Below, piece after piece: positions 1 to 64,000 of a stretch of DNA of 64,000 nucleotides (position 1 is the stretch's first letter; each line of letters begins with the position of its first letter). The stretch is from the NCBI GenBank assembly GCA_937120475.1, contig CAKZJV010000007.1, positions 2,496,068 to 2,560,067 of the forward strand. The letters run 5' to 3'. The translations under genes were made by a program, and so were the position numbers. The DNA is from an uncultured Cryomorphaceae bacterium. GTDB taxonomy: Bacteria; Bacteroidota; Bacteroidia; Flavobacteriales; Schleiferiaceae. The notes below the pieces were generated by a model. It searched no databases. It was not told where the DNA came from and worked only from the letters and a program-made list of their open reading frames with translations.

Positions 1-2
1 TA

Positions 3-878
3 AAGCCGGGTAAGCATCTTTATAAATTTGTAGTGGACGGCCATTGGAAGCTCGATCCTGAAAATAGGCGCTCAGAGAAGGATTTTATGGGTAATGAAAA
101 TAATGTTCTTTTTATACCGAACCACACTTTTACGCTCAATGGCTATGAAAATGCTTCACGGGTATATGTGGCCGGTAGTTTTAACAATTGGGCGGATAAA
201 GAGTACCGGATGCAGCGTGTAAGAGGTGCCTGGAGGTTGCCGCTTTTTATACCCGAAGGTACCCATGCCTATAAATTTGTAGTGGATGATCGTTGGATTA
301 CAGATCCTGCAAACCCGATTGTCCGTGAGGATGGTGCGGGTAATCTCAATTCCTTCCTGGCTATTGGGGATACCTTTTATTTTGAACTCAAAGGTTTTAA
401 AGAGGCTAAGGAGGTTTTTGTGAGTGGCGATTTTAACGCCTGGCAGCAAAAAGAACTTCGGATGGAAAGAACATCTTCGGGCTGGCGGCTGCCCTACGTT
501 TTATCGGGAGGACAGTATCAATACCGGTTTATAGTGGATAATCGCTGGATATTAGATCCTGATAATCCGCACCGCGCGCGCAATGGTAAAGAGGTTAACT
601 CTTTACTGGTGGTTCAGCCCAATCATAAGTTCCGTTACCGCCACCGCCCGGGGGTAGAAGAGGTTCGGGTAGCGGGCACCTTTAACGGCTGGAATGAGCA
701 CGGCTACACTTTAAAGCTGCAGGATGGCGAATGGCAAATAAGTCTTCACCTGGATGAAGGGAAGCACCTTTATAAGTTCATCGTAAACGATGAGTGGGTG
801 GTCGATAAAAGCAATCCCCTTTGGGAAGAGAATGAATTTGGTACCGGGAATTCGGTATTATGGATTGATGAGAAATAA
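3..878 (+). CDS. CBM48/AMPK-type glycogen-binding repeat protein, 5' end outside window
   Basis: The frame is open to the left edge, so the N-terminus is missing. The visible ~290 residues are tandem copies of an E-set carbohydrate-binding fold of the CBM48/AMPK-beta type. Each ~90-residue unit has a 'V.V.G.FN.W' strand followed by 'G.H.YKF.VD..W..DP.NP', and the end of at least four units is seen. Such modules bind alpha-glucans such as glycogen or starch. No catalytic domain is visible, but one could lie upstream. No sorting domain is present at the C-terminus, which ends in NSVLWIDEK. Fold assignment is confident; ligand and cellular role are inference. Confidence 0.8.
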   Translation, partial: KPGKHLYKFVVDGHWKLDPENRRSEKDFMGNENNVLFIPNHTFTLNGYENASRVYVAGSFNNWADKEYRMQRVRGAWRLPLFIPEGTHAYKFVVDDRWITDPANPIVREDGAGNLNSFLAIGDTFYFELKGFKEAKEVFVSGDFNAWQQKELRMERTSSGWRLPYVLSGGQYQYRFIVDNRWILDPDNPHRARNGKEVNSLLVVQPNHKFRYRHRPGVEEVRVAGTFNGWNEHGYTLKLQDGEWQISLHLDEGKHLYKFIVNDEWVVDKSNPLWEENEFGTGNSVLWIDEK

Positions 879-907
879 AAATAGTTCTTATATTTGCCGT
901 CCGAAAT

Positions 908-984
<77 letters not shown>

Positions 985-990
985 CTACCC

Positions 991-1017
991 AAAGCCCTGA
1001 CGTGAGTCGGGGCTTTT
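991..1017 (+). terminator. rho-independent terminator of tRNA-Ala (copy 1)
   Basis: AGCCCTGAC and GTCGGGGCT form a 9-bp stem (one G-U pair) with loop GTGA, followed by six T. Identical or near-identical hairpins recur 146 bp and 292 bp downstream (about 1137-1163 and 1283-1309) as part of the tandem repeat. Confidence 0.85.
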
Positions 1018-1054
1018 TTGTTGTATTTCACGTTGATGATTTTAAGGGAGCTTT

Positions 1055-1130
1055 GGGCGATTTAGCTTGGTGCCATTGGCGGGTCATCCCTGCCTGCCGG
1101 CAGGCAGGGGTTCGACTCCGATATTCTCCA
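1055..1130 (+). pseudogene. decayed tRNA-Ala copy 1 with inserted palindrome
   Basis: It starts GGGCGATTTAGCT (tRNA: GGGGGATTAGCT) and ends with the exact last 22 nt of the tRNA, GGTTCGACTCC...TCTCCA. The anticodon arm is collapsed. Between GGTCATC and GGTTCG, which are contiguous in the real tRNA at 957-970, sits a 20-bp palindrome. It cannot fold as a tRNA. It lies within repeat unit 1. Confidence 0.75.
1088..1109 (+). repeat. 22-bp perfect palindrome CCCTGCCTGCC/GGCAGGCAGGG
   Basis: The 22-bp sequence equals its own reverse complement. It interrupts tRNA-derived sequence at a precise point, as a small inserted palindromic element would. A second intact copy lies at 1234-1255 and a broken copy (left arm plus centre) at 1380-1394. 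Confidence 0.85.
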
Positions 1131-1200
1131 CTACCCAAAGCCCTGACGTAAGTCGGGGCTTTTTTGTTGTATTTCACGTTGATGATTTTAAAGGAGCTTT

Positions 1201-1276
1201 GGGCGATTTGGTTTGGTGCCATTGGCGGGTCATCCCTGCCTGCCGGCAGGCAGGGGTTCGACTCCGATATTCTCCA
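1201..1276 (+). pseudogene. decayed tRNA-Ala copy 2 with inserted palindrome
   Basis: Same structure as copy 1, 146 bp further on, with a few substitutions (GATTTGGTTTGG for GATTTAGCTTGG). The 3' T-arm and acceptor strand remain identical to the functional tRNA, while the 5' half is not foldable. Confidence 0.75.
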
Positions 1277-1346
1277 CTACCCAAAGCCCTGACGTGAGTC
1301 GGGGCTTTTTTATTGTATTTCACATTGATGATTTTAAGGGAGCATT

Positions 1347-1395
1347 GGGCGACTTGTCTTAGTGCCATTGGCGGGTCATCCCTGCCTGCCGGCAA
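1347..1395 (+). pseudogene. decayed tRNA-Ala copy 3, truncated
   Basis: GGGCGACTTGTCTTAGTGCCATTGGCGG... matches the other two copies, but sequence identity stops inside the palindrome. The T-arm and acceptor 3' end are lost. This marks the right end of the array, about 75 bp before the next gene. Confidence 0.6.
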
Positions 1396-1468
1396 GTGGA
1401 AGAGGGTCTATTTCCATAACTCATTTTGATTATAAACCTTAGATCTTTTTTAGTAGTATTGATTTGTC

Positions 1469-4400
1469 ATGATCTACAGAAAGTTTGTTTTTCTGCTCTT
1501 ACTACTTTGGGGCTATTGCGCTGATGCCCAGCATAATTTATCTTCCAAAACAGATCACCTTACCACCCGAAACGGTTTGCCCCACAATACAATTGTCAGT
1601 CTGTTCCAGGACCAAACCGGTTATTTATGGATTGGTACGGCCAACGGTTTGTGCCGGTATAATGGATTGGATTTTCAGCCGGTTAATGTTCCTTTTGGAA
1701 GGGGTAACCATTGGGTGCAGGTAATACAATCCATTCACCAGGATAGAAAAGGCACCCTGTGGTTTGGGAGCCGCTCGGGCGAAATCTTTTCCTATCAATT
1801 TGATGCAGGTTCCTGGAAGCAGTGTGGCAAGCTCGGGCAGCAAGGAGATTATGTAAGCTGCTTTTATCAGAGCACAGATCATAAGCTGTGGCTAGGAACT
1901 GACTTTGGTGAGTTGTACTTATATGATTACCGTCAGGACAGCCTGATTAAAAAAGCACAAAGCACGGAGGAGGTAAAGCAAATTTATCAGGATGACAGAA
2001 ACAGGATTTGGGTGCTGGGCCACAGTAACCTGATGTTATTGGACCAGACTTTAAAAGAACAGACCCTTCCAAAAGCAATAAAGAAAAAACTTGAGGGATG
2101 CTACATAGCTGAGATCAGTAAAAAAGGCTTCCTGATCTTTAATGATTCAGACTCTTGTTTTACATATTCTGTAGTTGAGGGTCAATTAAGCTCTTCAGGT
2201 TTCATCCTTAATGAATCGGGTACTTTCTCACGTGCTACCACGGAATATGTATGGTCATCCGTTGAAAATATAATGACTTACTGCATAGGAGATCGGTTTG
2301 GCTATCGATATAAGCTCAGCGGGACTTATTCCAACTTTATTGTTAATGAAGTACTATCTGACCATACCGGTCTTATTTGGATAGCTACAGATGTCGGTCT
2401 CATAAAGCTTGACCGGGCACGCTATCAATTCCAAGCCTATTCGGTAGAGGAGGGTAAAGTGAAACTTCCCAATAACTATGTTAGGGCATTATATGCTTCA
2501 GGCAAAAATTTGTGGATAGGCTTCAAGCAAGGTCCGGTAGTCAGGCTTTACCGTGATTCATCAAGCCATTTTTTTAATAAAAAACAAGCTTATCACTTTA
2601 TTGGTAAAGATGGTTCTATCCTAAAAAGAACAACCATCAACAGCGTGTTGCAAAGCCTCGATAAATCGCTATGGTGTGGTGGTTTTGATGGACTCTTTAA
2701 GTGGAATGAAAGTAAAGGCCTATTTGAAAACTGTACCATGCTGCAAGAAAATGGTCAGCCATTTATTGCTGAAGAGGTTTGGGCCCTATGTGAAGATCTG
2801 GCGGGCAGGATATGGGTTGGAGGTAAAGCGATGGGTCTATGGGTTATCGATAAGCAGGGAATAAGCCGAAGAATTGACCTGGAAACTAAAAACACAGCTC
2901 CAGTTTGGGATATATACCAGTCCCCGCAAGGTAAAATGTGGATAGGGACTAATAAAGGCTTATATGTTCTGGAAGAAAATAAAGGCGGTGCTTTTGACAC
3001 CAGGTTTATAAAGGAACTTGGAGACAGGAATATTTGGGATATTAAGACCGATGGAAAAGGTCTTTACTTTATTGCCAGTACTGACCAGGGCTTAAGTATT
3101 TATGACGAAAGAACAGGAGAGTTTAAGCACTATACAACTGAAGAAGGATTGCCTTCCAATTCAGTTTGTGGACTTGAGCTGGATAAAGAAGGACACGCCT
3201 GGATCAGTACCGTTAACGGGTTATGCCGTTTGAACCCCGCCAATGGTAAGGTGGTAAATTTTTATGAAGAAGATGGCCTGGTGAGCAATGACTTCAATTT
3301 TAAGGTAACCGCTGCTAGTTCCGCTGGCGAACTGTTTTTTGGCACCAAAAACGGCTTATTGGCTTTGCGACCTTCTGAAAAGAGCGAACGAACGTATGTC
3401 CCTTCAAAAGTGGTGGTTGGCTCTATGCTGGTAAATGGGGAAGAGAGGATAAATGCTCTAGGCAAACAATCGTTTCACTACAATGAAAATAATGTGAGCT
3501 TCAACTTTGCTTTATTGGCCTATAACCGCCCGGCCAAGCATCAGTATCATTATCAGTTGAGCCCATTTGATGAGAACTGGAAACAAACCGATGGACGTTT
3601 GCCGGTGGCCACCTATACCAACTTGCCTCCGGGGAATTATACGTTCAGGCTTAAGGCTTCTGCAGATGGCGTAAACTGGGAGCAGTCCAAAAACCTGCCA
3701 TTTACCATTGAGCCGGCCCTGTGGCAAAGAGGCTGGTTTATACCCGCTCTGTTCCTTGCGTTGTTGTTCATCATTGTAGCCTTCTTGCGCTACAACTTTC
3801 AATCCCGGCTCAAAGCAGAAAAAGAGAAAAATGAGGTGGAAAAGAAGATGATTTCCCTCGAGCTTCATGCTCTACAGGCACAGATGAACCCTCACTTTAT
3901 TTTTAACGCCATCAACTCCATTCAGCATTTTATGCTCAAGGGTGATCTGGTGCAAGCCAATGATTACCTCACCCGCTTTGCCCGTTTAATGCGGTTTTAC
4001 CTGGAAGCTTCCATTAACAAAAGGGTAAGGCTTAGTGAGGAACTGGACATGTTAAAACTATACCTGGAATTGGAAAAGCTTCGGTTTGACGCCAGCTTTG
4101 ATTACAACATTCGTATTGAAAAAAGCGTACAAACCATGCAGGTGGAAATTCCTTCCATGCTGCTGCAGCCGCATGTGGAAAACGCTATTCATCATGGCCT
4201 GGCCACTAAAAAGGGTAAGGGCCATTTAACGATTACCATTAAGGAGAATAAAGAAAAGAGCAAGCTCATCATAACCATTGAGGATAATGGCATAGGGCGT
4301 GATGAAGCCCGTAAGCTGAGAAACACCCTCAGTGTAAAACATCAATCCAGGGCCACTCAATTGCTCAATGAACGCTCGCAACTGATCAATAATCTTAACG

Positions 4401-4507
4401 AAGAGCACCTTTCCATTGTGGTAATTGACAAAATGAACCCTGATGCAAAACCGGAAGGCACCAAAGTTATCATTACTTTGAGTGGTAATATTTTAAGTCA
4501 TGATTAA
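1469..4507 (+). CDS. two-component propeller sensor histidine kinase (LytS/His_kinase PF06580 type)
   Basis: 1012 aa. A signal peptide (about residues 1-20, ending ADAQ) is followed by many 'two-component regulator propeller' repeats of the form 'G.IWIGT..GL.R' to about residue 650. A Y_Y_Y domain ('YQLSPFDENWKQTD...YTFRLKAS') and one membrane helix near 755-775 follow. Then come a short coiled coil and the His_kinase domain with H-box 'MNPHFIFNAINS' (phospho-His near residue 808) and an ATPase N-box/G-box ('HVENAIHHGL', 'DNGIGRDEA'). It should sense a periplasmic ligand and phosphorylate the LytTR regulator whose start overlaps its stop by 8 nt. Unlike SusR-type hybrids, it has no fused receiver or AraC domain. 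The ligand is unknown. Confidence 0.92.
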   Translation: MIYRKFVFLLLLLWGYCADAQHNLSSKTDHLTTRNGLPHNTIVSLFQDQTGYLWIGTANGLCRYNGLDFQPVNVPFGRGNHWVQVIQSIHQDRKGTLWFGSRSGEIFSYQFDAGSWKQCGKLGQQGDYVSCFYQSTDHKLWLGTDFGELYLYDYRQDSLIKKAQSTEEVKQIYQDDRNRIWVLGHSNLMLLDQTLKEQTLPKAIKKKLEGCYIAEISKKGFLIFNDSDSCFTYSVVEGQLSSSGFILNESGTFSRATTEYVWSSVENIMTYCIGDRFGYRYKLSGTYSNFIVNEVLSDHTGLIWIATDVGLIKLDRARYQFQAYSVEEGKVKLPNNYVRALYASGKNLWIGFKQGPVVRLYRDSSSHFFNKKQAYHFIGKDGSILKRTTINSVLQSLDKSLWCGGFDGLFKWNESKGLFENCTMLQENGQPFIAEEVWALCEDLAGRIWVGGKAMGLWVIDKQGISRRIDLETKNTAPVWDIYQSPQGKMWIGTNKGLYVLEENKGGAFDTRFIKELGDRNIWDIKTDGKGLYFIASTDQGLSIYDERTGEFKHYTTEEGLPSNSVCGLELDKEGHAWISTVNGLCRLNPANGKVVNFYEEDGLVSNDFNFKVTAASSAGELFFGTKNGLLALRPSEKSERTYVPSKVVVGSMLVNGEERINALGKQSFHYNENNVSFNFALLAYNRPAKHQYHYQLSPFDENWKQTDGRLPVATYTNLPPGNYTFRLKASADGVNWEQSKNLPFTIEPALWQRGWFIPALFLALLFIIVAFLRYNFQSRLKAEKEKNEVEKKMISLELHALQAQMNPHFIFNAINSIQHFMLKGDLVQANDYLTRFARLMRFYLEASINKRVRLSEELDMLKLYLELEKLRFDASFDYNIRIEKSVQTMQVEIPSMLLQPHVENAIHHGLATKKGKGHLTITIKENKEKSKLIITIEDNGIGRDEARKLRNTLSVKHQSRATQLLNERSQLINNLNEEHLSIVVIDKMNPDAKPEGTKVIITLSGNILSHD

Positions 4508-5246
4508 GGCGGTAATTATTGATGACGAGGCCAGGAGCAGGTCGGTACTGCGGGAAATGCTGCATCAGTTTTGTCCGGAGGTAAGTATAGTTGCAGATGC
4601 CGGTGATTTACAACAGGCCGTAAAACTGATCTCTGAGCACCAGCCTAACTTGGCTTTCCTGGATGTGAATATGCCCAATGGTTCTGGCTTTGAGGTGCTC
4701 CAGGCTTTTCCCCAGGCCGATTTTGAAGTAATCTTTATCACGGCTCATGACGAGCATGCTTTACGGGCCATAAAGGTTAGTGCGCTGGATTTCTTACTAA
4801 AACCCATTAATATAAGAGAGCTTCAGGAGGCAGTACAAAAAGCAAAAATTAAGCTGGCCCAAAAAGGAGAGCAAAACCATCTGAAGGTATTGATTGAAAA
4901 CCTGAGTCAAAATTTTAAAGGACAAAGTAAAATAGCCGTACCGGTGGCCAAAGGCTTGCGTTTTATACCATTGGAACACATTGTCCGGCTTGAGGCTGAT
5001 GGTAATTACACTCGGCTATATCTTCTCCATGAAAAAGGCCTCCTAAGTACCCGTCACCTTAAAGAGTACGAAGAGTTATTGTCTGTGTCTGTTTTTTTTC
5101 GCGCTCATCATTCGCATTTAATTAACCTCCATCACATTGTGGAATACCACCGTGGTGAAGGGGGCAGCGTGAGTATGGTTGATCAATCACACGTACCCAT
5201 AGCCAAAAGAAGGAAAAAAGCTTTCCTGGAGCTTTTTAATGCCTAG
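4500..5246 (+). CDS. LytTR-family response regulator
   Basis: 248 aa. The N-terminal receiver domain has acidic pair D8/D9, phospho-acceptor D55 in 'LAFLDVNMPNGSG', and conserved T and K in 'FITAHDEHAL' and 'FLLKPI'. A linker of about 20 residues leads to a C-terminal LytTR DNA-binding domain (about 140-245) with 'ADGNYTRLYL' and 'FFRAHHSHLINL'. The gene overlaps the kinase gene by 8 nt (ATGATTAA), so the pair is translationally coupled. A decayed copy of its 3' end lies 3 kb downstream (8300-8425). Its targets are unknown; the adjacent T9SS protein gene is a candidate. Confidence 0.93.
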   Translation: MIKAVIIDDEARSRSVLREMLHQFCPEVSIVADAGDLQQAVKLISEHQPNLAFLDVNMPNGSGFEVLQAFPQADFEVIFITAHDEHALRAIKVSALDFLLKPINIRELQEAVQKAKIKLAQKGEQNHLKVLIENLSQNFKGQSKIAVPVAKGLRFIPLEHIVRLEADGNYTRLYLLHEKGLLSTRHLKEYEELLSVSVFFRAHHSHLINLHHIVEYHRGEGGSVSMVDQSHVPIAKRRKKAFLELFNA

Positions 5247-5405
5247 CCACTTATACAAATATTACGACCACTTATAATAAGTATTGAGTTCCCGGCTCAC
5301 TAGCATTTTATTTCTCTCATGAATAGCCACAAATTGATACTGTTTTTATTAAACAGGGAAAGCCGAAAACCTTTAAGAGTAGGCTCCATAAAATTATAGT
5401 TTATC

Positions 5406-8030
5406 ATGTTACACTTTACTCCAAAATTCAGAAGGGCCCAATGGATAGCAATAGTGCTATTTGCCCCACTCTTTTTTAGTAAATCTCCAATTAAGGCCCA
5501 GGTGGTGGATACTTTAATAATGCACGACATCGGCCACGATGCTGCCACTTGGTGGAATTCTGTCTGTAGCTGGGCTGACTCCTTAAATGGAGGAGGGGGC
5601 GATTTCATGCAGTGCCAGCGTTGGACCTGGTACTCGCTGGGTTGTGGTGAGGGAGAGCAAATACCACACATTCAATTTAATTTACCGGCTATTCCGCCTA
5701 ACCACACGCTTCAAAAGGTAGAGATACAATTGTTTTACCCAACAAGTAATCCCTTTCCACATACTACCGGTAATAATCAAATGTATGTTCAAAGAATAAC
5801 CAGTAATTGGGGAGAGGCCAGTCTCAGTTGGGTCAACCGGCCAAGTTTTACAACGGTAGATCAAATTCCGGTGGCAGCAGCTAGTTTTGGTACCCAGGAT
5901 TATAAAGTAGATATCACCGGAATAGCCGAGGAGTGGTTTGATGGTACTTTACCTAATTATGGCGTGAGGTTAAAACTGCAAAACCCAACTACTTACCGCA
6001 GGGCTACCTTCGCCACCAGTGAGCATCCCGATTCTAACCTGCACCCCAGGATATACTTTACTTTTAGGGCTAATCCCAGTATTGCCGTTAATTTTTCAGA
6101 TACCACTACCTGTGTGGGAGATACGGTGGATATCCAGGTCACCACCCAGGGCATGGGCTCGCCTACTTATTCCTGGAGCTCGATACCCACCGGGTTCAGC
6201 TCATCACAAGCTTCCATATCGGTAAATCCTAATCAGGATACGCGCTATATAATAGCAGTTTCGGATAATGGGCAAACATTTTACGATACGGTAGATGTGA
6301 ACGTTTACGATTGCTGTGCCAGTGACGATACACCCTATAAACGTTTTCACAAATCGTTTTCCGGTTTGGTGGACGAACCGCATGGAACCATAATAGGCGG
6401 CAGGGCTGACCTGACTTCAGCCGGGGATATTTTGTTGGCCAATTATTCCGTTGGCGGTGCAAACCATGAGGCATTGTTAACCAAAATAAACCCCAATGGT
6501 AATTACAACTGGACAAGGGCGTATGACCTTACCGCTTTTGAATCGGGCTTGAGTGCTTTGGAGCTCAGCACCGGAGACTACTTGTTGGTTGGTCATACCA
6601 ACAGCCTGGGTTCCGGGAAGGTAAATTTATTTATTCAAAAGGTAGATGCTAACGGAAGTACTATTATCTGGACCAGGATTTATGATCAAACAACCTTTGA
6701 TGTAGCTACTGCGCATGCCACGGAACTGTTGAATGGTGATATTGCCATAGCTGGTATTGCCTCAACCGGATCAGGGGATGGTATTGCCTTAGCCCACCTT
6801 GACGATAGTGGTTTTATTGCGAGTTATGAAGTCAAAACCTTCCCCAATAAAGGCGATTTGATAGTTAATGACATCCTCGCAACCAGTGACGGTGGGTTTT
6901 TGATATGTGGGGAAGCCGGGGCAGGCTTCGCCAATGATTATGATGGGGCATTACTAATGAAGTACGATGATACCGCTACACCTGTATGGGCAAAAGTGTA
7001 CCGTTTTCCATCTTCTTCCGGTATGTATAATTTGAGTTCTACCAACCCGGCAGAAATCAGTATTACCCGGGCCTTTTCAATTATGGAAGATGTAGGTCTG
7101 CAAAAATATATCGTAGCCGGTGACGCTTCCGATATCTATACTTTTAATGATGCTATGGTATGGGAAGTAGATCCTTTGAGCGGTGCCCTAACAGCCGCCC
7201 GTAGGGTTATATATCCGGGTTTATGGTCTTCTTTTCTAGGGATTAGCCAAAGCAATACCAACGGGGAGTACCTTTTGACGGGCTATTTACAGGATCCCTC
7301 TACTTCCACCGAGATAACACTCCTATCCAGGTGTGACCATTCCCTCGCCTTCAATTTACACCGGTCTTACGGTGCTTCGGGAGTAAGTACAACACATCGG
7401 GGGATTGATATTTTTGAGGAGGTGAGCAGTACGGATTTTTTGATCCATGGACGGTCCATTGAGCCTTTTATGCCCCCTGGGAGCGCCCCACAAGCGTATG
7501 TCATAAGAACTGATATGAATGGTTTTAATGGCTGCGAATCCGTGCAAAACCCTTTCTACACTTCTGTAGTGGTAGATCAATTTACGGAATGGGAAAACTC
7601 CATGCCTTTTGTAACAAACCTGCTGTTTGGTGCAATACCCATGCATGATTTTTGTGGTAACCTGGTGGATAGATGTGTTCCTGGCCTGTTTATTCGTAAT
7701 CCTGATCCTGATACCAGAAATGCGGGTCTGGAATATAACTTCGGCCAAACATCATTGTCCGATGAAGAGGAAAATACAACGTCCATAGTCATAGCTCCTA
7801 ATCCCGCTTCTGACCATATAAAGCTCACGTTGGATTTACCGGATTACCAAAGTGTGGATTTAAGCATTGTGAATATGAGCGGACAGCAAGTATTGTCTCA
7901 AAAAGGTTTTGTTGCCACAGGCCAACATAATATTGACTTGTCCAGCCTCAAAGCAGGGTTGTACATCATTAACCTGAAAAGCGGTAACAAGGTGTTGAAG
8001 CAACAAAAACTGGTGCTAACACCGCGCTAG
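5406..8030 (+). CDS. large secreted T9SS-sorted protein with DNRLRE-like domain
   Basis: 874 aa. An N-terminal signal (hydrophobic 'WIAIVLFAPLFF', ending IKAQ) leads to a DNRLRE-like region, about residues 90-215 ('SNWGEASLSWVNRP', 'KVDITGIAEEWFDG', 'GVRLKL'). A PKD/Ig-like segment with 'SWSSIPTGF' follows, about 215-300. A long stretch (about 310-750) repeats 'DGGFLICGEAG...GDYLLVGHTN' beta-propeller-like units. The last ~80 residues ('VIAPNPASDHIKLTL...GLYIINLKSG') are a type A T9SS C-terminal domain. It is therefore predicted to be exported and surface-attached or released. No catalytic residues are recognised; adhesion or a structural role is a guess. Confidence 0.85.
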   Translation: MLHFTPKFRRAQWIAIVLFAPLFFSKSPIKAQVVDTLIMHDIGHDAATWWNSVCSWADSLNGGGGDFMQCQRWTWYSLGCGEGEQIPHIQFNLPAIPPNHTLQKVEIQLFYPTSNPFPHTTGNNQMYVQRITSNWGEASLSWVNRPSFTTVDQIPVAAASFGTQDYKVDITGIAEEWFDGTLPNYGVRLKLQNPTTYRRATFATSEHPDSNLHPRIYFTFRANPSIAVNFSDTTTCVGDTVDIQVTTQGMGSPTYSWSSIPTGFSSSQASISVNPNQDTRYIIAVSDNGQTFYDTVDVNVYDCCASDDTPYKRFHKSFSGLVDEPHGTIIGGRADLTSAGDILLANYSVGGANHEALLTKINPNGNYNWTRAYDLTAFESGLSALELSTGDYLLVGHTNSLGSGKVNLFIQKVDANGSTIIWTRIYDQTTFDVATAHATELLNGDIAIAGIASTGSGDGIALAHLDDSGFIASYEVKTFPNKGDLIVNDILATSDGGFLICGEAGAGFANDYDGALLMKYDDTATPVWAKVYRFPSSSGMYNLSSTNPAEISITRAFSIMEDVGLQKYIVAGDASDIYTFNDAMVWEVDPLSGALTAARRVIYPGLWSSFLGISQSNTNGEYLLTGYLQDPSTSTEITLLSRCDHSLAFNLHRSYGASGVSTTHRGIDIFEEVSSTDFLIHGRSIEPFMPPGSAPQAYVIRTDMNGFNGCESVQNPFYTSVVVDQFTEWENSMPFVTNLLFGAIPMHDFCGNLVDRCVPGLFIRNPDPDTRNAGLEYNFGQTSLSDEEENTTSIVIAPNPASDHIKLTLDLPDYQSVDLSIVNMSGQQVLSQKGFVATGQHNIDLSSLKAGLYIINLKSGNKVLKQQKLVLTPR

Positions 8031-8050
8031 AGCGATAAACTTTTACTATA

Positions 8051-8089
8051 TGGGAAGGGCGCCAGGTAAGTGTCCTTCCCATTTTTTTT
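8051..8089 (+). terminator. rho-independent terminator after the T9SS protein gene
   Basis: TGGGAAGG (8051-8058) pairs perfectly with CCTTCCCA (8074-8081) across a 15-nt loop, followed by eight T. It lies 20 bp past the stop codon of the upstream gene. Confidence 0.75.
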
Positions 8090-8299
8090 GAACTTAGTTA
8101 TGGGGCAAAACCTGCGTCTCAAGCCTGAAAGGAAATCGGGACTTACAGTCTGTAATGACCAAAGGAGGAATAAAATTATTGCTCAAATAAGGGTAAGTAT
8201 TACTGAACTTCCTGTAAAAGATGCTCTTTGGCAGAGTTTCGTGTGCTGTATTCCCGCTTTTTACAGTTGTTCTTTCCTTTGATGAAGTCGCCATATCGA

Positions 8300-8425
8300 A
8301 GTAATCATTTGATCAACCTCAATCGCATTCCTAGAATACCACCTTTACCAAGGGGGAAGCGTGATTAACTAATCAGATGTGCCATCGCCCAAAAAAAGCC
8401 CACCCGGAGCTTTTTAATGCCTGGC
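8300..8425 (+). pseudogene. decayed 3' fragment of a LytTR response regulator
   Basis: Read in frame, CATTTGATCAACCTC gives HLINL, matching 'HLINLHHIVEYHRGEGGS' of the regulator at 4500-5246. The nucleotide match continues through GAATACCACC, an AGGGGG(A/C)AGCGTGA block and CCGGAGCTTTTTAATGCCTGGCC (cf. CTGGAGCTTTTTAATGCCTAGCC at 5227-5249), and past the stop. Frameshifts and an in-frame TAA prevent translation. The remaining sequence of this 480-bp gap (8090-8299 and 8426-8574) shows no supportable gene; it probably contains more unrecognisable remnant. Same orientation as the intact regulator. Confidence 0.72.
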
Positions 8426-8574
8426 CGGATATACAGATTTTCCTGCCACTTATCTACGTAGAGAGCCAAATGCTCAGCAGTGTTTCTTCTATCAGTCCGG
8501 AACTACTAATTTTCTTTCAAATCTATCGCTTAAAACGATAGTTATTGTTTAACCAAGTTGTAAATTCTCAAAAA

Positions 8575-9213
8575 ATGAAAAAGATTTTAACTGTATTAAG
8601 CTTTTTGCTTTTAGCATTCACTATGGGCAGTTGCTCCAAACCTGGAACGGATAAAACGAAAAAATCTGCCATTCCGCCTCCGGTAGAAAATTATTGCATG
8701 GGTTGTGGGTTTTCTTCAGATCCAAATGAGCACTGTGATTCACAACGAGGATGTGTTCAGGATATAGGTGAAAATTGCCCTGAGGAGGAAATTAACGCTA
8801 TAGCACAAGCAAATAGCCTTCCGTATATGCTCAACCTCCAGACCGGATATGACATAAGAGATAATTTTTTAGTCAAAACTTATAAGGGACAATCCTACAT
8901 AACATATTACTACCGCTTAGGTGAATACGCCTATGATAACAATCTTATCACCTTAAGTAATGTTGGAAGTTATTATAATCTGGCAATGGAGACGATTACT
9001 GTAGCCAATATTTTACAGTTTGGAAATGACTCAGATATTCCCATTACTACCGGGTTTAAGCAAACGGCTCTCCCTTTTATTGTTGACTATAGAGCTATGG
9101 CATCTGATCCTGACATACTCTCATATCTCACTAATATTGAATCAGATCTTAATCACTTTGAGAATAAAACCAGATTAGAAGTCTTGAATGAAATCGGTTG
9201 GGTCGGTAATTAA
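8575..9213 (+). CDS. small lipoprotein of unknown function
   Basis: 212 aa from the ATG at 8575, which precedes a typical lipoprotein signal 'KKILTVLSFLLLAFTMGSC' with the lipidation Cys at 20. An upstream in-frame TTG at 8545 would only add an unlikely leader. After the lipobox come four further Cys in 'YCMGCGFSSDPNEHCDSQRGCVQD' and 'ENCPEEE'. The rest has no family I recognise. It is predicted to be a lipid-anchored periplasmic or outer-membrane protein. It stands alone, with a strong terminator 13 bp after the stop. Confidence 0.75.
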   Translation: MKKILTVLSFLLLAFTMGSCSKPGTDKTKKSAIPPPVENYCMGCGFSSDPNEHCDSQRGCVQDIGENCPEEEINAIAQANSLPYMLNLQTGYDIRDNFLVKTYKGQSYITYYYRLGEYAYDNNLITLSNVGSYYNLAMETITVANILQFGNDSDIPITTGFKQTALPFIVDYRAMASDPDILSYLTNIESDLNHFENKTRLEVLNEIGWVGN

Positions 9214-9225
9214 GTAGATCATCTT

Positions 9226-9261
9226 ATCCAAAAAGCCTGTAGTTAAGCAGGCTTTTTGGAT
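9226..9261. terminator. strong rho-independent terminator
   Basis: ATCCAAAAAGCCTG pairs perfectly with CAGGCTTTTTGGAT (14 bp) around loop TAGTTAAG. A/T runs on both arms allow function in both directions. It lies just after the lipoprotein gene. Confidence 0.88.
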
Positions 9262-9288
9262 AAATTTTGGACTTACTTGTCCTCACGA

Positions 9289-9394
9289 GTTCGAATTCAA
9301 TATTTTCTACCTGCCTGCATTGGTTCGCCCGGTTAGAAGATCCTTATTATCCACGATGATTGCCTAAAACCCTGAGATAAGCAGGGCTTTTATG
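9289..9394 (+). other. diverged tRNA-Ala 3'-end and terminator remnant
   Basis: GTTCGAATTCAATATTTTCTAC (9289-9310) matches the tRNA-Ala 3' end GTTCGACTCCGATATTCTCCAC at 17 of 22 positions. About 60 bp later comes AAACCCTGAGATAAGCAGGGCTTTT, a weakened version of the tRNA terminator. A CCTGCCTGC half-palindrome lies between them at about 9310. The orientation is the same as at 985-1395. It is either a dispersed old repeat copy or chance resemblance strengthened by order. Confidence 0.4.
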
Positions 9395-9413
9395 TCAAGG
9401 CAGAAGAGTGGTT

Positions 9414-9632
9414 TCAATCCGGCAGCTCTTCACATACATAACCGGTGGACTTCATCAAGTCTGATACCTCCCCTTCCGAGAGGTTGCCGGAAGTTTCGAT
9501 CCGCAGGATATTATCTACATCTTCGGTATCGATACTCCAGCGCGCGATCACAGGGTGGTAGTTAAGAACGTTCTGGACCGCTTTAATAGCGGCCTTGCTG
9601 CCGATGTTGGTTTTTAATACCAGGATAGACAT
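9414..9632 (-). CDS. small HMA-fold-like protein without a CXXC motif
   Basis: 72 aa with the length and alternation of a ferredoxin-like heavy-metal-associated domain ('ILVLKTNIGSKAAIKAVQNVLN...WSIDTEDVDNILRIE...LMKSTGYVCEEL'). The metal-binding CXXC of CopZ or P-type ATPases is absent; its only Cys is C67. It is therefore probably a regulatory or protein-binding relative, not a copper chaperone. It lies 13 nt downstream of a 57-aa membrane protein gene on the same strand, so the two form a likely mini-operon. Confidence 0.65.
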   Translation of the reverse strand: MSILVLKTNIGSKAAIKAVQNVLNYHPVIARWSIDTEDVDNILRIETSGNLSEGEVSDLMKSTGYVCEELPD

Positions 9633-9645
9633 AATCCGTCAATGG

Positions 9646-9819
9646 TTAAGAAACCCCCAGCCCTTTAAAGGCTTCATAAACCAGGAAAGCCGGCCACACC
9701 ATGGCTTTCAAGAACCCTAATACACCTAACCAAAATCCGGTGGCGTTAGAGATATAGTATGTGGCTGCTCCAATAAATCCGAGGAAATAAACGCAGCTAA
9801 AACCGTTACTAGTTGTCAT
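9646..9819 (-). CDS. 57-aa membrane protein
   Basis: Reading the minus strand from ATG at 9819 to TAA at 9646 gives 57 residues: MTTSNGFSCVYFLGFIGAAT, then YYISNATGFWLGVLGFLKAM, then VWPAFLVYEAFKGLGVS. Two hydrophobic segments (about 9-23 and 29-48) are typical of small two-pass inner-membrane proteins, many of which in Bacteroidota lack names. Clean codons, a tight 13-nt gap to the HMA-like gene and an empty upstream region support it. Function unknown. Confidence 0.65.
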   Translation of the reverse strand: MTTSNGFSCVYFLGFIGAATYYISNATGFWLGVLGFLKAMVWPAFLVYEAFKGLGVS

Positions 9820-9843
9820 AATATTTGTTTTAAGTGATTGGTT

Positions 9844-10365
9844 TTAATATTCATCGTTACGGAAAATCAGGTTGGTATATCCTTTGGTTTCAATTTTAGA
9901 ATGGGTTATACGCACTTTTTCGGCCCGAAACTCACTGCTATCCTCGAGCACCAGTAAAAGGGAGTCAGATTCAAATTCACTCATATGAACCCTGGCTGAG
10001 GTATGCACCTTAATCTTCTGTAAAGAACCTGCCATAATGCGAATTGGAAAATCCGTGTTGATGGCCTGTTCAGGAAGGTCTTCCAGAATGAGGTTATTGT
10101 CTTTCCAATGTATTTGTCCGGCCAGCTTACCTTCATCCTGGTGAAGCTGTACACGGAAGCCAAGGCCCTGAATAATGTGAACGTTCCAATTTTCACCCAC
10201 TTCCAGTACCCGAATTTCCTTTTGTGAGAGGGTTTCATAACCTCCTTTCCTTTCATTTTCTGCCGAACCCCGGTAACCGGTTTCCCTGAGGACAAAAAGG
10301 CTTGCAGTAAAGCTGGCCAAAAGCAAAAGGCTAAGTACAAGCAGTATCTTTTTACTGGTTTTCAT
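9844..10365 (-). CDS. exported GIN/DUF2807-like beta-helix protein
   Basis: 173 aa from ATG at 10365, where 'MKTSKKILLVLSLLLLASFTASLFV' forms a signal or anchor helix. The upstream in-frame start would only extend into the GntR gene. The body ('VGENWNVHIIQGLGFRVQLHQ', 'DFPIRIMAGSLQKIKVHTSARVHMSEFESDSLLLVLEDSSEFRAEKV') has the short repeating beta strands of the head GIN / DUF2807 domain common in Bacteroidota. It overlaps the GntR stop by 14 nt and is the last gene of the ABC-GntR operon, which suggests a role in the envelope condition that operon handles. Confidence 0.7.
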   Translation of the reverse strand: MKTSKKILLVLSLLLLASFTASLFVLRETGYRGSAENERKGGYETLSQKEIRVLEVGENWNVHIIQGLGFRVQLHQDEGKLAGQIHWKDNNLILEDLPEQAINTDFPIRIMAGSLQKIKVHTSARVHMSEFESDSLLLVLEDSSEFRAEKVRITHSKIETKGYTNLIFRNDEY

Positions 10366-10732
10366 GACCTTGATCTTGTTTGAAGCGATGATAGAAGTCG
10401 GTAAGGTCTTCAAGGGAAAGGCCTAGCAATTCCATTTCTTTGAATAAACGTGGTAGCTCCTGTTTCAGGAAGTCATTCTTCCGTAAGGCTTTGGTCTTGT
10501 CAAAACCTTCTTCTGACACAAAGTAGCCTATGCCGCGTTTATTGAAAATAATGCCCTGATCCTGCAGATAGGTATAGGTTCTCATAATGGTGTTGGGGTT
10601 TACTTCGGTAGTTACAGCCATTTCGCGTACCGAGGGAATGCGGTCACCCGGTTTCCATTGGCCCAGTAAAATGTTTTCACAGAACCGTTCTGCGATCTGG
10701 AGATATATTGCCTGATGATCCTTAAACTCCAT
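10352..10732 (-). CDS. GntR-family (YtrA subfamily) transcriptional regulator
   Basis: 126 aa from the ATG at 10732, which overlaps the permease stop by 1 nt (TAATG). Residues 1-75 are a winged helix-turn-helix ('IYLQIAERFCENILLGQWKPGDRIPSVREMAVTTEVNPNTIMRTYTYLQDQGIIFNKRGIGYFV'). The short C-terminal tail (~50 aa, helical) is that of the YtrA subfamily, which lacks a large ligand domain and represses ABC transporter operons it belongs to. The 8-6-8 inverted repeat at 12351-12372 upstream of the first gene is the natural operator candidate. Confidence 0.9.
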   Translation of the reverse strand: MEFKDHQAIYLQIAERFCENILLGQWKPGDRIPSVREMAVTTEVNPNTIMRTYTYLQDQGIIFNKRGIGYFVSEEGFDKTKALRKNDFLKQELPRLFKEMELLGLSLEDLTDFYHRFKQDQGHENQ

Positions 10733-11493
10733 TACACTTCTTTTTCCCGGATTGCCAAAAAGGTGATGAACCAACTTAAGGGGGCCAGTAACCACCAAAA
10801 AAGGACCTTGGCCACCAACCATATCCAATGATGGCTGAAATGGTCAAAATATTCACAATGGTAGCCGTGGCATTCGTGGGGACTGAGAAACAGTTCTTTC
10901 ATAATGAAGTAAGCAGCCAGCAGACAAAGGCCGGTAAAAACACTGATTACCCCTATGGTTTTGGCAAAGGCATACCCCCTGAACTGTACGGACCCAAGCA
11001 GGAACAGGCTTTGCAGAACCAGATAGAACTGTATTGCGCTTACGGCTTTAGGGTTAAGTGGGTTGAAGGGTTGGAAGTCTACTTCCGGGAAGAGTAACTG
11101 CCCTAAGGGGTTGGCTAGCCAGGTATAGAGAGTAAAGGCTACGGTATAGAGGCAGGTCCATCCCAAAGAAGTCAGAAGCCATTGGCTGAGGAATTTTTCA
11201 AAAGCCGAGGCAGGAAGGGCTAAAAAGTGGTATCGCTTTAAGGGATGTCCCAGGTCGCGAAAGGCCAGGCTACTAAGTATAAACCCGGTAATGAGCAGGC
11301 TGGAGGTAAAGTCGCCATAATGGGTGAAAACCTTTTGTGCAGGCTCTACGTAAAGGTTCAATAACATAGAAACGAAGAACAGCAGGTTAAAAACAATGAG
11401 AAAGGTCATGGTTACACCCTTCCGGCTCCGGGCCAGTTGTAATTTTAAAAGTGCCCAGAAACGAGCTGGTTCAAAATGGTTTAGTAATGTCAT
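10732..11493 (-). CDS. ABC-2 type permease subunit with His/Cys-rich loop
   Basis: 253 aa with about six hydrophobic segments (30-50, 65-80, 105-125, 155-170, 178-198, 225-248) and 4-nt overlap with the ATPase gene upstream. It should form the membrane half of the exporter. Between the last two helices, residues 204-222 contain six His and two Cys (H206, C208, H209, H212, C213, H218, H221, H222), unusual for such permeases and compatible with metal binding. Substrate unknown. Confidence 0.85.
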   Translation of the reverse strand: MTLLNHFEPARFWALLKLQLARSRKGVTMTFLIVFNLLFFVSMLLNLYVEPAQKVFTHYGDFTSSLLITGFILSSLAFRDLGHPLKRYHFLALPASAFEKFLSQWLLTSLGWTCLYTVAFTLYTWLANPLGQLLFPEVDFQPFNPLNPKAVSAIQFYLVLQSLFLLGSVQFRGYAFAKTIGVISVFTGLCLLAAYFIMKELFLSPHECHGYHCEYFDHFSHHWIWLVAKVLFWWLLAPLSWFITFLAIREKEV

Positions 11494-12335
11494 GGCTGGC
11501 GGCTGAATATCTCCGTGATTTTTTCTTTACGGCTGAGAACCGCATTAAAGAGTATCTCAAGGTTGATGTGAGTGGAGTAACCTTCTGTATTTTCCTTTAC
11601 CACGGTATGGCCACCCAGGGCCGGTTCCGCGTAAATAACCGTTGCGGGGTCGGGCACCCCGGATTCCCGTGATATAGTCAGATGCCTGCTGATTTGTTCC
11701 AGGTAGGCGTGCAAAACCACCTCGCCTTCATCCAGAATAATGACCGGGTCAATAAGTGTCTCCATATCCCTCGCCTGGTGGGTGGAAATGATGAAAATAC
11801 GTTCATCGGAAATAGCATTAGCCAAAACCTTTCTAAGTTGACTTTTGGAAGGAATGTCCAAACCATTGGTAGGTTCGTCCAACATGAGAAAAGTACAATT
11901 TGTGGCTAAGCCGAATGAAAGCAGAAATTTTTTCTTCTGCCCATAAGAGAGCTTATCGAGTTTTTGATAACCGGATAACTGGAATTCACGCAGGTATTCC
12001 TGAAAGTGGATTTGATTAAAATGCGGATAAAAAGGGCTATAACGTTCTACGTAGGTTTCAACTCTGAGGGGCGGTAAGTCGAATTCCTCCGAAAGGAGGA
12101 ACACCTCCCTTAGAAGGAAGGGACTGCGCTTTTGAGGTTCAAAATCACCAACCTCTATTCGACCGCTTTTGGTAAACAGGAGTCCGGCTATTAGCTTAAG
12201 GAGCGTGGACTTGCCCGCTCCGTTTTTACCTAGTAAGCCGTAAATGTTGCCCGGTAAGAGCTTCAGACTCAGTTTCTGAAAGAGAGGCTCATTGCTGCGG
12301 TAATGAAAACTTATGTCTTGGATCTGAACCAACAA
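11490..12335 (-). CDS. ABC transporter ATP-binding protein (YtrB-like)
   Basis: 281 aa with intact nucleotide-binding motifs: Walker A GKNGAGKS (36-43), signature LSYGQ (129-133), Walker B FLMLDEP (149-155) and switch His186 in 'ISTHQARDME'. First gene of a four-gene minus-strand operon (ATPase, permease, GntR, GIN protein). The C-terminal ~60 residues extend past the core domain, as in YtrB/BcrA-type ATPases linked to peptide antibiotic resistance. It powers the permease at 10732-11493. Confidence 0.92.
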   Translation of the reverse strand: MLVQIQDISFHYRSNEPLFQKLSLKLLPGNIYGLLGKNGAGKSTLLKLIAGLLFTKSGRIEVGDFEPQKRSPFLLREVFLLSEEFDLPPLRVETYVERYSPFYPHFNQIHFQEYLREFQLSGYQKLDKLSYGQKKKFLLSFGLATNCTFLMLDEPTNGLDIPSKSQLRKVLANAISDERIFIISTHQARDMETLIDPVIILDEGEVVLHAYLEQISRHLTISRESGVPDPATVIYAEPALGGHTVVKENTEGYSTHINLEILFNAVLSRKEKITEIFSRQP

Positions 12336-12350
12336 AATCGTATTGTTTTA

Positions 12351-12372
12351 GTGTATTACTTTACTAATACAC
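12351..12372. promoter_or_regulatory. candidate GntR operator upstream of the ABC operon
   Basis: GTGTATTA and TAATACAC are perfect inverted repeats separated by CTTTAC, centred about 26 bp upstream of the ATPase start. Position, symmetry and AT-rich arms fit autoregulation by the YtrA-like repressor encoded in the same operon. The stretch 12373-12572 beyond it is AT-rich and holds no gene I can support. Confidence 0.55.
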
Positions 12373-12572
12373 CGCAATAGTACATCAAATTTTTCTATTC
12401 TATCCATAAACGACTAAAAAATTTTAACCAGGTAAAATGGAGGCTTGATATAATCAAAAAACTTAAGTTGTTTATTATCAGGGTGCTTGTGCTGAATGAA
12501 TGTTTGACAACTACCCCTTGAAAAAAAGACAAACAGTTAATGGGGGATGTGAAAGGAATTAGGTATTTGATC

Positions 12573-13038
12573 CTACCTCTTGAAAGGTGAAGCCGGCCTA
12601 ATTAAACGGGTTTCTGGAAGCCTGGTAGATGGCAAATAAATTGCCTGGCTAAATAAGATATTGATTTCTTTTTGTTCGCTTTTGGCCAGTAATTCCACGT
12701 ACTTGATGCGGGAATTAATAAGCTGCACTCCCTGCGAATTCACCAGGAATAAGGAACTTTCCTTCGCGTTGAACTTTCGCTCTTTCCCGTTTAACAAACC
12801 CCGGGAATCCTCAACCATTTGAGTTGATATGTCCAATTGGTGGTTCAAGGCATCCCATTCGTTGAGGGAAGACCGTATTTGGTTATTCAGCAAGCTGTCA
12901 TTAAACAAGAGAACAAAATCTGCGGAGAGGGCCGTGTTTATTTTTTGGGGCCTCTTTTCTTTAGCCAGTCCCAGCGGCAAGGTACCTTACTGCCATAGGT
13001 AAACCGATAGTTGCGGGGCCGTATTATTTACTTCCAGG
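12573..13038 (-). pseudogene. decayed, internally deleted copy of the downstream tolC-like gene
   Basis: Codon by codon it matches residues ~240-460 of the TolC-family protein encoded at 15518-16918 ('INTALSADF.PLFNDSLLNN', 'RSS.NEWDA', 'LDISTQMVED', 'LFLVNS..VQLINSRIK'). Reading starts as N-T-A-P-Q-L-S-V-Y-L-W-Q and meets TAA where the intact gene has Glu. A further 285 bp (95 codons) are missing, joining LLNN directly to Q(I/M)RSS. The 3' end is also altered. An ATG at 12980 leaves a 135-codon open frame after the nonsense codon, but it covers only a fragment of the domain. No gene is seen from 13039 to 13278. Confidence 0.88.
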
Positions 13039-13278
13039 CCGCCCGGGTTATCCAGCGTACAAAGCTGATGATGGAGTGAGGGTGGAAGGTTTGCCCTTAA
13101 ATTTTTCAAAACTTTTTCTGTCAGAAAAAAGCGGATGCAATCGGGTGGATTATAACCCAAAGTATAAATACAATGCTTGAAGTGAGAGTTTTACCAAAGT
13201 GTGCTTTCACTTAAGAAAGAGTAATTAAAGCTTTAAAAAACTAAATTGGTAGAGTCTATTAACATTAAACTCTACTCT

Positions 13279-15462
13279 ATGAGACGTAAAAACTACTCTT
13301 TACGGGCTAAGCTTCTTTTTGCTTTGGCCTTTGCTTCAACGGGCTTTCTTTCGGCCCAGAATGAACCTGAACCCTGCGGTACAGAAGTCCCGGAAGGGTT
13401 TTATGAAGAAATGCAAATCCGTATGAAAGACATACGCGAACACGGCAAGGGTAAAGCCATGTCTGCATCTACCTTGCCGGTGCAGTTTATTATTTGCCGT
13501 AATAACGATGGAAGCAGCCCGGCACTTAGCAGTGCTCAAAAAACCAATGTAATGAATGAGATTAATGGGGCCTATGCCTCCATGAACATTGCTTTTTATG
13601 AGGCTGCATCGGAATTGTATATCGACAATTCCACCTGGAACAGTTCTTTTAACAAATCTGATGATTACCTGCTACCCGCTTATGAGGTAGCTAACGTGAT
13701 CAACATTTTTGTATTTAAGACCATTATGAGCGGTAGTAGCAGTATTTGCGGATACGCCAAGTTTCCGAACGGAGGCGTAAATGACAACCGCATCATTATT
13801 CAAACCTCCTGTTCTCAGAATGGCTCTACCACTGCTCATGAGTTGGGTCATTATTTCTCTATCTTTCATACCCACCAGGGTGGCAACGAACTGGTAAATG
13901 GTTCCAACTGTACCTATGCTGGCGACCTGTTTTGCGATACCCCGGCAGATCCCAACATAAGTGGTGATGTGAATACATCCTGTATATACACCGGAACGGA
14001 TACCGATGCTAACGGTGATCCTTATGCTCCCGATCCCAATAACATCATGTCCTATTCGCGTAAATCGTGCCGTACCGATTGGAGCACCGAGCAAGAGAAC
14101 GCCATTGTTGCGAGCCTCAACACCGACCGAAGTTACCTGCTGGATGGTGCCATTGTTTCTACTTTCCCCTATAGCGAGGGTTTTGAAAGCGGGTTCGGAG
14201 GCTGGACCAACCAGAGTGGTGATGACATTGATTGGACGCGTGATGCTAACGGAACTACCTCTTCCAGTACCGGCCCTTCATCCGGGCAGGCGAGTACATA
14301 TTACCTGTACACCGAGTCCAGCGGAAACGGTTCCGGATACCCAGGTAAAGTGGCGGACCTGGTGAGCCCTGAGATTGACCTGGGAGCACTTAACAATCCT
14401 GTTTTGGAATTTGGTTACCATATGTATGGCTCCAGCATGGGCACTATGGAGGTGTCGGTAAGCACCAATGGCGGTACATCCTGGACCTCAGTATGGTCAG
14501 AGACGGGAGACCAGGGCAATAACTGGTTTACTGCTGAGGTAAGCCTGGCCGATTATTTTGGGGAGCAGATCCTAATACGTTACCGCGGAACCACTGGTTC
14601 AAGCTACCGCAGCGATATGGCTATTGATAATGTGAGTGTTCGGGAAAGTGATGACAACACCAGCGTGATTAATACCTTTCCTTACATAGAAGGTTTTGAA
14701 ACAGGTCTGGGCGTGTGGACTAACGGAAGCAGTGATGATTTTAACTGGAGCCGCAATAGCGGAACCACACCCTCCTCATCCACTGGCCCTTCCGATGCTC
14801 AAAGTGGTACATATTACCTATACACCGAGTCCAGTGGCAGTAATCACCCATCCAAAGTAGCAGATTTCATTAGCCCATCGGTTTACCTTACCACTCTTAC
14901 GAACTCTGAACTGCAATTCGGCTATCACATGTATGGCTCAGCCATGGGTACTTTGAGGGTTTACGTGAGTACCAATGGAGGCTCATCCTGGGTACAGGAA
15001 TGGTCTCAGATTGGCAACCAGGGTAATAGCTGGAACACTGCTACGGTAGATATTTCAGCTTATGACGGACAAACGATCCTGATCCGCTTTGAGGGAACTA
15101 CCGGTAGCAGCTATACCAGTGATATATCCATCGACAATATCCGTATCGATGGAACCGGGGGTTTGGATGAGGAAGTTATCAATCTGAACCTATTACGGCA
15201 AAATGTTTCAGGTATCAGCTTATATCCGAACCCGGTGAAAGGTAATACAGTAAACCTGGAAGTGGATAATTACAGCGGTGCGGTTTCAGGTATTTTAAGA
15301 ATTGTGGGCATTGATGGTAAAGCAGTATATCAGAAAGAACTACAGTTACAAGAGGGAAGCAACGAGTTCCAGGTAGATGTCTCAGCTTTGAGTCATCAAC
15401 TGTACCAGGTTGTTATTATTCTGGATGATCGGGAGGTACTAAGCACCCCAATGTTACGCTAA
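13279..15462 (+). CDS. secreted M43-like (cytophagalysin) zinc metalloprotease with T9SS domain
   Basis: 727 aa from ATG at 13279, which begins the signal peptide 'RRKNYSLRAKLLFALAFASTGFLSAQ'; the earlier TTG at 13246 only adds a leader. The catalytic domain (about 60-290) has zinc motif HELGHYFSIFH (H187, E188, H191, H197), with Ser where M43 enzymes usually have Gly, and a Met-turn in 'PNNIMSYS'. Two homologous MAM-like beta-sandwich domains follow (about 295-455 and 465-630; each 'FPY.EGFE.G...W.N.S.DD..W.R'). A T9SS type A sorting domain comes last ('LYPNPVKGNTVNLEV'). Predicted role is extracellular proteolysis for nutrient uptake. Confidence 0.92.
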   Translation: MRRKNYSLRAKLLFALAFASTGFLSAQNEPEPCGTEVPEGFYEEMQIRMKDIREHGKGKAMSASTLPVQFIICRNNDGSSPALSSAQKTNVMNEINGAYASMNIAFYEAASELYIDNSTWNSSFNKSDDYLLPAYEVANVINIFVFKTIMSGSSSICGYAKFPNGGVNDNRIIIQTSCSQNGSTTAHELGHYFSIFHTHQGGNELVNGSNCTYAGDLFCDTPADPNISGDVNTSCIYTGTDTDANGDPYAPDPNNIMSYSRKSCRTDWSTEQENAIVASLNTDRSYLLDGAIVSTFPYSEGFESGFGGWTNQSGDDIDWTRDANGTTSSSTGPSSGQASTYYLYTESSGNGSGYPGKVADLVSPEIDLGALNNPVLEFGYHMYGSSMGTMEVSVSTNGGTSWTSVWSETGDQGNNWFTAEVSLADYFGEQILIRYRGTTGSSYRSDMAIDNVSVRESDDNTSVINTFPYIEGFETGLGVWTNGSSDDFNWSRNSGTTPSSSTGPSDAQSGTYYLYTESSGSNHPSKVADFISPSVYLTTLTNSELQFGYHMYGSAMGTLRVYVSTNGGSSWVQEWSQIGNQGNSWNTATVDISAYDGQTILIRFEGTTGSSYTSDISIDNIRIDGTGGLDEEVINLNLLRQNVSGISLYPNPVKGNTVNLEVDNYSGAVSGILRIVGIDGKAVYQKELQLQEGSNEFQVDVSALSHQLYQVVIILDDREVLSTPMLR

Positions 15463-15489
15463 AACCAATATTCCTCTAATTTTTAACTC

Positions 15490-15519
15490 AGCATCCCGGA
15501 TATTTCGGGATGCTTTTTT
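15490..15519. terminator. bidirectional terminator between convergent genes
   Basis: AGCATCCCG and CGGGATGCT pair perfectly (9 bp) across GATATTT, followed by six T. It sits between the protease gene (+) and the tolC-like gene (-) and touches the stop codon of the latter. Confidence 0.85.
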
Positions 15520-16918
15520 AGTAAATAGAGAATAAATTACCCTGGCTGAAGAGGATGTCCAGTTCTTTCTGCTCCCGTTTGGAGAGTAGTTCCAGGAATT
15601 TAATACGGGAATTAATAAGCTGCACTTCCCGCGAGTTTACCAGGAATAAGGAGCTTTCCCCTGCGTTGAACTTTCGCTGTTCCCCGTTTAATAAACCCTG
15701 GTAATCCTCAACCATTTGAGTTGAGATATCCAATTGGTCGTTCACGGCATCCCATTCATTAATGGAAGAGCGCATCTGGTTATTCAGGGCTTGTTGTTTG
15801 TATTCCAGTTCCAACTGGGTTTCCTGAACGTATATGTTAGCCAGCTTCAGGTCACCACGCTCCTTCCGTAAAAAAAGCGGGAAGCTAAACTCAAGCCCCC
15901 AGGTGTAATTGGCTGAGTTATAATTGGCCCAGGTTTCATCACCCATAGGTTCCAGCAGGGCGTTGTATTTCAGGTTAAGCTCAGGCTTCAAACGTTCCCG
16001 TTTTAAACGCCTGTCCAGTTCAAGCTCCTGCACCTTATAGCGGTATTGTTGCAAGGCCGGGTGGTTATTCAGCAAACTGTCATTAAACAGGGGAACAAAA
16101 TCTGCGGAGAGGGCCGTGTTTATTTCCGGAGGCCTCGTTTCTTCAGCCAGCTCCAGCGGCAAAGTACCTTCCTGCCATAAGTAAACCGAAAGTTCCAGGG
16201 CCGTATTATTTACTTCCAGGGTTGCTTGTCTGAGGCTCATCTGCCGGTTTTGCAGCTGTAGCCCGGCTTCCAGGGTATCAATACGCGGACGTTCCCCGAT
16301 AACGGCCCTCTTACGAACCGCATCCATCCGTATGGATGCTGCTTCTACCGCTTCGCGGTAAACCTCCTGGGCGTGATAGGCGCGAAACCAGTCCCAGTAA
16401 GCCTTCCCGGCTTTCTGGAGCAGTTCGTTCAACATGAGTTGCTGCTGTACTTTGGTACTTTCCCTGAAAATACGGGCCTTACGAACCTCAGTCCTCCGTT
16501 GATCTACAATGAGGTTCTGACCAACGGGCAAGGATAAGCCAGCGTACCACAAACCATTTTGCGGAACATTTTCCTGGGGGTTCAAAAAGAGGCCATCGTT
16601 GGTTTCATAACCCCCTGCAATGTCTAAACCTAACCAGGTAGGAACCTTTAACCCTCCGTGGATCTGGCTGTAGTAATTTTTGCCATCAAAATATTTCTGA
16701 TCCACCGTGCCAAAGGTTTTAGGATCAAAATTTCCCTTTGATTTCAGGAAGTTGGCTTCACCACGTTCCACCATTAAGGCCGCCTGTTGAGACATCGGGT
16801 GGTGCTTCTGCACTATATCCATAAATTCCTGATAGGTAAAAATTTCTCCTTCCGGATTTTCCTGGGCTAAAAGAGCCTTCGAAACCAGCAGGATCAGGAT
16901 GATGAAGCGGTACTTCAT
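15518..16918 (-). CDS. TolC-family outer membrane efflux protein
   Basis: 466 aa with signal peptide 'KYRFIILILLVSKALLAQ'. Two long helical repeats typical of TolC/OprM ('VRKARIFRESTKVQQQLMLNELLQKAGKAYWDW', 'LFLVNSREVQLINSRIKFLELLSKREQKELDILFSQG') are seen. It forms the outer-membrane channel of a tripartite exporter. Its ATG overlaps the HlyD-like gene by 4 nt. Two copies of TGGTTATTCAG occur 285 bp apart within it (15777-15787 and 16062-16072); these explain the deletion in the decayed copy at 12573-13038. Confidence 0.9.
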   Translation of the reverse strand: MKYRFIILILLVSKALLAQENPEGEIFTYQEFMDIVQKHHPMSQQAALMVERGEANFLKSKGNFDPKTFGTVDQKYFDGKNYYSQIHGGLKVPTWLGLDIAGGYETNDGLFLNPQENVPQNGLWYAGLSLPVGQNLIVDQRRTEVRKARIFRESTKVQQQLMLNELLQKAGKAYWDWFRAYHAQEVYREAVEAASIRMDAVRKRAVIGERPRIDTLEAGLQLQNRQMSLRQATLEVNNTALELSVYLWQEGTLPLELAEETRPPEINTALSADFVPLFNDSLLNNHPALQQYRYKVQELELDRRLKRERLKPELNLKYNALLEPMGDETWANYNSANYTWGLEFSFPLFLRKERGDLKLANIYVQETQLELEYKQQALNNQMRSSINEWDAVNDQLDISTQMVEDYQGLLNGEQRKFNAGESSLFLVNSREVQLINSRIKFLELLSKREQKELDILFSQGNLFSIY

Positions 16919-18276
16919 TTTTTTGATTCTTTAGCCGGTTGTTCAGGCACTGACCCGGGCTTATAATAGTCAGGCGGGAAACCGTTGATCTTTCGCCACA
17001 ATTCGTACCAAATAGGCACATCTTTCAGCAGAAGCATGTTACGCGTGCCGGAACCCACCCGCAAAGCATCCGGCCAGGTATGGTCATTCGGATCCGGAGA
17101 TACCATAATGCGGTATTTGCCATTATCGCTGATAAAATTATCAATGGCATAAACCACCCCACCATAGGTTCCATAACTCACGTTGGGCCAGCCGGAAAAT
17201 ACAATGGCGGGCCAACCGTCAAACTGGATACGTACTTCCTGACCTTTATCCACCAGTGGAAGGTCAACCGGTTCTACGTAAAGCTCTACAGCAAGGTCGT
17301 AGGTGGCGGGCATGATACTCACAATTTCGGCCCCCTCTTTAATGGTTTCACCAATTCCCGAGCGGATGATCTTGGTTACGTAACCATTCTGCGGGGCGGT
17401 GATATAATAAAAACCACTCCGTACAGAGTAATTCATAAATTGGTTTTGCAGCTTGGTCACTACCGCCTCGGCATCGTACATATTGGAGAGGGCGGTAAAC
17501 TTTTCAGACTCGGCCTTGGATATGTTATCGCGATACTGGGCCCTTAACGAAGAAATTTCCATCTCGGCATTGATCAATTCATTTTGGCTGGAAAGTAGCG
17601 CATTTTCTGCGGCTATTACCTCGGCCTGCGTTTTTTGCAGGGTGAGTTTACGGTTCTCAAGGTCGGTAAGAGACTTTAAGCCATCGTTGTAAAGGCTCTC
17701 CGCACGTTCCACCTGCTTTTGGGCAATCTGGTAATTCACCTGGGCAGCCTGGAAGTCAATACTATCGCTGGTTACTTTTAATTTGGCCTGTTTCAGTTTG
17801 TTACGGGCCTGTTCCAATTTCAGGCGACTGGTTTGCAGCAGGGCATCAATCTGGTTATCGAGGGCATTTACCTTTTCCGAGTAGGATTTTACCGCCATTT
17901 CCTTAGACTTCAACTGCTGTTCCGTACGCCCTAAAAGACTAGGGTCGAAGTAATCGTCCTTAACCTCGGAAATAAACATGATGGTATCCCCTTTCTCCAC
18001 TAAATCCCCTTCCTGCACGAACCACTTCTCAATTCGCCCGGCAATTATAGAGTTTATCGTTTGCGGCCTTTGGGAAGGTTTTAGCGTGGTCACATATCCC
18101 CGGGAAGTAATATTCTGGGTCCATGGTAAAAAGAGTACGGTGAAAAGTACCAGCAACACGGCAACTCCAAAGCGAATCACCATACGCCCGGACTTTTTAC
18201 TCTCCACTTTCTTAAGCGAAGGAAAGTTTTTAGGGTCAATGTATTGCGTAACCCGGTTAATGGAAATGTTAAGCAT
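16915..18276 (-). CDS. HlyD-family periplasmic adaptor (membrane fusion protein)
   Basis: 453 aa. An N-terminal membrane anchor (about 30-50, 'MVIRFGVAVLLVLFTVLFLPW') is followed by a biotinyl/lipoyl-like half ('INSIIAGRIEKWFVQEGDLVEKGDTIMFISEV'). A coiled-coil hairpin of about 170 residues, the second lipoyl half ('YYITAPQNGYVTKIIRSGIGETIKEGAEIVSI') and a beta-barrel come next. It bridges the inner-membrane ABC protein (8-nt overlap upstream) and the TolC channel (4-nt overlap downstream). The substrate could be a small molecule, lipid or peptide. Confidence 0.92.
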   Translation of the reverse strand: MLNISINRVTQYIDPKNFPSLKKVESKKSGRMVIRFGVAVLLVLFTVLFLPWTQNITSRGYVTTLKPSQRPQTINSIIAGRIEKWFVQEGDLVEKGDTIMFISEVKDDYFDPSLLGRTEQQLKSKEMAVKSYSEKVNALDNQIDALLQTSRLKLEQARNKLKQAKLKVTSDSIDFQAAQVNYQIAQKQVERAESLYNDGLKSLTDLENRKLTLQKTQAEVIAAENALLSSQNELINAEMEISSLRAQYRDNISKAESEKFTALSNMYDAEAVVTKLQNQFMNYSVRSGFYYITAPQNGYVTKIIRSGIGETIKEGAEIVSIMPATYDLAVELYVEPVDLPLVDKGQEVRIQFDGWPAIVFSGWPNVSYGTYGGVVYAIDNFISDNGKYRIMVSPDPNDHTWPDALRVGSGTRNMLLLKDVPIWYELWRKINGFPPDYYKPGSVPEQPAKESKK

Positions 18277-19999
18277 CTTCGGAATTGTTAGGTTTTATGG
18301 TATCCAGGGCCTCTTCACCCTTTCCTTCTTTAATAAATTTACCTTTATGCAGTATCATAACGCGGTCACAGTAACGCGCTAAAATCGGCTCAGACCCGGT
18401 GGCTATCAAAGTCCACGGGTTTTCATCAGCCGTTAAAAAGCGGATAATGGACTCGCGGTCCGGTTGATCCAGGTGTTCAAAGGCAGCGTCCAACAATAGC
18501 AACCGTGGTTTATCGGCTACGCTGCGGGCCAGCAAAATTTTGGTTACAATTTGCTTGGGTAAGCCTTTACCCTCCGGTTCCAAAATAGTGTTATACCCTT
18601 CTTCCGCTCTGCGGATAAATTCGGATAACCCCAGGCTTTTCACCACTTTTTCTACCCATTCGAGGGAAGCATTGGGTCGGCCAATGGCAATATTTTCCAT
18701 AATGGTACCCTGAAATATCTGCTCATGAGAGAGGCAGTCACCAATAACCGAATAAAGTGATTCTGAAGATAGATTACCCTTGGGGAGGCCGTCATAACTC
18801 ACGGCACCTTCCTGTACCTGGAAAAGCCCGCTGATTACCGCCAGCAAAGTGCTTTTGCCCGAACTGGAGTTACCGGCAACCATCACCTTTTGGCCCTGCG
18901 GTATGGTAAATGAAATGTCACATAATTTTTGAATAAGGCTACCGGGGTACGAAAAGCTTACATGCTCCAGGCATACCTCCATACCGATACTGCGGTCTCC
19001 CTTAATCTCTGCTCCGCTGGTTTTTTCCAGTTCCAGGTCGGTTACCTGCCCGATTTTCTCCAGGCCGGTTAAAACATCATAAATGGATTCCATACTCAAG
19101 ATGAGTTTTTCAACGGCTCCCATTACCAAAAGGATAATGATTTCGGCTGCTACAAACTGTCCGATGTTCATTTGTTGTTCAATCACCAGTATTCCTCCAA
19201 TAAGTAAGAGGCCAGCCGCCACAATAACCTTAAACACTACCATTAGCGAAAACTGCCGTATCAGAATCTGGAAGTGTGATTCACGTGCTTCGAGGTAACT
19301 CCCCGAAAACTCATCCGTGCGTTGCATATGTAAATTGGTGGCTCCTGCCAGCTTGAAAGAGGTGGCAGCCCGTGCCATTTCTTCCAGCCAGTGGGCCAGC
19401 ATGTATTTGTACTTGGACTCGCGCAGGCTGGTATTTAAACCACGCACCCCGGTATAGCGGATGATGGCATAAATGAGCACCACCAATACCAAACTGAAAG
19501 CAATGAAAAAAGGATGGTACAAAGAGAGCAGGATCAAACCGAAAATAACGTGTAATGTACCCGTGGAGAAATCGATCAGTATTTTGGATAAGCCCTTTTG
19601 CACGGTCATAACGTCAAAAAAGCGGTTCATCAGTTCCGGGGCATAGTGCCGGAAGAGGGTTTCCATACGGATGCGCGGAATGCGATAGGTAAACTCAAAA
19701 GCAGCGCGTGTAAATATTTTCTGTTGAATATTTTCCGTTACCCGCATTTGTAAGATGCGCAATATGCCGTTCAGGCCTACCCCAAAAACCACAAAGGCCA
19801 CCAATACAATCCAGGAGGTGCTGATTTGCCCTCCCTGGATAAGGTTGATGATAGCCTGTATTCCAAGCGGTAAAGTGAGCGCCACTAAACCGTTGAAGGC
19901 GGCATAAATGTAAATGTTGCGGATTTCCTTGGCATCTGGCTTTAGCAGTCGCCAAAAGCGTTGCATCGGGCTCAGGCCTGCGGGTGAATTATATTCCAT
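18269..19999 (-). CDS. ABC exporter (TMD-NBD fusion) with degenerate nucleotide-binding motifs
   Basis: 576 aa. The membrane half (about 1-310) has six hydrophobic segments, and the nucleotide-binding domain covers 340-560. Walker A is intact (GNSSSGKS, 376-383). The Q-loop region reads 'SVIGDCLSHEQIF', with no Gln in the usual place. The signature LSGGQ is replaced by GLPKQ (479-483). Walker B 'RLLLLD' is followed by Ala505 where the catalytic Glu belongs, and the switch His is absent ('LIATGSEPIL'). The frame is clean and co-translational with hlyD/tolC, so it is a maintained gene. It probably binds ATP but hydrolyses it slowly, or uses non-canonical residues. Confidence 0.88.
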   Translation of the reverse strand: MEYNSPAGLSPMQRFWRLLKPDAKEIRNIYIYAAFNGLVALTLPLGIQAIINLIQGGQISTSWIVLVAFVVFGVGLNGILRILQMRVTENIQQKIFTRAAFEFTYRIPRIRMETLFRHYAPELMNRFFDVMTVQKGLSKILIDFSTGTLHVIFGLILLSLYHPFFIAFSLVLVVLIYAIIRYTGVRGLNTSLRESKYKYMLAHWLEEMARAATSFKLAGATNLHMQRTDEFSGSYLEARESHFQILIRQFSLMVVFKVIVAAGLLLIGGILVIEQQMNIGQFVAAEIIILLVMGAVEKLILSMESIYDVLTGLEKIGQVTDLELEKTSGAEIKGDRSIGMEVCLEHVSFSYPGSLIQKLCDISFTIPQGQKVMVAGNSSSGKSTLLAVISGLFQVQEGAVSYDGLPKGNLSSESLYSVIGDCLSHEQIFQGTIMENIAIGRPNASLEWVEKVVKSLGLSEFIRRAEEGYNTILEPEGKGLPKQIVTKILLARSVADKPRLLLLDAAFEHLDQPDRESIIRFLTADENPWTLIATGSEPILARYCDRVMILHKGKFIKEGKGEEALDTIKPNNSEDA

Positions 20000-20214
20000 T
20001 CTTTACGGTTTAAGGCCATCAGCCAGATTGAAATTAAATGATTGTAAAAAAATGTATCAACAACTTTAGGGGATAAGCGTTCAAAAACCCCAGGTCCCTG
20101 GTATTTACCAAAACGGTACCCCACTACCTGTGCATGGCAAGCCCGGTAGGGTAAATGCAAAAAGCTGTTCAGGCGGCATAAGGAAACCTTTAACAATATG
20201 TTCGGAAGCGACAT
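19972..20214 (-). CDS. doubtful 80-aa open frame between tetR and the ABC gene
   Basis: An ATG lies about 8 nt after the TetR stop, and the frame runs 80 codons to overlap the ABC start by 28 nt. Spacing would suit an operon, and 'LPYRACHAQVVGYRFGKYQGPGVFERLSP' is not obviously low-complexity. I recognise no family, and there is no signal or membrane segment. It may be untranslated leader or remnant; without it this ~220-bp stretch holds no gene. Confidence 0.25.
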   Translation of the reverse strand: MSLPNILLKVSLCRLNSFLHLPYRACHAQVVGYRFGKYQGPGVFERLSPKVVDTFFYNHLISIWLMALNRKEWNIIHPQA

Positions 20215-20221
20215 TTTAAAG

Positions 20222-20890
20222 CTAAGGTTTTATGATTTTGAATACCATTTGATTGTAAAATTCCGAAACTGCGTCTTCACCCTTAACAATATCCGTAAGG
20301 CGCGGTAAATGTTCTGCAAAAAAGCGTTGATGATGAGAGCCCTCCACCACGGTGGAAATCAACATGTGGGGATATTTGAATTGGGGGTTGATTTGCAAAA
20401 TTAACTTACTCAGGTTATCCACCAGCCGTTTATAAATCACAAAAACCCCCTCCTGGTTTACTTCGTCCACTTCCTTTACCAGGTAAGCTTTACTGGATTC
20501 GGAAATTACAATGTGGTTGAGTTTTACCTCGTCAATATGTTCAAATTGTCCGTCCGGCTTAACGGGGCCGGTTAATAACGGCAGGGCGCGCTGAAGCTGC
20601 TCCTCCGGAGATTCAATGTTGGCGATGGCAAAGGAAACCCGGTATTCCATCCAACCCCAGTACCATGAAATGAGGTACAGTAACAATTTGTACTTGCTCT
20701 CAAAATAGCGGTAAATAGAAGCCTCGGTGGAACCGATCCGGGTACCCAGCTTACGGAAGGTGAAATGCTCAAAACCAATTTCTGCAATGAGGTCAATGCT
20801 ACCGGTAATAATCCGTAAACCCAATTCGCTGGATTCAGGGTCTTTCAAGTAGAGGCATTGGTTCAATTTTAACTGTACTGCCGGAAGCAT
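20222..20890 (-). CDS. TetR/AcrR-family transcriptional regulator
   Basis: 222 aa. The N-terminal helix-turn-helix is at about 22-72 ('LRIITGSIDLIAEIGFEHFTFRKLGTRIGSTEASIYRYFESKYKLLLYLISWYW'). The C-terminal ligand domain is not recognisable. It is the first gene of the minus-strand unit ending in ABC-hlyD-tolC and is probably its local repressor. It is divergent from the CHAT gene, sharing a 131-bp intergenic region that should hold both promoters. Confidence 0.88.
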   Translation of the reverse strand: MLPAVQLKLNQCLYLKDPESSELGLRIITGSIDLIAEIGFEHFTFRKLGTRIGSTEASIYRYFESKYKLLLYLISWYWGWMEYRVSFAIANIESPEEQLQRALPLLTGPVKPDGQFEHIDEVKLNHIVISESSKAYLVKEVDEVNQEGVFVIYKRLVDNLSKLILQINPQFKYPHMLISTVVEGSHHQRFFAEHLPRLTDIVKGEDAVSEFYNQMVFKIIKP

Positions 20891-21021
20891 TTCTTTTATT
20901 TTAATTTATTGAGCTTGCGAATATAATAGTAATACTATTAGTTATGCAAATAGTTCACAACGTTTTGCTTTATGTTCTTTAGGAGGCACTCCGTATTTTT
21001 GAGAAGTAGAGGGCCGATAGC

Positions 21022-23919
21022 ATGAAACGCACAAATACTCTTTTTTTCATCCTTCTATTCTGGATCGGTGCCGGGCACCTCTATGCCAGCGAATTTCCGC
21101 AGCTTGATATACAAAGGCTGAAGGAAACCCCCGAATACCGACAGGTAGTGAAGGCTTTAGACGAGGGAAAGCCGCAAGACGCGCGTGAAGTGGGAAGACA
21201 TGCCCAAGGAGCTTTGTACCTGCTCATCGGTAGTGAGTTGCAACAATTTTATTTGCGGAAAAAGCAGTACTCGGCTTGTACTAAACTTTTCATTCCCCGG
21301 AAACGAGAAAGCTCCCGTCTTGAAAAATACCTGCTGGGCAAAACCTATTTCCATAAAGGTGAGGCTTATGATTACCTGGAGCAACCCGACAGTTCCCTGT
21401 ACTTCCATCAAAAATCCCTGAACCTGAGACGTGAAGTTTTAGGAAACCACCACCTGGAAACAGCCACCAGCTATGGCTACCTGGGCTTTTTATACCGCTA
21501 CCGGATGAGTGATCTCGTACAGGCAGAATACCATTATCGGCAGCAGTTGAAAGCCCTGGAACATATAGAAGCTGAAGCGGAACACCGTGCCCGCTGTTTT
21601 TACAACCTTTCATCTACCCTGGGCGAGAGGAGGGATCACCGCCTGGCCCTTACCTATGCCCACCAGGCACTGGAGCTGGCACAAAGTGATAGCATGTCAG
21701 TTATCTTCCAGGCCTACTGCCTCACTGCGGTGGGCAATAACCATAAACTGCTCGAGCAATACACCAAAGCCATTCACCACTATCGCCAGGCTATTGTTCT
21801 TTTGGAAAAGGAGTGGGGTAACGGGCACCCCGCGCTGATACTGCGGCTCAATAACCTGGGAATTGCCTACTGGGAAGCACTGCAAGATTCGGCTGCGCTT
21901 TACTGTTTTGACCGGGCACTGAATATTGCCTTAAAAACTTACCATGGCGAAGCCTTGCCCGTGGCAGATTGTTATATGCTGGTGGGCCTGCATCAGTCGC
22001 AGGCCGATAGCCGTATGCCGTTTATACGCAAGGCATTGGGTATTTACCGGCAAAATTGTGAGGGCTTCTGCAAGGAGGTGGCGGAGGCCTACGTGCAAAT
22101 GGGGCGTTGGTGGGAACGAAAAGGAGCCCTGGATTCCGCAGATTATTACTATCGGCAGGCTTTTATGGAGGATGAAGGCTTACCCGATGTACAACAAACC
22201 CTGACTCAGCCTTACCGCATTACTATACTTGAAAATTACGCCTACCTGTGTTTACAGCGCAAGCGGTTTAAAGAGGCACTGCGGGTTAGCCTCTTGCTGG
22301 ATGAGGCTCTCACCTTAAACCGCATTTCCTTTCAGCGGGAAGGTTCAAAGTTGCACCAGGCGGGGCAGTATCAAAACATTTATGAAAATGGCCTGCGGGC
22401 CGCCCTGCCGTTAAGGGGAAAGCTGGGGGGTGTGGATAGCCTTGCGTGGCGTTTGATGGAGAAAAGCAAGGCCCAGGTGCTACTGGAATCGGTGGCCAGT
22501 CTGCAAATTCGCAGTGGTATGGGGCTGCCGGAAGCATTAGTGGAAAAGGAAAGTGCCCTGCGGGCCGAATTTGCCCGTTTGGAGGCACTTTTACCGGCTG
22601 CTGACGAAGGTACCGTGGCAGCTATCCGGCAACAACAGTACCGTTTAACCCGTGAACAGGACTCCCTGCTGGAATACACCCGTTCTCATTTCCCCAACTA
22701 CTACCGCCTAAAGTACAATACGGATGTACCCGCTTTGACATCGGTTCAGGCTTACCTGCAAGAAAGCGAGCAGGAACTGCTGGAGTTCTTCTGGGGTGAG
22801 GAAGGGGTTTATGCCTTTCGGGTTTCAGCCACACATTGTATCCTGCAACGTATCGGTTCAACCGATTCGCTTAAAACACTGCTCAGGCGATACCGTAATT
22901 TTCTGCAAAAGGGTTTCGTGTATGAGTCCCGGGAAAAAGACTTTGAGGAAATAACCCGGCTGTCTTACCACCTTTACCGGAAACTGCTAAGCCCGGTGCT
23001 GAAGGGCTCCATACCCGAAAAGCTTATTATAGTGCCGGATGGCCCGCTAGCCTTATTGCCTTTTGAAACGCTACTTACCAGGCTTCCCCCTAGCAACAAG
23101 GTCAATTATCAAGAGCTGGATTACCTGGTGCAATCCATGGCAATACAGTACGCCTATTCAGCCGGTTTTTTAATGGAAGCTCCCGGGCGAAGGCCCGAAC
23201 GTTCCCGTTACCTGTTGGCCTTCGGTCACAGTATTTCCGGTCCCCGGGCCTTACCTCGTTCAGTGGATGAGGTACAACTTTTAAAAGAACGGTTTCCGGG
23301 TACCCGGGCCTATTGGGAGGAGGCCAGCCGAAAAAGCCGTTTTATGAAGGAACAGGGGCAGGCCGGTATTTTGCATCTCGCGCTTCACAACCTCAATGAT
23401 ACTCTGGAACCCTACAATTCAGGATTGATTTTTCCCGGTACCGGGGCGGAACCCCTGCGGCTGCATGAATTGTACGGCCTGCAATTTGAGGCCAGCCTGG
23501 CCGTTTTGAGCGCCTGCGAAAGCGGTACCGGCCGCCTTTACAAAGGGGAAGGTGTGTTTAGCATGGGGCGTGCTTTTGCCTATGCCGGCATACCGGCCGT
23601 GGTTACCAGCCTTTGGCCGGTGAGTGATGCTAAGGTTCCTGCCTTTATGAGCACCTTTTACGAGGCCCTTTTTAACGGGCAAACCTCCACCGCAGCCTTA
23701 ACCACCGCTAAAAGGAATTACCTGCAGCATTCCGATAAATTTAATGCGCACCCGGCTTATTGGGGAGCTTTCATAGCCATAGGAGATACCCTCCCCGCAG
23801 AACACGAAGGTTATCCATTATGGATATTGAGGGGCTTGCTGCTATTATCGGCTGTTGGGCTGGTATGGGCGGTTTTCAGCAAACGCAAAAGAGGATATAC
23901 TTCAGGCAAGCCAGAATAA
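21022..23919 (+). CDS. exported TPR-CHAT protease-like protein with C-terminal membrane anchor
   Basis: 965 aa. The signal peptide is 'MKRTNTLFFILLFWIGAGHLYAS'. TPR repeats span about 90-480 (e.g. 'ATSYGYLGFLYRYRM', 'ALTYAHQALELAQ', 'YTKAIHHYRQAIVLLEKEWG'), followed by a helical linker. A CHAT (caspase-like) domain at about 640-915 has the catalytic dyad His789 ('LHLALHN') and Cys832 ('LSACESGTG'). One membrane helix (about 932-953) and a basic tail KRKRG close the protein. The sequence predicts a periplasmic protease tethered to the inner membrane. TPRs may sense a partner. The downstream convergent genes encode a sigma factor and a single-pass TPR protein, so this may be their activating protease (inference). 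Confidence 0.9.
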   Translation: MKRTNTLFFILLFWIGAGHLYASEFPQLDIQRLKETPEYRQVVKALDEGKPQDAREVGRHAQGALYLLIGSELQQFYLRKKQYSACTKLFIPRKRESSRLEKYLLGKTYFHKGEAYDYLEQPDSSLYFHQKSLNLRREVLGNHHLETATSYGYLGFLYRYRMSDLVQAEYHYRQQLKALEHIEAEAEHRARCFYNLSSTLGERRDHRLALTYAHQALELAQSDSMSVIFQAYCLTAVGNNHKLLEQYTKAIHHYRQAIVLLEKEWGNGHPALILRLNNLGIAYWEALQDSAALYCFDRALNIALKTYHGEALPVADCYMLVGLHQSQADSRMPFIRKALGIYRQNCEGFCKEVAEAYVQMGRWWERKGALDSADYYYRQAFMEDEGLPDVQQTLTQPYRITILENYAYLCLQRKRFKEALRVSLLLDEALTLNRISFQREGSKLHQAGQYQNIYENGLRAALPLRGKLGGVDSLAWRLMEKSKAQVLLESVASLQIRSGMGLPEALVEKESALRAEFARLEALLPAADEGTVAAIRQQQYRLTREQDSLLEYTRSHFPNYYRLKYNTDVPALTSVQAYLQESEQELLEFFWGEEGVYAFRVSATHCILQRIGSTDSLKTLLRRYRNFLQKGFVYESREKDFEEITRLSYHLYRKLLSPVLKGSIPEKLIIVPDGPLALLPFETLLTRLPPSNKVNYQELDYLVQSMAIQYAYSAGFLMEAPGRRPERSRYLLAFGHSISGPRALPRSVDEVQLLKERFPGTRAYWEEASRKSRFMKEQGQAGILHLALHNLNDTLEPYNSGLIFPGTGAEPLRLHELYGLQFEASLAVLSACESGTGRLYKGEGVFSMGRAFAYAGIPAVVTSLWPVSDAKVPAFMSTFYEALFNGQTSTAALTTAKRNYLQHSDKFNAHPAYWGAFIAIGDTLPAEHEGYPLWILRGLLLLSAVGLVWAVFSKRKRGYTSGKPE

Positions 23920-24106
23920 TGGCAATGGCGGCTCCTAAAATAAGGTACTGCCCGGCTTTGGTGCTGAGCGGTCTTACCTCGTCCCATTTTATATCAGGGG
24001 TGTCCCTGGAGCGGTCGCCACCGCCCCCACCCGCGGCTTCTGCGGTATCGTCTGATCCGGAGTTGGTGTTGGGGTCTTCTTCAGGAGGTCTTTCTTCTGT
24101 TGACAT
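23876..24106 (-). CDS. 76-aa tail-anchored acidic membrane protein
   Basis: Residues 1-50 are acidic and Gly/Ser-rich ('STEERPPEEDPNTNSGSDDTAEAAGGGGG'), 50-73 form one membrane helix ('AGQYLILGAAIAIILACLKYILF'), and the tail ends CVC. It lies 26 nt downstream of the TPR anti-sigma-like gene on the same strand, and its 3' end overlaps the 3' end of the CHAT gene by 44 nt. Composition, spacing and a conserved-looking hydrophobic segment support a real gene. Function unknown; a membrane partner of the CHAT or sigma proteins is possible. Confidence 0.6.
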   Translation of the reverse strand: MSTEERPPEEDPNTNSGSDDTAEAAGGGGGDRSRDTPDIKWDEVRPLSTKAGQYLILGAAIAIILACLKYILFCVC

Positions 24107-24132
24107 TTTTTGTTGGTTTTATTGGTTGATAA

Positions 24133-24891
24133 TTATCGGATTTGCTCTAATAGTTCCTGGGCTTCCAGGTGTTTGAAGTTATCGCCAGCGGAAATTTTCT
24201 GTAGTAAGGTTTTAGCTGAACGTAACTTACCCAGTTTAACGTAGGCCAATGCACGGTACCAGTTTATCATTTCCTCCAGGTCGCCCTCATCGGCCGCCAG
24301 GCGGTTGAGCAATTGTAAACTTTCCTGTGTTCGTTCAAGGGCCAGCAGGCTTTGGGCCAGGTAAAAACCGGTTTCGGGCTTTGGGTTTTGGCGATAAGCC
24401 AGGGTAAGCTTTTCAGCCGCCACCTCATAGTCCGGTTTTTCGTAGGCCAGCAATCCTTGTTCTTCCAGGCTAAGTTCTGCGGGATTTTCACCCCGTACAT
24501 TCACCGGTGAAAAGTTAGGGTAGGGCTCGTAATAGGTCATATAGAGTGCCTCGTTATTGGTAGCTTCCCTGGGCCAAAGCAAGAAGGCGGCCAGCAAAAG
24601 GCCTATGCTTGCGGCTACGGCAACGTAAGTACTCCATCTTTTATAAAGAGGTATGGGTTTGCTGCCTTCCTGCACCTTCGGCAGGCGTTCCTCCAAACGC
24701 TTTAGCTTTTCCAAAAGATCTTTTTGCGAAGCATGGCGAATACCTTCTACCATTAGCTTTTCCAACTGGTACTTTTCCCGGAAGGCAGCATCGTTTTCCA
24801 GGCGCTCCTCCACCTGTTTAAGATCTTCACCGGTTAGTTCTCCCGCCAAAAAATCTTCAATTAATCTTTCATCATCAGCCGTGTTGTCCAT
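24133..24891 (-). CDS. single-pass TPR membrane protein in anti-sigma position
   Basis: 252 aa. The cytosolic N-terminal ~80 residues are helical ('DERLIEDFLAGELTGEDLKQVEERLENDAAFREKYQLEKLMVEGIR'), the pattern of a zinc-less anti-sigma domain that grips an ECF factor. One membrane helix follows (87-106). The periplasmic part carries two or three TPR-like repeats ('GFYLAQSLLALERTQESLQLLNRLA', 'NWYRALAYVKLGKLRSAKTLLQKI'). It starts 13 nt downstream of the sigma gene stop. It is predicted to hold the sigma factor at the membrane until its periplasmic TPR region is engaged or cleaved. Confidence 0.78.
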   Translation of the reverse strand: MDNTADDERLIEDFLAGELTGEDLKQVEERLENDAAFREKYQLEKLMVEGIRHASQKDLLEKLKRLEERLPKVQEGSKPIPLYKRWSTYVAVAASIGLLLAAFLLWPREATNNEALYMTYYEPYPNFSPVNVRGENPAELSLEEQGLLAYEKPDYEVAAEKLTLAYRQNPKPETGFYLAQSLLALERTQESLQLLNRLAADEGDLEEMINWYRALAYVKLGKLRSAKTLLQKISAGDNFKHLEAQELLEQIR

Positions 24892-24904
24892 AACGCTTTT
24901 AAAG

Positions 24905-25444
24905 TTAGCCCAGGTGTATTTTCCGCAGTTGTTGCATGCATTTATATTTCTGGTTTTTAGCGGTACTGCTGTTTTTATAACCTAGCTGCTCTACAATATC
25001 ATCCATGCGCAGGTTTTGGTAGTAAAACATTTGCAAAAGCTTTTGGCAACCATCACTCAATTTTTTGAAACTTCGGCTTAAAGCTTCCAGCTTCTTCTCC
25101 TTTTCTATTTTTTCCTCTATTTCCTGCCCGTTTTCAACTTCAGAATTATGACCGGCTATCTGCAACTCCTTTTTATGTTTCCGGATATGTTCACGAACCT
25201 TGTTTTTCCCAATACCGAAGAGGTAGGTTTTTAGCTCGCTGGAAAGCTGGTTCAATTTACCGCTAACCGCATTTTCGTACAGTGAAACAATGCTTTGCTG
25301 GTAAACTTCAATGGCATTTTCATGGCTTAAGCCATAGCTTTTCCGGCTCCACAGTACAAACTCTTCCCGGTATTCCGCGTACAGTTCTCCCAAAGTGGCA
25401 TCATTGCCTTTACGGATTTGTTCAACCAGGTTTTGTTTGCCCAT
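24905..25444 (-). CDS. ECF-type RNA polymerase sigma factor
   Basis: 179 aa. Region 2 spans about 10-85 ('EEFVLWSRKSYGLSHENAIEVYQQSIVSLYENAVSGKL...KTYLFGIGKNKVREHIRKHKKE'). Region 4 spans about 120-175 ('LSDGCQKLLQMFYYQNLRMDDIVEQLGYKNSSTAKNQKYKCMQQLRK'). A charged linker separates them. First gene of a minus-strand unit with the TPR anti-sigma-like and 76-aa membrane genes. It is divergent from the 734-aa gene across 255 bp; that gene and itself are the first places to look for its promoters. Confidence 0.9.
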   Translation of the reverse strand: MGKQNLVEQIRKGNDATLGELYAEYREEFVLWSRKSYGLSHENAIEVYQQSIVSLYENAVSGKLNQLSSELKTYLFGIGKNKVREHIRKHKKELQIAGHNSEVENGQEIEEKIEKEKKLEALSRSFKKLSDGCQKLLQMFYYQNLRMDDIVEQLGYKNSSTAKNQKYKCMQQLRKIHLG

Positions 25445-25699
25445 ACACGCCTTAATGATTAAAGGTGGAAAAGGTAACCTAATTTATGAGAAACCGAGCT
25501 TAAACTCTTTTATCCTATCACTTTTTATACCTCCTAATTTTTTATAAGGATTTAAAAGTCAGAGTGCTGCATACGTTTTTCAAAATTTTGTAGTCGGGAG
25601 GGGGTTACTTTTTAAGGTGGGCTGCATAAAGGATTGCATATACCAGAAAGGCCCATTAAAGCCTATGCTGGTCTAGTGAAACTTTAAATTCTAAATATC
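25445..25699. promoter_or_regulatory. divergent intergenic region of the sigma/734-aa genes
   Basis: 255 bp without an open frame, AT-rich next to the sigma gene and with a GC-richer stretch (GTCGGGAGGGGG) about 100 bp before the 734-aa start. Both flanking genes begin here, so it must hold two promoters, possibly one read by the sigma factor itself. I could not define a -35/-10 pair by eye. Confidence 0.4.
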
Positions 25700-27904
25700 A
25701 TGTCAAGTAAATCTCCAAACCCAAAGAGAAAATCAATTACCGCCCGGCTTGCCTATGACGGAAAGCCCGATGGAAAAGAACCCCTGGCCGCCTATGTATT
25801 CAATCGCAAAGGCGAGCTTCAGGAAAAGGTCACCGTAGAGAACGATGAGATCAGGTTCAATACTGATGCCAGGGAAATACTCAACGGCCGCCTGCTCATC
25901 GCTCCCCTGAATCCTGAAAAAAAGGAACAAGATAAAGAGGGGGTAAGCATCCGCAGCCTGAAGGCGCATATGGCTTACGAGCCTGCCCTGAGTCTAAAGG
26001 ATAATGAACTGATCCTGAAGCCCATTCCTGAATTTTATTGGGATAACTGGTGCTGGCGTTCCTGCCGGGTACGCGGCCGGGTGGTAAAGCCCATTTTTGT
26101 GGATGGTGAAAGTGTGGATATGCCGGTATGCCATGCCCGGGTGCACGTGTGCGAGGTGGATCGCCTCGCTCTGATTCTTCCGGAAATACCCGATCTGGAG
26201 ATCATCGATATCCGTGATTTTATCCTGGATTTTCCACCCAAACCGGTACCCATTCCAGAACCCTTGCCCGGACCATTTCCAGGGCCATTTCCTTTTTCAA
26301 GAATGGAAGGTAGCCAGCCTAAAGTGGCGCGAAAAAGTGTACTAAAGCCTTTGAGTAAAGACCTCAAAGAAGCGTTTCGCACCGATTCACCCCTGCAATT
26401 GAGGAAAGTACTGCTGGAAAATTTCCGCGTTTTACACCCCTATTTATGCCTGGAAGCCCGTTTCTGGCCCTATTTCTACTCCTGCGAAGAATTATTGGTG
26501 TTGGATACCGATGGCCAGGGCCGTTTTGACGGTACCATCTGGTACAACTGTTTTGGCGACCATCCCGATCTCTACTTTTGGGTGGAATACAGCATTGGTG
26601 ATGAGTGGACCACGGTTTACAAGCCCCCAAAACCCTGCAATACCTATTGGGATTATGAGTGCGGGTCAGAAGTGACCTTGCGTGTTACCGATCCCCGGGT
26701 AGATGTGTGCGGTGGACTGGACGTTCCTGCGGGCAATAGCAGTGTGGAGATTATCAAGGTTGGAGACCGTGGTTACGTTTCTCATATCGAGCAATCTTTT
26801 TGGGCTACTGAAATGGTGCAGGGTGCGGCCTTGCGTAGTGCGGGCCTTACCAACCTCAACGGTAACGGCCCTAAAATCCGTCCTTTTGGTGGCAGCCTCG
26901 GTTTCCGGGTAAAATTCGGTTCGGCATTCCCCGGTTTTGATAACATTACCCATTACCGCTGGTCGTACCGTAAAATTGCCACTGGTGAACTGAACGGTGT
27001 TGGCGCACAACCCTGGCGGGTGATCGATACCCCCGTAAGCATTAAGTACTACGAAGAGGTAGGCAATAACTTCCACAAAAAAGCCTATCCATTAGGGCCA
27101 GATCCAGCCATGGGTGAAACGGCTTTTAAAATACCTCCGCAGTTTGCTTCGGATATTGATGTGCCCAATCCCGATAACCGCGTGCGTAGCTGGGCGCTGG
27201 AAGAGTGGAACAGTGCTATACTCAACACTTTGTTTAGTGGTGTTCAGGAAATACAGCGCAGGGAGGATGCCGGGCTTTACCAGTTTAAATTCGAACTGTT
27301 GAAGCAGGTGGGCGGCAATCTGGCGGTGGCTGATTTACCCCGTGAGAACTTCCAGATACCGATGGAGGATTTGGACCCTTACCAAACGGAAGATGCGCCT
27401 GATAACCATCTCTTCCTGGTACCGGGTGGCAAGGCTTCAGGCTTTACCATGCGCCTGCGCATTGACAATAACCTTTGCAAGGCTGACATTAAGCCTGCCG
27501 TGGTGGATGGAAATGCCGCCAATGAGTGTGGTTTTGGCGAGTACAACAACCGCGCGACCGATGAGGTGAAACTCTCCTTTCTGGCGTACCACCCCAATAA
27601 CCTGGCTACGCTGAGCTACCGTGTACGTAAAGGCACGCAAACCAATGCTGCGGGTAACCCGGTGTACGTAGAAAGTACGGGTGGTATGTTACATACCAAT
27701 ACCCCCCAGGGTTACAATCGCAATGTGGCCAGTGTATTTGAGAAAGACGTGGCGGTAAGCGACCTGTTGGGTACTTGTCCTACTGAAGCGGCTTTTGGTG
27801 AATACCTGCGGGTAGATGCTTTGGCCACTAACGGCAGCTCTACCGAGTTGGGTTATGATGCGGCTTCACTAGCCGGTTTTGCGATCAAAAGGTCAGCAGA
27901 ATAA
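25700..27904 (+). CDS. 734-aa protein of unrecognised family
   Basis: No signal peptide and no membrane helix. A basic, Lys-rich start is followed by a beta-rich N-terminal domain ('ARLAYDGKPDGKEPLAAYVFNRKGELQEKV'). A Cys-rich core follows with 'WDNWCWRSCRVRGRVVKP' and 'PVCHARVHVCEVD' (about 115-155). A Pro-rich hinge ('PFPGPFPF', about 180-205) comes next. A second Cys/Trp-rich region resembles Ig or carboxypeptidase-regulatory-like beta folds ('DTDGQGRFDGTIWYNCFGDHPDLYFWVEY', 'TYWDYECGSEVTLRVTDPRV'). The C-terminal ~350 residues are beta-rich. No catalytic motif is recognised. Its place, divergent from an ECF sigma gene beside a TPR-CHAT protease, suggests a regulated structural component or protease target (inference). 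Confidence 0.75.
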   Translation: MSSKSPNPKRKSITARLAYDGKPDGKEPLAAYVFNRKGELQEKVTVENDEIRFNTDAREILNGRLLIAPLNPEKKEQDKEGVSIRSLKAHMAYEPALSLKDNELILKPIPEFYWDNWCWRSCRVRGRVVKPIFVDGESVDMPVCHARVHVCEVDRLALILPEIPDLEIIDIRDFILDFPPKPVPIPEPLPGPFPGPFPFSRMEGSQPKVARKSVLKPLSKDLKEAFRTDSPLQLRKVLLENFRVLHPYLCLEARFWPYFYSCEELLVLDTDGQGRFDGTIWYNCFGDHPDLYFWVEYSIGDEWTTVYKPPKPCNTYWDYECGSEVTLRVTDPRVDVCGGLDVPAGNSSVEIIKVGDRGYVSHIEQSFWATEMVQGAALRSAGLTNLNGNGPKIRPFGGSLGFRVKFGSAFPGFDNITHYRWSYRKIATGELNGVGAQPWRVIDTPVSIKYYEEVGNNFHKKAYPLGPDPAMGETAFKIPPQFASDIDVPNPDNRVRSWALEEWNSAILNTLFSGVQEIQRREDAGLYQFKFELLKQVGGNLAVADLPRENFQIPMEDLDPYQTEDAPDNHLFLVPGGKASGFTMRLRIDNNLCKADIKPAVVDGNAANECGFGEYNNRATDEVKLSFLAYHPNNLATLSYRVRKGTQTNAAGNPVYVESTGGMLHTNTPQGYNRNVASVFEKDVAVSDLLGTCPTEAAFGEYLRVDALATNGSSTELGYDAASLAGFAIKRSAE

Positions 27905-27961
27905 GTCATGACCAGGCTCCGATAGTTTCCGTATTGCCCATACCGGAAGCCCGGAACCGGA

Positions 27962-27990
27962 AGCCTCCCGTGAAAGCGGGGGGCTTTTTC
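27962..27990 (+). terminator. rho-independent terminator of the 734-aa gene
   Basis: AGCCTCCCG and CGGGGGGCT pair with one G-T wobble around TGAAAG, followed by TTTTTC. It is 57 bp past the stop codon. Confidence 0.7.
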
Positions 27991-28050
27991 TTAGGTTTCG
28001 TATTGTAAAAGTTATATTCCCAGTAAGAAGCGTATATGCTTTGGAAATGA

Positions 28051-29085
28051 TTACAGCTTATCTAGAAGCATGTGATGCATGTAATTTGCGAGAAGTCCAA
28101 CAATATCTTCATTAAAGTGATATGTATAGCTCTCATCTTTAGAATATTGATGAAACTCTGGGTTGTGCCACAAAGAATCAATCACTTCAATGAATTGCTT
28201 ATATGATAATTCTCTTTCATTAAAAGGTTTTTCAGATTTTAGATCTTGATAAGTTTCCTTACCAAACTCATATAACCATGAGACTCTGTCTTTGAGCAAA
28301 CTCAAAGTAAATAATACGATTATCTCTGGATTCTTTTGACCAAACTCTGAAGCGTGCATTAAAAATGATAGCTGTTTACCGACTCCCTTTTCACCATGGC
28401 TTCCTTTTTTATTTTGTGAATGTATCCTTCCTTCAATTCTTGATGGTAAATCCTGAAACATAACCTTTATCTCCTCGAATAATTTTGAAGTATTGTTTTC
28501 ATTGTACTCCACATCATTTGCTTCTTCGGGGTCACCTTTTCTCTTCTCAAATATTTGGTCAATTTGAGTGATAAACTTTTTTACATGAAACCGAATGGTT
28601 TCATCATCCGGCTCGGAGTTGGGGATACGATCTACCAATTGAAATACGAGTTTGCATAGATCATCTTCATCGCCTCCGCAGTTTTGAAATTGAGCGAATG
28701 GACCGTTGGAAGCATTTTTTAAAGAGAGTCCAAGTGCCACCCCTAAAATGGGAGTATTGAGCTTTCCCTTAGCCATGCCGGCTTCAAATAGAATCCAAGG
28801 CCGGTCAATACTATTGGGTGTTAGTAAGCACACCACATCACTTGCACTTTGAATATTCTTGATAATCTCAGGGTACCATTCTACACCATATTCAATACCT
28901 TGATTGCTTTTTTTGTCTGATGATCTAAATGATTTGAGAACACCTGCACTTACCCGTTTAAGAAGGGCACTGAATTCTTCGGCAATTTCAGCATCCCTGG
29001 AATCATGACTAATAAAAACCAATGAACTCGAAGTTTTGCTAACTATTTGCTCTTTCTTATCTTCCGTATCTTTTTTCTCACTCAT
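28051..29085 (-). CDS. TIR-domain protein, probable NAD-cleaving effector
   Basis: 344 aa. The TIR domain spans about 20-170: 'SLVFISHDSRDAEIAEEFSALL', then 'GVEWYPEIIKNIQSASDVVCLLTPNSIDRPWILFEAGMA' with Glu101 in the catalytic-Glu position of NADase TIRs. The rest (170-344) is helical, with no family I recognise; 'KKGSHGEKGVGKQLSFLMHASEFG' and 'YTYHFNEDIVGLLANYMHHMLL' stand out. The gene is clearly more AT-rich than its neighbours, and no operon partner is present, so acquisition by transfer is likely. TIR proteins with such architecture serve in antiphage immunity, but here the sensor, if any, must be the C-terminal domain or unlinked. Confidence 0.85.
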   Translation of the reverse strand: MSEKKDTEDKKEQIVSKTSSSLVFISHDSRDAEIAEEFSALLKRVSAGVLKSFRSSDKKSNQGIEYGVEWYPEIIKNIQSASDVVCLLTPNSIDRPWILFEAGMAKGKLNTPILGVALGLSLKNASNGPFAQFQNCGGDEDDLCKLVFQLVDRIPNSEPDDETIRFHVKKFITQIDQIFEKRKGDPEEANDVEYNENNTSKLFEEIKVMFQDLPSRIEGRIHSQNKKGSHGEKGVGKQLSFLMHASEFGQKNPEIIVLFTLSLLKDRVSWLYEFGKETYQDLKSEKPFNERELSYKQFIEVIDSLWHNPEFHQYSKDESYTYHFNEDIVGLLANYMHHMLLDKL

Positions 29086-29226
29086 TTTGTGTTAAAGCTT
29101 TGGGTATATTTTCCCAAAACTATCATAATTTTTAGCGAGAAACTACTTCAAATAGTTTACTAATGACTTTTTGACCTATTCATCTTTGTACTTTCATCTT
29201 TCCCCTGTATTCCCCAATTTAGCCCC

Positions 29227-30597
29227 ATGGAAATGAGCTGGCTCAACTGCTTTACACCCGACCGTTTTGGGATGGATAAGGCCACTACCAATGTGCGTTC
29301 GGAATACGAAAGGGATTACGACCGCATCATCTTTTCTTCGGCCTTTCGCAGGCTGCAAAACAAAACCCAGGTGTTTCCACTACCGGAGCACGTTTTTGTA
29401 CACAACCGTTTAACCCACTCGCTGGAGGTGGTCAGTGTAGGGCGTTCCCTGGGAAAAATTGTGGGCGATGCCCTGGCTGAGGAGCCAGCTATTAAGGAAA
29501 ACGATGCAGCTTACGATTTTTACCGCAACCAGCTTAAAAATGTGATTTCCACGGCTTGCTTGGCGCATGATTTGGGAAATCCGGCATTTGGTCACAGTGG
29601 GGAAGAGGCCATTTCGCAATACTTCAGAGACCGAGCTGGTGATCAGGATTTTCGGGATTTGTTTACCGCAGCGCAGTGGACAGATCTGACCCACTTTGAG
29701 GGGAATGCCAACGCTCTGCGCATCCTCACCAAACAGTTTAACGGTCGGCTTAAGGGTGGGTACCGCCTGACCTATCCTACGCTGGCCAGTATTTTAAAAT
29801 ACCCTTGCGAGTCCACCGGGCGTATTAAAAAAGGGCCAAAGCATCGCTCCAAATACGGTTTCTTTCAGTCTGATCGCGCTACTTTCCTGGACATTGCACA
29901 AAACCTACATCTTAAAAAGGAAAGTGAAGAGCCATTGGCCTATTACCGCCACCCTTTTGTGTACCTGGTAGAGGCAGCCGATGACATTTGCTACAGCATT
30001 ATTGATTATGAAGATGCGCACCGCCTGGGCATATTGAGTTTTAAGGAGGTGAAAAAGGATTTGCTGGCCTTGCTGAAGCACAATCCTGAGGAAGATCTTA
30101 AGCGGGTAAAAGGCAATCTGAAACAATTGCAAAACGACCCCAATGAGGCGGTGGCTTACCTGAGAGCCAAGGCCATCAACTTTTTGGTGAACGAGTGTGC
30201 GAGGGTTTTTATCCATCATAAAGAGGATATCCTGAAAGGTAGTTTTGAGGGGGCCCTGATCCAGCATTGTGAAGATTTACAGGATGCGCTTGATCACATT
30301 GAGGATATTTCCGTAAAGCGCATTTACAACCACTCCAGCGTGGTGAAAATTGAACTGGCTGGTTTCCGCATCATGTCCGGCCTCATTGCCGATTTGGTGG
30401 AGGCTGCCCTCACCGATGAAAAGGAAAAACGGCACAAAAAGCTTTTGAGCCTGATGCCCAGTCAGTACCGCTTTGAAAACGAGGTCAGCGCCTATGAAAA
30501 GATCATGTGCATCCTCGATTATGTTTCCGGCATGACCGATAATTATGCCCTGGAGCTCTACCGTAACCTCCGAGGAATATCAGTACCGGAAATTTAA
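29227..30597 (+). CDS. dgt: deoxyguanosinetriphosphate triphosphohydrolase (dGTPase)
   Basis: 456 aa, the usual family length. The HD-domain metal ligands are visible: His64 in 'FVHNRLTHSLEV', His114-Asp115 in 'CLAHDLGNPAFGHSGEEA', and a later Asp in 'YLVEAADDICYSIIDYEDA'. It hydrolyses dGTP to deoxyguanosine and triphosphate, shaping the dNTP pool. GC content is like the chromosome, unlike the divergent TIR gene next to it. Its 3' end overlaps the convergent doxX-like gene by 4 nt. A start three codons in (MSW) is possible. Confidence 0.93.
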   Translation: MEMSWLNCFTPDRFGMDKATTNVRSEYERDYDRIIFSSAFRRLQNKTQVFPLPEHVFVHNRLTHSLEVVSVGRSLGKIVGDALAEEPAIKENDAAYDFYRNQLKNVISTACLAHDLGNPAFGHSGEEAISQYFRDRAGDQDFRDLFTAAQWTDLTHFEGNANALRILTKQFNGRLKGGYRLTYPTLASILKYPCESTGRIKKGPKHRSKYGFFQSDRATFLDIAQNLHLKKESEEPLAYYRHPFVYLVEAADDICYSIIDYEDAHRLGILSFKEVKKDLLALLKHNPEEDLKRVKGNLKQLQNDPNEAVAYLRAKAINFLVNECARVFIHHKEDILKGSFEGALIQHCEDLQDALDHIEDISVKRIYNHSSVVKIELAGFRIMSGLIADLVEAALTDEKEKRHKKLLSLMPSQYRFENEVSAYEKIMCILDYVSGMTDNYALELYRNLRGISVPEI

Positions 30598-30998
30598 CGG
30601 TTGATAAAAGGGATACTCTTACGGTGCAGGAAGAGCGTGATCAAGCTACAGGCGGTAACCAATAAGGCCAGGTAAAATAAAAGTCCGCCATCGCCCTGTA
30701 CTGCAATACCCAACTTGGTAAGGTGAAAAAAGATGGCCCCGGCCATTATTCCCACAGCCATTACTGCGCCCAGCCAGGCCGTACGCGGAACCAGCAATAG
30801 AATACTGGCTATTAGTTCACCGATACCACTGCCAATACGGCCCCAGGGTTCCATACCCACGGTGGTGAAGATATACACACTTTCAGGCTGGGCGGTAAAC
30901 TTGAAATACAACGTTTGTAAAAGAATGATAGCCGCTGCTAAACGGACGATCCAGGACAAAATACGGGCGGTTGAAGTCACGTTTTGATTTTGGGTCAA
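30594..30998 (-). CDS. DoxX-family membrane protein
   Basis: 134 aa with four hydrophobic segments (about 12-30, 55-72, 78-97, 103-123) and the DoxX-type features 'RLAAAIILLQTLYFKF' and 'GRIGSGIGELIASILLLVPRTAWLGAVMAVGIMAGAIFFHLTKLG'. Such proteins are linked to thiol/quinone redox chemistry, but this subfamily is undefined. It is a single gene between dgt and the bat operon. Confidence 0.82.
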   Translation of the reverse strand: MTQNQNVTSTARILSWIVRLAAAIILLQTLYFKFTAQPESVYIFTTVGMEPWGRIGSGIGELIASILLLVPRTAWLGAVMAVGIMAGAIFFHLTKLGIAVQGDGGLLFYLALLVTACSLITLFLHRKSIPFINR

Positions 30999-31033
30999 AG
31001 ATGGCTAAGCCGCTATGCATCCAATGTCGCCTT

Positions 31034-31780
31034 TCAGACTTCGGTAATATCTTCGGCTTCTATCCAGCCGATTTTACCATCCGGCAAGCGTATTTTTTTC
31101 CAGCCTTCCAGGTAATCGGTAACCTGGGCTTTGGTGCCCTCGTGCAGTATAAAAGCATCTTCAGCCGAAGGGCTGGGAGCGGTTTTTACATAGCTGCTGG
31201 GCACCATAACAATGGCGGGCTTGTGGTGGCGGTTGTACGAGTCGTGAGCATAGGCCAGGCTTAGTGCGATTACACCCAGCAGCAATCCAAAAAAGCCGAG
31301 AATAAAGCCGGGCCTGCGCCAGGCCGAAAAAAGATAAAGGGCTAAACCCACCGCCATTAAACCTAAAAACAGGAGGGCGGATAAAGCCCAGGCATCCGGT
31401 GACAGTAGTTGCAATAAGCCCAGGTAGGCGGTTCGCACTAAAGGTTTGGGCATGGTTTCAAAACGGTCAATTACTCCCTGTTGGGCAATCTTCAGGTTTT
31501 GTTGCACATCCTCATCGTAGGGATCTAACTGGGCGGCCCGCTCGTAATTGAGAATGGCCGGAGCGGTTTGCCCCAATTTATAATAGGCATTGCCCATATT
31601 GAAGTAGAGGGCCACACTTTCATAACCCTGTTTGCGAATAGCCTGGTAATGCTCCAGGGCCTCTAAATATTTCTCGGCTTTATAGGCTGCGTTGGCTTTT
31701 TCAAAATCGGCTTCCAGGCCTTGTGCATTCAGGCTGGCTGCAGTAAACAGTATGATCAAAAATCCCCAGACCTTTCTCAT
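31034..31780 (-). CDS. batE: BatE: TPR and SH3-domain aerotolerance protein
   Basis: 248 aa. The signal peptide ends 'SLNAQG'. TPRs lie at about 28-110 ('AYKAEKYLEALEHYQAIRKQGYESVALYFNMGNAYYKLG'), followed by two membrane helices near 130-180. A C-terminal bacterial SH3 domain ('YVKTAPSPSAEDAFILHEGTKAQVTDYLEGWKKIRLPDGKIGWI') ends the protein. Last gene of the bat operon; its start overlaps batD by 4 nt. It probably acts with BatA-D in the envelope. Confidence 0.88.
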   Translation of the reverse strand: MRKVWGFLIILFTAASLNAQGLEADFEKANAAYKAEKYLEALEHYQAIRKQGYESVALYFNMGNAYYKLGQTAPAILNYERAAQLDPYDEDVQQNLKIAQQGVIDRFETMPKPLVRTAYLGLLQLLSPDAWALSALLFLGLMAVGLALYLFSAWRRPGFILGFFGLLLGVIALSLAYAHDSYNRHHKPAIVMVPSSYVKTAPSPSAEDAFILHEGTKAQVTDYLEGWKKIRLPDGKIGWIEAEDITEV

Positions 31781-33543
31781 AGCTTACTTTCAATTTCGGT
31801 GATCAAACTGGCGGTTTCCTCATAGTCCGCGCGTGGGTCGGAAACTCCGGCCGAGGTAAAACGGGCCAACTCCGCCCGGTTCATCATATCGATAGTACGG
31901 GCGGCCAGTGAACTTTCAACGTTGCGGGTAATGAGCTCCTCACGAATAGTGTCTTTGCTCATTTTACTTTGCGGAATGTTGAAACGGTCGGAAAAATAAC
32001 CCCATAATGCTGTGGATAGGGCATTGTAAAAGGCTTCTTTTTCCTGGGCTTCCAGTTTTTTGCGGGCTTCTTTCAGATGTTTACGGGCTACCTTACCGGC
32101 CTTGCCCTGGCGGCTACGGGCCGCATCAGGCTTGCGGCTGCTTACCGCAAAAAAGAAGATGAGCATACCGGCCATACCGGCACCCAACCCTCCCAGGGTG
32201 CCGTAAAAAACGTTGGAGCCTAAAAGTGATTGTCCTATTTTTTTGAAGTTTCCGGGATTGGTTTTGATGTAGAGGATATCGCTGCCCAAAAAGTTGACGT
32301 CTTCCTGGGGTGTGGCGGCAATACCACCGTTGGCCTGTCCGGGCTGGGCGGGAGCCCCGGTAACCGTTACCTCAAATTCATTGGAGCTAAGGGTTTCGTA
32401 TCGCTCCGTACGGGGATCGAAAAAGGAGAATTTTACGCGGGGAATTTTATAGGTGCCACCGTAACGCGGAATAAGCAGGTACTCAAAAGTTTTACTGCCG
32501 CTCATGCCATAGGCACCGATGTTGATGTTTTCGGAAAATTTAGGGTCGTAGGCCTCGAAGGCATTGGGTATTTCAGGAGCGGGAAGATCAACCAGCTTTA
32601 GGTTGCCCTCACCTTTCACCGTAATTTTAAGGGTTACGGATTCATTGGCCGAAAGTTGATTGCGGCTCAGGCTAACATCCATCGTATAACGCCCAACGGC
32701 ACCGTTAAAACCGGAGGGCCGCCCGGCTTCGGGAAGTGGCTTAACGGTGATGGCCGGAAAGCTCTCGGTAGCCGTCTGATCGATGGTTTGGGTAACCCTT
32801 CGTCCAAAAAAATCGCGCCTGTTGCTGGGCACCTGGGTAGGTATCCTTACCTCTACATCACCAGGCCGGATAGTGCCACTACGCTGCGGGATCAATACTT
32901 TTTGCCGGATAATAGCCGTGGTGTACAGTTCCCCCTGGTACATATCCCGTTCCGTATCAATGCGTTTAATCTCCACATCGTTTTTGTAAAAGCCGGTGTA
33001 ATCCGGTTCATCCAAAAGTTCAGGGCGGCTAACGCTGAGGCCCTGTTTTATAAAGAGTTTATAGGAAGTTACGATAGGTTCGCCCTGGTAAACCGAAGTT
33101 TTAGAGGCCAGCACTTTAAGAAAAGCCCCATTGCTGGCTACACTGTAAGGGTCGTCAGGGTCACTGGCGCGCGGGCTGCTTTGCTCCACCGTAATGGTAA
33201 GTGGTTGTGTACGGTAAGTTTGCCCGTCCACTTCAATACTGGCGGGATCAATGGTATAAGTTCCTACCTCACGGGCCTGCAAAACGTAGCTGTAACTTAC
33301 GTTAAAACGCATCCCGTAATTGTCCATATAACTGGAGTAGGAGGTGTTGGGCCCGCCCAAAATGCGGAAGCCTTCAAAAGAGGGTGCCTGGAAGTCGCGA
33401 CCTTTGGAATTGATTTTGAACTCTACCGTAAACTGCTCATTACGGCCCACCGTGGTGCGGTTGGCGTTGGCCTTAAAGCTGATTTGCGCCTGGCTTTGAA
33501 GCAGGCTTAATAATAGGCTTATGATCAACAAAGTGTTTTTCAT
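31777..33543 (-). CDS. batD: BatD: oxygen-tolerance (Aerotolerance) membrane protein
   Basis: 588 aa. Signal peptide, then a long periplasmic part of Ig-like beta repeats ('ISFKANANRTTVGRNEQFTVEFKINSKG', 'NGAVGRYTMDVSLSRNQLSANESVTLKITVKGEGNLKLVDLP'). One membrane helix near 440-460 and a cytosolic helical tail with basic start 'SSRKPDAARSRQGKAGKVARKHLKEARKKLEAQ' follow. Its length and order match BatD. It lies between batC and batE. Confidence 0.9.
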   Translation of the reverse strand: MKNTLLIISLLLSLLQSQAQISFKANANRTTVGRNEQFTVEFKINSKGRDFQAPSFEGFRILGGPNTSYSSYMDNYGMRFNVSYSYVLQAREVGTYTIDPASIEVDGQTYRTQPLTITVEQSSPRASDPDDPYSVASNGAFLKVLASKTSVYQGEPIVTSYKLFIKQGLSVSRPELLDEPDYTGFYKNDVEIKRIDTERDMYQGELYTTAIIRQKVLIPQRSGTIRPGDVEVRIPTQVPSNRRDFFGRRVTQTIDQTATESFPAITVKPLPEAGRPSGFNGAVGRYTMDVSLSRNQLSANESVTLKITVKGEGNLKLVDLPAPEIPNAFEAYDPKFSENINIGAYGMSGSKTFEYLLIPRYGGTYKIPRVKFSFFDPRTERYETLSSNEFEVTVTGAPAQPGQANGGIAATPQEDVNFLGSDILYIKTNPGNFKKIGQSLLGSNVFYGTLGGLGAGMAGMLIFFFAVSSRKPDAARSRQGKAGKVARKHLKEARKKLEAQEKEAFYNALSTALWGYFSDRFNIPQSKMSKDTIREELITRNVESSLAARTIDMMNRAELARFTSAGVSDPRADYEETASLITEIESKL

Positions 33544-33545
33544 AC

Positions 33546-34313
33546 CTACCAGTCTTTATCCGTTTTAATGGGTTTAGACTTTATTTTTTCCTCGTTCAGC
33601 TTTTTCTGCAATTGCTGCTCTTCGCGACTCAAGGCCTGAAGGAGGCGTTGTGCATCTTCACGTGATATTTTATCGGGGCGTGGAGCCTGACCTTTTTGCT
33701 GATCCTGATCGGGTTGATCTTTATTGGGATCTCCATCGTTTTGCTGCTGATCCGGTTTCTTTTCGTCCTTATTATCGCCTTGTTGCTGGTTTTCCTGGTT
33801 CTGTTGGTCTTTTTTATCCTGGTCCTTCTGATCTTTATTTTGCTGATCCTGCTTTTGGTCCTGGTTCTGTTGGTTTTGCTGTTGCTGCTGTTGTTGTTGC
33901 TCTTTCAAAGCCTTGGCCAGGTTGTAGCGTGTTTCATTATCCTTAGGGTTGAGCTTTAACGATTGCTTGTAGGCGTCAATGGCTTCCTTTAACTTTTTCT
34001 GTTCGCGGTAAGTATTGCCCAGGTTGTGCAGTGCCTTGGCCCGTACTTCGGTGTTTTCGGTAAGGGCCGATGATTTTTTATACTGGGCTTCGGCCTCTTC
34101 CCAACGCTCCTGTTTGTACAGGGAATTGGCCAGGTTGTAAGTACCCTCTACCGGTCTTTCATTTTCTTCCAACGACTTGCGGTAGGCCACTTCGGCATCG
34201 GCATAATTTTCATCGGCATAGGCATTATTACCCTTGCTCACCTCGCTGCGGTAACCCTGACTCCAGGCCATAGTGGCCACCAGTATGCATAAAAGGCTAC
34301 TTATCGTTTTCAT
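33546..34313 (-). CDS. batC: BatC: TPR protein with Gln/Asp/Lys-rich tail
   Basis: 255 aa from ATG at 34313, giving signal 'KTISSLLCILVATMAWSQ'; the TTG three codons earlier is less likely. Three TPRs lie at about 25-135. Then come about 70 residues of extreme low complexity (runs of Q, then QN/DQK/DKK mixtures), encoded by CAG/CAA repeats visible as (tgctgt/ttg)n at about 33875-33902. A basic coiled tail 'DAQRLLQALSREEQQLQKKLNEEKIKSKPIKTDKDW' follows. It overlaps the batB stop by 17 nt. TPRs should scaffold the Bat complex. Confidence 0.88.
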   Translation of the reverse strand: MKTISSLLCILVATMAWSQGYRSEVSKGNNAYADENYADAEVAYRKSLEENERPVEGTYNLANSLYKQERWEEAEAQYKKSSALTENTEVRAKALHNLGNTYREQKKLKEAIDAYKQSLKLNPKDNETRYNLAKALKEQQQQQQQQNQQNQDQKQDQQNKDQKDQDKKDQQNQENQQQGDNKDEKKPDQQQNDGDPNKDQPDQDQQKGQAPRPDKISREDAQRLLQALSREEQQLQKKLNEEKIKSKPIKTDKDW

Positions 34314-35343
34314 TTTTATCAAATAGCTGCAGGTTCTTAAACCACTGGGTTTTTCGTTCTAAAATAAACACATCCAGCACCAGGAAAAGCAGGGCAATAC
34401 CCAAAAACCATTGAAACTGGTCTTCATAGTCTGAAAACACCTGGCTTTCAAACTCTTTCTTTTCCATTTCCTCTACGGTGTCCATCAAAAATTTGACCAC
34501 TTGGCGGGTGTTTCCTCCGTTGACATATTGTCCGTTGGCCTCGCTGGAAATCTCTTTCAAAAGATCCGCTTGCAGGCGTGAAACCACCACCTCATTACGG
34601 TCATCCCGTTTATAGCCAACCTGGTATCCGTTGCGAAAATCAGGGATGGGAGCACCTTGTTCCGTACCTACACCCACCGTTAAAATGGTGATGCCGGATT
34701 CACGGGCCTTTTGGGTGGCTTCGTCATAACCTTCTTCGTGGTCTTCACCGTCACTGAGTATAACGAGCACACGGTTTTTTTGATCCTTATCATCAAAATA
34801 ATCGGTGGCCAGTTCAATGGCTTCGGCTATAGCGGTACCCTGGGTGGGGATGATTTCGGTATCCACCGATTTAAGGAAGAGGCGCGCAGCACCGTAATCC
34901 GTGGTGATGGGAAGTTGCGGGTACGCCTGCCCGGCATAAATGATGATTCCCACGCGATCACTCACCAGTTCATCCAGCGTTCTGGATATCAGTTGTTTGG
35001 CCTTGGCCAGGCGGTTGGGCTGAATATCTTCGGCCAACATGCTTTTGCTTACGTCCAGCGCAAAAACGATATCTACCCCTTCGCGCTTTACGGTTTCCAG
35101 GCGTGAGCCTATTTTAGGATTTACCAGGGCTATGGCCAGTGCCGCCAGGGCTACGGAAGCCAGTATCATTTTAAGCAGGGGTTTGTTCACACTCCGTTCC
35201 GGGGCCATTTGCCTGACCAGGGCCATGTCGCCAAAGCGGTTGCGCGCCCTGCGCCTCCAGGCTATCATAGCCAAAAACAGTAGTATTACTACCGGAATGG
35301 TAATCAGCAAATAGAGGTAATATGGGCTATCCAATTCGTACAT
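34297..35343 (-). CDS. batB: BatB: von Willebrand factor A-domain membrane protein
   Basis: 348 aa. Two N-terminal membrane helices (8-27, 58-75), then a VWA domain about 88-300 with MIDAS 'FALDVSKSM' (DxSxS) and 'VLILSDGEDHEEG'. A C-terminal membrane helix near 315-333 follows. The ATG overlaps the batA stop by 1 nt (TGATG). Metal-dependent protein binding is expected; with BatA it forms the paired VWA proteins of the operon. Confidence 0.92.
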   Translation of the reverse strand: MYELDSPYYLYLLITIPVVILLFLAMIAWRRRARNRFGDMALVRQMAPERSVNKPLLKMILASVALAALAIALVNPKIGSRLETVKREGVDIVFALDVSKSMLAEDIQPNRLAKAKQLISRTLDELVSDRVGIIIYAGQAYPQLPITTDYGAARLFLKSVDTEIIPTQGTAIAEAIELATDYFDDKDQKNRVLVILSDGEDHEEGYDEATQKARESGITILTVGVGTEQGAPIPDFRNGYQVGYKRDDRNEVVVSRLQADLLKEISSEANGQYVNGGNTRQVVKFLMDTVEEMEKKEFESQVFSDYEDQFQWFLGIALLFLVLDVFILERKTQWFKNLQLFDKNENDK

Positions 35344-36344
35344 CAGATAAAACTCTTTAACAGGGTGTAGCGTAGTAAAAGTTCCAGGGCAAAAAGGCCA
35401 AAGGCCAAAAGGATATAGTGGTCGAACTTTTCATCGTAAGAATAGAATTTAAGCTCTTCCAGCTTGGTTTTTTCCAATTGGTCAATCTCATTGTAAATCT
35501 CTTTCAGCTTATTGTTGTTGGTGGCCCGGAAATAACGCCCCCCGGTTTGGTCGGCAATTTCCTGGAGTAATTCTTCATCGATGTTTACCGGCAGATTGCG
35601 GTAAATAATGTTCCCGCTAAAGTCATAGGCGGCCGGGGTCGGTGCCGTACCCTTGGTGCCTACGCCAATGGTGTAGGTCCTGATGTTGAAGCTCTCGGCC
35701 AGTTGGGTAGCGGTAAGCGGGTCTATTTCCCCGGAGTTGTTTTCGCCATCGGTCAATAGAATGATCACCTTGCCTTTGGCCTTGCTATCTTTTAAACGGT
35801 TAACGGCCGTAGCCAGGCCCATGCCAATGGCGGTTCCGTCCTGTATCAAACCGTATTTTATGCCTTGCAGGCTGTTCAGCAGTACCTTATGATCAGTGGT
35901 AAGCGGGGTTTGGGTATAACTTTCCCCGGCATACACCACCACCCCGATACGGTCATCCGGGCGATCCTGTATAAATTCCGAAGCCACGGTTTTGGTGGCC
36001 TCCAGGCGGTTAGGGCGAAGGTCCTTGGCCAGCATACTGGCCGAAACGTCCACCGCCATTACAATGTCAATCCCTTCGGATGATTTGGTGCGGGAGTTTT
36101 CTTCGCTGCTACGGGGGCGTGCCAAGCCGAAAATAACCAGGGTTATGGCTGCTAAACGCAATAAATCGGGCAGGTAACGGGCGTAAGCCAGTCGGTTGTG
36201 CGAGGAGGCGGATATTTGAACCGCACCTGGAAATTTCAACTCCGGCTTTTTGCGGTTTTGAGTGTACCACATCCAAAAGGCTAAAACCGGCAGCAGTAGC
36301 AATAGCCAGAAAAACTCAGGATTTAAAAACTGGTCATTCCACAT
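35343..36344 (-). CDS. batA: BatA: von Willebrand factor A-domain membrane protein
   Basis: 333 aa. Membrane helices at about 10-27 and 56-75, VWA domain with MIDAS 'MAVDVSASM' and 'VIILLTDGENNSGEIDP', and a C-terminal helix 'YILLAFGLFALELLLRYTLL'. It is paralogous to the following batB. Its start overlaps the upstream 306-aa gene by 11 nt. Confidence 0.92.
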   Translation of the reverse strand: MWNDQFLNPEFFWLLLLLPVLAFWMWYTQNRKKPELKFPGAVQISASSHNRLAYARYLPDLLRLAAITLVIFGLARPRSSEENSRTKSSEGIDIVMAVDVSASMLAKDLRPNRLEATKTVASEFIQDRPDDRIGVVVYAGESYTQTPLTTDHKVLLNSLQGIKYGLIQDGTAIGMGLATAVNRLKDSKAKGKVIILLTDGENNSGEIDPLTATQLAESFNIRTYTIGVGTKGTAPTPAAYDFSGNIIYRNLPVNIDEELLQEIADQTGGRYFRATNNNKLKEIYNEIDQLEKTKLEELKFYSYDEKFDHYILLAFGLFALELLLRYTLLKSFI

Positions 36345-37254
36345 GGGCTCTGGTTTTTACAGTTTCAGCCTTTGGCCGGGTATGCTCCACGTAGTCCCTT
36401 ATGTTTTTCAGGGCCGCTTCGTTTTCACCGGGCCCCGGCTTTTCCCTGGCGTATTTTACCATCGCACTTTGGCGGAGGGTGTGCTGCAACGACCGGAAGA
36501 GTTGTTCGGGCAGGCCTTGCGCTTTAAGGTCGCTGATAATCTCTTCGGCTGTTTTTTCCATCGCGTGGAGATTCATTTGCCGTTCCAGGTAAAGGCGCAG
36601 TATATCGATAAGGCGTGAGTAGTAGGCTTTCAATTCTCCCTTTTGCCAGAGCTCTTCGCGTTCCAACTCAGCCAACTGCAGGAGGGCATATTTGGGAGGT
36701 GGTATTTTCAACTCCGGTGCTTCGCGCTTTTCGGGTGCTTTTTTACCAAGCTTTCGAATAAGCCAGATGATAAGGATCAAGATCACCATTCCCAAGCCTG
36801 CCCATAGAGCGATGCGCCACCAGTTGATGGGTACTTCCAATGGTTTTTTGATGTCGTAGTAGCCTTGCTCTTCACTTAACTGCGGAAAACGCACGGCAAT
36901 GCCAATGGGATCGCTATTGGCATTTTGTCCATTCACAACTAAGTTTAAAGGGGGTACGGCAAAATAACCCGAGTCAAAGGAGGTGAGGGTGAGCTTTTGC
37001 TCCAATATCCACGACTCTCCGTTTTGTACAGTGTCTATTTTGGAAACTTCCACCAGTTCGAGGCCTTCGGTAGTATCCGGAAAGGCAGGCCACGAATAAT
37101 TTTCAAGGGTGGCCAGTTTCGCCTTCAGGGTAAGGGTAATTTGCTCCCCTATTAAAATAGCGTTGGTATCGGCCACCGCCTCAAAGGAAGGGCCCTGAGC
37201 CCTGGTGCCCAGGCTCACTATTACTGCGAATATGAAGACTAACCCATACTTCAT
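36334..37254 (-). CDS. BatD/DUF4381-like single-pass protein of the bat operon
   Basis: 306 aa. Signal peptide ending 'GTRAQG'. A periplasmic Ig-like domain follows ('FEAVADTNAILIGEQITLTLKAKL...GLELVEVSKIDTV') that resembles one BatD repeat. One membrane helix lies at about 147-167 ('IALWAGLGMVILILIIWLI'). A cytosolic helical domain ('YALLQLAELEREELWQKGELKAYYSRLIDILRLYLERQM') is similar to DUF4381 and to the BatD tail. It sits between the DUF58 and batA genes (1-nt and 11-nt overlaps). A shortened BatD relative is the best description. Confidence 0.78.
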   Translation of the reverse strand: MKYGLVFIFAVIVSLGTRAQGPSFEAVADTNAILIGEQITLTLKAKLATLENYSWPAFPDTTEGLELVEVSKIDTVQNGESWILEQKLTLTSFDSGYFAVPPLNLVVNGQNANSDPIGIAVRFPQLSEEQGYYDIKKPLEVPINWWRIALWAGLGMVILILIIWLIRKLGKKAPEKREAPELKIPPPKYALLQLAELEREELWQKGELKAYYSRLIDILRLYLERQMNLHAMEKTAEEIISDLKAQGLPEQLFRSLQHTLRQSAMVKYAREKPGPGENEAALKNIRDYVEHTRPKAETVKTRAHVE

Positions 37255-38123
37255 CAGGCACTCTTTTGCTTAAAATACCCCAATAACTTGGAGGGGTAAG
37301 ATTCATCAATGCGAATGGATATTTGCCCGGCCCCACTCTTCAAAAAGGCCTGGCGGAAGTATTTGAAATTCTCGTCAAAGCGTTGTTTAACCTCTCGCCT
37401 CAAGGCTTTGGATGAGGTGTTTACCCAGCGGGTTTTACCGGTTTCCAAATCGTGCATGGGCAACAAGCCCAAATTGGGTAGGTCTTCTTCACGCGGGTCG
37501 TAAATACGGATACCGGTAACGTCATGCCGCTGGGTCATTATCTTTAAAGGATCGCGATAGTCCTGGTCCATAAAATCAGAAAGAATAAAGGCAATGGCGT
37601 GTTTTTTCTGAATACCGGAAAAGTAGCGCAGTGCCTCGGCAATATTGGTTCCTGAACTGCTGGGCTGAAATTCGATGAGCTCACGGATAATACGCAGGGT
37701 ATGGGTTTTCCCCTTTTTGGGAGGGATAAACTGCTCAATCTTATCGCTGAAAAAGATGACCCCCACCTTATCATTATTCTGAATGGCGGAAAAGGCCAGT
37801 GTAGCACAAATCTCAGTGATCATTTCCCGCTTGAGCTGCACCCGCGAACCGAAAGAGCCCGAGCCGCTTACGTCCACCAGCAACATCAGGGTGAGCTCCC
37901 GCTCCTCCTCAAAAACCTTAATATAAGGTTCGTTCAGGCGGGCGGTTACGTTCCAGTCGATGGCGCGTATGTCGTCACCATACTCATATTTACGCACTTC
38001 ACTAAAAGCCATACCTCTTCCCTTGAAGCTACTGTGGTACTCACCGGAAAAAAGGTGATTGGACAGCCTCCGCGTTTTAATCTCTATCCTGCGAACTTTC
38101 TTTAAGAGTTCCTGGGTATTCAT
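37254..38123 (-). CDS. DUF58 protein (VWA-like) of the moxR/bat operon
   Basis: 289 aa. The DUF58 hallmark 'GMAFSEVRKYEYGDDIRAIDWNVTARLNEPYIKVFEEEREL' lies at about 36-75, then a VWA-like fold with 'LLVDVSGSGSFG' (DxSxS-like MIDAS) and 'AIAFILSDFMD'. Soluble. It usually works with the MoxR ATPase as a chaperone pair. Its stop overlaps the next gene by 1 nt, and it starts 40 nt after the moxR stop. Confidence 0.9.
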   Translation of the reverse strand: MNTQELLKKVRRIEIKTRRLSNHLFSGEYHSSFKGRGMAFSEVRKYEYGDDIRAIDWNVTARLNEPYIKVFEEERELTLMLLVDVSGSGSFGSRVQLKREMITEICATLAFSAIQNNDKVGVIFFSDKIEQFIPPKKGKTHTLRIIRELIEFQPSSSGTNIAEALRYFSGIQKKHAIAFILSDFMDQDYRDPLKIMTQRHDVTGIRIYDPREEDLPNLGLLPMHDLETGKTRWVNTSSKALRREVKQRFDENFKYFRQAFLKSGAGQISIRIDESYPSKLLGYFKQKSA

Positions 38124-38163
38124 TCAGTTAAGTTAGGAGATGAAAAAGGGCGGTTCTTCTTCC

Positions 38164-39168
38164 TTATGGTACTTCAACGTGATCCAGAATCTGGTTCACA
38201 ATATCCTCACTGCTCACATTTTCAGCTTCCGCTTCATAGGTAATGCCAATGCGGTGGCGCAATACATCTTCGGCAACGGCACGCACATCTTCCGGAATTA
38301 CATAACCCCTGTGTTTTAAGAAGGCATACACGCGGGCCGCCTGGGCCAGGTTGATACTACCCCTGGGCGAAGCTCCAAAACTGATAAGCGGTTTGAGGGA
38401 AGGCATGCGGTAGTCCTCTGGTTGACGGGTGGCGAAAATGATGTCGAGGATGTACTTCTCAATCTTTTCATCCATATACACCTCACGGATGGTATGGCGT
38501 GCCTTCATTATGGTTTCCGGCTTAATCACCGGGTGTATGGGTTCGAAGCCACCGGCCAGGTTTTGACGCATAATCATCCGCTCGTCTTCCTGTTTGGGGT
38601 AGGTAATTACCGTTTTGAGCATAAAGCGATCACTTTGTGCTTCGGCCAACGGATAGGTTCCTTCCTGTTCCACCGGGTTTTGAGTGGCCAGCACCAGGAA
38701 TGGCTCGGGCAATTTAAAGGTTTCATTGCCAATGGTGATCTGCCTTTCCTGCATGGCCTCCAACAAAGCACTTTGCACCTTAGCGGGAGCCCGGTTAATT
38801 TCATCAGCCAAAACAAAGTTGGCAAAGATGGGCCCCTTCTTAATGGCAAATTCGTTCTGTTGAATATTGTAGATCTGCGTACCGATTACATCTGAAGGCA
38901 AAAGGTCAGGGGTGAATTGTACGCGGCTGAAATCTGCATCAATAGCTTTGGCCAGTGAATTTATGGCCAGGGTTTTGGCCAGGCCCGGCACCCCTTCTAG
39001 TAGTATGTGGCCGTTGCCCAGCAAGGCCAGGAGCAGCCGCTCCAGCATTTTTTTCTGGCCTATTATGGATTTATTGATCTCTTGCAGCAGCAACTCCACA
39101 AAGGCACTTTCCTGCTCGATCTTCTCATTTAACTCCCTAATATCGGTGGCGCTTTTCGCTGTTTCCAT
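38164..39168 (-). CDS. MoxR-family AAA+ ATPase
   Basis: 334 aa from ATG at 39168 ('METAKSATDIRELNEKIEQ'), which matches the family N-terminus; the longer open frame to 39330 adds a sequence with no family look. Walker A is degenerate-typical for MoxR ('GNGHILLEGVPGLAKT'), and Walker B is 'ANFVLADEINRAP'. Sensor and arginine-finger region 'LVLATQNPVEQEGTYPLAEAQSDRF' and the C-terminal lid are present. First gene of the eight-gene moxR-bat operon; predicted to remodel or load the VWA proteins encoded downstream. Confidence 0.93.
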   Translation of the reverse strand: METAKSATDIRELNEKIEQESAFVELLLQEINKSIIGQKKMLERLLLALLGNGHILLEGVPGLAKTLAINSLAKAIDADFSRVQFTPDLLPSDVIGTQIYNIQQNEFAIKKGPIFANFVLADEINRAPAKVQSALLEAMQERQITIGNETFKLPEPFLVLATQNPVEQEGTYPLAEAQSDRFMLKTVITYPKQEDERMIMRQNLAGGFEPIHPVIKPETIMKARHTIREVYMDEKIEKYILDIIFATRQPEDYRMPSLKPLISFGASPRGSINLAQAARVYAFLKHRGYVIPEDVRAVAEDVLRHRIGITYEAEAENVSSEDIVNQILDHVEVP

Positions 39169-39568
39169 TTGGGTTTTAAAATTTTTTTTGAATGCCGTAA
39201 AAATACTGTTAATGCTAAATGTTAAAAAGCCCTGTTTGTTTACGCGAAATTGAAATGAAAATTTCAGCCATGTCGTTAAAATCCTGTTAAAATTAGGAGA
39301 AGCGTGAAGGCTTTGCCCTGGTATTTTCAAAACCGAATGCTGCCTTAGGCGCCCGGAAGTGGAGCGCCAGGATTAAGGTTAATTAAAGGTTAAGCTTAAA
39401 AATACTGTTTTTGAGAGGGTTCGCTGTAATGAGCTGGGCGTACTATGAATTCACATAACCTTGGCTCAACAATTTTAAACTAAAAACAAACTTTCCTTAA
39501 AGAGCGGCTAAGCACGACTTAACAAGCCAGGCGGACTTTTGTAGCTGATAATACAAAACCCATCAGTG
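39169..39568. promoter_or_regulatory. 400-bp divergent intergenic region, moxR-bat and phoX-like genes
   Basis: AT-rich next to moxR (TTTTAAAATTTTTTTTGAATG), with no supportable open frame. A small hairpin can be drawn from GGCGCC (about 39350) and GGCGC (about 39366). Both flanking units must start here; I could not identify a specific Bacteroidota promoter pair by eye. Confidence 0.35.
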
Positions 39569-41395
39569 ATGAAAAAACTTTTACTTCTCGTTGCAGCCGG
39601 AGCTTTAATGGCTCCTATGGCTCACGCACAAATTAAATTTGACCCGGAAATTGATACCACCTGGGACCCGGGTGTAGTTTCACTCCCTCCTTCTCCATTA
39701 CAAGCACAAGTTTTGTTTGTAGGTGGTGTAGATAAAGTTGAAACTCCAGCTACTTATGGCAATGCCCAAGGGCAAGCCTTAGCCAAGCAATGGCATGACT
39801 TTATTGGTTTTACCCCTGATAATTCCGGCACGGACCTGGGCTGGATATCCGTAAACCACGAAATGATCGTAGCCAATGATAGTATTGGAGACGGTGGCGG
39901 TATGACCGTTTTTAAAATTAAGCGTGACCCTTCTACTGACTCTCTGATTATTGTGAACCAAACCTTGCAGGATGGCCGTAGCGGTAAATTTTTTGCCGTT
40001 GACTTTGCTCATACTACCGGTGAAACCGGAATGAACTGCGGAGGAATTTCTGGTTTTAACGGTCGTATTTGGACGGCAGAAGAATGGTTCCGCAGTGGAA
40101 ACAGTAGCATAGCGGATCGTGATACTTCCGATTTCACCATCGGTACCGGTACTGCTAATGGGCAGTCGGCTCCGGCTGGTTTTCCCGGTTTTAATGGTCA
40201 GACCATCAAGAAGTATGAGAACTACAACTATATGGTAGAAATTGACCCAAAAGAAGCCAAAGCCATACGCAAGCAGTACAACTGGGGTCGCCAGGCTTTT
40301 GAAGGAGGTACTTTAATGAATGATAACAAAACGGTTTACCTCGGGGTAGATGCTACGCCTGGTTTCTTTTCTAAGTTCGTAGCCAATACTGCAGGAGACT
40401 TTACTTCAGGAACTACTTACGTGTACAAGCATGATGGTGTTCCCAGTAAATGGATTGCTATTGATAATACCGACCTGAATAAAATGCTGAATTATGCAGA
40501 TGAGGCTATTGCGGTTGGTGCTACAATGTATAACCGCCTGGAGTGGGTAACCAACGCTGGCGGTAAAGTATACCTTACGGAAACGGGCCGTTCTAATCCC
40601 GGTGGCCGTTGGAGTGATGAATTCACGGCTGGTGCGGTTCATGCCCCCCACCATATTGCCCGTGCTTCAGCCCAGGGAGTGCCTGATCCTAACGATGCCA
40701 ATTACGAAGACTACTACGGTAGAGTACTGGTATATGACCCGGCTACTGATGCAGTTTCTGTATTCCTGGAAGGAGGTCCTGACCTTACGTCCAATGCTAC
40801 CAGTCCTACTGTAGCCAATTACCCTTTCCGTCACCTTTCCAACCCTGACGGTTTGAGTACCATCACCATCAATGGCCAGGATTACCTGATTATCCAGGAA
40901 GACCTGAACCAGGCGGGTTACGGAAGTGCTCCCGCTGGTTACGGAAGAACCTGCGAAATGTACCTGTTGGACCTGAGCATTCCTTCACCTACCATCAATG
41001 ACCTGGATCGTATTGCCGTAGTTCCTAAAGGAGCTGAGGTAACTGGTGCTATCGGTACACCTGACGGAAAAACCATTCTGGTGAATGTTCAACACCCTGA
41101 TGCCAGTAACCCATTTCCCTACAATAACTCTTTAACCCTGGCCATTACCGGTTGGGATAAGGATAAGATTAGTGTTGAGGAGTTCAGCCTGGAGCACGAT
41201 TTCAGCATTTACCCTAATCCGGTAGCGCGTGAGTTGAAGTTTAACCGGGTGGCTGATGTAGCCATTTACAACAACAACGGGCAGCGTATTCGCGTGGTGC
41301 GCGGTCAGTCTGGTGTTGACGTTTCGGATTTGGCTTCCGGTGTATATTACATTCAAACCGAAAAAGGTACCACCGTTAAGTTTATCGTAGAGTAA
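39569..41395 (+). CDS. PhoX/DUF839-like secreted protein with T9SS domain
   Basis: 608 aa; ATG at 39569, one codon after an in-frame GTG. Signal 'KKLLLLVAAGALMAPMAHA'. The body has PhoX-family features: 'GTDLGWISVNHEMI', 'GMNCGGISGFNGRIWTAEEW', a 'YNYMVEIDPKEAKAIRKQYNWGRQAFEGG' block and 'GKVYLTETGRSN...YYGRVLVYDP'. Calcium/iron alkaline phosphatases of this family release phosphate from organic esters. The tail 'FSIYPNPVARELKFNRVADV...GVYYIQTEKG' is a T9SS sorting domain. Whether all PhoX metal ligands are kept was not checked, so a phosphatase is likely but not certain. Confidence 0.82.
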   Translation: MKKLLLLVAAGALMAPMAHAQIKFDPEIDTTWDPGVVSLPPSPLQAQVLFVGGVDKVETPATYGNAQGQALAKQWHDFIGFTPDNSGTDLGWISVNHEMIVANDSIGDGGGMTVFKIKRDPSTDSLIIVNQTLQDGRSGKFFAVDFAHTTGETGMNCGGISGFNGRIWTAEEWFRSGNSSIADRDTSDFTIGTGTANGQSAPAGFPGFNGQTIKKYENYNYMVEIDPKEAKAIRKQYNWGRQAFEGGTLMNDNKTVYLGVDATPGFFSKFVANTAGDFTSGTTYVYKHDGVPSKWIAIDNTDLNKMLNYADEAIAVGATMYNRLEWVTNAGGKVYLTETGRSNPGGRWSDEFTAGAVHAPHHIARASAQGVPDPNDANYEDYYGRVLVYDPATDAVSVFLEGGPDLTSNATSPTVANYPFRHLSNPDGLSTITINGQDYLIIQEDLNQAGYGSAPAGYGRTCEMYLLDLSIPSPTINDLDRIAVVPKGAEVTGAIGTPDGKTILVNVQHPDASNPFPYNNSLTLAITGWDKDKISVEEFSLEHDFSIYPNPVARELKFNRVADVAIYNNNGQRIRVVRGQSGVDVSDLASGVYYIQTEKGTTVKFIVE

Positions 41396-41420
41396 TTCAC
41401 TCCACTATATTTTAGTTTGG

Positions 41421-41448
41421 CCCGGCTCCATCAGGAGCCGGGTTTTTT
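41421..41448 (+). terminator. rho-independent terminator of the phoX-like gene
   Basis: CCCGGCTCC and GGAGCCGGG form a perfect 9-bp stem with loop ATCA, followed by six T. Confidence 0.9.
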
Positions 41449-41475
41449 GGCTTTTATACTTTAAAAAACCTAATA

Positions 41476-43380
41476 ATGTATTGGCAAAAAGGAAAAACAT
41501 GGCTGGTTATGGTAATGGTGCTGGCCGTTCCCATTTTTTTGCAGCAGGCTTTTAAGGTAGCTTCTGCTAATGATGAAGTACGGGCCCTGGTATTGACCAA
41601 TGCCGGAGAAATGTTGCTGCAAACCCAACGCCTGGAACACGCAGCTCAACGGTATAAAGCCGGCAAAGAATCCTTGTATGCACTCAGGCAGCAATTGCAA
41701 GCTACCCGCAAAGCCTATAAAGGCATTGAGTTTTTGGTAGAATACTTTAACCCTACCATTGCCCGGGGCAGCATTAATGGTGCCCCCTTGTATCATTTAG
41801 ATCCGTATTTGCCACGTCCGGTTATCCACGAACCCAATGGTTTGCAACGCCTGGATGAGCTTGTTTTTTCAGAAGAAGCCGGGCAGGAAAAGGTAACAAT
41901 AGCTAAGCTGAGTGCTGAGCTGGCCAGTGCCTATGCGGCCATGCACCGCCATCTGATGGCCCATCCCATTATAGACCATGAAGTTTTTGAAGCCTCCCGT
42001 TTGCAACTCATTCGCATTTTTACCCTGGGAGTTACGGGTTTTGATACCCCCGGTTCCGCGAATGGATTGGAAGAGGCCAGCGTATCACTAAGCGTTTTGA
42101 AGAAAGTGATGCAAACCTATCAACAGGAGTTGCCGGCATCGGAAAAGTCCGTTGGCATTACAATCGACAGCCTTTTTATGGCGGCTATGGATTATCTTGA
42201 TGAAAACCCGGACTTTGAAAAGTTCGACCGTTTTGAATTCCTTAAAAGTTATATAGACCCTCTTTTTGCATCTACACTGGATTTTCACCTTGCTTTAAAA
42301 CTGGAAACCATTTACGAGGTAACCAGCCTGGAACAATCGTGGAATTATTACAGTCGGAGCATTTTTGCCAAGGACTTTTTGAACCCCTACTATTTTAGTG
42401 GTTTGCATCGCCATGCAAAAGCTGATTTGAGAAGGGAGTTGGGTGAGCGACTTTTTTACGAAACCCAACTAAGCGGTAATGGCTTGCGCAGTTGTGCCAG
42501 TTGCCACCACCCTGAAAAGGCCTTTACCGATGGGCTGCCCCAATCGGCCGCCAATAAGGAAGGAGAGTTTGTAAGCCGCAATGCACCATCGCTAATCAAT
42601 GCCGTGTTTTCCAAACGTTTTTTTTGGGACATGCGAGCTTTTCGTTTTGAGGACCAGATGGAACACGTGATTATCAGCCCCAAAGAATTTAATACCAGCT
42701 ACAACCAAATTTTTGAAAAACTGCGGAGCGATGAACAATACAACCATTGGTTTGCAGAGGCATATCCCGATATTAAAAATTACTCGCCCATCAATAAAAG
42801 CACTCTTTCTGATGCCTTGAGTCATTACCTGATGGGACTGGTAGATTTTGACAGTGATTTCGACCGGGCGGTTCGGGGAGAAAAAGCAAACCTTGATCCC
42901 AAGGTAAAAGATGGTTTCAATCTCTTTATGGGTAAGGCGGCTTGTGGAACCTGTCATTTTGCACCCACTTTTGCCGGTTTAGTGCCTCCCCTGTACCAGG
43001 AAAGTGAATCTGAGGTTTTGGGAGTATTGAAAGATCCCAACGCAGATGTTCCCCAAATGGATGCGGACCCGGGGCGTATGGCCAACCGGAATCCGATGGA
43101 AGAAGTGTGGTTTTATGAAAATTCCTTTAAAACGGTAACCGTGCGCAACGTGTCACTAACCGCCCCTTACTTCCACAACGGGGCTTACCAAAACCTGGAA
43201 ACGTTAATTGACTTTTACGATCATGGGGGAGGAGCGGGGCTGGGCCTCGATGTGCCACATCAGACTTTACCGGCTGATTCGCTTCACCTTTCTGAATATG
43301 AGAAGGAAGCGCTCATTACTTTTATGCATTCGCTAGAGCATAATTCCGACTTTTCTTCCTACCTTCCACTTGGCGAATAA
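41476..43380 (+). CDS. di-heme cytochrome c peroxidase (MauG/CcpA type) with long N-terminal domain
   Basis: 634 aa. An N-terminal hydrophobic anchor or signal ('WLVMVMVLAVPIFLQQAF') is followed by about 290 residues of mostly helical sequence that canonical ~330-aa peroxidases lack. The peroxidase part has two c-heme sites: C340-A-S-C343-H344 ('LRSCASCHHPEKAFTDG') and C490-G-T-C493-H494 ('AACGTCHFAPTFAG'). Family blocks 'RNAPSLINAVFSKRFFWDMRAFRFEDQ' and 'FKTVTVRNVSLTAPYFHNGAYQNLETLIDFYDHGGG' are present. It should reduce hydrogen peroxide in the periplasm or oxidise a special substrate. Confidence 0.9.
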   Translation: MYWQKGKTWLVMVMVLAVPIFLQQAFKVASANDEVRALVLTNAGEMLLQTQRLEHAAQRYKAGKESLYALRQQLQATRKAYKGIEFLVEYFNPTIARGSINGAPLYHLDPYLPRPVIHEPNGLQRLDELVFSEEAGQEKVTIAKLSAELASAYAAMHRHLMAHPIIDHEVFEASRLQLIRIFTLGVTGFDTPGSANGLEEASVSLSVLKKVMQTYQQELPASEKSVGITIDSLFMAAMDYLDENPDFEKFDRFEFLKSYIDPLFASTLDFHLALKLETIYEVTSLEQSWNYYSRSIFAKDFLNPYYFSGLHRHAKADLRRELGERLFYETQLSGNGLRSCASCHHPEKAFTDGLPQSAANKEGEFVSRNAPSLINAVFSKRFFWDMRAFRFEDQMEHVIISPKEFNTSYNQIFEKLRSDEQYNHWFAEAYPDIKNYSPINKSTLSDALSHYLMGLVDFDSDFDRAVRGEKANLDPKVKDGFNLFMGKAACGTCHFAPTFAGLVPPLYQESESEVLGVLKDPNADVPQMDADPGRMANRNPMEEVWFYENSFKTVTVRNVSLTAPYFHNGAYQNLETLIDFYDHGGGAGLGLDVPHQTLPADSLHLSEYEKEALITFMHSLEHNSDFSSYLPLGE

Positions 43381-43537
43381 AGATTAACCTCCAAACAAAC
43401 GATTCTTTTTCATTATGCCACATTATTCCAATATTGGGAATAGGTGTTAGCTTTCGAAAGGTGTAAGTGTCTTACTGTCAGCCGGTTGTTTTGTTGGGGT
43501 GATTCTTGAGTTCCTGGTAAGCTACAATAGTTGGAGC

Positions 43538-45964
43538 ATGTTGAAAAGAACTATTATCCTCTTAACCTTAAGCTTGGTTACTGTAACTGCCGTGGTGCAG
43601 GCACAGCCCATAGCCCATAGAGGGGTAATTGATCTTACCAACCTGGATTATTCCAACCACCAAATGATACCCCTGCGTGGGGAATGGGAATTTTACTGGA
43701 ACCGGGTGTATAGTTCGCAAACCCTGGAAAACGGTAATTTCAAGGACGTACCCGACTACGTGGACTTTATGACTCCCTGGGCCGATCTGCCGCAAACCGA
43801 TGGACAGGCACACAGCTATGGTTATGCCACCATGCGCCTCACCATCATTTGTGGAGACAAGCTCCCCTCACTCTCGCTATATATTCCCGAAGTTTATACC
43901 GCCTATGATCTTTACATCAATTCCGAAGGTTTTGAAGGTAACGGTTTGGTGGGTTCTTCCCGTGAAACCAGCATACCGTATTGGCGTCCGTCTTCCAAAG
44001 TGGTAAACCTTCAACCGGGTAAAAACGAGTTGGTACTGCACATCAGTAACTTCCATCACCATAAAGGGGGAGCTACCGGTCCCATAGTGCTGGGTACCAG
44101 CGATGAAATTAATTACTGGAGAAATTTTAAGATTAGTAGCACCCTGTTTTTAGCGGGTTGTTTACTCATTGCCGGAGCCCTCGCTTTCGGGTTTTACTGG
44201 TTTAACCCCACCGACTATACCGGCCTGTTTTTCTTCCTGTTTTGCGGAGCCTATATGTACCGTTTTCTGGGCACGGAAGAATACGTTATACATGCCGCCC
44301 TGCGAGTATGGAACGTACCTTGGTCGGTAACCTTGCGAATGGAATACATATCCCTGTACGCCAGTGTTATCTTTTACGTTTACTTCATCAGGAACCTTAT
44401 TCAGCCACGGGTAAAGCTTATTGTTTTTCATGGCCTGGCAGGTATCAGCGGACTGCTGGCACTGCTTACCCTATTTCTGCCTACGCAGGTGTTTACCTCC
44501 TTTATTGATCCTTATATTGTGTTACTGGGCCTTACCATGGCCGTGGTAAGTGTGGCTTACCTCCTCAAGTTAAATCTCAAGCATAAAACCACCTATGTTA
44601 CCCTTTTAGGGGGGTTAATGCTGGGCGTGGTAGTGGCTCAAAAAATATTGAACTATTACCATATCATTGAAGAAAACCTGATGCTGACTACGATAGGTTA
44701 CGTTATCTTCATCTGCACCCAGGCCATCGCCATGACCATCCGCTTTGGGCGAAGCTTCCGTGAAAGTAATGCTGCGGCTCAAATAGCGGCTAAATCCAAG
44801 GATCAGTTTCTCAATACCATGAGCCATGAATTGCGTACACCGATGAACGCCATCCTGGGTATGACAGACCTCCTGGAGCGTTCCGGCTTAAAAGACGATC
44901 AGAAAGACAAGGTGACAACCATTAAGAAGAATGGAGAGTCTTTGTTGTCCATCATCATGGACATACTGAGTATTACCGATATTGAGTCGGGCCGTTTTGT
45001 GTTGGAGAAGCAAAAACTAAGTGTACGCGACTGTATTACCGGAGCCTATAACCTGGCACTTAAAGAGCGCAGGGTAAAGGTGGAGTTCATTAATGAGGTG
45101 CAGTCCGATGTGCCGGAATACCTGCTGGGTGACTCCATCCGCCTCAAACAGGTTTTGATGCACCTGTTGAGTAATGCCTTTAAGTTTACGGAAGAAGGTT
45201 ACGTGAAAATCCGCACTTCGGTGCTGGAAGAGGAAGGCAAGGAAATAAGGTTGCAGTTTGCGGTTGAGGATTCGGGCATCGGCATTTCGCAGGGTAAGCA
45301 GGGGATGTTGTTTTCCATATTCTCACAAATAGATTCGCGCAACAGCCGAAAGTTCGGAGGTGCCGGCCTTGGGCTGGCGGTGGTGCGCCAAATGGTGGGC
45401 CTGATGGGTGGTGAAGTAAAGATCGATAGTAAAGTAGGGCAGGGTACCAAAGTTACCTTTAGTGTAAAGCTTGAAAAGGTGGAGATGAAGCGTAAAACGC
45501 CCGATGAACGCAAAGTGTACCGCCCTACCGAAGTGGATAAGAAATTGCGGATTTTGTACGCTGAAGATAATCCCGTTAACCAGAAAATGCTCAGCATGAT
45601 GATGAAAACCCTGGGGCTGGACATAGACATTGCCAACAACGGGGTGGAAGCTTGTGAAATGGCCCTGGCTAATCATTATCACATCATTTTAATGGACATT
45701 CAAATGCCGGAGATGGACGGCATACAGGCTACCCGGAAAATCATAAAGGATATCGCCCTGCGACCCATCATTATTGCGGTAACTGCCAATGTTACCATTT
45801 CCGATAAAAAGAAATGTTTTGAGGCCGGTATGAACGATTTCATCACCAAACCCATTAAAGCAGGAGACCTGAAGGACGGAATCCTGAAATGGCAGAGCCT
45901 TCGTAAATATTTCGATGACATCGATGAGCGCCCTGAGCCTAAGTACATCCAATTATCTTCTTAA
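43538..45964 (+). CDS. hybrid sensor histidine kinase with 7TMR-DISM input
   Basis: 808 aa from ATG at 43538, the start of signal 'LKRTIILLTLSLVTVTAVVQAQ'. A periplasmic 7TMR-DISMED2-like sandwich (about 25-205, 'LTNLDYSNHQMIPLRGEWEFYWN') is followed by seven membrane helices (about 210-405). HisKA comes next with 'FLNTMSHELRTPMNAILGM', then HATPase ('LSNAFKFTEEGYVKI', 'DSGIGIS', 'GGAGLGLAVV'). A C-terminal receiver with phospho-Asp in 'IILMDIQMPEMDG' ends it. No output domain is fused, so it must pass phosphate to another protein. It overlaps the following fructosamine-kinase gene by 50 nt. Confidence 0.92.
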   Translation: MLKRTIILLTLSLVTVTAVVQAQPIAHRGVIDLTNLDYSNHQMIPLRGEWEFYWNRVYSSQTLENGNFKDVPDYVDFMTPWADLPQTDGQAHSYGYATMRLTIICGDKLPSLSLYIPEVYTAYDLYINSEGFEGNGLVGSSRETSIPYWRPSSKVVNLQPGKNELVLHISNFHHHKGGATGPIVLGTSDEINYWRNFKISSTLFLAGCLLIAGALAFGFYWFNPTDYTGLFFFLFCGAYMYRFLGTEEYVIHAALRVWNVPWSVTLRMEYISLYASVIFYVYFIRNLIQPRVKLIVFHGLAGISGLLALLTLFLPTQVFTSFIDPYIVLLGLTMAVVSVAYLLKLNLKHKTTYVTLLGGLMLGVVVAQKILNYYHIIEENLMLTTIGYVIFICTQAIAMTIRFGRSFRESNAAAQIAAKSKDQFLNTMSHELRTPMNAILGMTDLLERSGLKDDQKDKVTTIKKNGESLLSIIMDILSITDIESGRFVLEKQKLSVRDCITGAYNLALKERRVKVEFINEVQSDVPEYLLGDSIRLKQVLMHLLSNAFKFTEEGYVKIRTSVLEEEGKEIRLQFAVEDSGIGISQGKQGMLFSIFSQIDSRNSRKFGGAGLGLAVVRQMVGLMGGEVKIDSKVGQGTKVTFSVKLEKVEMKRKTPDERKVYRPTEVDKKLRILYAEDNPVNQKMLSMMMKTLGLDIDIANNGVEACEMALANHYHIILMDIQMPEMDGIQATRKIIKDIALRPIIIAVTANVTISDKKKCFEAGMNDFITKPIKAGDLKDGILKWQSLRKYFDDIDERPEPKYIQLSS

Positions 45965-46811
45965 AGCCCTACAACTGCATATTGAAGGTCTGGAGCGTAT
46001 TACTGCAGCAAGCCCTGTAAGCGGAGGCGACATTAATGAAGCCTACTGCCTGCAAACCAATGTAAAACCCATTTTCCTGAAAAAGAATTCGGCCGGGCGA
46101 TACCGGCATATGTTTGAAAAAGAAGCCCGTGCTTTGCAGCTTCTTAAAAAAACAGGTGCCGTACGAATACCTCAGGTGATCGGGGAGGGAGAGTTTGAAG
46201 CCTACCGCTTCCTGGCTTTGGAATGGGTGGAGAGCGGGGCCAAACCCCGGGACTTCTGGGAGAATTTTGGCCATCAACTGGCGGCTTTGCACCGTAATAC
46301 ACACGAAACTTTCGGACTGGATCACGATAATTACATCGGGAGTTTGCCCCAGTACAATAAACCGCACCGTAGCTGGGGTGACTTTATGGTAAACCAACGC
46401 CTGGAACCACAGTTTGAAATGGCGTACAACGCAGGTTACTTTGAGCGGGGGGTTCAGCGGGAGGTAAGCTACCTCTTCGAAAAGTTGGACGGCCTTTTTC
46501 CGGAAGAGCCACCTGCCCTGTTACATGGCGATTTGTGGGGCGGAAACTACTTATGCGATGAAAAGGGGCAGGCTGTACTGTTCGATCCGGCCCTGTACTA
46601 TGGTCATCGCGAAATGGACCTGGCCATGATGCAGCTTTTCGGTGGCTTTAGCCAGGAAGTTTTTACCCACTATCATGAGGCCTACCCACTGGAAGAAGCC
46701 TGGCAGCAGCGCAGTGACCTTTGCAACTTATACCCCTTACTGGTGCACGTCAATTTGTTCGGGGGAGGGTATGTACAGCAGTTTCGGCATAGTCTAAGGA
46801 AATTTATCTGA
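45915..46811 (+). CDS. fructosamine kinase family protein
   Basis: 298 aa. The protein-kinase-like aminoglycoside phosphotransferase fold shows 'VSGGDINEAYCLQT' (ATP loop), 'PIFLKKN', catalytic loop 'ALLHGDLWGGNYL' (HGDxxxxN) and metal Asp in 'AVLFDPALYYGHREMDLAM'. Members phosphorylate sugars bound to protein amines, leading to deglycation. ATG at 45915 lies inside the end of the sensor kinase gene (50-nt overlap); the ATG at 45924 is an alternative. Not fused. Confidence 0.9.
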   Translation: MTSMSALSLSTSNYLLKALQLHIEGLERITAASPVSGGDINEAYCLQTNVKPIFLKKNSAGRYRHMFEKEARALQLLKKTGAVRIPQVIGEGEFEAYRFLALEWVESGAKPRDFWENFGHQLAALHRNTHETFGLDHDNYIGSLPQYNKPHRSWGDFMVNQRLEPQFEMAYNAGYFERGVQREVSYLFEKLDGLFPEEPPALLHGDLWGGNYLCDEKGQAVLFDPALYYGHREMDLAMMQLFGGFSQEVFTHYHEAYPLEEAWQQRSDLCNLYPLLVHVNLFGGGYVQQFRHSLRKFI

Positions 46812-46853
46812 TAAAAAGCCGGTATCACGCCTCGCTAATTGTATTTTCACTCC

Positions 46854-47915
46854 ATGAAAAACCGTTGGTTTAGCGGGTTAGTCCTCTTACTCTCTGTTTA
46901 CCTGGCACAGGCTCAAACAGATACCAACAGCCGGAAAATTAAGATCTTTCCGGTTCCGGCCATTGGCCACAGTCCTGAAACCAGTACCTACTTTGGAGCG
47001 GTGGCCCTGGCCAGCTTTCGTTCTGCTGCTGATACCAATACCCGGGAGTCCAATACGAAAGTAGAGTTTAACTACAGCCTGCGTAACCAGCTTATACTGG
47101 AGTGCGGCTGGAATTACTTCAGCCCCGGTGAAAAGTGGTTTTCAGAAGCTATTTTTCGCTTTTCACAGTTCCCGGATTACTACTATGGTTTGGGTAGAAA
47201 CTCCGATGCCAGGGATGAAGTGCAGTACAACAGCAACCGTTTCCGGACTTCGGTGAATGCCTTGTACCAGTTGAGATCCAACTTTTTTGCAGGACCGTTA
47301 TTCCGATATACTTCCTACAGCCGTGTACAGTACCTGGGGGGTGACTCCATAACCTATTTGGAGTTGAGTCCTTCGCAGGTTTGGGGGTTGGGGTTGGAAG
47401 CCCGTAAAGACTTACGGAACAGCCTGCTTGGTCCTACCGAAGGTTACCTGGCTGGTTTGGCCGTTAGTTACAACCAGGGTGCCGGGGCAGGCTACCTTAA
47501 AATAGAACCTGACTTCAGGTATTACCTACCCCTGGGCGAAGTTACCTGGGCCAGCCGTTTTTACGCGGAATGGAACTGGGGGGATACGCCTCCCTTTTAT
47601 GATATAGGGCTGCTGGGTGGCGACCGTACGGCCAGGGGCATTTACCTGGGTCGTTTTCGCGATGTAAATCTCAGCACTTTACAAACCGAATTCAGGATAC
47701 CTCTTTTCTGGCGCCTGGGAGTTTCGTTCTTTGGCGGGCTATCCGATGTTTATGCTTCCGGCCTGGAAGTAAAGCTCAGCCCGCTGATCTACAATGCCGG
47801 GGGTGGTATTCGCTTTTTGATTGACCGTGAGAGCAACGTAAACCTGCGTTTCGATTACGGGGTTGCTAGTGGAGGGCAAAGTGGTTTTTACGTAGCCTTT
47901 GGCGAATCGTTTTAA
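46854..47915 (+). CDS. outer-membrane beta-barrel protein (surface antigen D15/BamA-like barrel)
   Basis: 353 aa from ATG at 46854 with signal 'KNRWFSGLVLLLSVYLAQAQ'. No POTRA domains, only a barrel: alternating strands, 'GLGRNSDARDEVQYNSNRFRTSVNALYQLRSNFFAGPLFRYTSYSRVQ', 'LLGGDRTARGIYLGRFRDVN' (an RGY-like motif) and C-terminal Phe ('GFYVAFGESF'). It is probably a passive porin or an accessory barrel; the ligand is unknown. Confidence 0.8.
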   Translation: MKNRWFSGLVLLLSVYLAQAQTDTNSRKIKIFPVPAIGHSPETSTYFGAVALASFRSAADTNTRESNTKVEFNYSLRNQLILECGWNYFSPGEKWFSEAIFRFSQFPDYYYGLGRNSDARDEVQYNSNRFRTSVNALYQLRSNFFAGPLFRYTSYSRVQYLGGDSITYLELSPSQVWGLGLEARKDLRNSLLGPTEGYLAGLAVSYNQGAGAGYLKIEPDFRYYLPLGEVTWASRFYAEWNWGDTPPFYDIGLLGGDRTARGIYLGRFRDVNLSTLQTEFRIPLFWRLGVSFFGGLSDVYASGLEVKLSPLIYNAGGGIRFLIDRESNVNLRFDYGVASGGQSGFYVAFGESF

Positions 47916-47978
47916 TTTAATATTGCCATAAAATTCATTTAGCAGCATACTCTTAATTATGCCGGTTATTACTGCATT

Positions 47979-49511
47979 ATGAGGAAAATCATCGTTTTAT
48001 CGTTGTTGGGTATGGGCATTTGGGCCTGCCAGCAAAAGCAGCCGAAAACCGAATCGGCCAGCAAAGCACTCACCGAAGGAGAGAAACTGGCCAAAGTATA
48101 TTGTGCCACCTGCCATGCCTATCCCGATCCATCGGTGCTGGACTTGCAAACCTGGAAAAATCACGTGCTGCCGCGTATGGGTTATATGATGGGAATATTC
48201 CCCGATGATTCTATACGGGAAACACTTTTTGAAGATGGCTCCGCTGGCGACCGTGTAAGGCAGGCCGCTGTATTCCCTAAAAAGGCGGTAATCCGAAAAG
48301 AACTATGGGACCGTATTCAGCAGTTTTACCTGGATAATGCTCCTGAAAAACTGGAAATACCGGTACGTAAAACACCCATCAAAGAAGGACTTGAAAATTT
48401 TGAGGTTCGCAATGCCCGAATCCAGTTGAACCCGCCCAGTACCACCCTGGTGAGAATGGGGGAAGGGGAACTTTACATCGGGGATGCACATACCCAAAGC
48501 ATTTTGCAATTAAACCGGAATGAAGAGGTGACCAGTGCCGCCAAGGTAAAGGAAGGCGCAGTGTGGTTGCAGGAAACCGAAGATAAATTGTGGGTAACCG
48601 TAATGGGCTCTTTTTCGCCTACCGATGCCGCTTCAGGAATGATTCTGACCCTGCCCAAAAATGGTGGTTCGGGGGTAGAGATACCGGTTAAAGACCTGCA
48701 AAGACCTGTTCATTCGGTACTGGAAGACATGGACGGGGATGGGCTCACGGATATCATTGTTTGTGAGTTTGGTAAATGGACCGGTGGCCTTTCCCTTTTT
48801 CACAATGAAGGAAACGGGACTTATAAGAAGTCTATGATTTCGGCCTGGCCGGGAGCTACCAAGGCTTATGTGAGGGATATGAACGGGGATGGCCTAAAGG
48901 ATATAGTAGCGCTGTTCGGACAGGGAAACGAGGGTATTGACATTTTCTATGCGAGGGGAGACGGGCAATATACCCGCAACCGGGTGCTGGCTTTCAGTCC
49001 CTCCAATGGCTCCAGCTTTTTTGATTTACTGGATTGGGATGGTGACGGTGACCTGGATATTCTCTATACCGCAGGTGATAATGCCGATTACAGCCCCGTG
49101 CTAAAGCCGTATCACGGAATTTACCTGTTTACCAACGATGGTGAAAATCACTTTGAGCAAAATTTCTTTTACCAATTGAACGGGGCTTATGGGGCTATTG
49201 CCCGCGATTTTGACCAGGATGGCGATCTTGATATTGCCGCCATCTCCTTTTTCCCGGATTTTAAGAATAATCCGGAAGAGGGCTTTGTGTATCTGGAAAA
49301 TAAAGGCGAGATGAATTTTGAGGCCAGCACCTTTGAGGGGGTAAGCCGTGGCCGATGGATTGTAATGGACGCTGCCGATTTTGACGGTGACGGTGATGAT
49401 GACATTGTTCTGGGCTCCCTGGCTTTTGAAGTAGTGCCCCCTATGGGGCTGGTTCAAAAATGGGCTGAAGCCGGCATTCCGTATGTGATATTGGAGAATA
49501 AGACCAAATAA
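47979..49511 (+). CDS. lipoprotein with c-type heme motif and FG-GAP/VCBS repeats
   Basis: 510 aa. Signal 'RKIIVLSLLGMGIWAC' with lipidation Cys17. Residues ~40-65 have a cytochrome c-like site 'VYCATCHAYPDP' (CXXCH). After about 120 residues, five FG-GAP/VCBS calcium-binding repeats follow ('DMDGDGLTDI', 'DMNGDGLKDI', 'DWDGDGDLDI', 'DFDQDGDLDI', 'DFDGDGDDDI'), together predicted as a beta-propeller. It is attached to a membrane by lipid. Combining heme with a propeller suggests electron transfer to or from a surface substrate, but this is inference. Confidence 0.85.
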   Translation: MRKIIVLSLLGMGIWACQQKQPKTESASKALTEGEKLAKVYCATCHAYPDPSVLDLQTWKNHVLPRMGYMMGIFPDDSIRETLFEDGSAGDRVRQAAVFPKKAVIRKELWDRIQQFYLDNAPEKLEIPVRKTPIKEGLENFEVRNARIQLNPPSTTLVRMGEGELYIGDAHTQSILQLNRNEEVTSAAKVKEGAVWLQETEDKLWVTVMGSFSPTDAASGMILTLPKNGGSGVEIPVKDLQRPVHSVLEDMDGDGLTDIIVCEFGKWTGGLSLFHNEGNGTYKKSMISAWPGATKAYVRDMNGDGLKDIVALFGQGNEGIDIFYARGDGQYTRNRVLAFSPSNGSSFFDLLDWDGDGDLDILYTAGDNADYSPVLKPYHGIYLFTNDGENHFEQNFFYQLNGAYGAIARDFDQDGDLDIAAISFFPDFKNNPEEGFVYLENKGEMNFEASTFEGVSRGRWIVMDAADFDGDGDDDIVLGSLAFEVVPPMGLVQKWAEAGIPYVILENKTK

Positions 49512-49514
49512 GCT

Positions 49515-50192
49515 TTAAGCGGCTTTCAATACCCGGGCACCGGCAATTATAAACACCTGGTCCTGCTTTTTAGGTTGCAGGATGTAAAGGCCGGTAAACT
49601 CACCGAAGGCCGGTAAAATGCCCCCTTTCTGGCCCAGGTAAAAACACGGCAACCGCAACTTTTGCCGGGCGTTGCCCAGCATTCGTACTCCGGGGTGGAT
49701 ATGGCCGCAAAGGTTATAGCCTTTACATTCTTCCAGTGGTTCATGTGATAGCGTAAAAGGGCCTACGTCCAATGGCTCGCTATGCACTTCAAACTTTAGA
49801 TTGCTATAGCTCAGCTCATGCAATATGTCGTGATTGCCCTGGATGAGTACAAAACGTACAGCAGGGAAAGCGCGCAGCAATTCCTTAAGAGCTAACCATT
49901 CGGTATTGAGTTCCGAATGGAAAAGGTCGCCCAGGAAATACACGGTTTCAGGCTGGTAAGATTTTAAGAGCATTTCCAGCCGTTGCAGGTTACGGAAAGC
50001 TGCACTTTGCGGCACGGCAATTCCTGATTTTCGGAAATGGGTGATCTTCCCCAAATGGGCATCGGCAATCAGCAAGGCTTTTTGTGCGGGCCAAAAAACA
50101 CATCGCTCGGGAAGTAGCTGCAACTCTTCTCCCTTCCACTGCAAATTATGAGTTCCCAAAATCGTGTACCGAAGGTTAAATTGAATGTGCAA
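49515..50192 (-). CDS. pdeM: ligase-associated metallophosphoesterase (PdeM-like)
   Basis: 225 aa. Calcineurin-like phosphoesterase motifs are 'LLIADAHLGKITHFRKSGIAVP' (DxH), 'FLGDLFHSELN' (GDxxH), 'IQGNHD' (GNHD) and 'CGHIHPGV' (GHxH). The N-terminal 'LLPERCVFWPAQKALLIADAHLGK' is typical of the PdeM family, encoded with ATP-dependent DNA ligase, Lhr helicase and Exo genes for DNA damage repair. Here the ligase is about 5 kb away on the same strand. Convergent with the preceding gene (3-nt gap). Confidence 0.85.
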   Translation of the reverse strand: MHIQFNLRYTILGTHNLQWKGEELQLLPERCVFWPAQKALLIADAHLGKITHFRKSGIAVPQSAAFRNLQRLEMLLKSYQPETVYFLGDLFHSELNTEWLALKELLRAFPAVRFVLIQGNHDILHELSYSNLKFEVHSEPLDVGPFTLSHEPLEECKGYNLCGHIHPGVRMLGNARQKLRLPCFYLGQKGGILPAFGEFTGLYILQPKKQDQVFIIAGARVLKAA

Positions 50193-50221
50193 AAATAAGG
50201 GCCCCGGCCATCTTAAACCAA

Positions 50222-50249
50222 AAAGCCCCCGGGATATCCCGGGGGCTTT
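50222..50249. terminator. bidirectional terminator between S46 peptidase and pdeM
   Basis: AAAGCCCCCGGGAT and ATCCCGGGGGCTTT form a perfect 28-bp palindrome with A/T tracts at each end. It can stop transcription in both directions and separates two same-strand genes. Confidence 0.85.
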
Positions 50250-50274
50250 CGGTTTTTATGTTTCGTGATGATTT

Positions 50275-52548
50275 TTAGTTCATCACTTCTTTAGCTTCGC
50301 GGGGCATATCTTTACTATCCACCATAGGCTCGTTATTGCTGTTTACCAGTTTGATCTCGTCCACCAGGTTTTGCGCCCCGGCATATTTATCAATCACAAA
50401 CATGATGTAGCGCGCGTCAACGGAGATGGTGCGCTGTAGTTTTTTCTCAAAGAATATATCGCCACTCATGGCTTCCCAGTTACCATCAAAGGCACAACCG
50501 ATCAATTCGCCCTTGGCGTTAATCACCGGGCTACCGGAGTTTCCACCGGTAATATCGTTGTTGCTGATAAAGCAAACTGGCAATTCGCCTTCTGAATTGG
50601 CGTAGCGGCCGTAGTCACCTTGTTCAATGAGGTTGATCATCTGATCGGGCACTACAAATTCCATGTCGTCCGGATCTTCTTTTTGCAGAATACCTTCGGC
50701 CGTGGTGTAGTAATCGTAAAAAACACCGTCACGGGGGTAGTAGCTGCCCACCGTTCCGTAGGTCATACGCATGGTGCTATTGGCATCGGGCGAATAGTTC
50801 TGGTCAGGATTCATTTCCCGTAAGCCCGCAGTCAGCAGGCGGTAACCTCTTTCCATTTTAGCATCGGTGCCGGCATGGGCCTCCGCTCCGCTGCGATATA
50901 TTACATACAGTTGGCGGCCTGCCATAGCAGCGTAATCCTTTTTCAGGGTCTTTTCCTTGGGCTTTTCCAGGTATTCCATTACTCCCTCTTTGGAAGTCAG
51001 GAACGAATCTTCGTAAACCTCTTCGGCAAATTCATAAAAATCACCATCGTACTTGTCCTTCACTATGTTGAAGAATTCAGGCCATTGGTTTTGAGGTACA
51101 TTATCGTAGTACATCTGGAACAGGGCAGCAAAACGCTCCTGGTCCATTTGCCGGTTGTAACCTTCAAAGTGCTCTTCTACCGTTTCATTAATACCCGCCA
51201 TTATAGCGTTTACCTTGCCTTCGTACTCTTCCTTCACCAGTTGGCGCTGCTCGTCATCTTCGGCCGCATCCATTTTTTCTTCCATTTCCTCGCGGGTGGC
51301 AAAAGCCGCCTGCATCATGCGCTCAAAGCGGAAAGCGAACAGGGTAAGGTCTGAACCTAAAAGGCCGGCCTCTAAAACATAAACATTGCCTTCTACGTAG
51401 TTGTCGGATTCCTGGTAGGCTTCTTCCAGCAGGGTAAGGGTTTCACCGTATTTATCCTTGCGGGCCGGTTTGGCATTTACCCACTTTTGAAAATCCTCTT
51501 CAATTACCTTTTTCTTGGCCCAAACATTATTGTTTCTCAATTGCTCGGTTTGGCCGATGTAGTATTTCCAGTAGTTGGAGGTTTGCGCATATTTGGAAGC
51601 GTAAGCCAGGCGGGTAGCGTGGTCGCGATCCATGTATTTTTTCATGATCTCCAACTTGCGGTCGCGGATCTTCACCACGGTGGGGTTGTACTTATCAATG
51701 GCTTGCTTTACCCCGTAGCTGCTCAGGTAGCGGTCGGTACTGCCGGGGTAACCAAAAATCATGGTAAAGTCACCCTCCTTAACACCGTCCAGCGAAACGG
51801 GTAGGTAATGTTTAGGAGTCATCGGGATATTTTCTTCCGAGTAATCGGCAGGAGAACCATCGGGTGCGGTGTACACACGGAACAAGGAAAAGTCACCGGT
51901 ATGGCGGGGCCACATCCAGTTGTCGGTATCCCCACCAAACTTACCTACGGAACTGGGGGGAGCACCCACCAGACGAACATCGTTGTAACGCTCGTAAATA
52001 AAAAGGTAAAACTCATTGCCGTGGTAAAAGCTCTTTACATTGGCTTCGTATTCGTTGCCATCGGTAGCCTCTTCGGTAATTTGCTTGCTGATTTCGGCAA
52101 TTTTAGCATCGCGCTCCGCCTCGGTCATTTCGGGAGTAAGCTCGGTATTCACCCTTTCGCTCACATCTTCCATACGTACCAGGAAACGCACAAAAAGGCC
52201 ATCATTAGACTTCTCCTCTCCGTAAGATCGAGCCCAAAAACCATCGGTCAGGTAATCATTTTCTACGGTGGAGTGACTTTGAATGGCGCTGTAGCCACAG
52301 TGGTGGTTCGTCAGTATCAAGCCATTGGGTGAAATAATTTCACCGGTGCAAAACCCACCAAAGGAAACAATGGCGTCTTTAAGGCTTGAATTATTAACGG
52401 AATACAACTGCTCGGGGGTGAGTTGCAATCCCATTTCTTTCATTTCAGCGTAATTGCGGTTCAGCAACAGGGGAAGCCACATTCCCTCGTTGGCTAAAGC
52501 CGGAAGGGCCAGCGCTACGGCCAGCAACAGAGAAAAAAACTTTTTCAT
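50275..52548 (-). CDS. S46 family dipeptidyl peptidase (DPP7-like)
   Basis: 757 aa from ATG at 52548 with signal 'KKFFSLLLAVALALPALA'. Catalytic His in 'ILTNHHCGYSAIQSHS' (H82/83) and Ser671 in 'DITGGNSGSPVINAKGELIG' match S46 serine peptidases. The specificity loop 'AFDGNWEAMSGDIFFE' carries Gly where DPP11 has Arg, pointing to DPP7-like removal of dipeptides with hydrophobic penultimate residues, not acidic ones. Acts in the periplasm in amino-acid nutrition. Terminators flank the gene on both sides. Confidence 0.92.
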   Translation of the reverse strand: MKKFFSLLLAVALALPALANEGMWLPLLLNRNYAEMKEMGLQLTPEQLYSVNNSSLKDAIVSFGGFCTGEIISPNGLILTNHHCGYSAIQSHSTVENDYLTDGFWARSYGEEKSNDGLFVRFLVRMEDVSERVNTELTPEMTEAERDAKIAEISKQITEEATDGNEYEANVKSFYHGNEFYLFIYERYNDVRLVGAPPSSVGKFGGDTDNWMWPRHTGDFSLFRVYTAPDGSPADYSEENIPMTPKHYLPVSLDGVKEGDFTMIFGYPGSTDRYLSSYGVKQAIDKYNPTVVKIRDRKLEIMKKYMDRDHATRLAYASKYAQTSNYWKYYIGQTEQLRNNNVWAKKKVIEEDFQKWVNAKPARKDKYGETLTLLEEAYQESDNYVEGNVYVLEAGLLGSDLTLFAFRFERMMQAAFATREEMEEKMDAAEDDEQRQLVKEEYEGKVNAIMAGINETVEEHFEGYNRQMDQERFAALFQMYYDNVPQNQWPEFFNIVKDKYDGDFYEFAEEVYEDSFLTSKEGVMEYLEKPKEKTLKKDYAAMAGRQLYVIYRSGAEAHAGTDAKMERGYRLLTAGLREMNPDQNYSPDANSTMRMTYGTVGSYYPRDGVFYDYYTTAEGILQKEDPDDMEFVVPDQMINLIEQGDYGRYANSEGELPVCFISNNDITGGNSGSPVINAKGELIGCAFDGNWEAMSGDIFFEKKLQRTISVDARYIMFVIDKYAGAQNLVDEIKLVNSNNEPMVDSKDMPREAKEVMN

Positions 52549-52662
52549 CACGGTCATCATTAATTTTTCAGGGGCAATAATAAAGAATTTAACAGAGTGT
52601 TAAAGGCAAACTGTTCGTTTACGGACACATTAATTAACCATCACAACAAGTTTTTAAAGAAA

Positions 52663-52686
52663 AAAACCCGGGCGCTCCCGGGTTTT
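52663..52686. terminator. terminator between catalase and S46 peptidase genes
   Basis: AAAACCCGGG and CCCGGGTTTT form a perfect 10-bp stem with loop CGCT. It is 24 bp after the catalase stop (minus strand). Confidence 0.85.
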
Positions 52687-52709
52687 CCATTTTAAAGAGA
52701 AGTGTACAA

Positions 52710-54212
52710 TTAATGATGTTGCGGCATGGCTTCCAGAACCTGATCCAGGTTTACGTTTAAACCTTCGGCAACTCTGCGGCCCAGTTCCTCATCAGCCCGG
52801 AACCAGTGGCACAACTGGCGGTTGGTGATCTCCGCTTTTTTCTCACCTTCTATACCACTCATGGCACCCACAATATTATTCACTAAATGGGTTTTGGCTT
52901 CATCGTCCATTACATCGCGGTACAATTTACCAGGCTGGCTGTAATGATCATTGTCGCCTATTTTAGAGTTGCGGTCGTACCAATCAGCAATGTGGCTGTC
53001 CAGCTCATCGCTGGGTTCCGCGTAGCTTTGATCCACTTCAATGTCGTCAAAACTATTGGGGTAGTAATTGGGCTTGCGGCCTTGGTTTCCATCTATGCGC
53101 ATAGAACCATCGCGCTGGTAATTATTTACGGCAAAAGGACAACGGTTTACCGGTATTTGCTCATAATTGGCACCCAAACGGTAGCGGTGCGCATCGGGAT
53201 AGGAGAGTAAACGGCCCTGCAGCATTTTATCGGGCGAATAACCTAAACCATCTACCACATGAGCCGGTGCAAAGGCCGATTGTTCCACATCCTGGAAATA
53301 ATTATCGGCATTTTTATTAAGCTCCATTACGCCTACATCAATCAGCGGAAAATCTCCGTGCGGCCATATTTTGGTGAGGTCAAAAGGGTTAAAATCCACC
53401 TCTTTCGCCTGCTTGGGGGTCATCACCTGTATCTTCACGTTCCATTTTGGATAGTCGCCCTTTTCAATGTGTTCGATGAGGTCGCGTTGCGAAAAGTCCA
53501 TATCCCTGGCTTTCATTTGAGCGGCTTCTTCATCGGTAAAGTTTTTAATGCCCTGGTCCGTTTTGAAGTGATATTTCACGTAAACCTTCTCCCCCTTATC
53601 ATTAATCATGGAAAAAGTGTGGCTGCCGTATCCGTTCATGTGGCGATATCCGTAAGGAGTTCCACGGTCACTCATCAGTATCATTACCTGGTGCAATGAT
53701 TCGGGGTTTAGTGACCAGTAATCCCACATCATGGTGGGGGACTTCATATTGGTAAAAGGATCTCGCTTTTGGGTATGGATAAAGTCACCGAACTTTTTAG
53801 GGTCTTTTACAAAAAACACGGGCGTATTGTTACCCACCATGTCCCAGTTGCCGTCTTCGGTATAAAACTTAACGGCAAAACCTCTCGGGTCACGTTCGGT
53901 ATCGGCCGACCCTTTTTCACCACCTACGGTGGAGAAGCGGGCAAATACCTTGGTTTTCTTGCCAATCTTGCTGAAGAGTTTCGCGCGGGTATATCGGGAA
54001 ATGTCGTTAGTTACGGTAAAAGTCCCGAAGGCTCCCGAACCCTTAGCGTGCACTACTCTTTCCGGAATACGTTCCCGGTTAAAGTGTGCCATTTTTTCGT
54101 GAAGGATGTAATCTTCCAGGAGAATAGGTCCGCGTGGACCTACGGTTTTAGAATTCTCATTTTCTATATAAGGGCGACCTGAAGCGGTGGTGAGTTTTTT
54201 GTGATTTGCCAT
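52710..54212 (-). CDS. katA: monofunctional heme catalase
   Basis: 500 aa, clade-3-like small-subunit size. Distal-side His55 in 'RERIPERVVHAKGSGAFG' and Asn128 in 'GNWDMVGNNTPVFFV', the 'RFSTVGGEKGSADTERDPRGFAVKFYTEDGN' block and proximal Tyr337 in 'RLLSYPDAHRYRLG' are all present. It converts hydrogen peroxide to water and oxygen. Single gene with its own terminator; an OxyR-type site was not recognised. Confidence 0.95.
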   Translation of the reverse strand: MANHKKLTTASGRPYIENENSKTVGPRGPILLEDYILHEKMAHFNRERIPERVVHAKGSGAFGTFTVTNDISRYTRAKLFSKIGKKTKVFARFSTVGGEKGSADTERDPRGFAVKFYTEDGNWDMVGNNTPVFFVKDPKKFGDFIHTQKRDPFTNMKSPTMMWDYWSLNPESLHQVMILMSDRGTPYGYRHMNGYGSHTFSMINDKGEKVYVKYHFKTDQGIKNFTDEEAAQMKARDMDFSQRDLIEHIEKGDYPKWNVKIQVMTPKQAKEVDFNPFDLTKIWPHGDFPLIDVGVMELNKNADNYFQDVEQSAFAPAHVVDGLGYSPDKMLQGRLLSYPDAHRYRLGANYEQIPVNRCPFAVNNYQRDGSMRIDGNQGRKPNYYPNSFDDIEVDQSYAEPSDELDSHIADWYDRNSKIGDNDHYSQPGKLYRDVMDDEAKTHLVNNIVGAMSGIEGEKKAEITNRQLCHWFRADEELGRRVAEGLNVNLDQVLEAMPQHH

Positions 54213-54327
54213 GGTGAACAGTTTAGAAGTTGTATAAAAGTAACAAGTATCATCTAAGAAGTTCGATAAGCAAACCCTAAGGCCAATAGTCGAAAACTAT
54301 GCTAAAAAATAAAACGTAAGTCATTTT

Positions 54328-55005
54328 CTATCGGGTTAATCTAAAGCCCAGGTAAACGCTAACGCCCTTATTTTTGATCACCACTTCATCTTCCCGGTAG
54401 GAGGAGATATTAGCGAGGCCGTATTGGGCGTTAGCGCCCAAATTAAATCGACCTAAGTGTACTCCGCAACCCGCGCTGAGTCCATAATCCAGGGATCTTA
54501 AAAAATTTCTTTCCGGATCTCTGCCGATGGGTACTTCACGCTCTTCATAATACGTTTCTTTGCGAAATTCTGCCGTGGCCTTTTGATGTCCGGAGAGGGC
54601 CACCCCAAAATAGCCGCCTGCCAAAAGGTAAAAACGCCAATTGTTATGTGGAAAGGAAAACTTCATGTGCACCGGTGCTTCCAGGTAATGCAAATGCATT
54701 TGCTCTTGGTAATCGTAATTCTCCCGGCTAAAGATATCCCTTACTTCATCAATTTGATAGCCTTTTCTGGCGTACTGTATAGCGGTTTCGATACTGAAAT
54801 TTTCCCGTTTGGTGGTGAATTCGAGATCTACACCGGCTAGCAGTCCCGGGCTTAACTTATAGCTGCCGCTGTAAAGATGGTAATGGTCTTTTATGAACAT
54901 GGTGGAACTGTTCATACCGGCCCGGATACCTATTTTTTGGGCGGTAACGGAGGGATTACAAAAAGTAACTAATGCTCCAAAGATGAAAAACCTCAGAGGT
55001 GTCAT
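54328..55005 (-). CDS. small outer-membrane beta-barrel (PorT-like) protein
   Basis: 225 aa. Signal 'TPLRFFIFGALVTFCNPSVTAQ', then alternating strands beginning 'KIGIRAGMNSSTMFIKDHYHLY' and ending 'GVSVYLGFRLTR'. The length and start resemble the PorT-family / outer-membrane beta-barrel domain found in many Bacteroidota proteins. 'FSIETAIQYARKGYQID' and 'HYLEAPVHMKFSFP' are family-like. Specific function unknown. Confidence 0.8.
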   Translation of the reverse strand: MTPLRFFIFGALVTFCNPSVTAQKIGIRAGMNSSTMFIKDHYHLYSGSYKLSPGLLAGVDLEFTTKRENFSIETAIQYARKGYQIDEVRDIFSRENYDYQEQMHLHYLEAPVHMKFSFPHNNWRFYLLAGGYFGVALSGHQKATAEFRKETYYEEREVPIGRDPERNFLRSLDYGLSAGCGVHLGRFNLGANAQYGLANISSYREDEVVIKNKGVSVYLGFRLTR

Positions 55006-55105
55006 GAATAAACGCGGTTAAGGTTGAAGTATAATTTTTTCTGGGCGCAAAGAAACTACAATTGCGCAGCCTGGGGAAAGAAATGAAGTGCTTTTTTACC
55101 GGAGC

Positions 55106-56701
55106 TTAGCCACCAAATTGTTCCAGCAGCAAATGAAGGTCGGCCAGTGTATTGGCCTCTTTTACAGGCTTATCCTGTCGCCATCGCTTCATACGCGGAA
55201 AGCGTAACGCCACTCCTGACTTGTGTCTCTTGGATTTTTGGATGCCTTCGAAGGCAATTTCAAACACCAGTTCCGGCTTTACGCTGCGCACCGGCCCGAA
55301 ACGTTCTACCGTATTGCGTTTTACAAAAGCATCCACTTTCCGGAACTCGGCATCGGTAAGCCCGGAATAGGCTTTGGTGAAGGGAACCAATTCCTCACCC
55401 TTCCAAACGGCAAAAGTATAATCGGTGTACAGGTTGGCCCTGCGGCCATGGCCGCGCATAGCATAAATCATAACGGCATCAATGGTGAGCGGTTCCACCT
55501 TCCATTTCCACCAATCGCCTTTTTTGCGCCCTACCTGGTAAGTGCCCTGCTTATGCTTTAGCATTATCCCCTCCGACTGTATTTCCCGGGACCGTGAGCG
55601 GATATCGGCCAGCTCCTCCCAGCTTTGAAAAGAAACCGTTTCGCTCAGTTGCAAAAGCGGGTTTCCCGGAATGCCGTTGTAAAGCTCTTCCAACCGTTGC
55701 CGCCTTTCGGCTTGTGGCTTTTGCCGCAGGTCTTTTCCTTCCCACTCCAGCAGGTCGTACAAACGCATTACCACCGGGGCTTTTTTAAGGATGGAGGCCG
55801 TTACGTTTTTCCGCCCGATCCGCGTTTGTAATTCCTGGAAACCGAGAATTTTTCCGTCTTTAAAGGGTAAAATTTCACCATCCAGCACCGTTCCGTTGGG
55901 CAGCAGGCCGGGAGCCTGTTCAAATTCCGGGAATTTATCGGTAATCAATTCTTCCCCACGTGACCAGAGGTAATGCCGGTTACCCCGCACGATCAATTGC
56001 CCACGGATACCGTCCCATTTGTGCTCGGCCAGCCACTCGGTGGGTGAGCCAATATCTTCAGGCCCTTCATCAAGGGCATAGGCTAAATAAAAGGGATAGG
56101 GACGGCTTAGGTCGTCTTCTTTACTCTCTTCCAGTATGAGCTGGTCAAAACTCTGCCCGGCCGGACTCCAGTTACCCATTATACGGTGAGCCAATTCACT
56201 TTCGTCTTTGCCGGTATGATGGCTTAAAGCCCGTACCATCAGTTTTTGGGATAGCCCCACCCGGAACCCACCCATCATCAGTTTGTTGAATACAAACCTC
56301 TCAAAGTCGTCCAGTTGATTCCAGGCCTGCAGTACACGGTTTTTACGCTCTTCCGGCTCGCAATTTCCGAGTGCTAAAATGTAGTTCATCCAATGGGTAA
56401 GACTGTAATCGGAAGTACTCTGTGGTGGTGGCAATACCTTGGCAATGGTTTCGGCCAGGTCGCCTACAATGTGGTAGGTTTCCTCAAAAAGCCAGGCCGG
56501 AAGCCCCGATTGCTCCGTGCACCATTCGCGTAAATCGTTGCTGCGTACAGCCCGTTTAGGTCGTTTGCCGGAAAGTAGCCCGATGCACCAAACCTTATCG
56601 GCATCATCAGCCTTTTCAAAGTACTGAACCAGGGCCGCCACTTTGGCGTTGGTTTTATTGGTTTCGTCCAGATTCCGGAAAAGTGCGGAGAAATGCTTCA
56701 T
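55106..56701 (-). CDS. ATP-dependent DNA ligase (PdeM-associated type)
   Basis: 531 aa from ATG at 56701 ('MKHFSALFRNLDETNKTNAKVAALVQYF'), the usual start; the longer frame adds 13 residues. The N-terminal DNA-binding domain covers about 1-190. Adenylation motif I 'AEHKWDGIRGQL' (Lys adenylated), motif III 'VLDGEIL', IV 'SEGIMLK' and V 'GDWWKWKVEP' are followed by an OB-fold domain. It probably works in DNA repair beside the NAD-dependent replicative ligase, with pdeM. No Lhr helicase or exonuclease gene is adjacent. Confidence 0.92.
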   Translation of the reverse strand: MKHFSALFRNLDETNKTNAKVAALVQYFEKADDADKVWCIGLLSGKRPKRAVRSNDLREWCTEQSGLPAWLFEETYHIVGDLAETIAKVLPPPQSTSDYSLTHWMNYILALGNCEPEERKNRVLQAWNQLDDFERFVFNKLMMGGFRVGLSQKLMVRALSHHTGKDESELAHRIMGNWSPAGQSFDQLILEESKEDDLSRPYPFYLAYALDEGPEDIGSPTEWLAEHKWDGIRGQLIVRGNRHYLWSRGEELITDKFPEFEQAPGLLPNGTVLDGEILPFKDGKILGFQELQTRIGRKNVTASILKKAPVVMRLYDLLEWEGKDLRQKPQAERRQRLEELYNGIPGNPLLQLSETVSFQSWEELADIRSRSREIQSEGIMLKHKQGTYQVGRKKGDWWKWKVEPLTIDAVMIYAMRGHGRRANLYTDYTFAVWKGEELVPFTKAYSGLTDAEFRKVDAFVKRNTVERFGPVRSVKPELVFEIAFEGIQKSKRHKSGVALRFPRMKRWRQDKPVKEANTLADLHLLLEQFGG

Positions 56702-56833
56702 TCCAAATTTAAAGGTAATCCGTGTTAATTTGTTCTCCACCCACGCCAGTCATCTTATATATTTGATTATTCGGAAAATAAGCGAAGCCGCATCTTTGGG
56801 TTTTCTTTTACATCTTGCAGTATTCCTAAACGT

Positions 56834-57592
56834 ATGAGCAGGCCAATTAAAGTTTTTATTGTTGATGACGAGCCCAAAGCGGTGGATACCCTTAAAAAGG
56901 CTTTGCAAACTTTTATTGAGGGAGTTGAAGTAGTGGGGCAGGCCAACGGTTTAGAGGAAGCCTACCAGGGGATATTGGCCAGCCGCCCTGAGCTGGTTTT
57001 CCTCGACATTGAAATGGGCAATGAAAGCGGTTTTCAATTGCTGGAAAAATTTGAACGGGTTTACTTTCAGGTAGTTTTTATTACCGCCCATGAAGAGTTT
57101 GCCCTTAAAGCCATTAAGTTTTCGGCTCTGGACTATATTATTAAACCGGCCAGCATAAGTGAGCTGAAGGCCAGCTTGCAAAAGGTGCAGCAGGGGCAGA
57201 TGGAAGGACAGGAGAATATGAAGGTACAGCACATGTTCAGCAACTTTGTTTCCAAGGATAAACGCGAACATAAAATTACCCTGGCCGTATCAGAAGGTTA
57301 CGAATTTATTAAGGTAGATGATATACTTTACCTGCGGGCGGACGGTAGCTACACCGATTTTTTCCTCAAAGGAGGTACGCAGCTCACCACCTCTAAAAAC
57401 CTGAAATTTTTTGAAGGCCTGCTGGAAGGCTACGGCTTTTATCGCATACATAACTCCACCATCATCAACCTCAAATACATCAAACGCTTCAACCGGGGTT
57501 CCGGAGGCTATATTGTTATGGAAGACAATACCGAATACAGCATCTCCAAGAGCCGGAAGGAAGAGTTTATGGAAATGTTGGCCCTGAGGTAA
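56834..57592 (+). CDS. LytTR-family response regulator
   Basis: 252 aa. Receiver domain with D11/D12, phospho-Asp58 in 'LVFLDIEMGNESG' and K in 'YIIKPA'. The LytTR domain lies at about 150-250 ('RADGSYTDFFLKGG', 'FYRIHNSTIINLKYI'). It is upstream of its likely partner kinase by 90 nt, the reverse of the pair at 1469-5246. Divergent from the DNA ligase gene. Confidence 0.93.
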   Translation: MSRPIKVFIVDDEPKAVDTLKKALQTFIEGVEVVGQANGLEEAYQGILASRPELVFLDIEMGNESGFQLLEKFERVYFQVVFITAHEEFALKAIKFSALDYIIKPASISELKASLQKVQQGQMEGQENMKVQHMFSNFVSKDKREHKITLAVSEGYEFIKVDDILYLRADGSYTDFFLKGGTQLTTSKNLKFFEGLLEGYGFYRIHNSTIINLKYIKRFNRGSGGYIVMEDNTEYSISKSRKEEFMEMLALR

Positions 57593-57682
57593 GCCTTTAG
57601 CCAAAAGGGGCATCGGTATTCCCAAACGGTTCATCTACAAAGTGGGTCCCCCGGGTTTTGGATAATGTAGTTTCTTTAAGGT

Positions 57683-59524
57683 GTGAATAAATCAGGTGCT
57701 TTCATAGTCTTATTACTGGCATGCTTGCTACAGCTAACGCAAACACGGGCCCAAAACCAGGAAGAAAAAATGGACAGCCTTTTGCGTAGGGCCAGCCTTG
57801 AGAAGGACCCGGTGGACCGGGGTGATATTCTGCTCACCTATGCCCAGTATCTTGCTGCAGGCTCTACGGATGAGGCTTTGAGCTTTACGGATTCTCTAAT
57901 GGAGATATACCGTGAAGGCGGAGATACCATCAACTGGGCTCGCGCCCTCTCCATGAAGGCCTGGTTCCTCAACTTCCAGTCGCGTTACCAGGAAGCCATT
58001 AAAGAAGGGCACAGGGCACTGCGTGCTCAAAAATCTATTGGAGATACTCTTGGTGCCGCCAGTACCCTCAACCGTATCGGGGTTTCCTACCTGTACTTCA
58101 AAAGGTATGATGATGCCCACACCTACCTGGAAAAGGCCCTGGAAACCTTTACTAAATACAAGGATACGGCCCGTATGGATGTGATTCTGAACAATTTGGG
58201 GGTGGTTTGCTCCGAACAGTCCAGGGAACGTGAAGCCATTGAATATTACCAACGCTCATTACAGTTGCGATTAAACGTCGGGAATTACCATTGGATAGCC
58301 TATTCCTACAGCAATATAGGAGACTCCTACAAGGCTCTTGGAAACCTGGACAGCGCAAAATATTACCTGTTAAAATCGGTAGAGACTTTTAAAACCAAAA
58401 GTTCCCATAAAAGCGTTCCGGCCCTGGTGGCGGTGGGTGTAAGCGAGCTGTATTATTTGCTGGGCGACTATGAAGAAGCGCTGCCGTGGGGTGAAAAAGC
58501 CCTGCAGGAAGCTCAGCAGATAAATCACCGGGAAGTAGTATTGATGGCCCGGAAGATACTGAGCGAAACCCTTTTTGAAATGGGCCGTTTTGAACAGGCC
58601 TATTTGATGAATAAAGCTTACCAGGAATTGCAAACCGAGCTCGATAGTGCCAATAATTTTGCCCAGGTAGCTGAAATTGAAGCCCGGTATAAAAATGCGG
58701 AGAAGGAGGCGGAAATAGCCCGTTTGCAATCGGCAAACCTGAAAGCTCAAAACAAGGCTCAAAGGCTATGGATTATGGTTTTGGTAACGCTTGTAGTGGC
58801 GGGGCTGATTGTATTTTTAATCGTGATCTGGTATCAAAAAAAGCTGCAACGGAATGCGCTTGAACAATCGGAATTAAAAGCCCGGCTTTCCGAAATACGT
58901 ATGCTGGCCTTACGGTCGCAAATGAACCCGCATTTTATTTTCAATTGCATTAACACTACCCAGAATTTTGTGCTGAACTCCGATAAGAAGGCCGCCTACG
59001 AATACCTTTCAAATTTTGCGCGCCTGCTGCGTATGGTGTTGGAGAATTCCGGAAAAAACAAGGTGCCCCTGGAAGATGAAATAGAGCAGATAAGGCTATA
59101 CATAGAGTTGGAAAGCATACGTTTTGAGGGCAAATTTGAGTACAGCATTGAGCTGACACCGGAACTGGAAAACGGGGTGTTTGAAATACCGGGAATGGTT
59201 TTACAGCCCATTGTGGAAAATGCCATACTCCACGGCTTATTAAACCGTAAGGATGACAAAGGGAAACTGAACATTCGGCTAACGGTGGAGGAGGACCGTA
59301 TTCATTGCGAAGTGCGGGATAACGGTGTGGGGCGGGTAGCGGCCAGCCGTATTAAAAGCCGGAAAGAAGAACACTACCGTTCCACCGCCATACCCAACAT
59401 CCGTGAACGACTGGAAATACTTCAGCAGGAAAGCGACCCTATGCTTAATCTGGAGATAGAGGACCTGGCTCAAGATGGTAAGCCAAGTGGTACAGCCGTA
59501 CATCTTTGGTTGCCGTATTCCTGA
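57683..59524 (+). CDS. TPR sensor histidine kinase (LytS/His_kinase type)
   Basis: 613 aa with a GTG start at 57683 that opens signal 'NKSGAFIVLLLACLLQLTQTRAQ'. TPRs span about 35-330 ('AASTLNRIGVSYLYFKRYDDAHTYLEKALETF', 'IAYSYSNIGDSYKALGNLDSAKYYLLKSVETF'), followed by a coiled coil. One membrane helix (about 353-375) leads to His_kinase with H-box 'RSQMNPHFIFNCINTTQNFVL', then HATPase ('ENAILHGLLN', 'DNGVGRVAA'). It signals through the LytTR regulator upstream. The TPR domain should face the periplasm. Confidence 0.9.
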   Translation: MNKSGAFIVLLLACLLQLTQTRAQNQEEKMDSLLRRASLEKDPVDRGDILLTYAQYLAAGSTDEALSFTDSLMEIYREGGDTINWARALSMKAWFLNFQSRYQEAIKEGHRALRAQKSIGDTLGAASTLNRIGVSYLYFKRYDDAHTYLEKALETFTKYKDTARMDVILNNLGVVCSEQSREREAIEYYQRSLQLRLNVGNYHWIAYSYSNIGDSYKALGNLDSAKYYLLKSVETFKTKSSHKSVPALVAVGVSELYYLLGDYEEALPWGEKALQEAQQINHREVVLMARKILSETLFEMGRFEQAYLMNKAYQELQTELDSANNFAQVAEIEARYKNAEKEAEIARLQSANLKAQNKAQRLWIMVLVTLVVAGLIVFLIVIWYQKKLQRNALEQSELKARLSEIRMLALRSQMNPHFIFNCINTTQNFVLNSDKKAAYEYLSNFARLLRMVLENSGKNKVPLEDEIEQIRLYIELESIRFEGKFEYSIELTPELENGVFEIPGMVLQPIVENAILHGLLNRKDDKGKLNIRLTVEEDRIHCEVRDNGVGRVAASRIKSRKEEHYRSTAIPNIRERLEILQQESDPMLNLEIEDLAQDGKPSGTAVHLWLPYS

Positions 59525-59647
59525 AAACCAAAAACAAACCGGCCCTGGTAAACTATTAGTTGAAACCGGCCATTGGTAAAAATCACCACTTTCTTCTTTA
59601 ATAGGCTTACTAGTTTTACACTGAACATAAAAATTCACCCTAATCCT

Positions 59648-61561
59648 ATGAAAAAGAAAAGTACACTCTTTATTGCCTTAATAACACTGGCCATGGCGGC
59701 CCCGGCTTTTTCCCAGCAAACCGGTAGCTTTAATAAGCAGATTACCATTAACGGGCAAAACCGCACTTTAGCTTGTTATGTGCCTACTAACTATAACCCC
59801 GCTGTAGCTTACCGCCTGATGATCGGCCTGCACGGCCTGGGTGATAATGCCGGAGCCTATCGCAATGCGCTGATCAACTCCTTTAACTGGGATGCTAATT
59901 TCCCGAATACCATTTTTGTTTTTCCAGATGGAGGGACCGATGCCAACCGTGATTTTTACGTTCCGCAAGGGGATGAGGTAATCATAGATTCTGCGCGTCA
60001 GTTTGCCATGAGTAACTACAACATTGATAGCAACTTTGTGGTATTACAGGGCTTTTCCCTGGGCGGCCGGAGTGCTATTAAATATGGTTTGGACCACCCT
60101 ACGGAGTTTAAGGGGCTTTTACTCAACACCCCGGCTTTTCAGGGTAAAAGCGATTGGAATAATGATCCGGTGGCCAGTCTCAATTTCAATTATGCCAATG
60201 CCAGCCAGGTTCCCATTTACCTCGTTGTGGGCGATCAGGATCTGTTGTACTATGAAATTATGAAAGGCGCGGTAAAAAAGCTGAAGCGCAATAATGCAGT
60301 TTTAAACCATATTGATGTGGCCGGCCTTGGACATAGCATACCCGATAGTGCTACTATGGTCGCGGGTTTTGAATTTTTTGAATCTCCGGAGGTGGCTGAT
60401 TTTGACGTGGATATTTTTGACACCGAGGTTCCCGGGCAAACCTGTTCCGCTAATCTCGGGCCGGGCTGTTATATCCGTAACCGGGGAGCTGCGCCAATAA
60501 CATCGGTAGAAATTGATTACCAGTTTGCCGGAACGAACGGAACCTACACCTGGGCGGGTAATTTAGCTTCCTACGAGCACGCATTGGTTACCCTGCCTTC
60601 CACACCAACCGCCAACGGCCAACAAACATTACAGCTTAGCGTTGGGATGGTAAACGGCTCTGAAACGGATACGGTGACTTATAACAATACTCTTTCTGAT
60701 ACGGTAGAAGTGGATTTGGTAGCAGAAGCCACACCCCTGAGCGAAGGTTTTGAAAACGGTGCCTCAGGTTGGGTTGTGGAAAACACAGAAACTCTTTTTC
60801 AATGGTTTACGGATAGTGATGTAAAAAGAAGCGGGGATTTTTCCATCGCCAACTTCAACACCATTTTATTCTTTTACACGCGGGGTAACGAAGAAAGTTT
60901 TACTTCCCCTGTGCTGGACCTGTCACAATCCACCGGCACTTGGTTGAGTTTTGACGTGGCCTACAATTATCATAAATACACGCCTCCCTATGTGGCTTTT
61001 GATACCATTTTTGCGGATACACTGGAGGTGGAAATTTCCACCGATTGCGGCCAAAGCTGGCAAAGTGTTTACAAGAAAGGGGGTAGTGAACTGGCTACCG
61101 CTCCTAACCCAATATTAAACCCCTTAAACCTTAACATGGTTTTCTTTACGCCCAGGGATAGTACCGAGTGGCGCACCGACTCTATTAGCCTTATGGCTTA
61201 TGACCAGGAACCCGAGGCTATGCTTCGCTTTAAATACATTTCCGGCAATGGCGGTTCTATCAACCTGGATAATATCAGCATAAACGGGCAACGCATAGGT
61301 TTAGCTGAAAATTCGCAAGATGTTTTTGAAGTGTATCCCAACCCGGCCCGGGACTACCTGCGAATCAAGTCAGGCGATGAGGAGATTAACGCCATCAGAA
61401 TATGGGACCTTAGCGGTAACCTTGTGTTGGAAGATGGAGGGTCGCTAGGTGAAAATAGCGAAAAGCAGATGGATGTAAGCCACCTGCCACCCGGCCTGTA
61501 CCAACTGGAGGTGGAAGCTGGACGGCAAAGAGGAGTAAGCAAATTGATGATTACCAAATAA
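59648..61561 (+). CDS. secreted alpha/beta hydrolase (LpqC/PHB depolymerase-like) with T9SS domain
   Basis: 637 aa from ATG at 59648 with signal 'KKKSTLFIALITLAMAAPAFS'; the longer frame from 59573 has no signal at its start. The hydrolase domain has nucleophile Ser137 in 'VLQGFSLGGRSAIKYG', Asp198 in 'LVVGDQDLLYY' and His229 in 'VAGLGHSIPDS', with oxyanion-type 'LMIGLHGLGDN'. CARDB-like and MAM-like beta domains follow ('LSEGFENGASGWVVEN'). A T9SS sorting domain 'VYPNPARDYLRIKSG' ends it. It probably hydrolyses an ester of a polymer or feruloyl-type substrate outside the cell. Confidence 0.85.
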   Translation: MKKKSTLFIALITLAMAAPAFSQQTGSFNKQITINGQNRTLACYVPTNYNPAVAYRLMIGLHGLGDNAGAYRNALINSFNWDANFPNTIFVFPDGGTDANRDFYVPQGDEVIIDSARQFAMSNYNIDSNFVVLQGFSLGGRSAIKYGLDHPTEFKGLLLNTPAFQGKSDWNNDPVASLNFNYANASQVPIYLVVGDQDLLYYEIMKGAVKKLKRNNAVLNHIDVAGLGHSIPDSATMVAGFEFFESPEVADFDVDIFDTEVPGQTCSANLGPGCYIRNRGAAPITSVEIDYQFAGTNGTYTWAGNLASYEHALVTLPSTPTANGQQTLQLSVGMVNGSETDTVTYNNTLSDTVEVDLVAEATPLSEGFENGASGWVVENTETLFQWFTDSDVKRSGDFSIANFNTILFFYTRGNEESFTSPVLDLSQSTGTWLSFDVAYNYHKYTPPYVAFDTIFADTLEVEISTDCGQSWQSVYKKGGSELATAPNPILNPLNLNMVFFTPRDSTEWRTDSISLMAYDQEPEAMLRFKYISGNGGSINLDNISINGQRIGLAENSQDVFEVYPNPARDYLRIKSGDEEINAIRIWDLSGNLVLEDGGSLGENSEKQMDVSHLPPGLYQLEVEAGRQRGVSKLMITK

Positions 61562-61565
61562 CAAG

Positions 61566-61596
61566 AAAGCCCCCGAGTATTCGGGGGCTTTTTATT
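61566..61596. terminator. terminator between convergent genes
   Basis: AAAGCCCCCGA and TCGGGGGCTTT form a perfect 11-bp stem with loop GTAT, followed by TTTATTTTT. It serves the hydrolase gene (+) and possibly the convergent gene. Confidence 0.9.
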
Positions 61597-61617
61597 TTTC
61601 GCCTTGGGCCAGAGAGC

Positions 61618-63516
61618 TTAATAGGCTCTTACGTTTTTACCTTCGTAAAAATTGAGGAAAGCCCGGTTTACCACCCGCATACCACCAGCCGTGGGGAAGT
61701 TGCCCGTAAAGTACCAGTCGCCCAGGTTATTGGGGCAAGCCTGGTGCAAATCTTCAATACTTTGAAAAATAATTTTCACCTCGGCCTTCATACCGGGAGG
61801 CGTAAGGAGCTGCGCAATCTTATCGGAAATCTGCTCTGCGGAAAATGGAGCGTAAATATCTTTCACAAAATTCTGGATCTCATGATCCGGCAAATCCTTT
61901 TGCGCTACACATTTTTCGTACACATTGTCAATCACGTTATCCAGGCCGCTTTCTTTGAGAAGGGAAATAGCTGCCCTGAAGGCTATAAAGTCTCCTAGCT
62001 TAGCCATATCAATACCGTAGCAATCGGGGTAGCGAATTTGCGGGGCTGATGAAATTATCACAATCTTTTTGGGGCCGAGGCGGTCCAGTATGCCTAAAAT
62101 ACTTTGCCTCAAAGTAGTGCCCCGTACAATGCTATCGTCAATAACCACCAGGTTATCATCGGGTTTTACGGTTTCGTAGGTAATGTCGTAAACATGTGAA
62201 ACCAAGTCGTCACGGCTGCTGTCTTCCGTAATGAAAGTGCGCATTTTAACGTCCTTCCAGGCAATTTTTTCCACACGGGGGCGAATAGAGAGTAACTCTT
62301 CCAGCTTTTGGCTATCCAGTTCGCCTTCATGCTTTAATATTTTATCGCGCTTTACCCGGTTGAGGTAAGTTTCCATACCCTTTACCATACCGTAAAAGGA
62401 TATTTCAGCGGTATTGGGAATAAAGGAAAAGACCGTGTGGCGCAGGTCGTGATCCACTTCTTCCAAAATGGCCGGACAAACCCGTTGGCCGAGCTCAATG
62501 CGTTCGCGGTAAATGTCAGAATCATTGCCGCGTGAAAAGTAAATGCGTTCAAAGGAGCAGGCTTTGCGCTCCAAAGGTTTACGGATTTGTTCCAGCGAGG
62601 CCTTGCCACTCTTCTTAATTATCAAGGCGTGGCCGGGCGTTACTTCCTTAATCTCCTTAAAGGGAACATTAAAGGCGGTTTGAATAACCGGGCGTTCCGA
62701 GGCCACTACGGTTACTTCATCATCATCGTAAAAGAAGGCGGGGCGAATGCCGGAAGGGTCGCGTAATACAAAAGCGTCCCCATGACCAAATAAACCCGCC
62801 ATGGCGTAGCCACCGTCCCATTTTTTGGCACTTTTACGTAAAATCTTGGCGATATTCAGCTCATCGGCAATATGCTGGCTGATGTCTTTTTTGGCTAAAC
62901 CGCTTTTTTTGTATTTGCGATAAAGCTTTTCGTTCTGTTCATCTAAAAAGTGGCCGATCTTTTCCAGTATGGTTACCGTGTCAGCTTTTTCCTTGGGGTG
63001 CTGGCCCAGGTCAACCAGGTGGCTGAACAACTCATCTACGTTGGTCATGTTAAAGTTACCGGCCAGTATGAGGTTGCGGGTTACCCAGTTATTTTGCCGC
63101 AAAAAGGGGTGGCATTGCTCAATAGAATTACCTCCATAGGTGCCATAACGCAGGTGCCCCAGGTACAACTCCCCTACGTAGGGCAGGTTTTGCTTTAACC
63201 AGGCCGGGTCTTTCAGTTTTTCACGATCCTCACCAATACCATCGTTGATGCGCTCGTTCACGCGTTGAAAGAGATCCTGAATAGGGGTTTTGTCGTTGGA
63301 GCGGTAGCGACTTATGTAGCGCGTTCCGGGGGGCATATCCAGCTTAATGTTGGCCAGCCCTGCACCGTCCTGCCCACGGTTGTGCTGTTTCTCCATAAGC
63401 AGGTACATTTTATTAACCCCGTACAGGGCTGTACCGTACTTTTCCAGGTAGTAATCCAGTGGTTTTTTGAGTCGCACAAGTGCTATTCCGCACTCGTGTT
63501 TAATGGCATCGCTCAT
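61618..63516 (-). CDS. glutamine amidophosphoribosyltransferase family protein (PurF-like, long form)
   Basis: 632 aa, longer than the ~470-500 aa usual PurF. Class II glutaminase with Cys9 as predicted nucleophile after a short propeptide ('MSDAIKHECGIALVRL'), plus 'HNRGQDGAGLA' and 'HLRYGTYGG'. The phosphoribosyltransferase domain has PRPP motif 'DNLVVIDDSIVRGTTLRQSI'. It makes 5-phosphoribosylamine, the first purine step, unless it is the Bacteroidota paralogue with a modified role. The extra length is spread through inserts ('LGQHPKEKADTVTILEKIGHFLDEQNEKLYRKYKKS' and a C-terminal 60-aa tail). Confidence 0.88.
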   Translation of the reverse strand: MSDAIKHECGIALVRLKKPLDYYLEKYGTALYGVNKMYLLMEKQHNRGQDGAGLANIKLDMPPGTRYISRYRSNDKTPIQDLFQRVNERINDGIGEDREKLKDPAWLKQNLPYVGELYLGHLRYGTYGGNSIEQCHPFLRQNNWVTRNLILAGNFNMTNVDELFSHLVDLGQHPKEKADTVTILEKIGHFLDEQNEKLYRKYKKSGLAKKDISQHIADELNIAKILRKSAKKWDGGYAMAGLFGHGDAFVLRDPSGIRPAFFYDDDEVTVVASERPVIQTAFNVPFKEIKEVTPGHALIIKKSGKASLEQIRKPLERKACSFERIYFSRGNDSDIYRERIELGQRVCPAILEEVDHDLRHTVFSFIPNTAEISFYGMVKGMETYLNRVKRDKILKHEGELDSQKLEELLSIRPRVEKIAWKDVKMRTFITEDSSRDDLVSHVYDITYETVKPDDNLVVIDDSIVRGTTLRQSILGILDRLGPKKIVIISSAPQIRYPDCYGIDMAKLGDFIAFRAAISLLKESGLDNVIDNVYEKCVAQKDLPDHEIQNFVKDIYAPFSAEQISDKIAQLLTPPGMKAEVKIIFQSIEDLHQACPNNLGDWYFTGNFPTAGGMRVVNRAFLNFYEGKNVRAY

Positions 63517-63550
63517 GAAGAAAACTCCTTACTTGGGTGAGCTTGCAAAT

Positions 63551-64000
63551 TTACGGGTTTTTAGTCACCCTTTCTTCCGCTTTATTGGAGTTATCTATAG
63601 TGAAACGGCTTTTATCAATGTTCAACCATTCTAGGGTGGAGTTACAGAAGATGTCTTCCACCACGGATGGGTCCAAGTTCATTTCGTTAATAAACTGTCC
63701 TATTTCCAGGTCGCCTAGCGGAAAGGGATAGTCGGAACCCAGGGTTACCCTTTTAGAGCCTTGCATATCCAGTATGTATTGCAACATTTTGGGGTCATGG
63801 GTAATACAGTCCACCCAAAAATCACCGATGTAAGCCCGTGGATTTACGTTGTTATGGATGGCCACCAGGTCCGGGCGGCAATTAAAACCATGCTCCACCC
63901 GGCCAATGGTAGGTAAAAAAGAGCCTCCGGCATGGGAAAAGCATACCCTTAGTTGCGGCAATTTTTCAAATACACCACCGAATATCATCGAACAAACGGC
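63551..64000 (-). CDS. amidohydrolase of the ACMSD family, N-terminus outside window
   Basis: The frame is open to the right edge, 'AVCSMIFGGVFEKLPQLRVCFSHAGGSFLPTIGRVEHGF', so the N-terminal metal-binding part is missing. Visible are a metal His in 'CFSHAGGSF' and Asp in 'VTLGSDYPFPLGD', as in 2-amino-3-carboxymuconate-6-semialdehyde decarboxylase and relatives. Substrate could be a tryptophan-degradation intermediate. Ends 34 bp before the purF-like start. Confidence 0.82.
   Translation of the reverse strand, partial: AVCSMIFGGVFEKLPQLRVCFSHAGGSFLPTIGRVEHGFNCRPDLVAIHNNVNPRAYIGDFWVDCITHDPKMLQYILDMQGSKRVTLGSDYPFPLGDLEIGQFINEMNLDPSVVEDIFCNSTLEWLNIDKSRFTIDNSNKAEERVTKNP

Follow-up and report, generated by a model that had tools for sequence, protein, structure and literature searches.

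The DdvA/DdvS system joins a CHAT fold with an ECF sigma factor and an anti-sigma factor that spans the membrane, and DdvS is said to control CRISPR genes. The structures 8rot and 8rw5, titled 'transmembrane anti-sigma factor DdvA', were equated by name with the M. xanthus DdvA/DdvS of PMC4374960, an excerpt of which describes the signal that inactivates DdvA as unknown as of 2015. In the RseA/DegS/RseP system (PMC10028731, excerpt), a single-pass anti-sigma factor with a cytoplasmic sigma-binding part receives a site-1 cut outside the membrane, and RsiP is a further case of regulated anti-sigma proteolysis (PMC8844934, abstract). The type III-E Craspase comprises Cas7-11, the TPR-CHAT protein Csx29, its substrate Csx30 and CASP-sigma (PMC10028731, excerpt), and the sigma inhibitor serves as the protease substrate. 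Genes for a caspase-like peptidase, an ECF sigma factor and TPR (DUF1822) proteins lie together in EACC2 systems, as they do at the locus described here, but systems with a caspase and an EACC2 domain are tied to conflict and apoptosis, and the excerpt of PMC8195603 that describes them gives no anti-sigma cut site. In separase (clan CD, family C50), which has a similar fold but is eukaryotic and acts on the cohesin subunit Scc1, a model has the P1 Arg bound by a pair of acidic residues (PMC4626109, excerpt). No description of a CHAT/anti-sigma/sigma module was found in the open-licence literature.

We have analyzed a window of 64,000 nt, by which we mean the whole stretch of DNA under study, and compared it with related loci from other genomes, hereafter called stretches. 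An ORF check of the window confirmed the five ORFs, with the coordinates and strands, of a preliminary description, which had joined a TPR-CHAT protease, an ECF sigma factor, a TPR membrane protein, a 76-aa protein and a divergent 734-aa protein into a single unit. The unit is one of three genes, encoding the TPR-CHAT protease, the anti-sigma-like TPR membrane protein and the ECF sigma factor (Table 1). The grouping of these three is beyond chance, whereas membership of the 734-aa and 76-aa genes is unsupported. The three genes probably form an envelope-signalling switch in which CHAT is the site-1 protease, cutting the anti-sigma-like protein after Arg133 and bringing about an RseA-like release of sigma.

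The nearest precedent is the CHAT-containing anti-sigma factor DdvA, although there CHAT is within the anti-sigma polypeptide itself, whereas here protease and anti-sigma are encoded by separate genes. The single-pass topology, the cytoplasmic sigma-binding part and the cut outside the membrane are predicted to resemble RseA, and S2P homologues are present, but the role of DegS or a signal peptidase at site 1 would fall to a caspase/separase-like cysteine protease. The echo of Craspase heard in the preliminary description is a likeness in how the system works, without CRISPR and outside the cytoplasm, and not one of membership. Both combine a TPR-CHAT protein with an ECF-type sigma factor, both have a sigma inhibitor as protease substrate (predicted in the present case), and the CHAT fold is nearest to Csx29 (Z 23.2, compared with 21.6 for separase and 17.0 for gingipain R). 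The CHAT protein here, however, has a hydrophobic N-terminus and a C-terminal TM helix and is predicted to be exported and membrane-anchored, where that of a Craspase is expected to be cytosolic, with neither signal peptide nor TM; the predicted inhibitor spans the membrane and combines a helical N-terminal part with TPRs; and the prevailing pocket suits Arg, Ser being found in place of Asp869 in a Craspase TPR-CHAT chain (8d9g). The sequence-aligned Craspase chains (8d9f-h and 7x8a) come from another Craspase than the Csx29 of PMC10028731 and are no test of the pocket rule. No Cas7-11 was found among the ORFs of the window, the largest of which has 1012 aa (1469-4507), while between 15 and 34 kb none is longer than CHAT. 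Cas7-11 is larger than 1012 aa. The locus was rightly described as free of CRISPR: a repeat search of the whole window gave one two-copy 24-nt family and no array.

Table 1. Genes, residues and segments of the three-gene unit, in window coordinates
Feature	Position	Strand	Description
TPR-CHAT protease, 965 aa	21022..23919	+	Hydrophobic N-terminal export signal, TPR region, CHAT at res. 648-922, C-terminal TM helix and basic tail (predicted)
Anti-sigma-like protein, 252 aa	24133..24891	-	Predicted cytoplasmic helical part, TM helix, linker and periplasmic TPR domain
ECF sigma factor, 179 aa	24905..25444	-	Directly upstream of the anti-sigma gene
Catalytic His789 of CHAT	23386..23388	+	Invariant in 194/194 CHATs; aligned with the CHGE His of Craspase TPR-CHAT
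Catalytic Cys832 of CHAT	23515..23517	+	Invariant in 194/194 CHATs
Glu750 of CHAT, predicted S1-pocket acid on helix alpha1	23269..23271	+	Column most associated with anti-sigma P1
Asp869 of CHAT (SLWxVxD), predicted second S1-pocket acid	23626..23628	+	Second most associated column
C-terminal TM helix of CHAT, res. about 933-957	23818..23892	+	AlphaFold2 helix 334-358 in the model of residues 600-965
TM helix of anti-sigma-like protein, res. about 82-105	24577..24648	-	AlphaFold2 model
Arg133 of anti-sigma, predicted P1 of the site-1 cut (NVR/GEN)	24493..24495	-	Extended juxtamembrane linker, res. 121-141; conservation, model loop and covariation

Predicted properties of the three proteins

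The protease matched TPR_12 and, over its CHAT domain, PF12770 with 182.6 bits, exceeding the cut-off of 24; a CHAT match (E 1e-6) was present in 186 of 395 sampled Bacteroidota genomes. The complete His/Cys dyad reported earlier was confirmed, both residues being invariant among the CHATs compared, and His785 is kept in 188 of the 194. In an alignment with a Craspase TPR-CHAT chain, His789 and Cys832 align with the His of CHGE and the Cys of ACET, the same pattern as that of the Csx29 catalytic residues H615/E617 and C658/E659 (PMC10028731, excerpt). CHAT is a candidate endopeptidase. Among the linked CHAT homologues longer than 700 aa, 117 of 124 have a hydrophobic N-terminus and 113 of 124 a C-terminal TM, and Trp914 lies a median of 21 residues ahead of CHAT's own TM. 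In agreement with the preliminary description, CHAT is predicted to be exported and anchored by its C-terminal helix, with the domain at the outer face of the inner membrane, on the same side as the TPR domain of the anti-sigma-like protein. In the AlphaFold2 model of residues 600-965, Glu750 is in the helix that follows strand 131-136, and Asp869 is in the strand-to-helix loop 265-272; both positions belong to the same structural elements as the S1 acids of gingipain R, MALT1 and separase (PMC4626109 and PMC4357240, excerpts).

In the AlphaFold2 model of the 24133-24891 product (mean pLDDT 90), the N-terminal part is helical, a single long helix coincides with the TM segment, and TPR helices follow; the first helices span residues 3-15, 21-33, 35-69 and 82-105. 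Foldseek with this model returned TPR-type structures among the matches listed. Matches to anti-sigma and TPR families were weak (15.2 bits for NCBIfam antisigma, compared with a cut-off of 100), and searches of PDB sequences with anti-sigma profiles gave TPR-type chains and no named anti-sigma factor among the best 60 of 129 and the best 60 of 265 matches. The protein is called anti-sigma-like on the basis of gene position, the weak profile matches and the helical model. Of the 96 stretches picked by their anti-sigma, 86 have a sigma gene no more than 150 bases away on the same strand, in accord with the earlier placement of a TPR membrane protein in the anti-sigma position. The sigma factor itself shows sigma2 and sigma4 homology along its full length; it scored 51.7 bits against TIGR02937 (cut-off 42.9; residues 18-175) and 20.2 bits against Pfam Sigma70_ECF, slightly under the cut-off of 21.1; the SigW structure 5wuq was matched with E 1e-12 (profile A3).

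Recurrence of the trio and its neighboring genes

The CHAT/anti-sigma/sigma trio recurs across Bacteroidota. A module was defined as a TM-containing anti-sigma ORF, 180-360 aa long, that had an adjacent sigma or a match above 60 bits. The 96 anti-sigma-picked stretches, 70 of which have CHAT within about 8 kb, yielded 94 modules; 80 stretches were hand-picked from the match list, mostly best first and with some listed matches skipped. Co-occurrence of the three core genes was thereby found in the neighborhoods of relatives, with CHAT in the same stretch in 95 of 134 anti-sigma-picked modules (70 of 94 in the first set and 25 of 40 in the second). When 35 CHAT-picked modules, in which CHAT is present by choice, were added, the count became 130 of 169, and the 130 are arranged with CHAT convergent in 48, divergent in 45, downstream on the same strand in 29 and upstream in 8. 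The stretches of the other 39 anti-sigma-picked modules hold no CHAT, and many of these modules keep the linker Arg. Counted from the protease, 33 of 80 close relatives of CHAT are linked to the pair, as are 16 of the 35 on stretches of at least 20 kb. Around the 30 best PF12770 matches, no sigma or anti-sigma was found within about 1.5 kb beside the CHAT domain, a span that stops short of the gene 5' ends, and in at least four of them (L165, L169, L171 and L172) the pair is 3-4 kb away.

Within the same order, a strong anti-sigma match was found in 20 of 20 genomes with CHAT and 3 of 29 without (Fisher 6e-11), in a hand count over 49 listed genomes for which the threshold of E<1e-20 was set after the list had been seen. 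In the three genomes with an anti-sigma match and no CHAT (G323, G383 and G413, all of genus g13), the sigma/anti-sigma pair is broken, sigma being either gone or fused with anti-sigma into one ORF, and two of the three carry a C-terminal CHAT remnant bearing stops. Four further anti-sigma ORFs in the compared loci have no CHAT in the stretch, and two of these are the fused ORFs of L124 and L125. Homologues of S2P (PF02163) occur in the genome of the window and likewise in 14 of 14 control genomes; S2P presence is therefore uninformative on specificity.

In many stretches, mostly of family f3, genes for secreted proteins lie between sigma and CHAT, the two commonest families occurring in 18 and 16 of 129 loci. 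Such genes would suit an arrangement in which linkage reflects co-regulation, CHAT being a target of sigma or cleaving other proteins, such as these secreted ones encoded nearby. We consider this quite unlikely, since it leaves unexplained the decay of sigma/anti-sigma where CHAT has been lost, as well as the conserved linker Arg and its covariation with the CHAT pocket described below.

The 734-aa and 76-aa proteins matched no family in domain and family profile searches. Their genes and a TIR gene were each considered as module parts and rejected, each being present in 1 of 168 stretches, which for the 734-aa and 76-aa genes is the window. A match to the 734-aa gene was found in 14 of 395 genomes of the phylum, and no relative of it was near the trio in the eight neighborhoods examined. 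A TetR-ABC-HlyD-TolC cluster (15518-20890) was likewise rejected: a BLAST cluster first suggested 10 loci, and with the window proteins as queries 3 of 168 stretches (L120, L141 and the window) showed the exporter cluster (TetR or HlyD/TolC next to an ABC gene), so it is no module feature.

Upstream of sigma, TGTTACC occurs in 18 of 157 cases (2.1 when shuffled) and GTTACC in 32 of 157 (5.5 when shuffled), mostly in one clade, and upstream of CHAT there is no enrichment of either (2 of 129 against 1.6, and 5 of 129 against 5.8). The motif hints at a sigma-dependent promoter. GGTTACC- and GGGTTAC-like sites occur on either side of the upstream region shared by the sigma and 734-aa genes, and these sites, the divergent orientation of the 734-aa gene and the enrichment upstream of sigma would fit a five-gene system with the 734-aa protein as effector. 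That system is highly improbable given how seldom the 734-aa gene accompanies the trio and the confinement of the motif mostly to one clade; of the earlier proposal that the divergent gene is expressed on sigma release, a weak promoter-like hint is left.

Covariation of the CHAT pocket with the anti-sigma linker

Arg133 is the sole linker position among the 12 most conserved anti-sigma columns. The column holds R in 125 and K in 13 of 159 occupied rows (169 aligned), all P1 counts being alignment-dependent, and some modules have Met or Leu at this position. The conserved residue is a median of 27 (IQR 24-29) residues from the TM end and, in the AlphaFold2 model, lies in a loop between the membrane helix and the TPRs. 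The likely cut is R133/G134. CHAT had been proposed to cleave the anti-sigma TPR domain; the choice of substrate agrees with the covariation of the S1 pocket with an anti-sigma residue, but the likely site falls within the linker, a short way outside the membrane, and not in the TPR domain.

Each CHAT was used once in the pair set, with the nearest CHAT taken as partner, and six unclassable anti-sigmas were left out (L028, L153, L159, L176, L177 and L233). In scans of 249 and 247 CHAT columns, Glu750 and Asp869 were first and second in association with anti-sigma P1. With P1 classed by hand (the Met/Leu class was set by eye from the linker, after the Asp869 residues had been seen and before column 750 was inspected), position 750 is Glu in 101 of 103 basic and 1 of 24 Met/Leu pairs, position 869 is Asp in 101 of 103 and 6 of 24, and both acids occur together in 100 of 103 and none of 24; the exceptions with basic P1 and without both acids are L166, L178 and L258. 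Two automatic readings of P1, one of them blind to the P1 letter, again ranked the two columns first and second of 247, with p values for Glu750 of 6e-16 and 3e-10. The direct automatic reading (129 pairs) gave six basic pairs without both acids and two non-basic pairs with both; the P1-blind reading gave three and 24, a discordance that stems partly from misalignment. His789, Cys832, Gly856 and Trp914 are retained in all 24 CHATs of the Met/Leu class, whose members less often keep Ser830 and Leu744 as well (9 of 24 and 11 of 24).

The P1 class changed at least six times on the tree, and only three independent pairs lie on well-supported branches, over which the mean counts in the same and opposite direction are 2.7 and 0.0 for Glu750 and 1.9 and 0.1 for Asp869; with only three such pairs, a sign test cannot reach 0.05. 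The P1/S1 covariation is confounded by relatedness. From the aligned sequences, the binding pocket of the protease appears to have evolved in step with the cut site.

CHAT might instead be mainly a sensor or scaffold, the TPRs binding each other, another envelope protease cutting after Arg and CHAT gating its access. Both proteins do carry TPRs, and since a CHAT fold sits inside the anti-sigma factor DdvA (8rot/8rw5), CHAT could have a structural role in anti-sigma control. A scaffold would need neither a catalytic His and Cys kept in every CHAT compared nor S1-pocket acids that covary with a linker residue, and we judge such a role unlikely.

The predicted switch and its meaning

In the favored reading, with CHAT as the site-1 protease, the single-pass anti-sigma would use its cytoplasmic part to keep sigma at the inner membrane, and a signal would be sensed by the TPR region of CHAT or the TPR domain of the anti-sigma. 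CHAT would then cut behind Arg133 in the linker, about 27 residues beyond the outer end of the TM helix, as predicted from conservation and P1/S1 covariation. An S2P/RseP-type protease would next cleave the shortened anti-sigma within the membrane, and degradation of the anti-sigma would set sigma free. The earlier statement that cleavage frees sigma would need this addition, since by the RseA/DegS/RseP paradigm further proteolysis after the site-1 cut would be required. In related modules, the switch of P1 from Arg to Met or Leu would have gone along with the disappearance of one S1 acid or of both.

A wider reading, on which we are evenly divided, is that the trio provides phylum-wide insulated signalling pairs of the envelope, with several lines per genome. 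CHAT and anti-sigma would co-evolve as lock and key via the S1 pocket, Glu750 and Asp869 going with Arg or Lys and a pocket that lacks one or both going with Met or Leu. On this reading the TPR-CHAT/Csx30/sigma set of Craspase and DdvA would be further products of one old CHAT/anti-sigma/sigma alliance. To our knowledge, very few CHAT proteins of Bacteroidota have a known substrate. A large subset of them gains a predicted substrate, a cut predicted down to the exact residue and a specificity rule open to testing by point changes. If the proposal is true, caspase/separase-like proteases would join the site-1 enzymes of anti-sigma control, the logic of Craspase would occur without CRISPR and across a membrane, and the modules would be a source of orthogonal protease-sigma switches for non-pathogenic hosts.

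Genes of the trio and their linkage

All five open reading frames of the preliminary description are present in the window. That description had proposed a system of a TPR-CHAT protease, an ECF sigma factor, an anti-sigma-like TPR membrane protein, a 76-aa tail-anchored protein and a divergent 734-aa gene, in which cleavage of the anti-sigma by CHAT frees the sigma factor. The CHAT domain of the 965-aa protease (PF12770, 182.6 bits, residues 648-922) lies C-terminal to the TPRs; the N-terminus is hydrophobic, and a C-terminal helix spans about residues 933-957 (model residues 334-358). The tail beyond this helix is basic, with a median net charge of +3 over the last 12 residues (n = 124). Because the basic flank of a transmembrane helix lies on the cytoplasmic side under the positive-inside rule, the CHAT domain is predicted to be outside. 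The 252-aa anti-sigma-like protein was modeled (mean pLDDT 90) with an N-terminal helical part, a helix at the transmembrane position (82-105) and a short helix (112-120), followed by a linker in extended form (121-141) and then the TPR helices. TIGR02937 identifies the 179-aa protein as an ECF sigma factor (51.7 bits). Its Cys133 and Cys169 are invariant in 13/13 aligned sigmas and may form a redox or metal site.

Features of the window, with positions and strands
Feature	Position	Strand	Remarks
Predicted secreted M43-like metalloprotease	13246-15462	+	Two MAM domains, type IX secretion sorting domain
TetR, ABC exporter, HlyD-like and TolC-like genes	15518-20890	-	End just before CHAT
TPR-CHAT protease	21022-23919	+	965 aa
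Anti-sigma-like TPR membrane protein	24133-24891	-	252 aa
ECF sigma factor	24905-25444	-	179 aa
734-aa protein	25700-27904	+	Scattered orphan family, proline-rich stretch
TIR-domain protein	28051-29085	-	Pfam TIR_2 34.9 bits, PADLOC TIR-TM 44.9 bits; adjoins 734-aa gene

With the 252-aa protein as query, 12 of 119 same-order genomes gave matches, its own genome counted. At eight of these sites the CHAT gene is likewise convergent with the anti-sigma/sigma pair; the 3' ends often overlap, and the gene beyond sigma changes from place to place (e.g. runs of secreted proteins, and one neighbor which we take to be dxs). Eighty further stretches were fetched around anti-sigma matches in the phylum sample; together with the window and others these made 96 stretches, with CHAT in 70 and an adjacent sigma gene in 86. 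A second set of 40 stretches was picked with a Met-type anti-sigma profile. CHAT is in the stretch for 95/134 anti-sigma-picked modules (70/94 in the first set, 25/40 in the second), and for 130/169 once 35 modules from stretches picked by CHAT itself were added. CHAT in these 130 is convergent in 48, divergent in 45, downstream on the same strand in 29 and upstream in eight, and such differing arrangements speak against the linkage being no more than an inherited order of genes.

Linkage is looser from the CHAT side: the pair is in the stretch for 33 of the 80 closest CHATs of named genomes, and for 16 of the 35 on stretches of 20 kb or more. No sigma or anti-sigma gene lies within the ~1.5 kb beside the CHAT domain in the 30 best PF12770 hits of the phylum sample, a span that stops short of the genes' 5' end; at least four of these hits have the pair 3-4 kb off (L165, L169, L171 and L172). 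The module thus accounts for one large subset of the CHATs in Bacteroidota. Among the named hosts that carry the pair are Flagellimonas hymeniacidonis, Kordia zhangzhouensis, Aureibaculum flavum, Bizionia myxarmorum, Tenacibaculum sp. MAR_2009_124, Agaribacillus aureus and Fulvivirga marina.

Neither the 734-aa nor the 76-aa gene could be retained as a part of the system, each being present in 1/168 stretches. Neither product has a family match in Pfam, NCBIfam or PADLOC. The 734-aa protein has no known domain, and its profile matched 14/395 phylum genomes (five matches short, ten in family f32); the eight places examined held no fixed neighbors, and no relative lies near the trio in the eight neighborhoods examined. 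The 76-aa ORF occupies the space between two genes that, in 26/48 convergent relatives, overlap at their 3' ends, and nothing speaks for it as a module gene. The TIR gene, also in 1/168 stretches, was rejected as a module part and is possibly a stand-alone defense gene.

Several other neighbors were observed. Tandem CHAT ORFs number two in stretch L030, three in L112 and five in a row in L210; the L030 and L112 arrays adjoin one sigma/anti-sigma pair, and none was seen in the L210 stretch. In 11 stretches (L034, L035, L103, L105-L107, L109, L111, L117, L123 and one more) CHAT adjoins a 145-aa protein, presumably retropepsin-like from its ILDTGAS motif. A 650-aa secreted protein recurs in 18 stretches and a 325-aa lipoprotein family in 16, in L034 between sigma and CHAT. 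L120 and L141 likewise have parts of an exporter cluster (TetR/ABC/HlyD-like/TolC-like) close to the module.

Joint loss and the conserved linker residue

Co-occurrence was counted by hand in 49 same-order genomes, with a strong match taken as E<1e-20, a line set after the list was seen. A strong anti-sigma match was found in 20/20 genomes with CHAT vs 3/29 without (Fisher 6e-11). Of the three exceptions, G323 and G383 are named as lacking CHAT and G413 is missing from the full list of CHAT genomes. The pair is broken in all three: one has no sigma gene beside the anti-sigma, and the other two carry both in one fused ORF (L124:7611-8639 and L125:7665-8636, genomes without a CHAT match). A C-terminal CHAT remnant bearing stop codons lies alongside in two of the three. 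Since all belong to genus g13 and both fusions are alike, there may be fewer than three events.

The predicted P1 residue of the anti-sigma linker is R133 (NVR/GEN, the slash marking the predicted cut). Of 169 aligned anti-sigmas, 125 have R in this column, 13 have K and 10 are gapped. No other linker position ranks in the top 12 columns by conservation, and flanking residues vary strongly. The basic residue lies a median of 27 residues from the predicted transmembrane helix end (IQR 24-29, n = 138), and CHAT W914 a median of 21 residues before its own transmembrane helix (n = 118). With these spacings, CHAT and the predicted cut site would both be held near the membrane surface. Modules with Met or Leu instead read LPTTM/SSS (L132), TTM/AA (L287) and STL/SS (L292) at the equivalent place.

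Covariation of P1 class and predicted CHAT pocket residues

CHAT columns were scanned for tracking of the anti-sigma P1 class over 103 basic and 24 Met/Leu pairs. The predicted S1-pocket acids E750 and D869 ranked first and second of 249 columns, with E in 101/103 basic vs 1/24 Met/Leu pairs and D in 101/103 vs 6/24; both acids are present together in 100/103 and 0/24, respectively. Both acids also occur in 52/54 CHATs without a linked anti-sigma, and the Arg pocket therefore looks ancestral. The Met/Leu class keeps the catalytic dyad H789 and C832, as well as G856 and W914, in 24/24; S830 (9/24) and L744 (11/24) drop as well. Basic pairs without one or both acids are L166, L178 and L258, the last two having Lys, not Arg. 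E750 and D869 remained first and second of 247 columns with automatic column reading and with a column-masked profile; mismatches were 6 and 2 of 129 for the former and 3 and 24 of 129 for the latter, the extra ones arising partly because linkers were misaligned.

The rows are related, and a tree was built from the CHAT domain minus columns 750 and 869. This tree requires at least six switches of P1 class. Well-supported branches gave three independent pairs, on which E750 follows class in an average of 2.7/3 and opposes it in 0.0, D869 following it in 1.9 and opposing it in 0.1; with three pairs, significance is unreachable for the covariation. In the CHAT model, E750 lies on the helix that follows strand 131-136; the loop joining strand 260-264 to helix 273-285 holds D869. 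For gingipain R, MALT1 and, by modelling, separase, the acids binding P1 Arg are located on helix alpha1 and in a loop after a later strand (PMC4357240 and PMC4626109).

Known systems and proposed mechanism

By fold, CHAT ranked closest to Csx29 (Z 23.2, 274 residues, rmsd 2.9), followed by separase (21.6), DdvA (18.4) and gingipain R (17.0). According to the titles of its structures, DdvA is a transmembrane anti-sigma factor; it differs in having the CHAT fold within the anti-sigma itself, which speaks for a CHAT/anti-sigma alliance and makes the module less novel. It is described in PMC4374960 as the anti-sigma of the Myxococcus xanthus ECF sigma DdvS, with the signal unknown. Gene neighborhoods combining a caspase with an ECF sigma and a TPR protein are reported for EACC2 systems in PMC8195603. 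No description of the Bacteroidota module was found in the open-access literature searched.

Craspase is, by analogy, a functional analogue of the module. The module is not itself a member, because the window contains neither an ORF of Cas7-11 size nor a repeat array, and the protease, unlike that of Craspase, is predicted outside the cytoplasm. Sequence-alignable Craspase chains (8d9g and kin), which are chains other than the Csx29 of PMC10028731, have Ser at the D869 position, and this Ser does not yet count for or against the pocket rule; that paper places the Csx29 cut in Csx30 at residues 427-429.

In the proposed mechanism, the N-terminal part of the anti-sigma would bind sigma, the TPRs would sense a signal, and CHAT would cut the anti-sigma after R133, with S2P and cytoplasmic proteases completing its breakdown. 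S2P homologues occur in the bacterium's own genome and likewise in all 14 control genomes. GTTACC is found upstream of 32/157 sigma genes vs 5.5 in shuffled sequence, which hints at sigma self-control in one clade. Without the 734-aa and 76-aa genes, the core idea of the preliminary description is probably correct and can be narrowed down to a single predicted residue. The genes, linkage, joint loss, conserved site and pocket covariation were observed here, and the three-gene unit, a predicted switch, is real and widespread.
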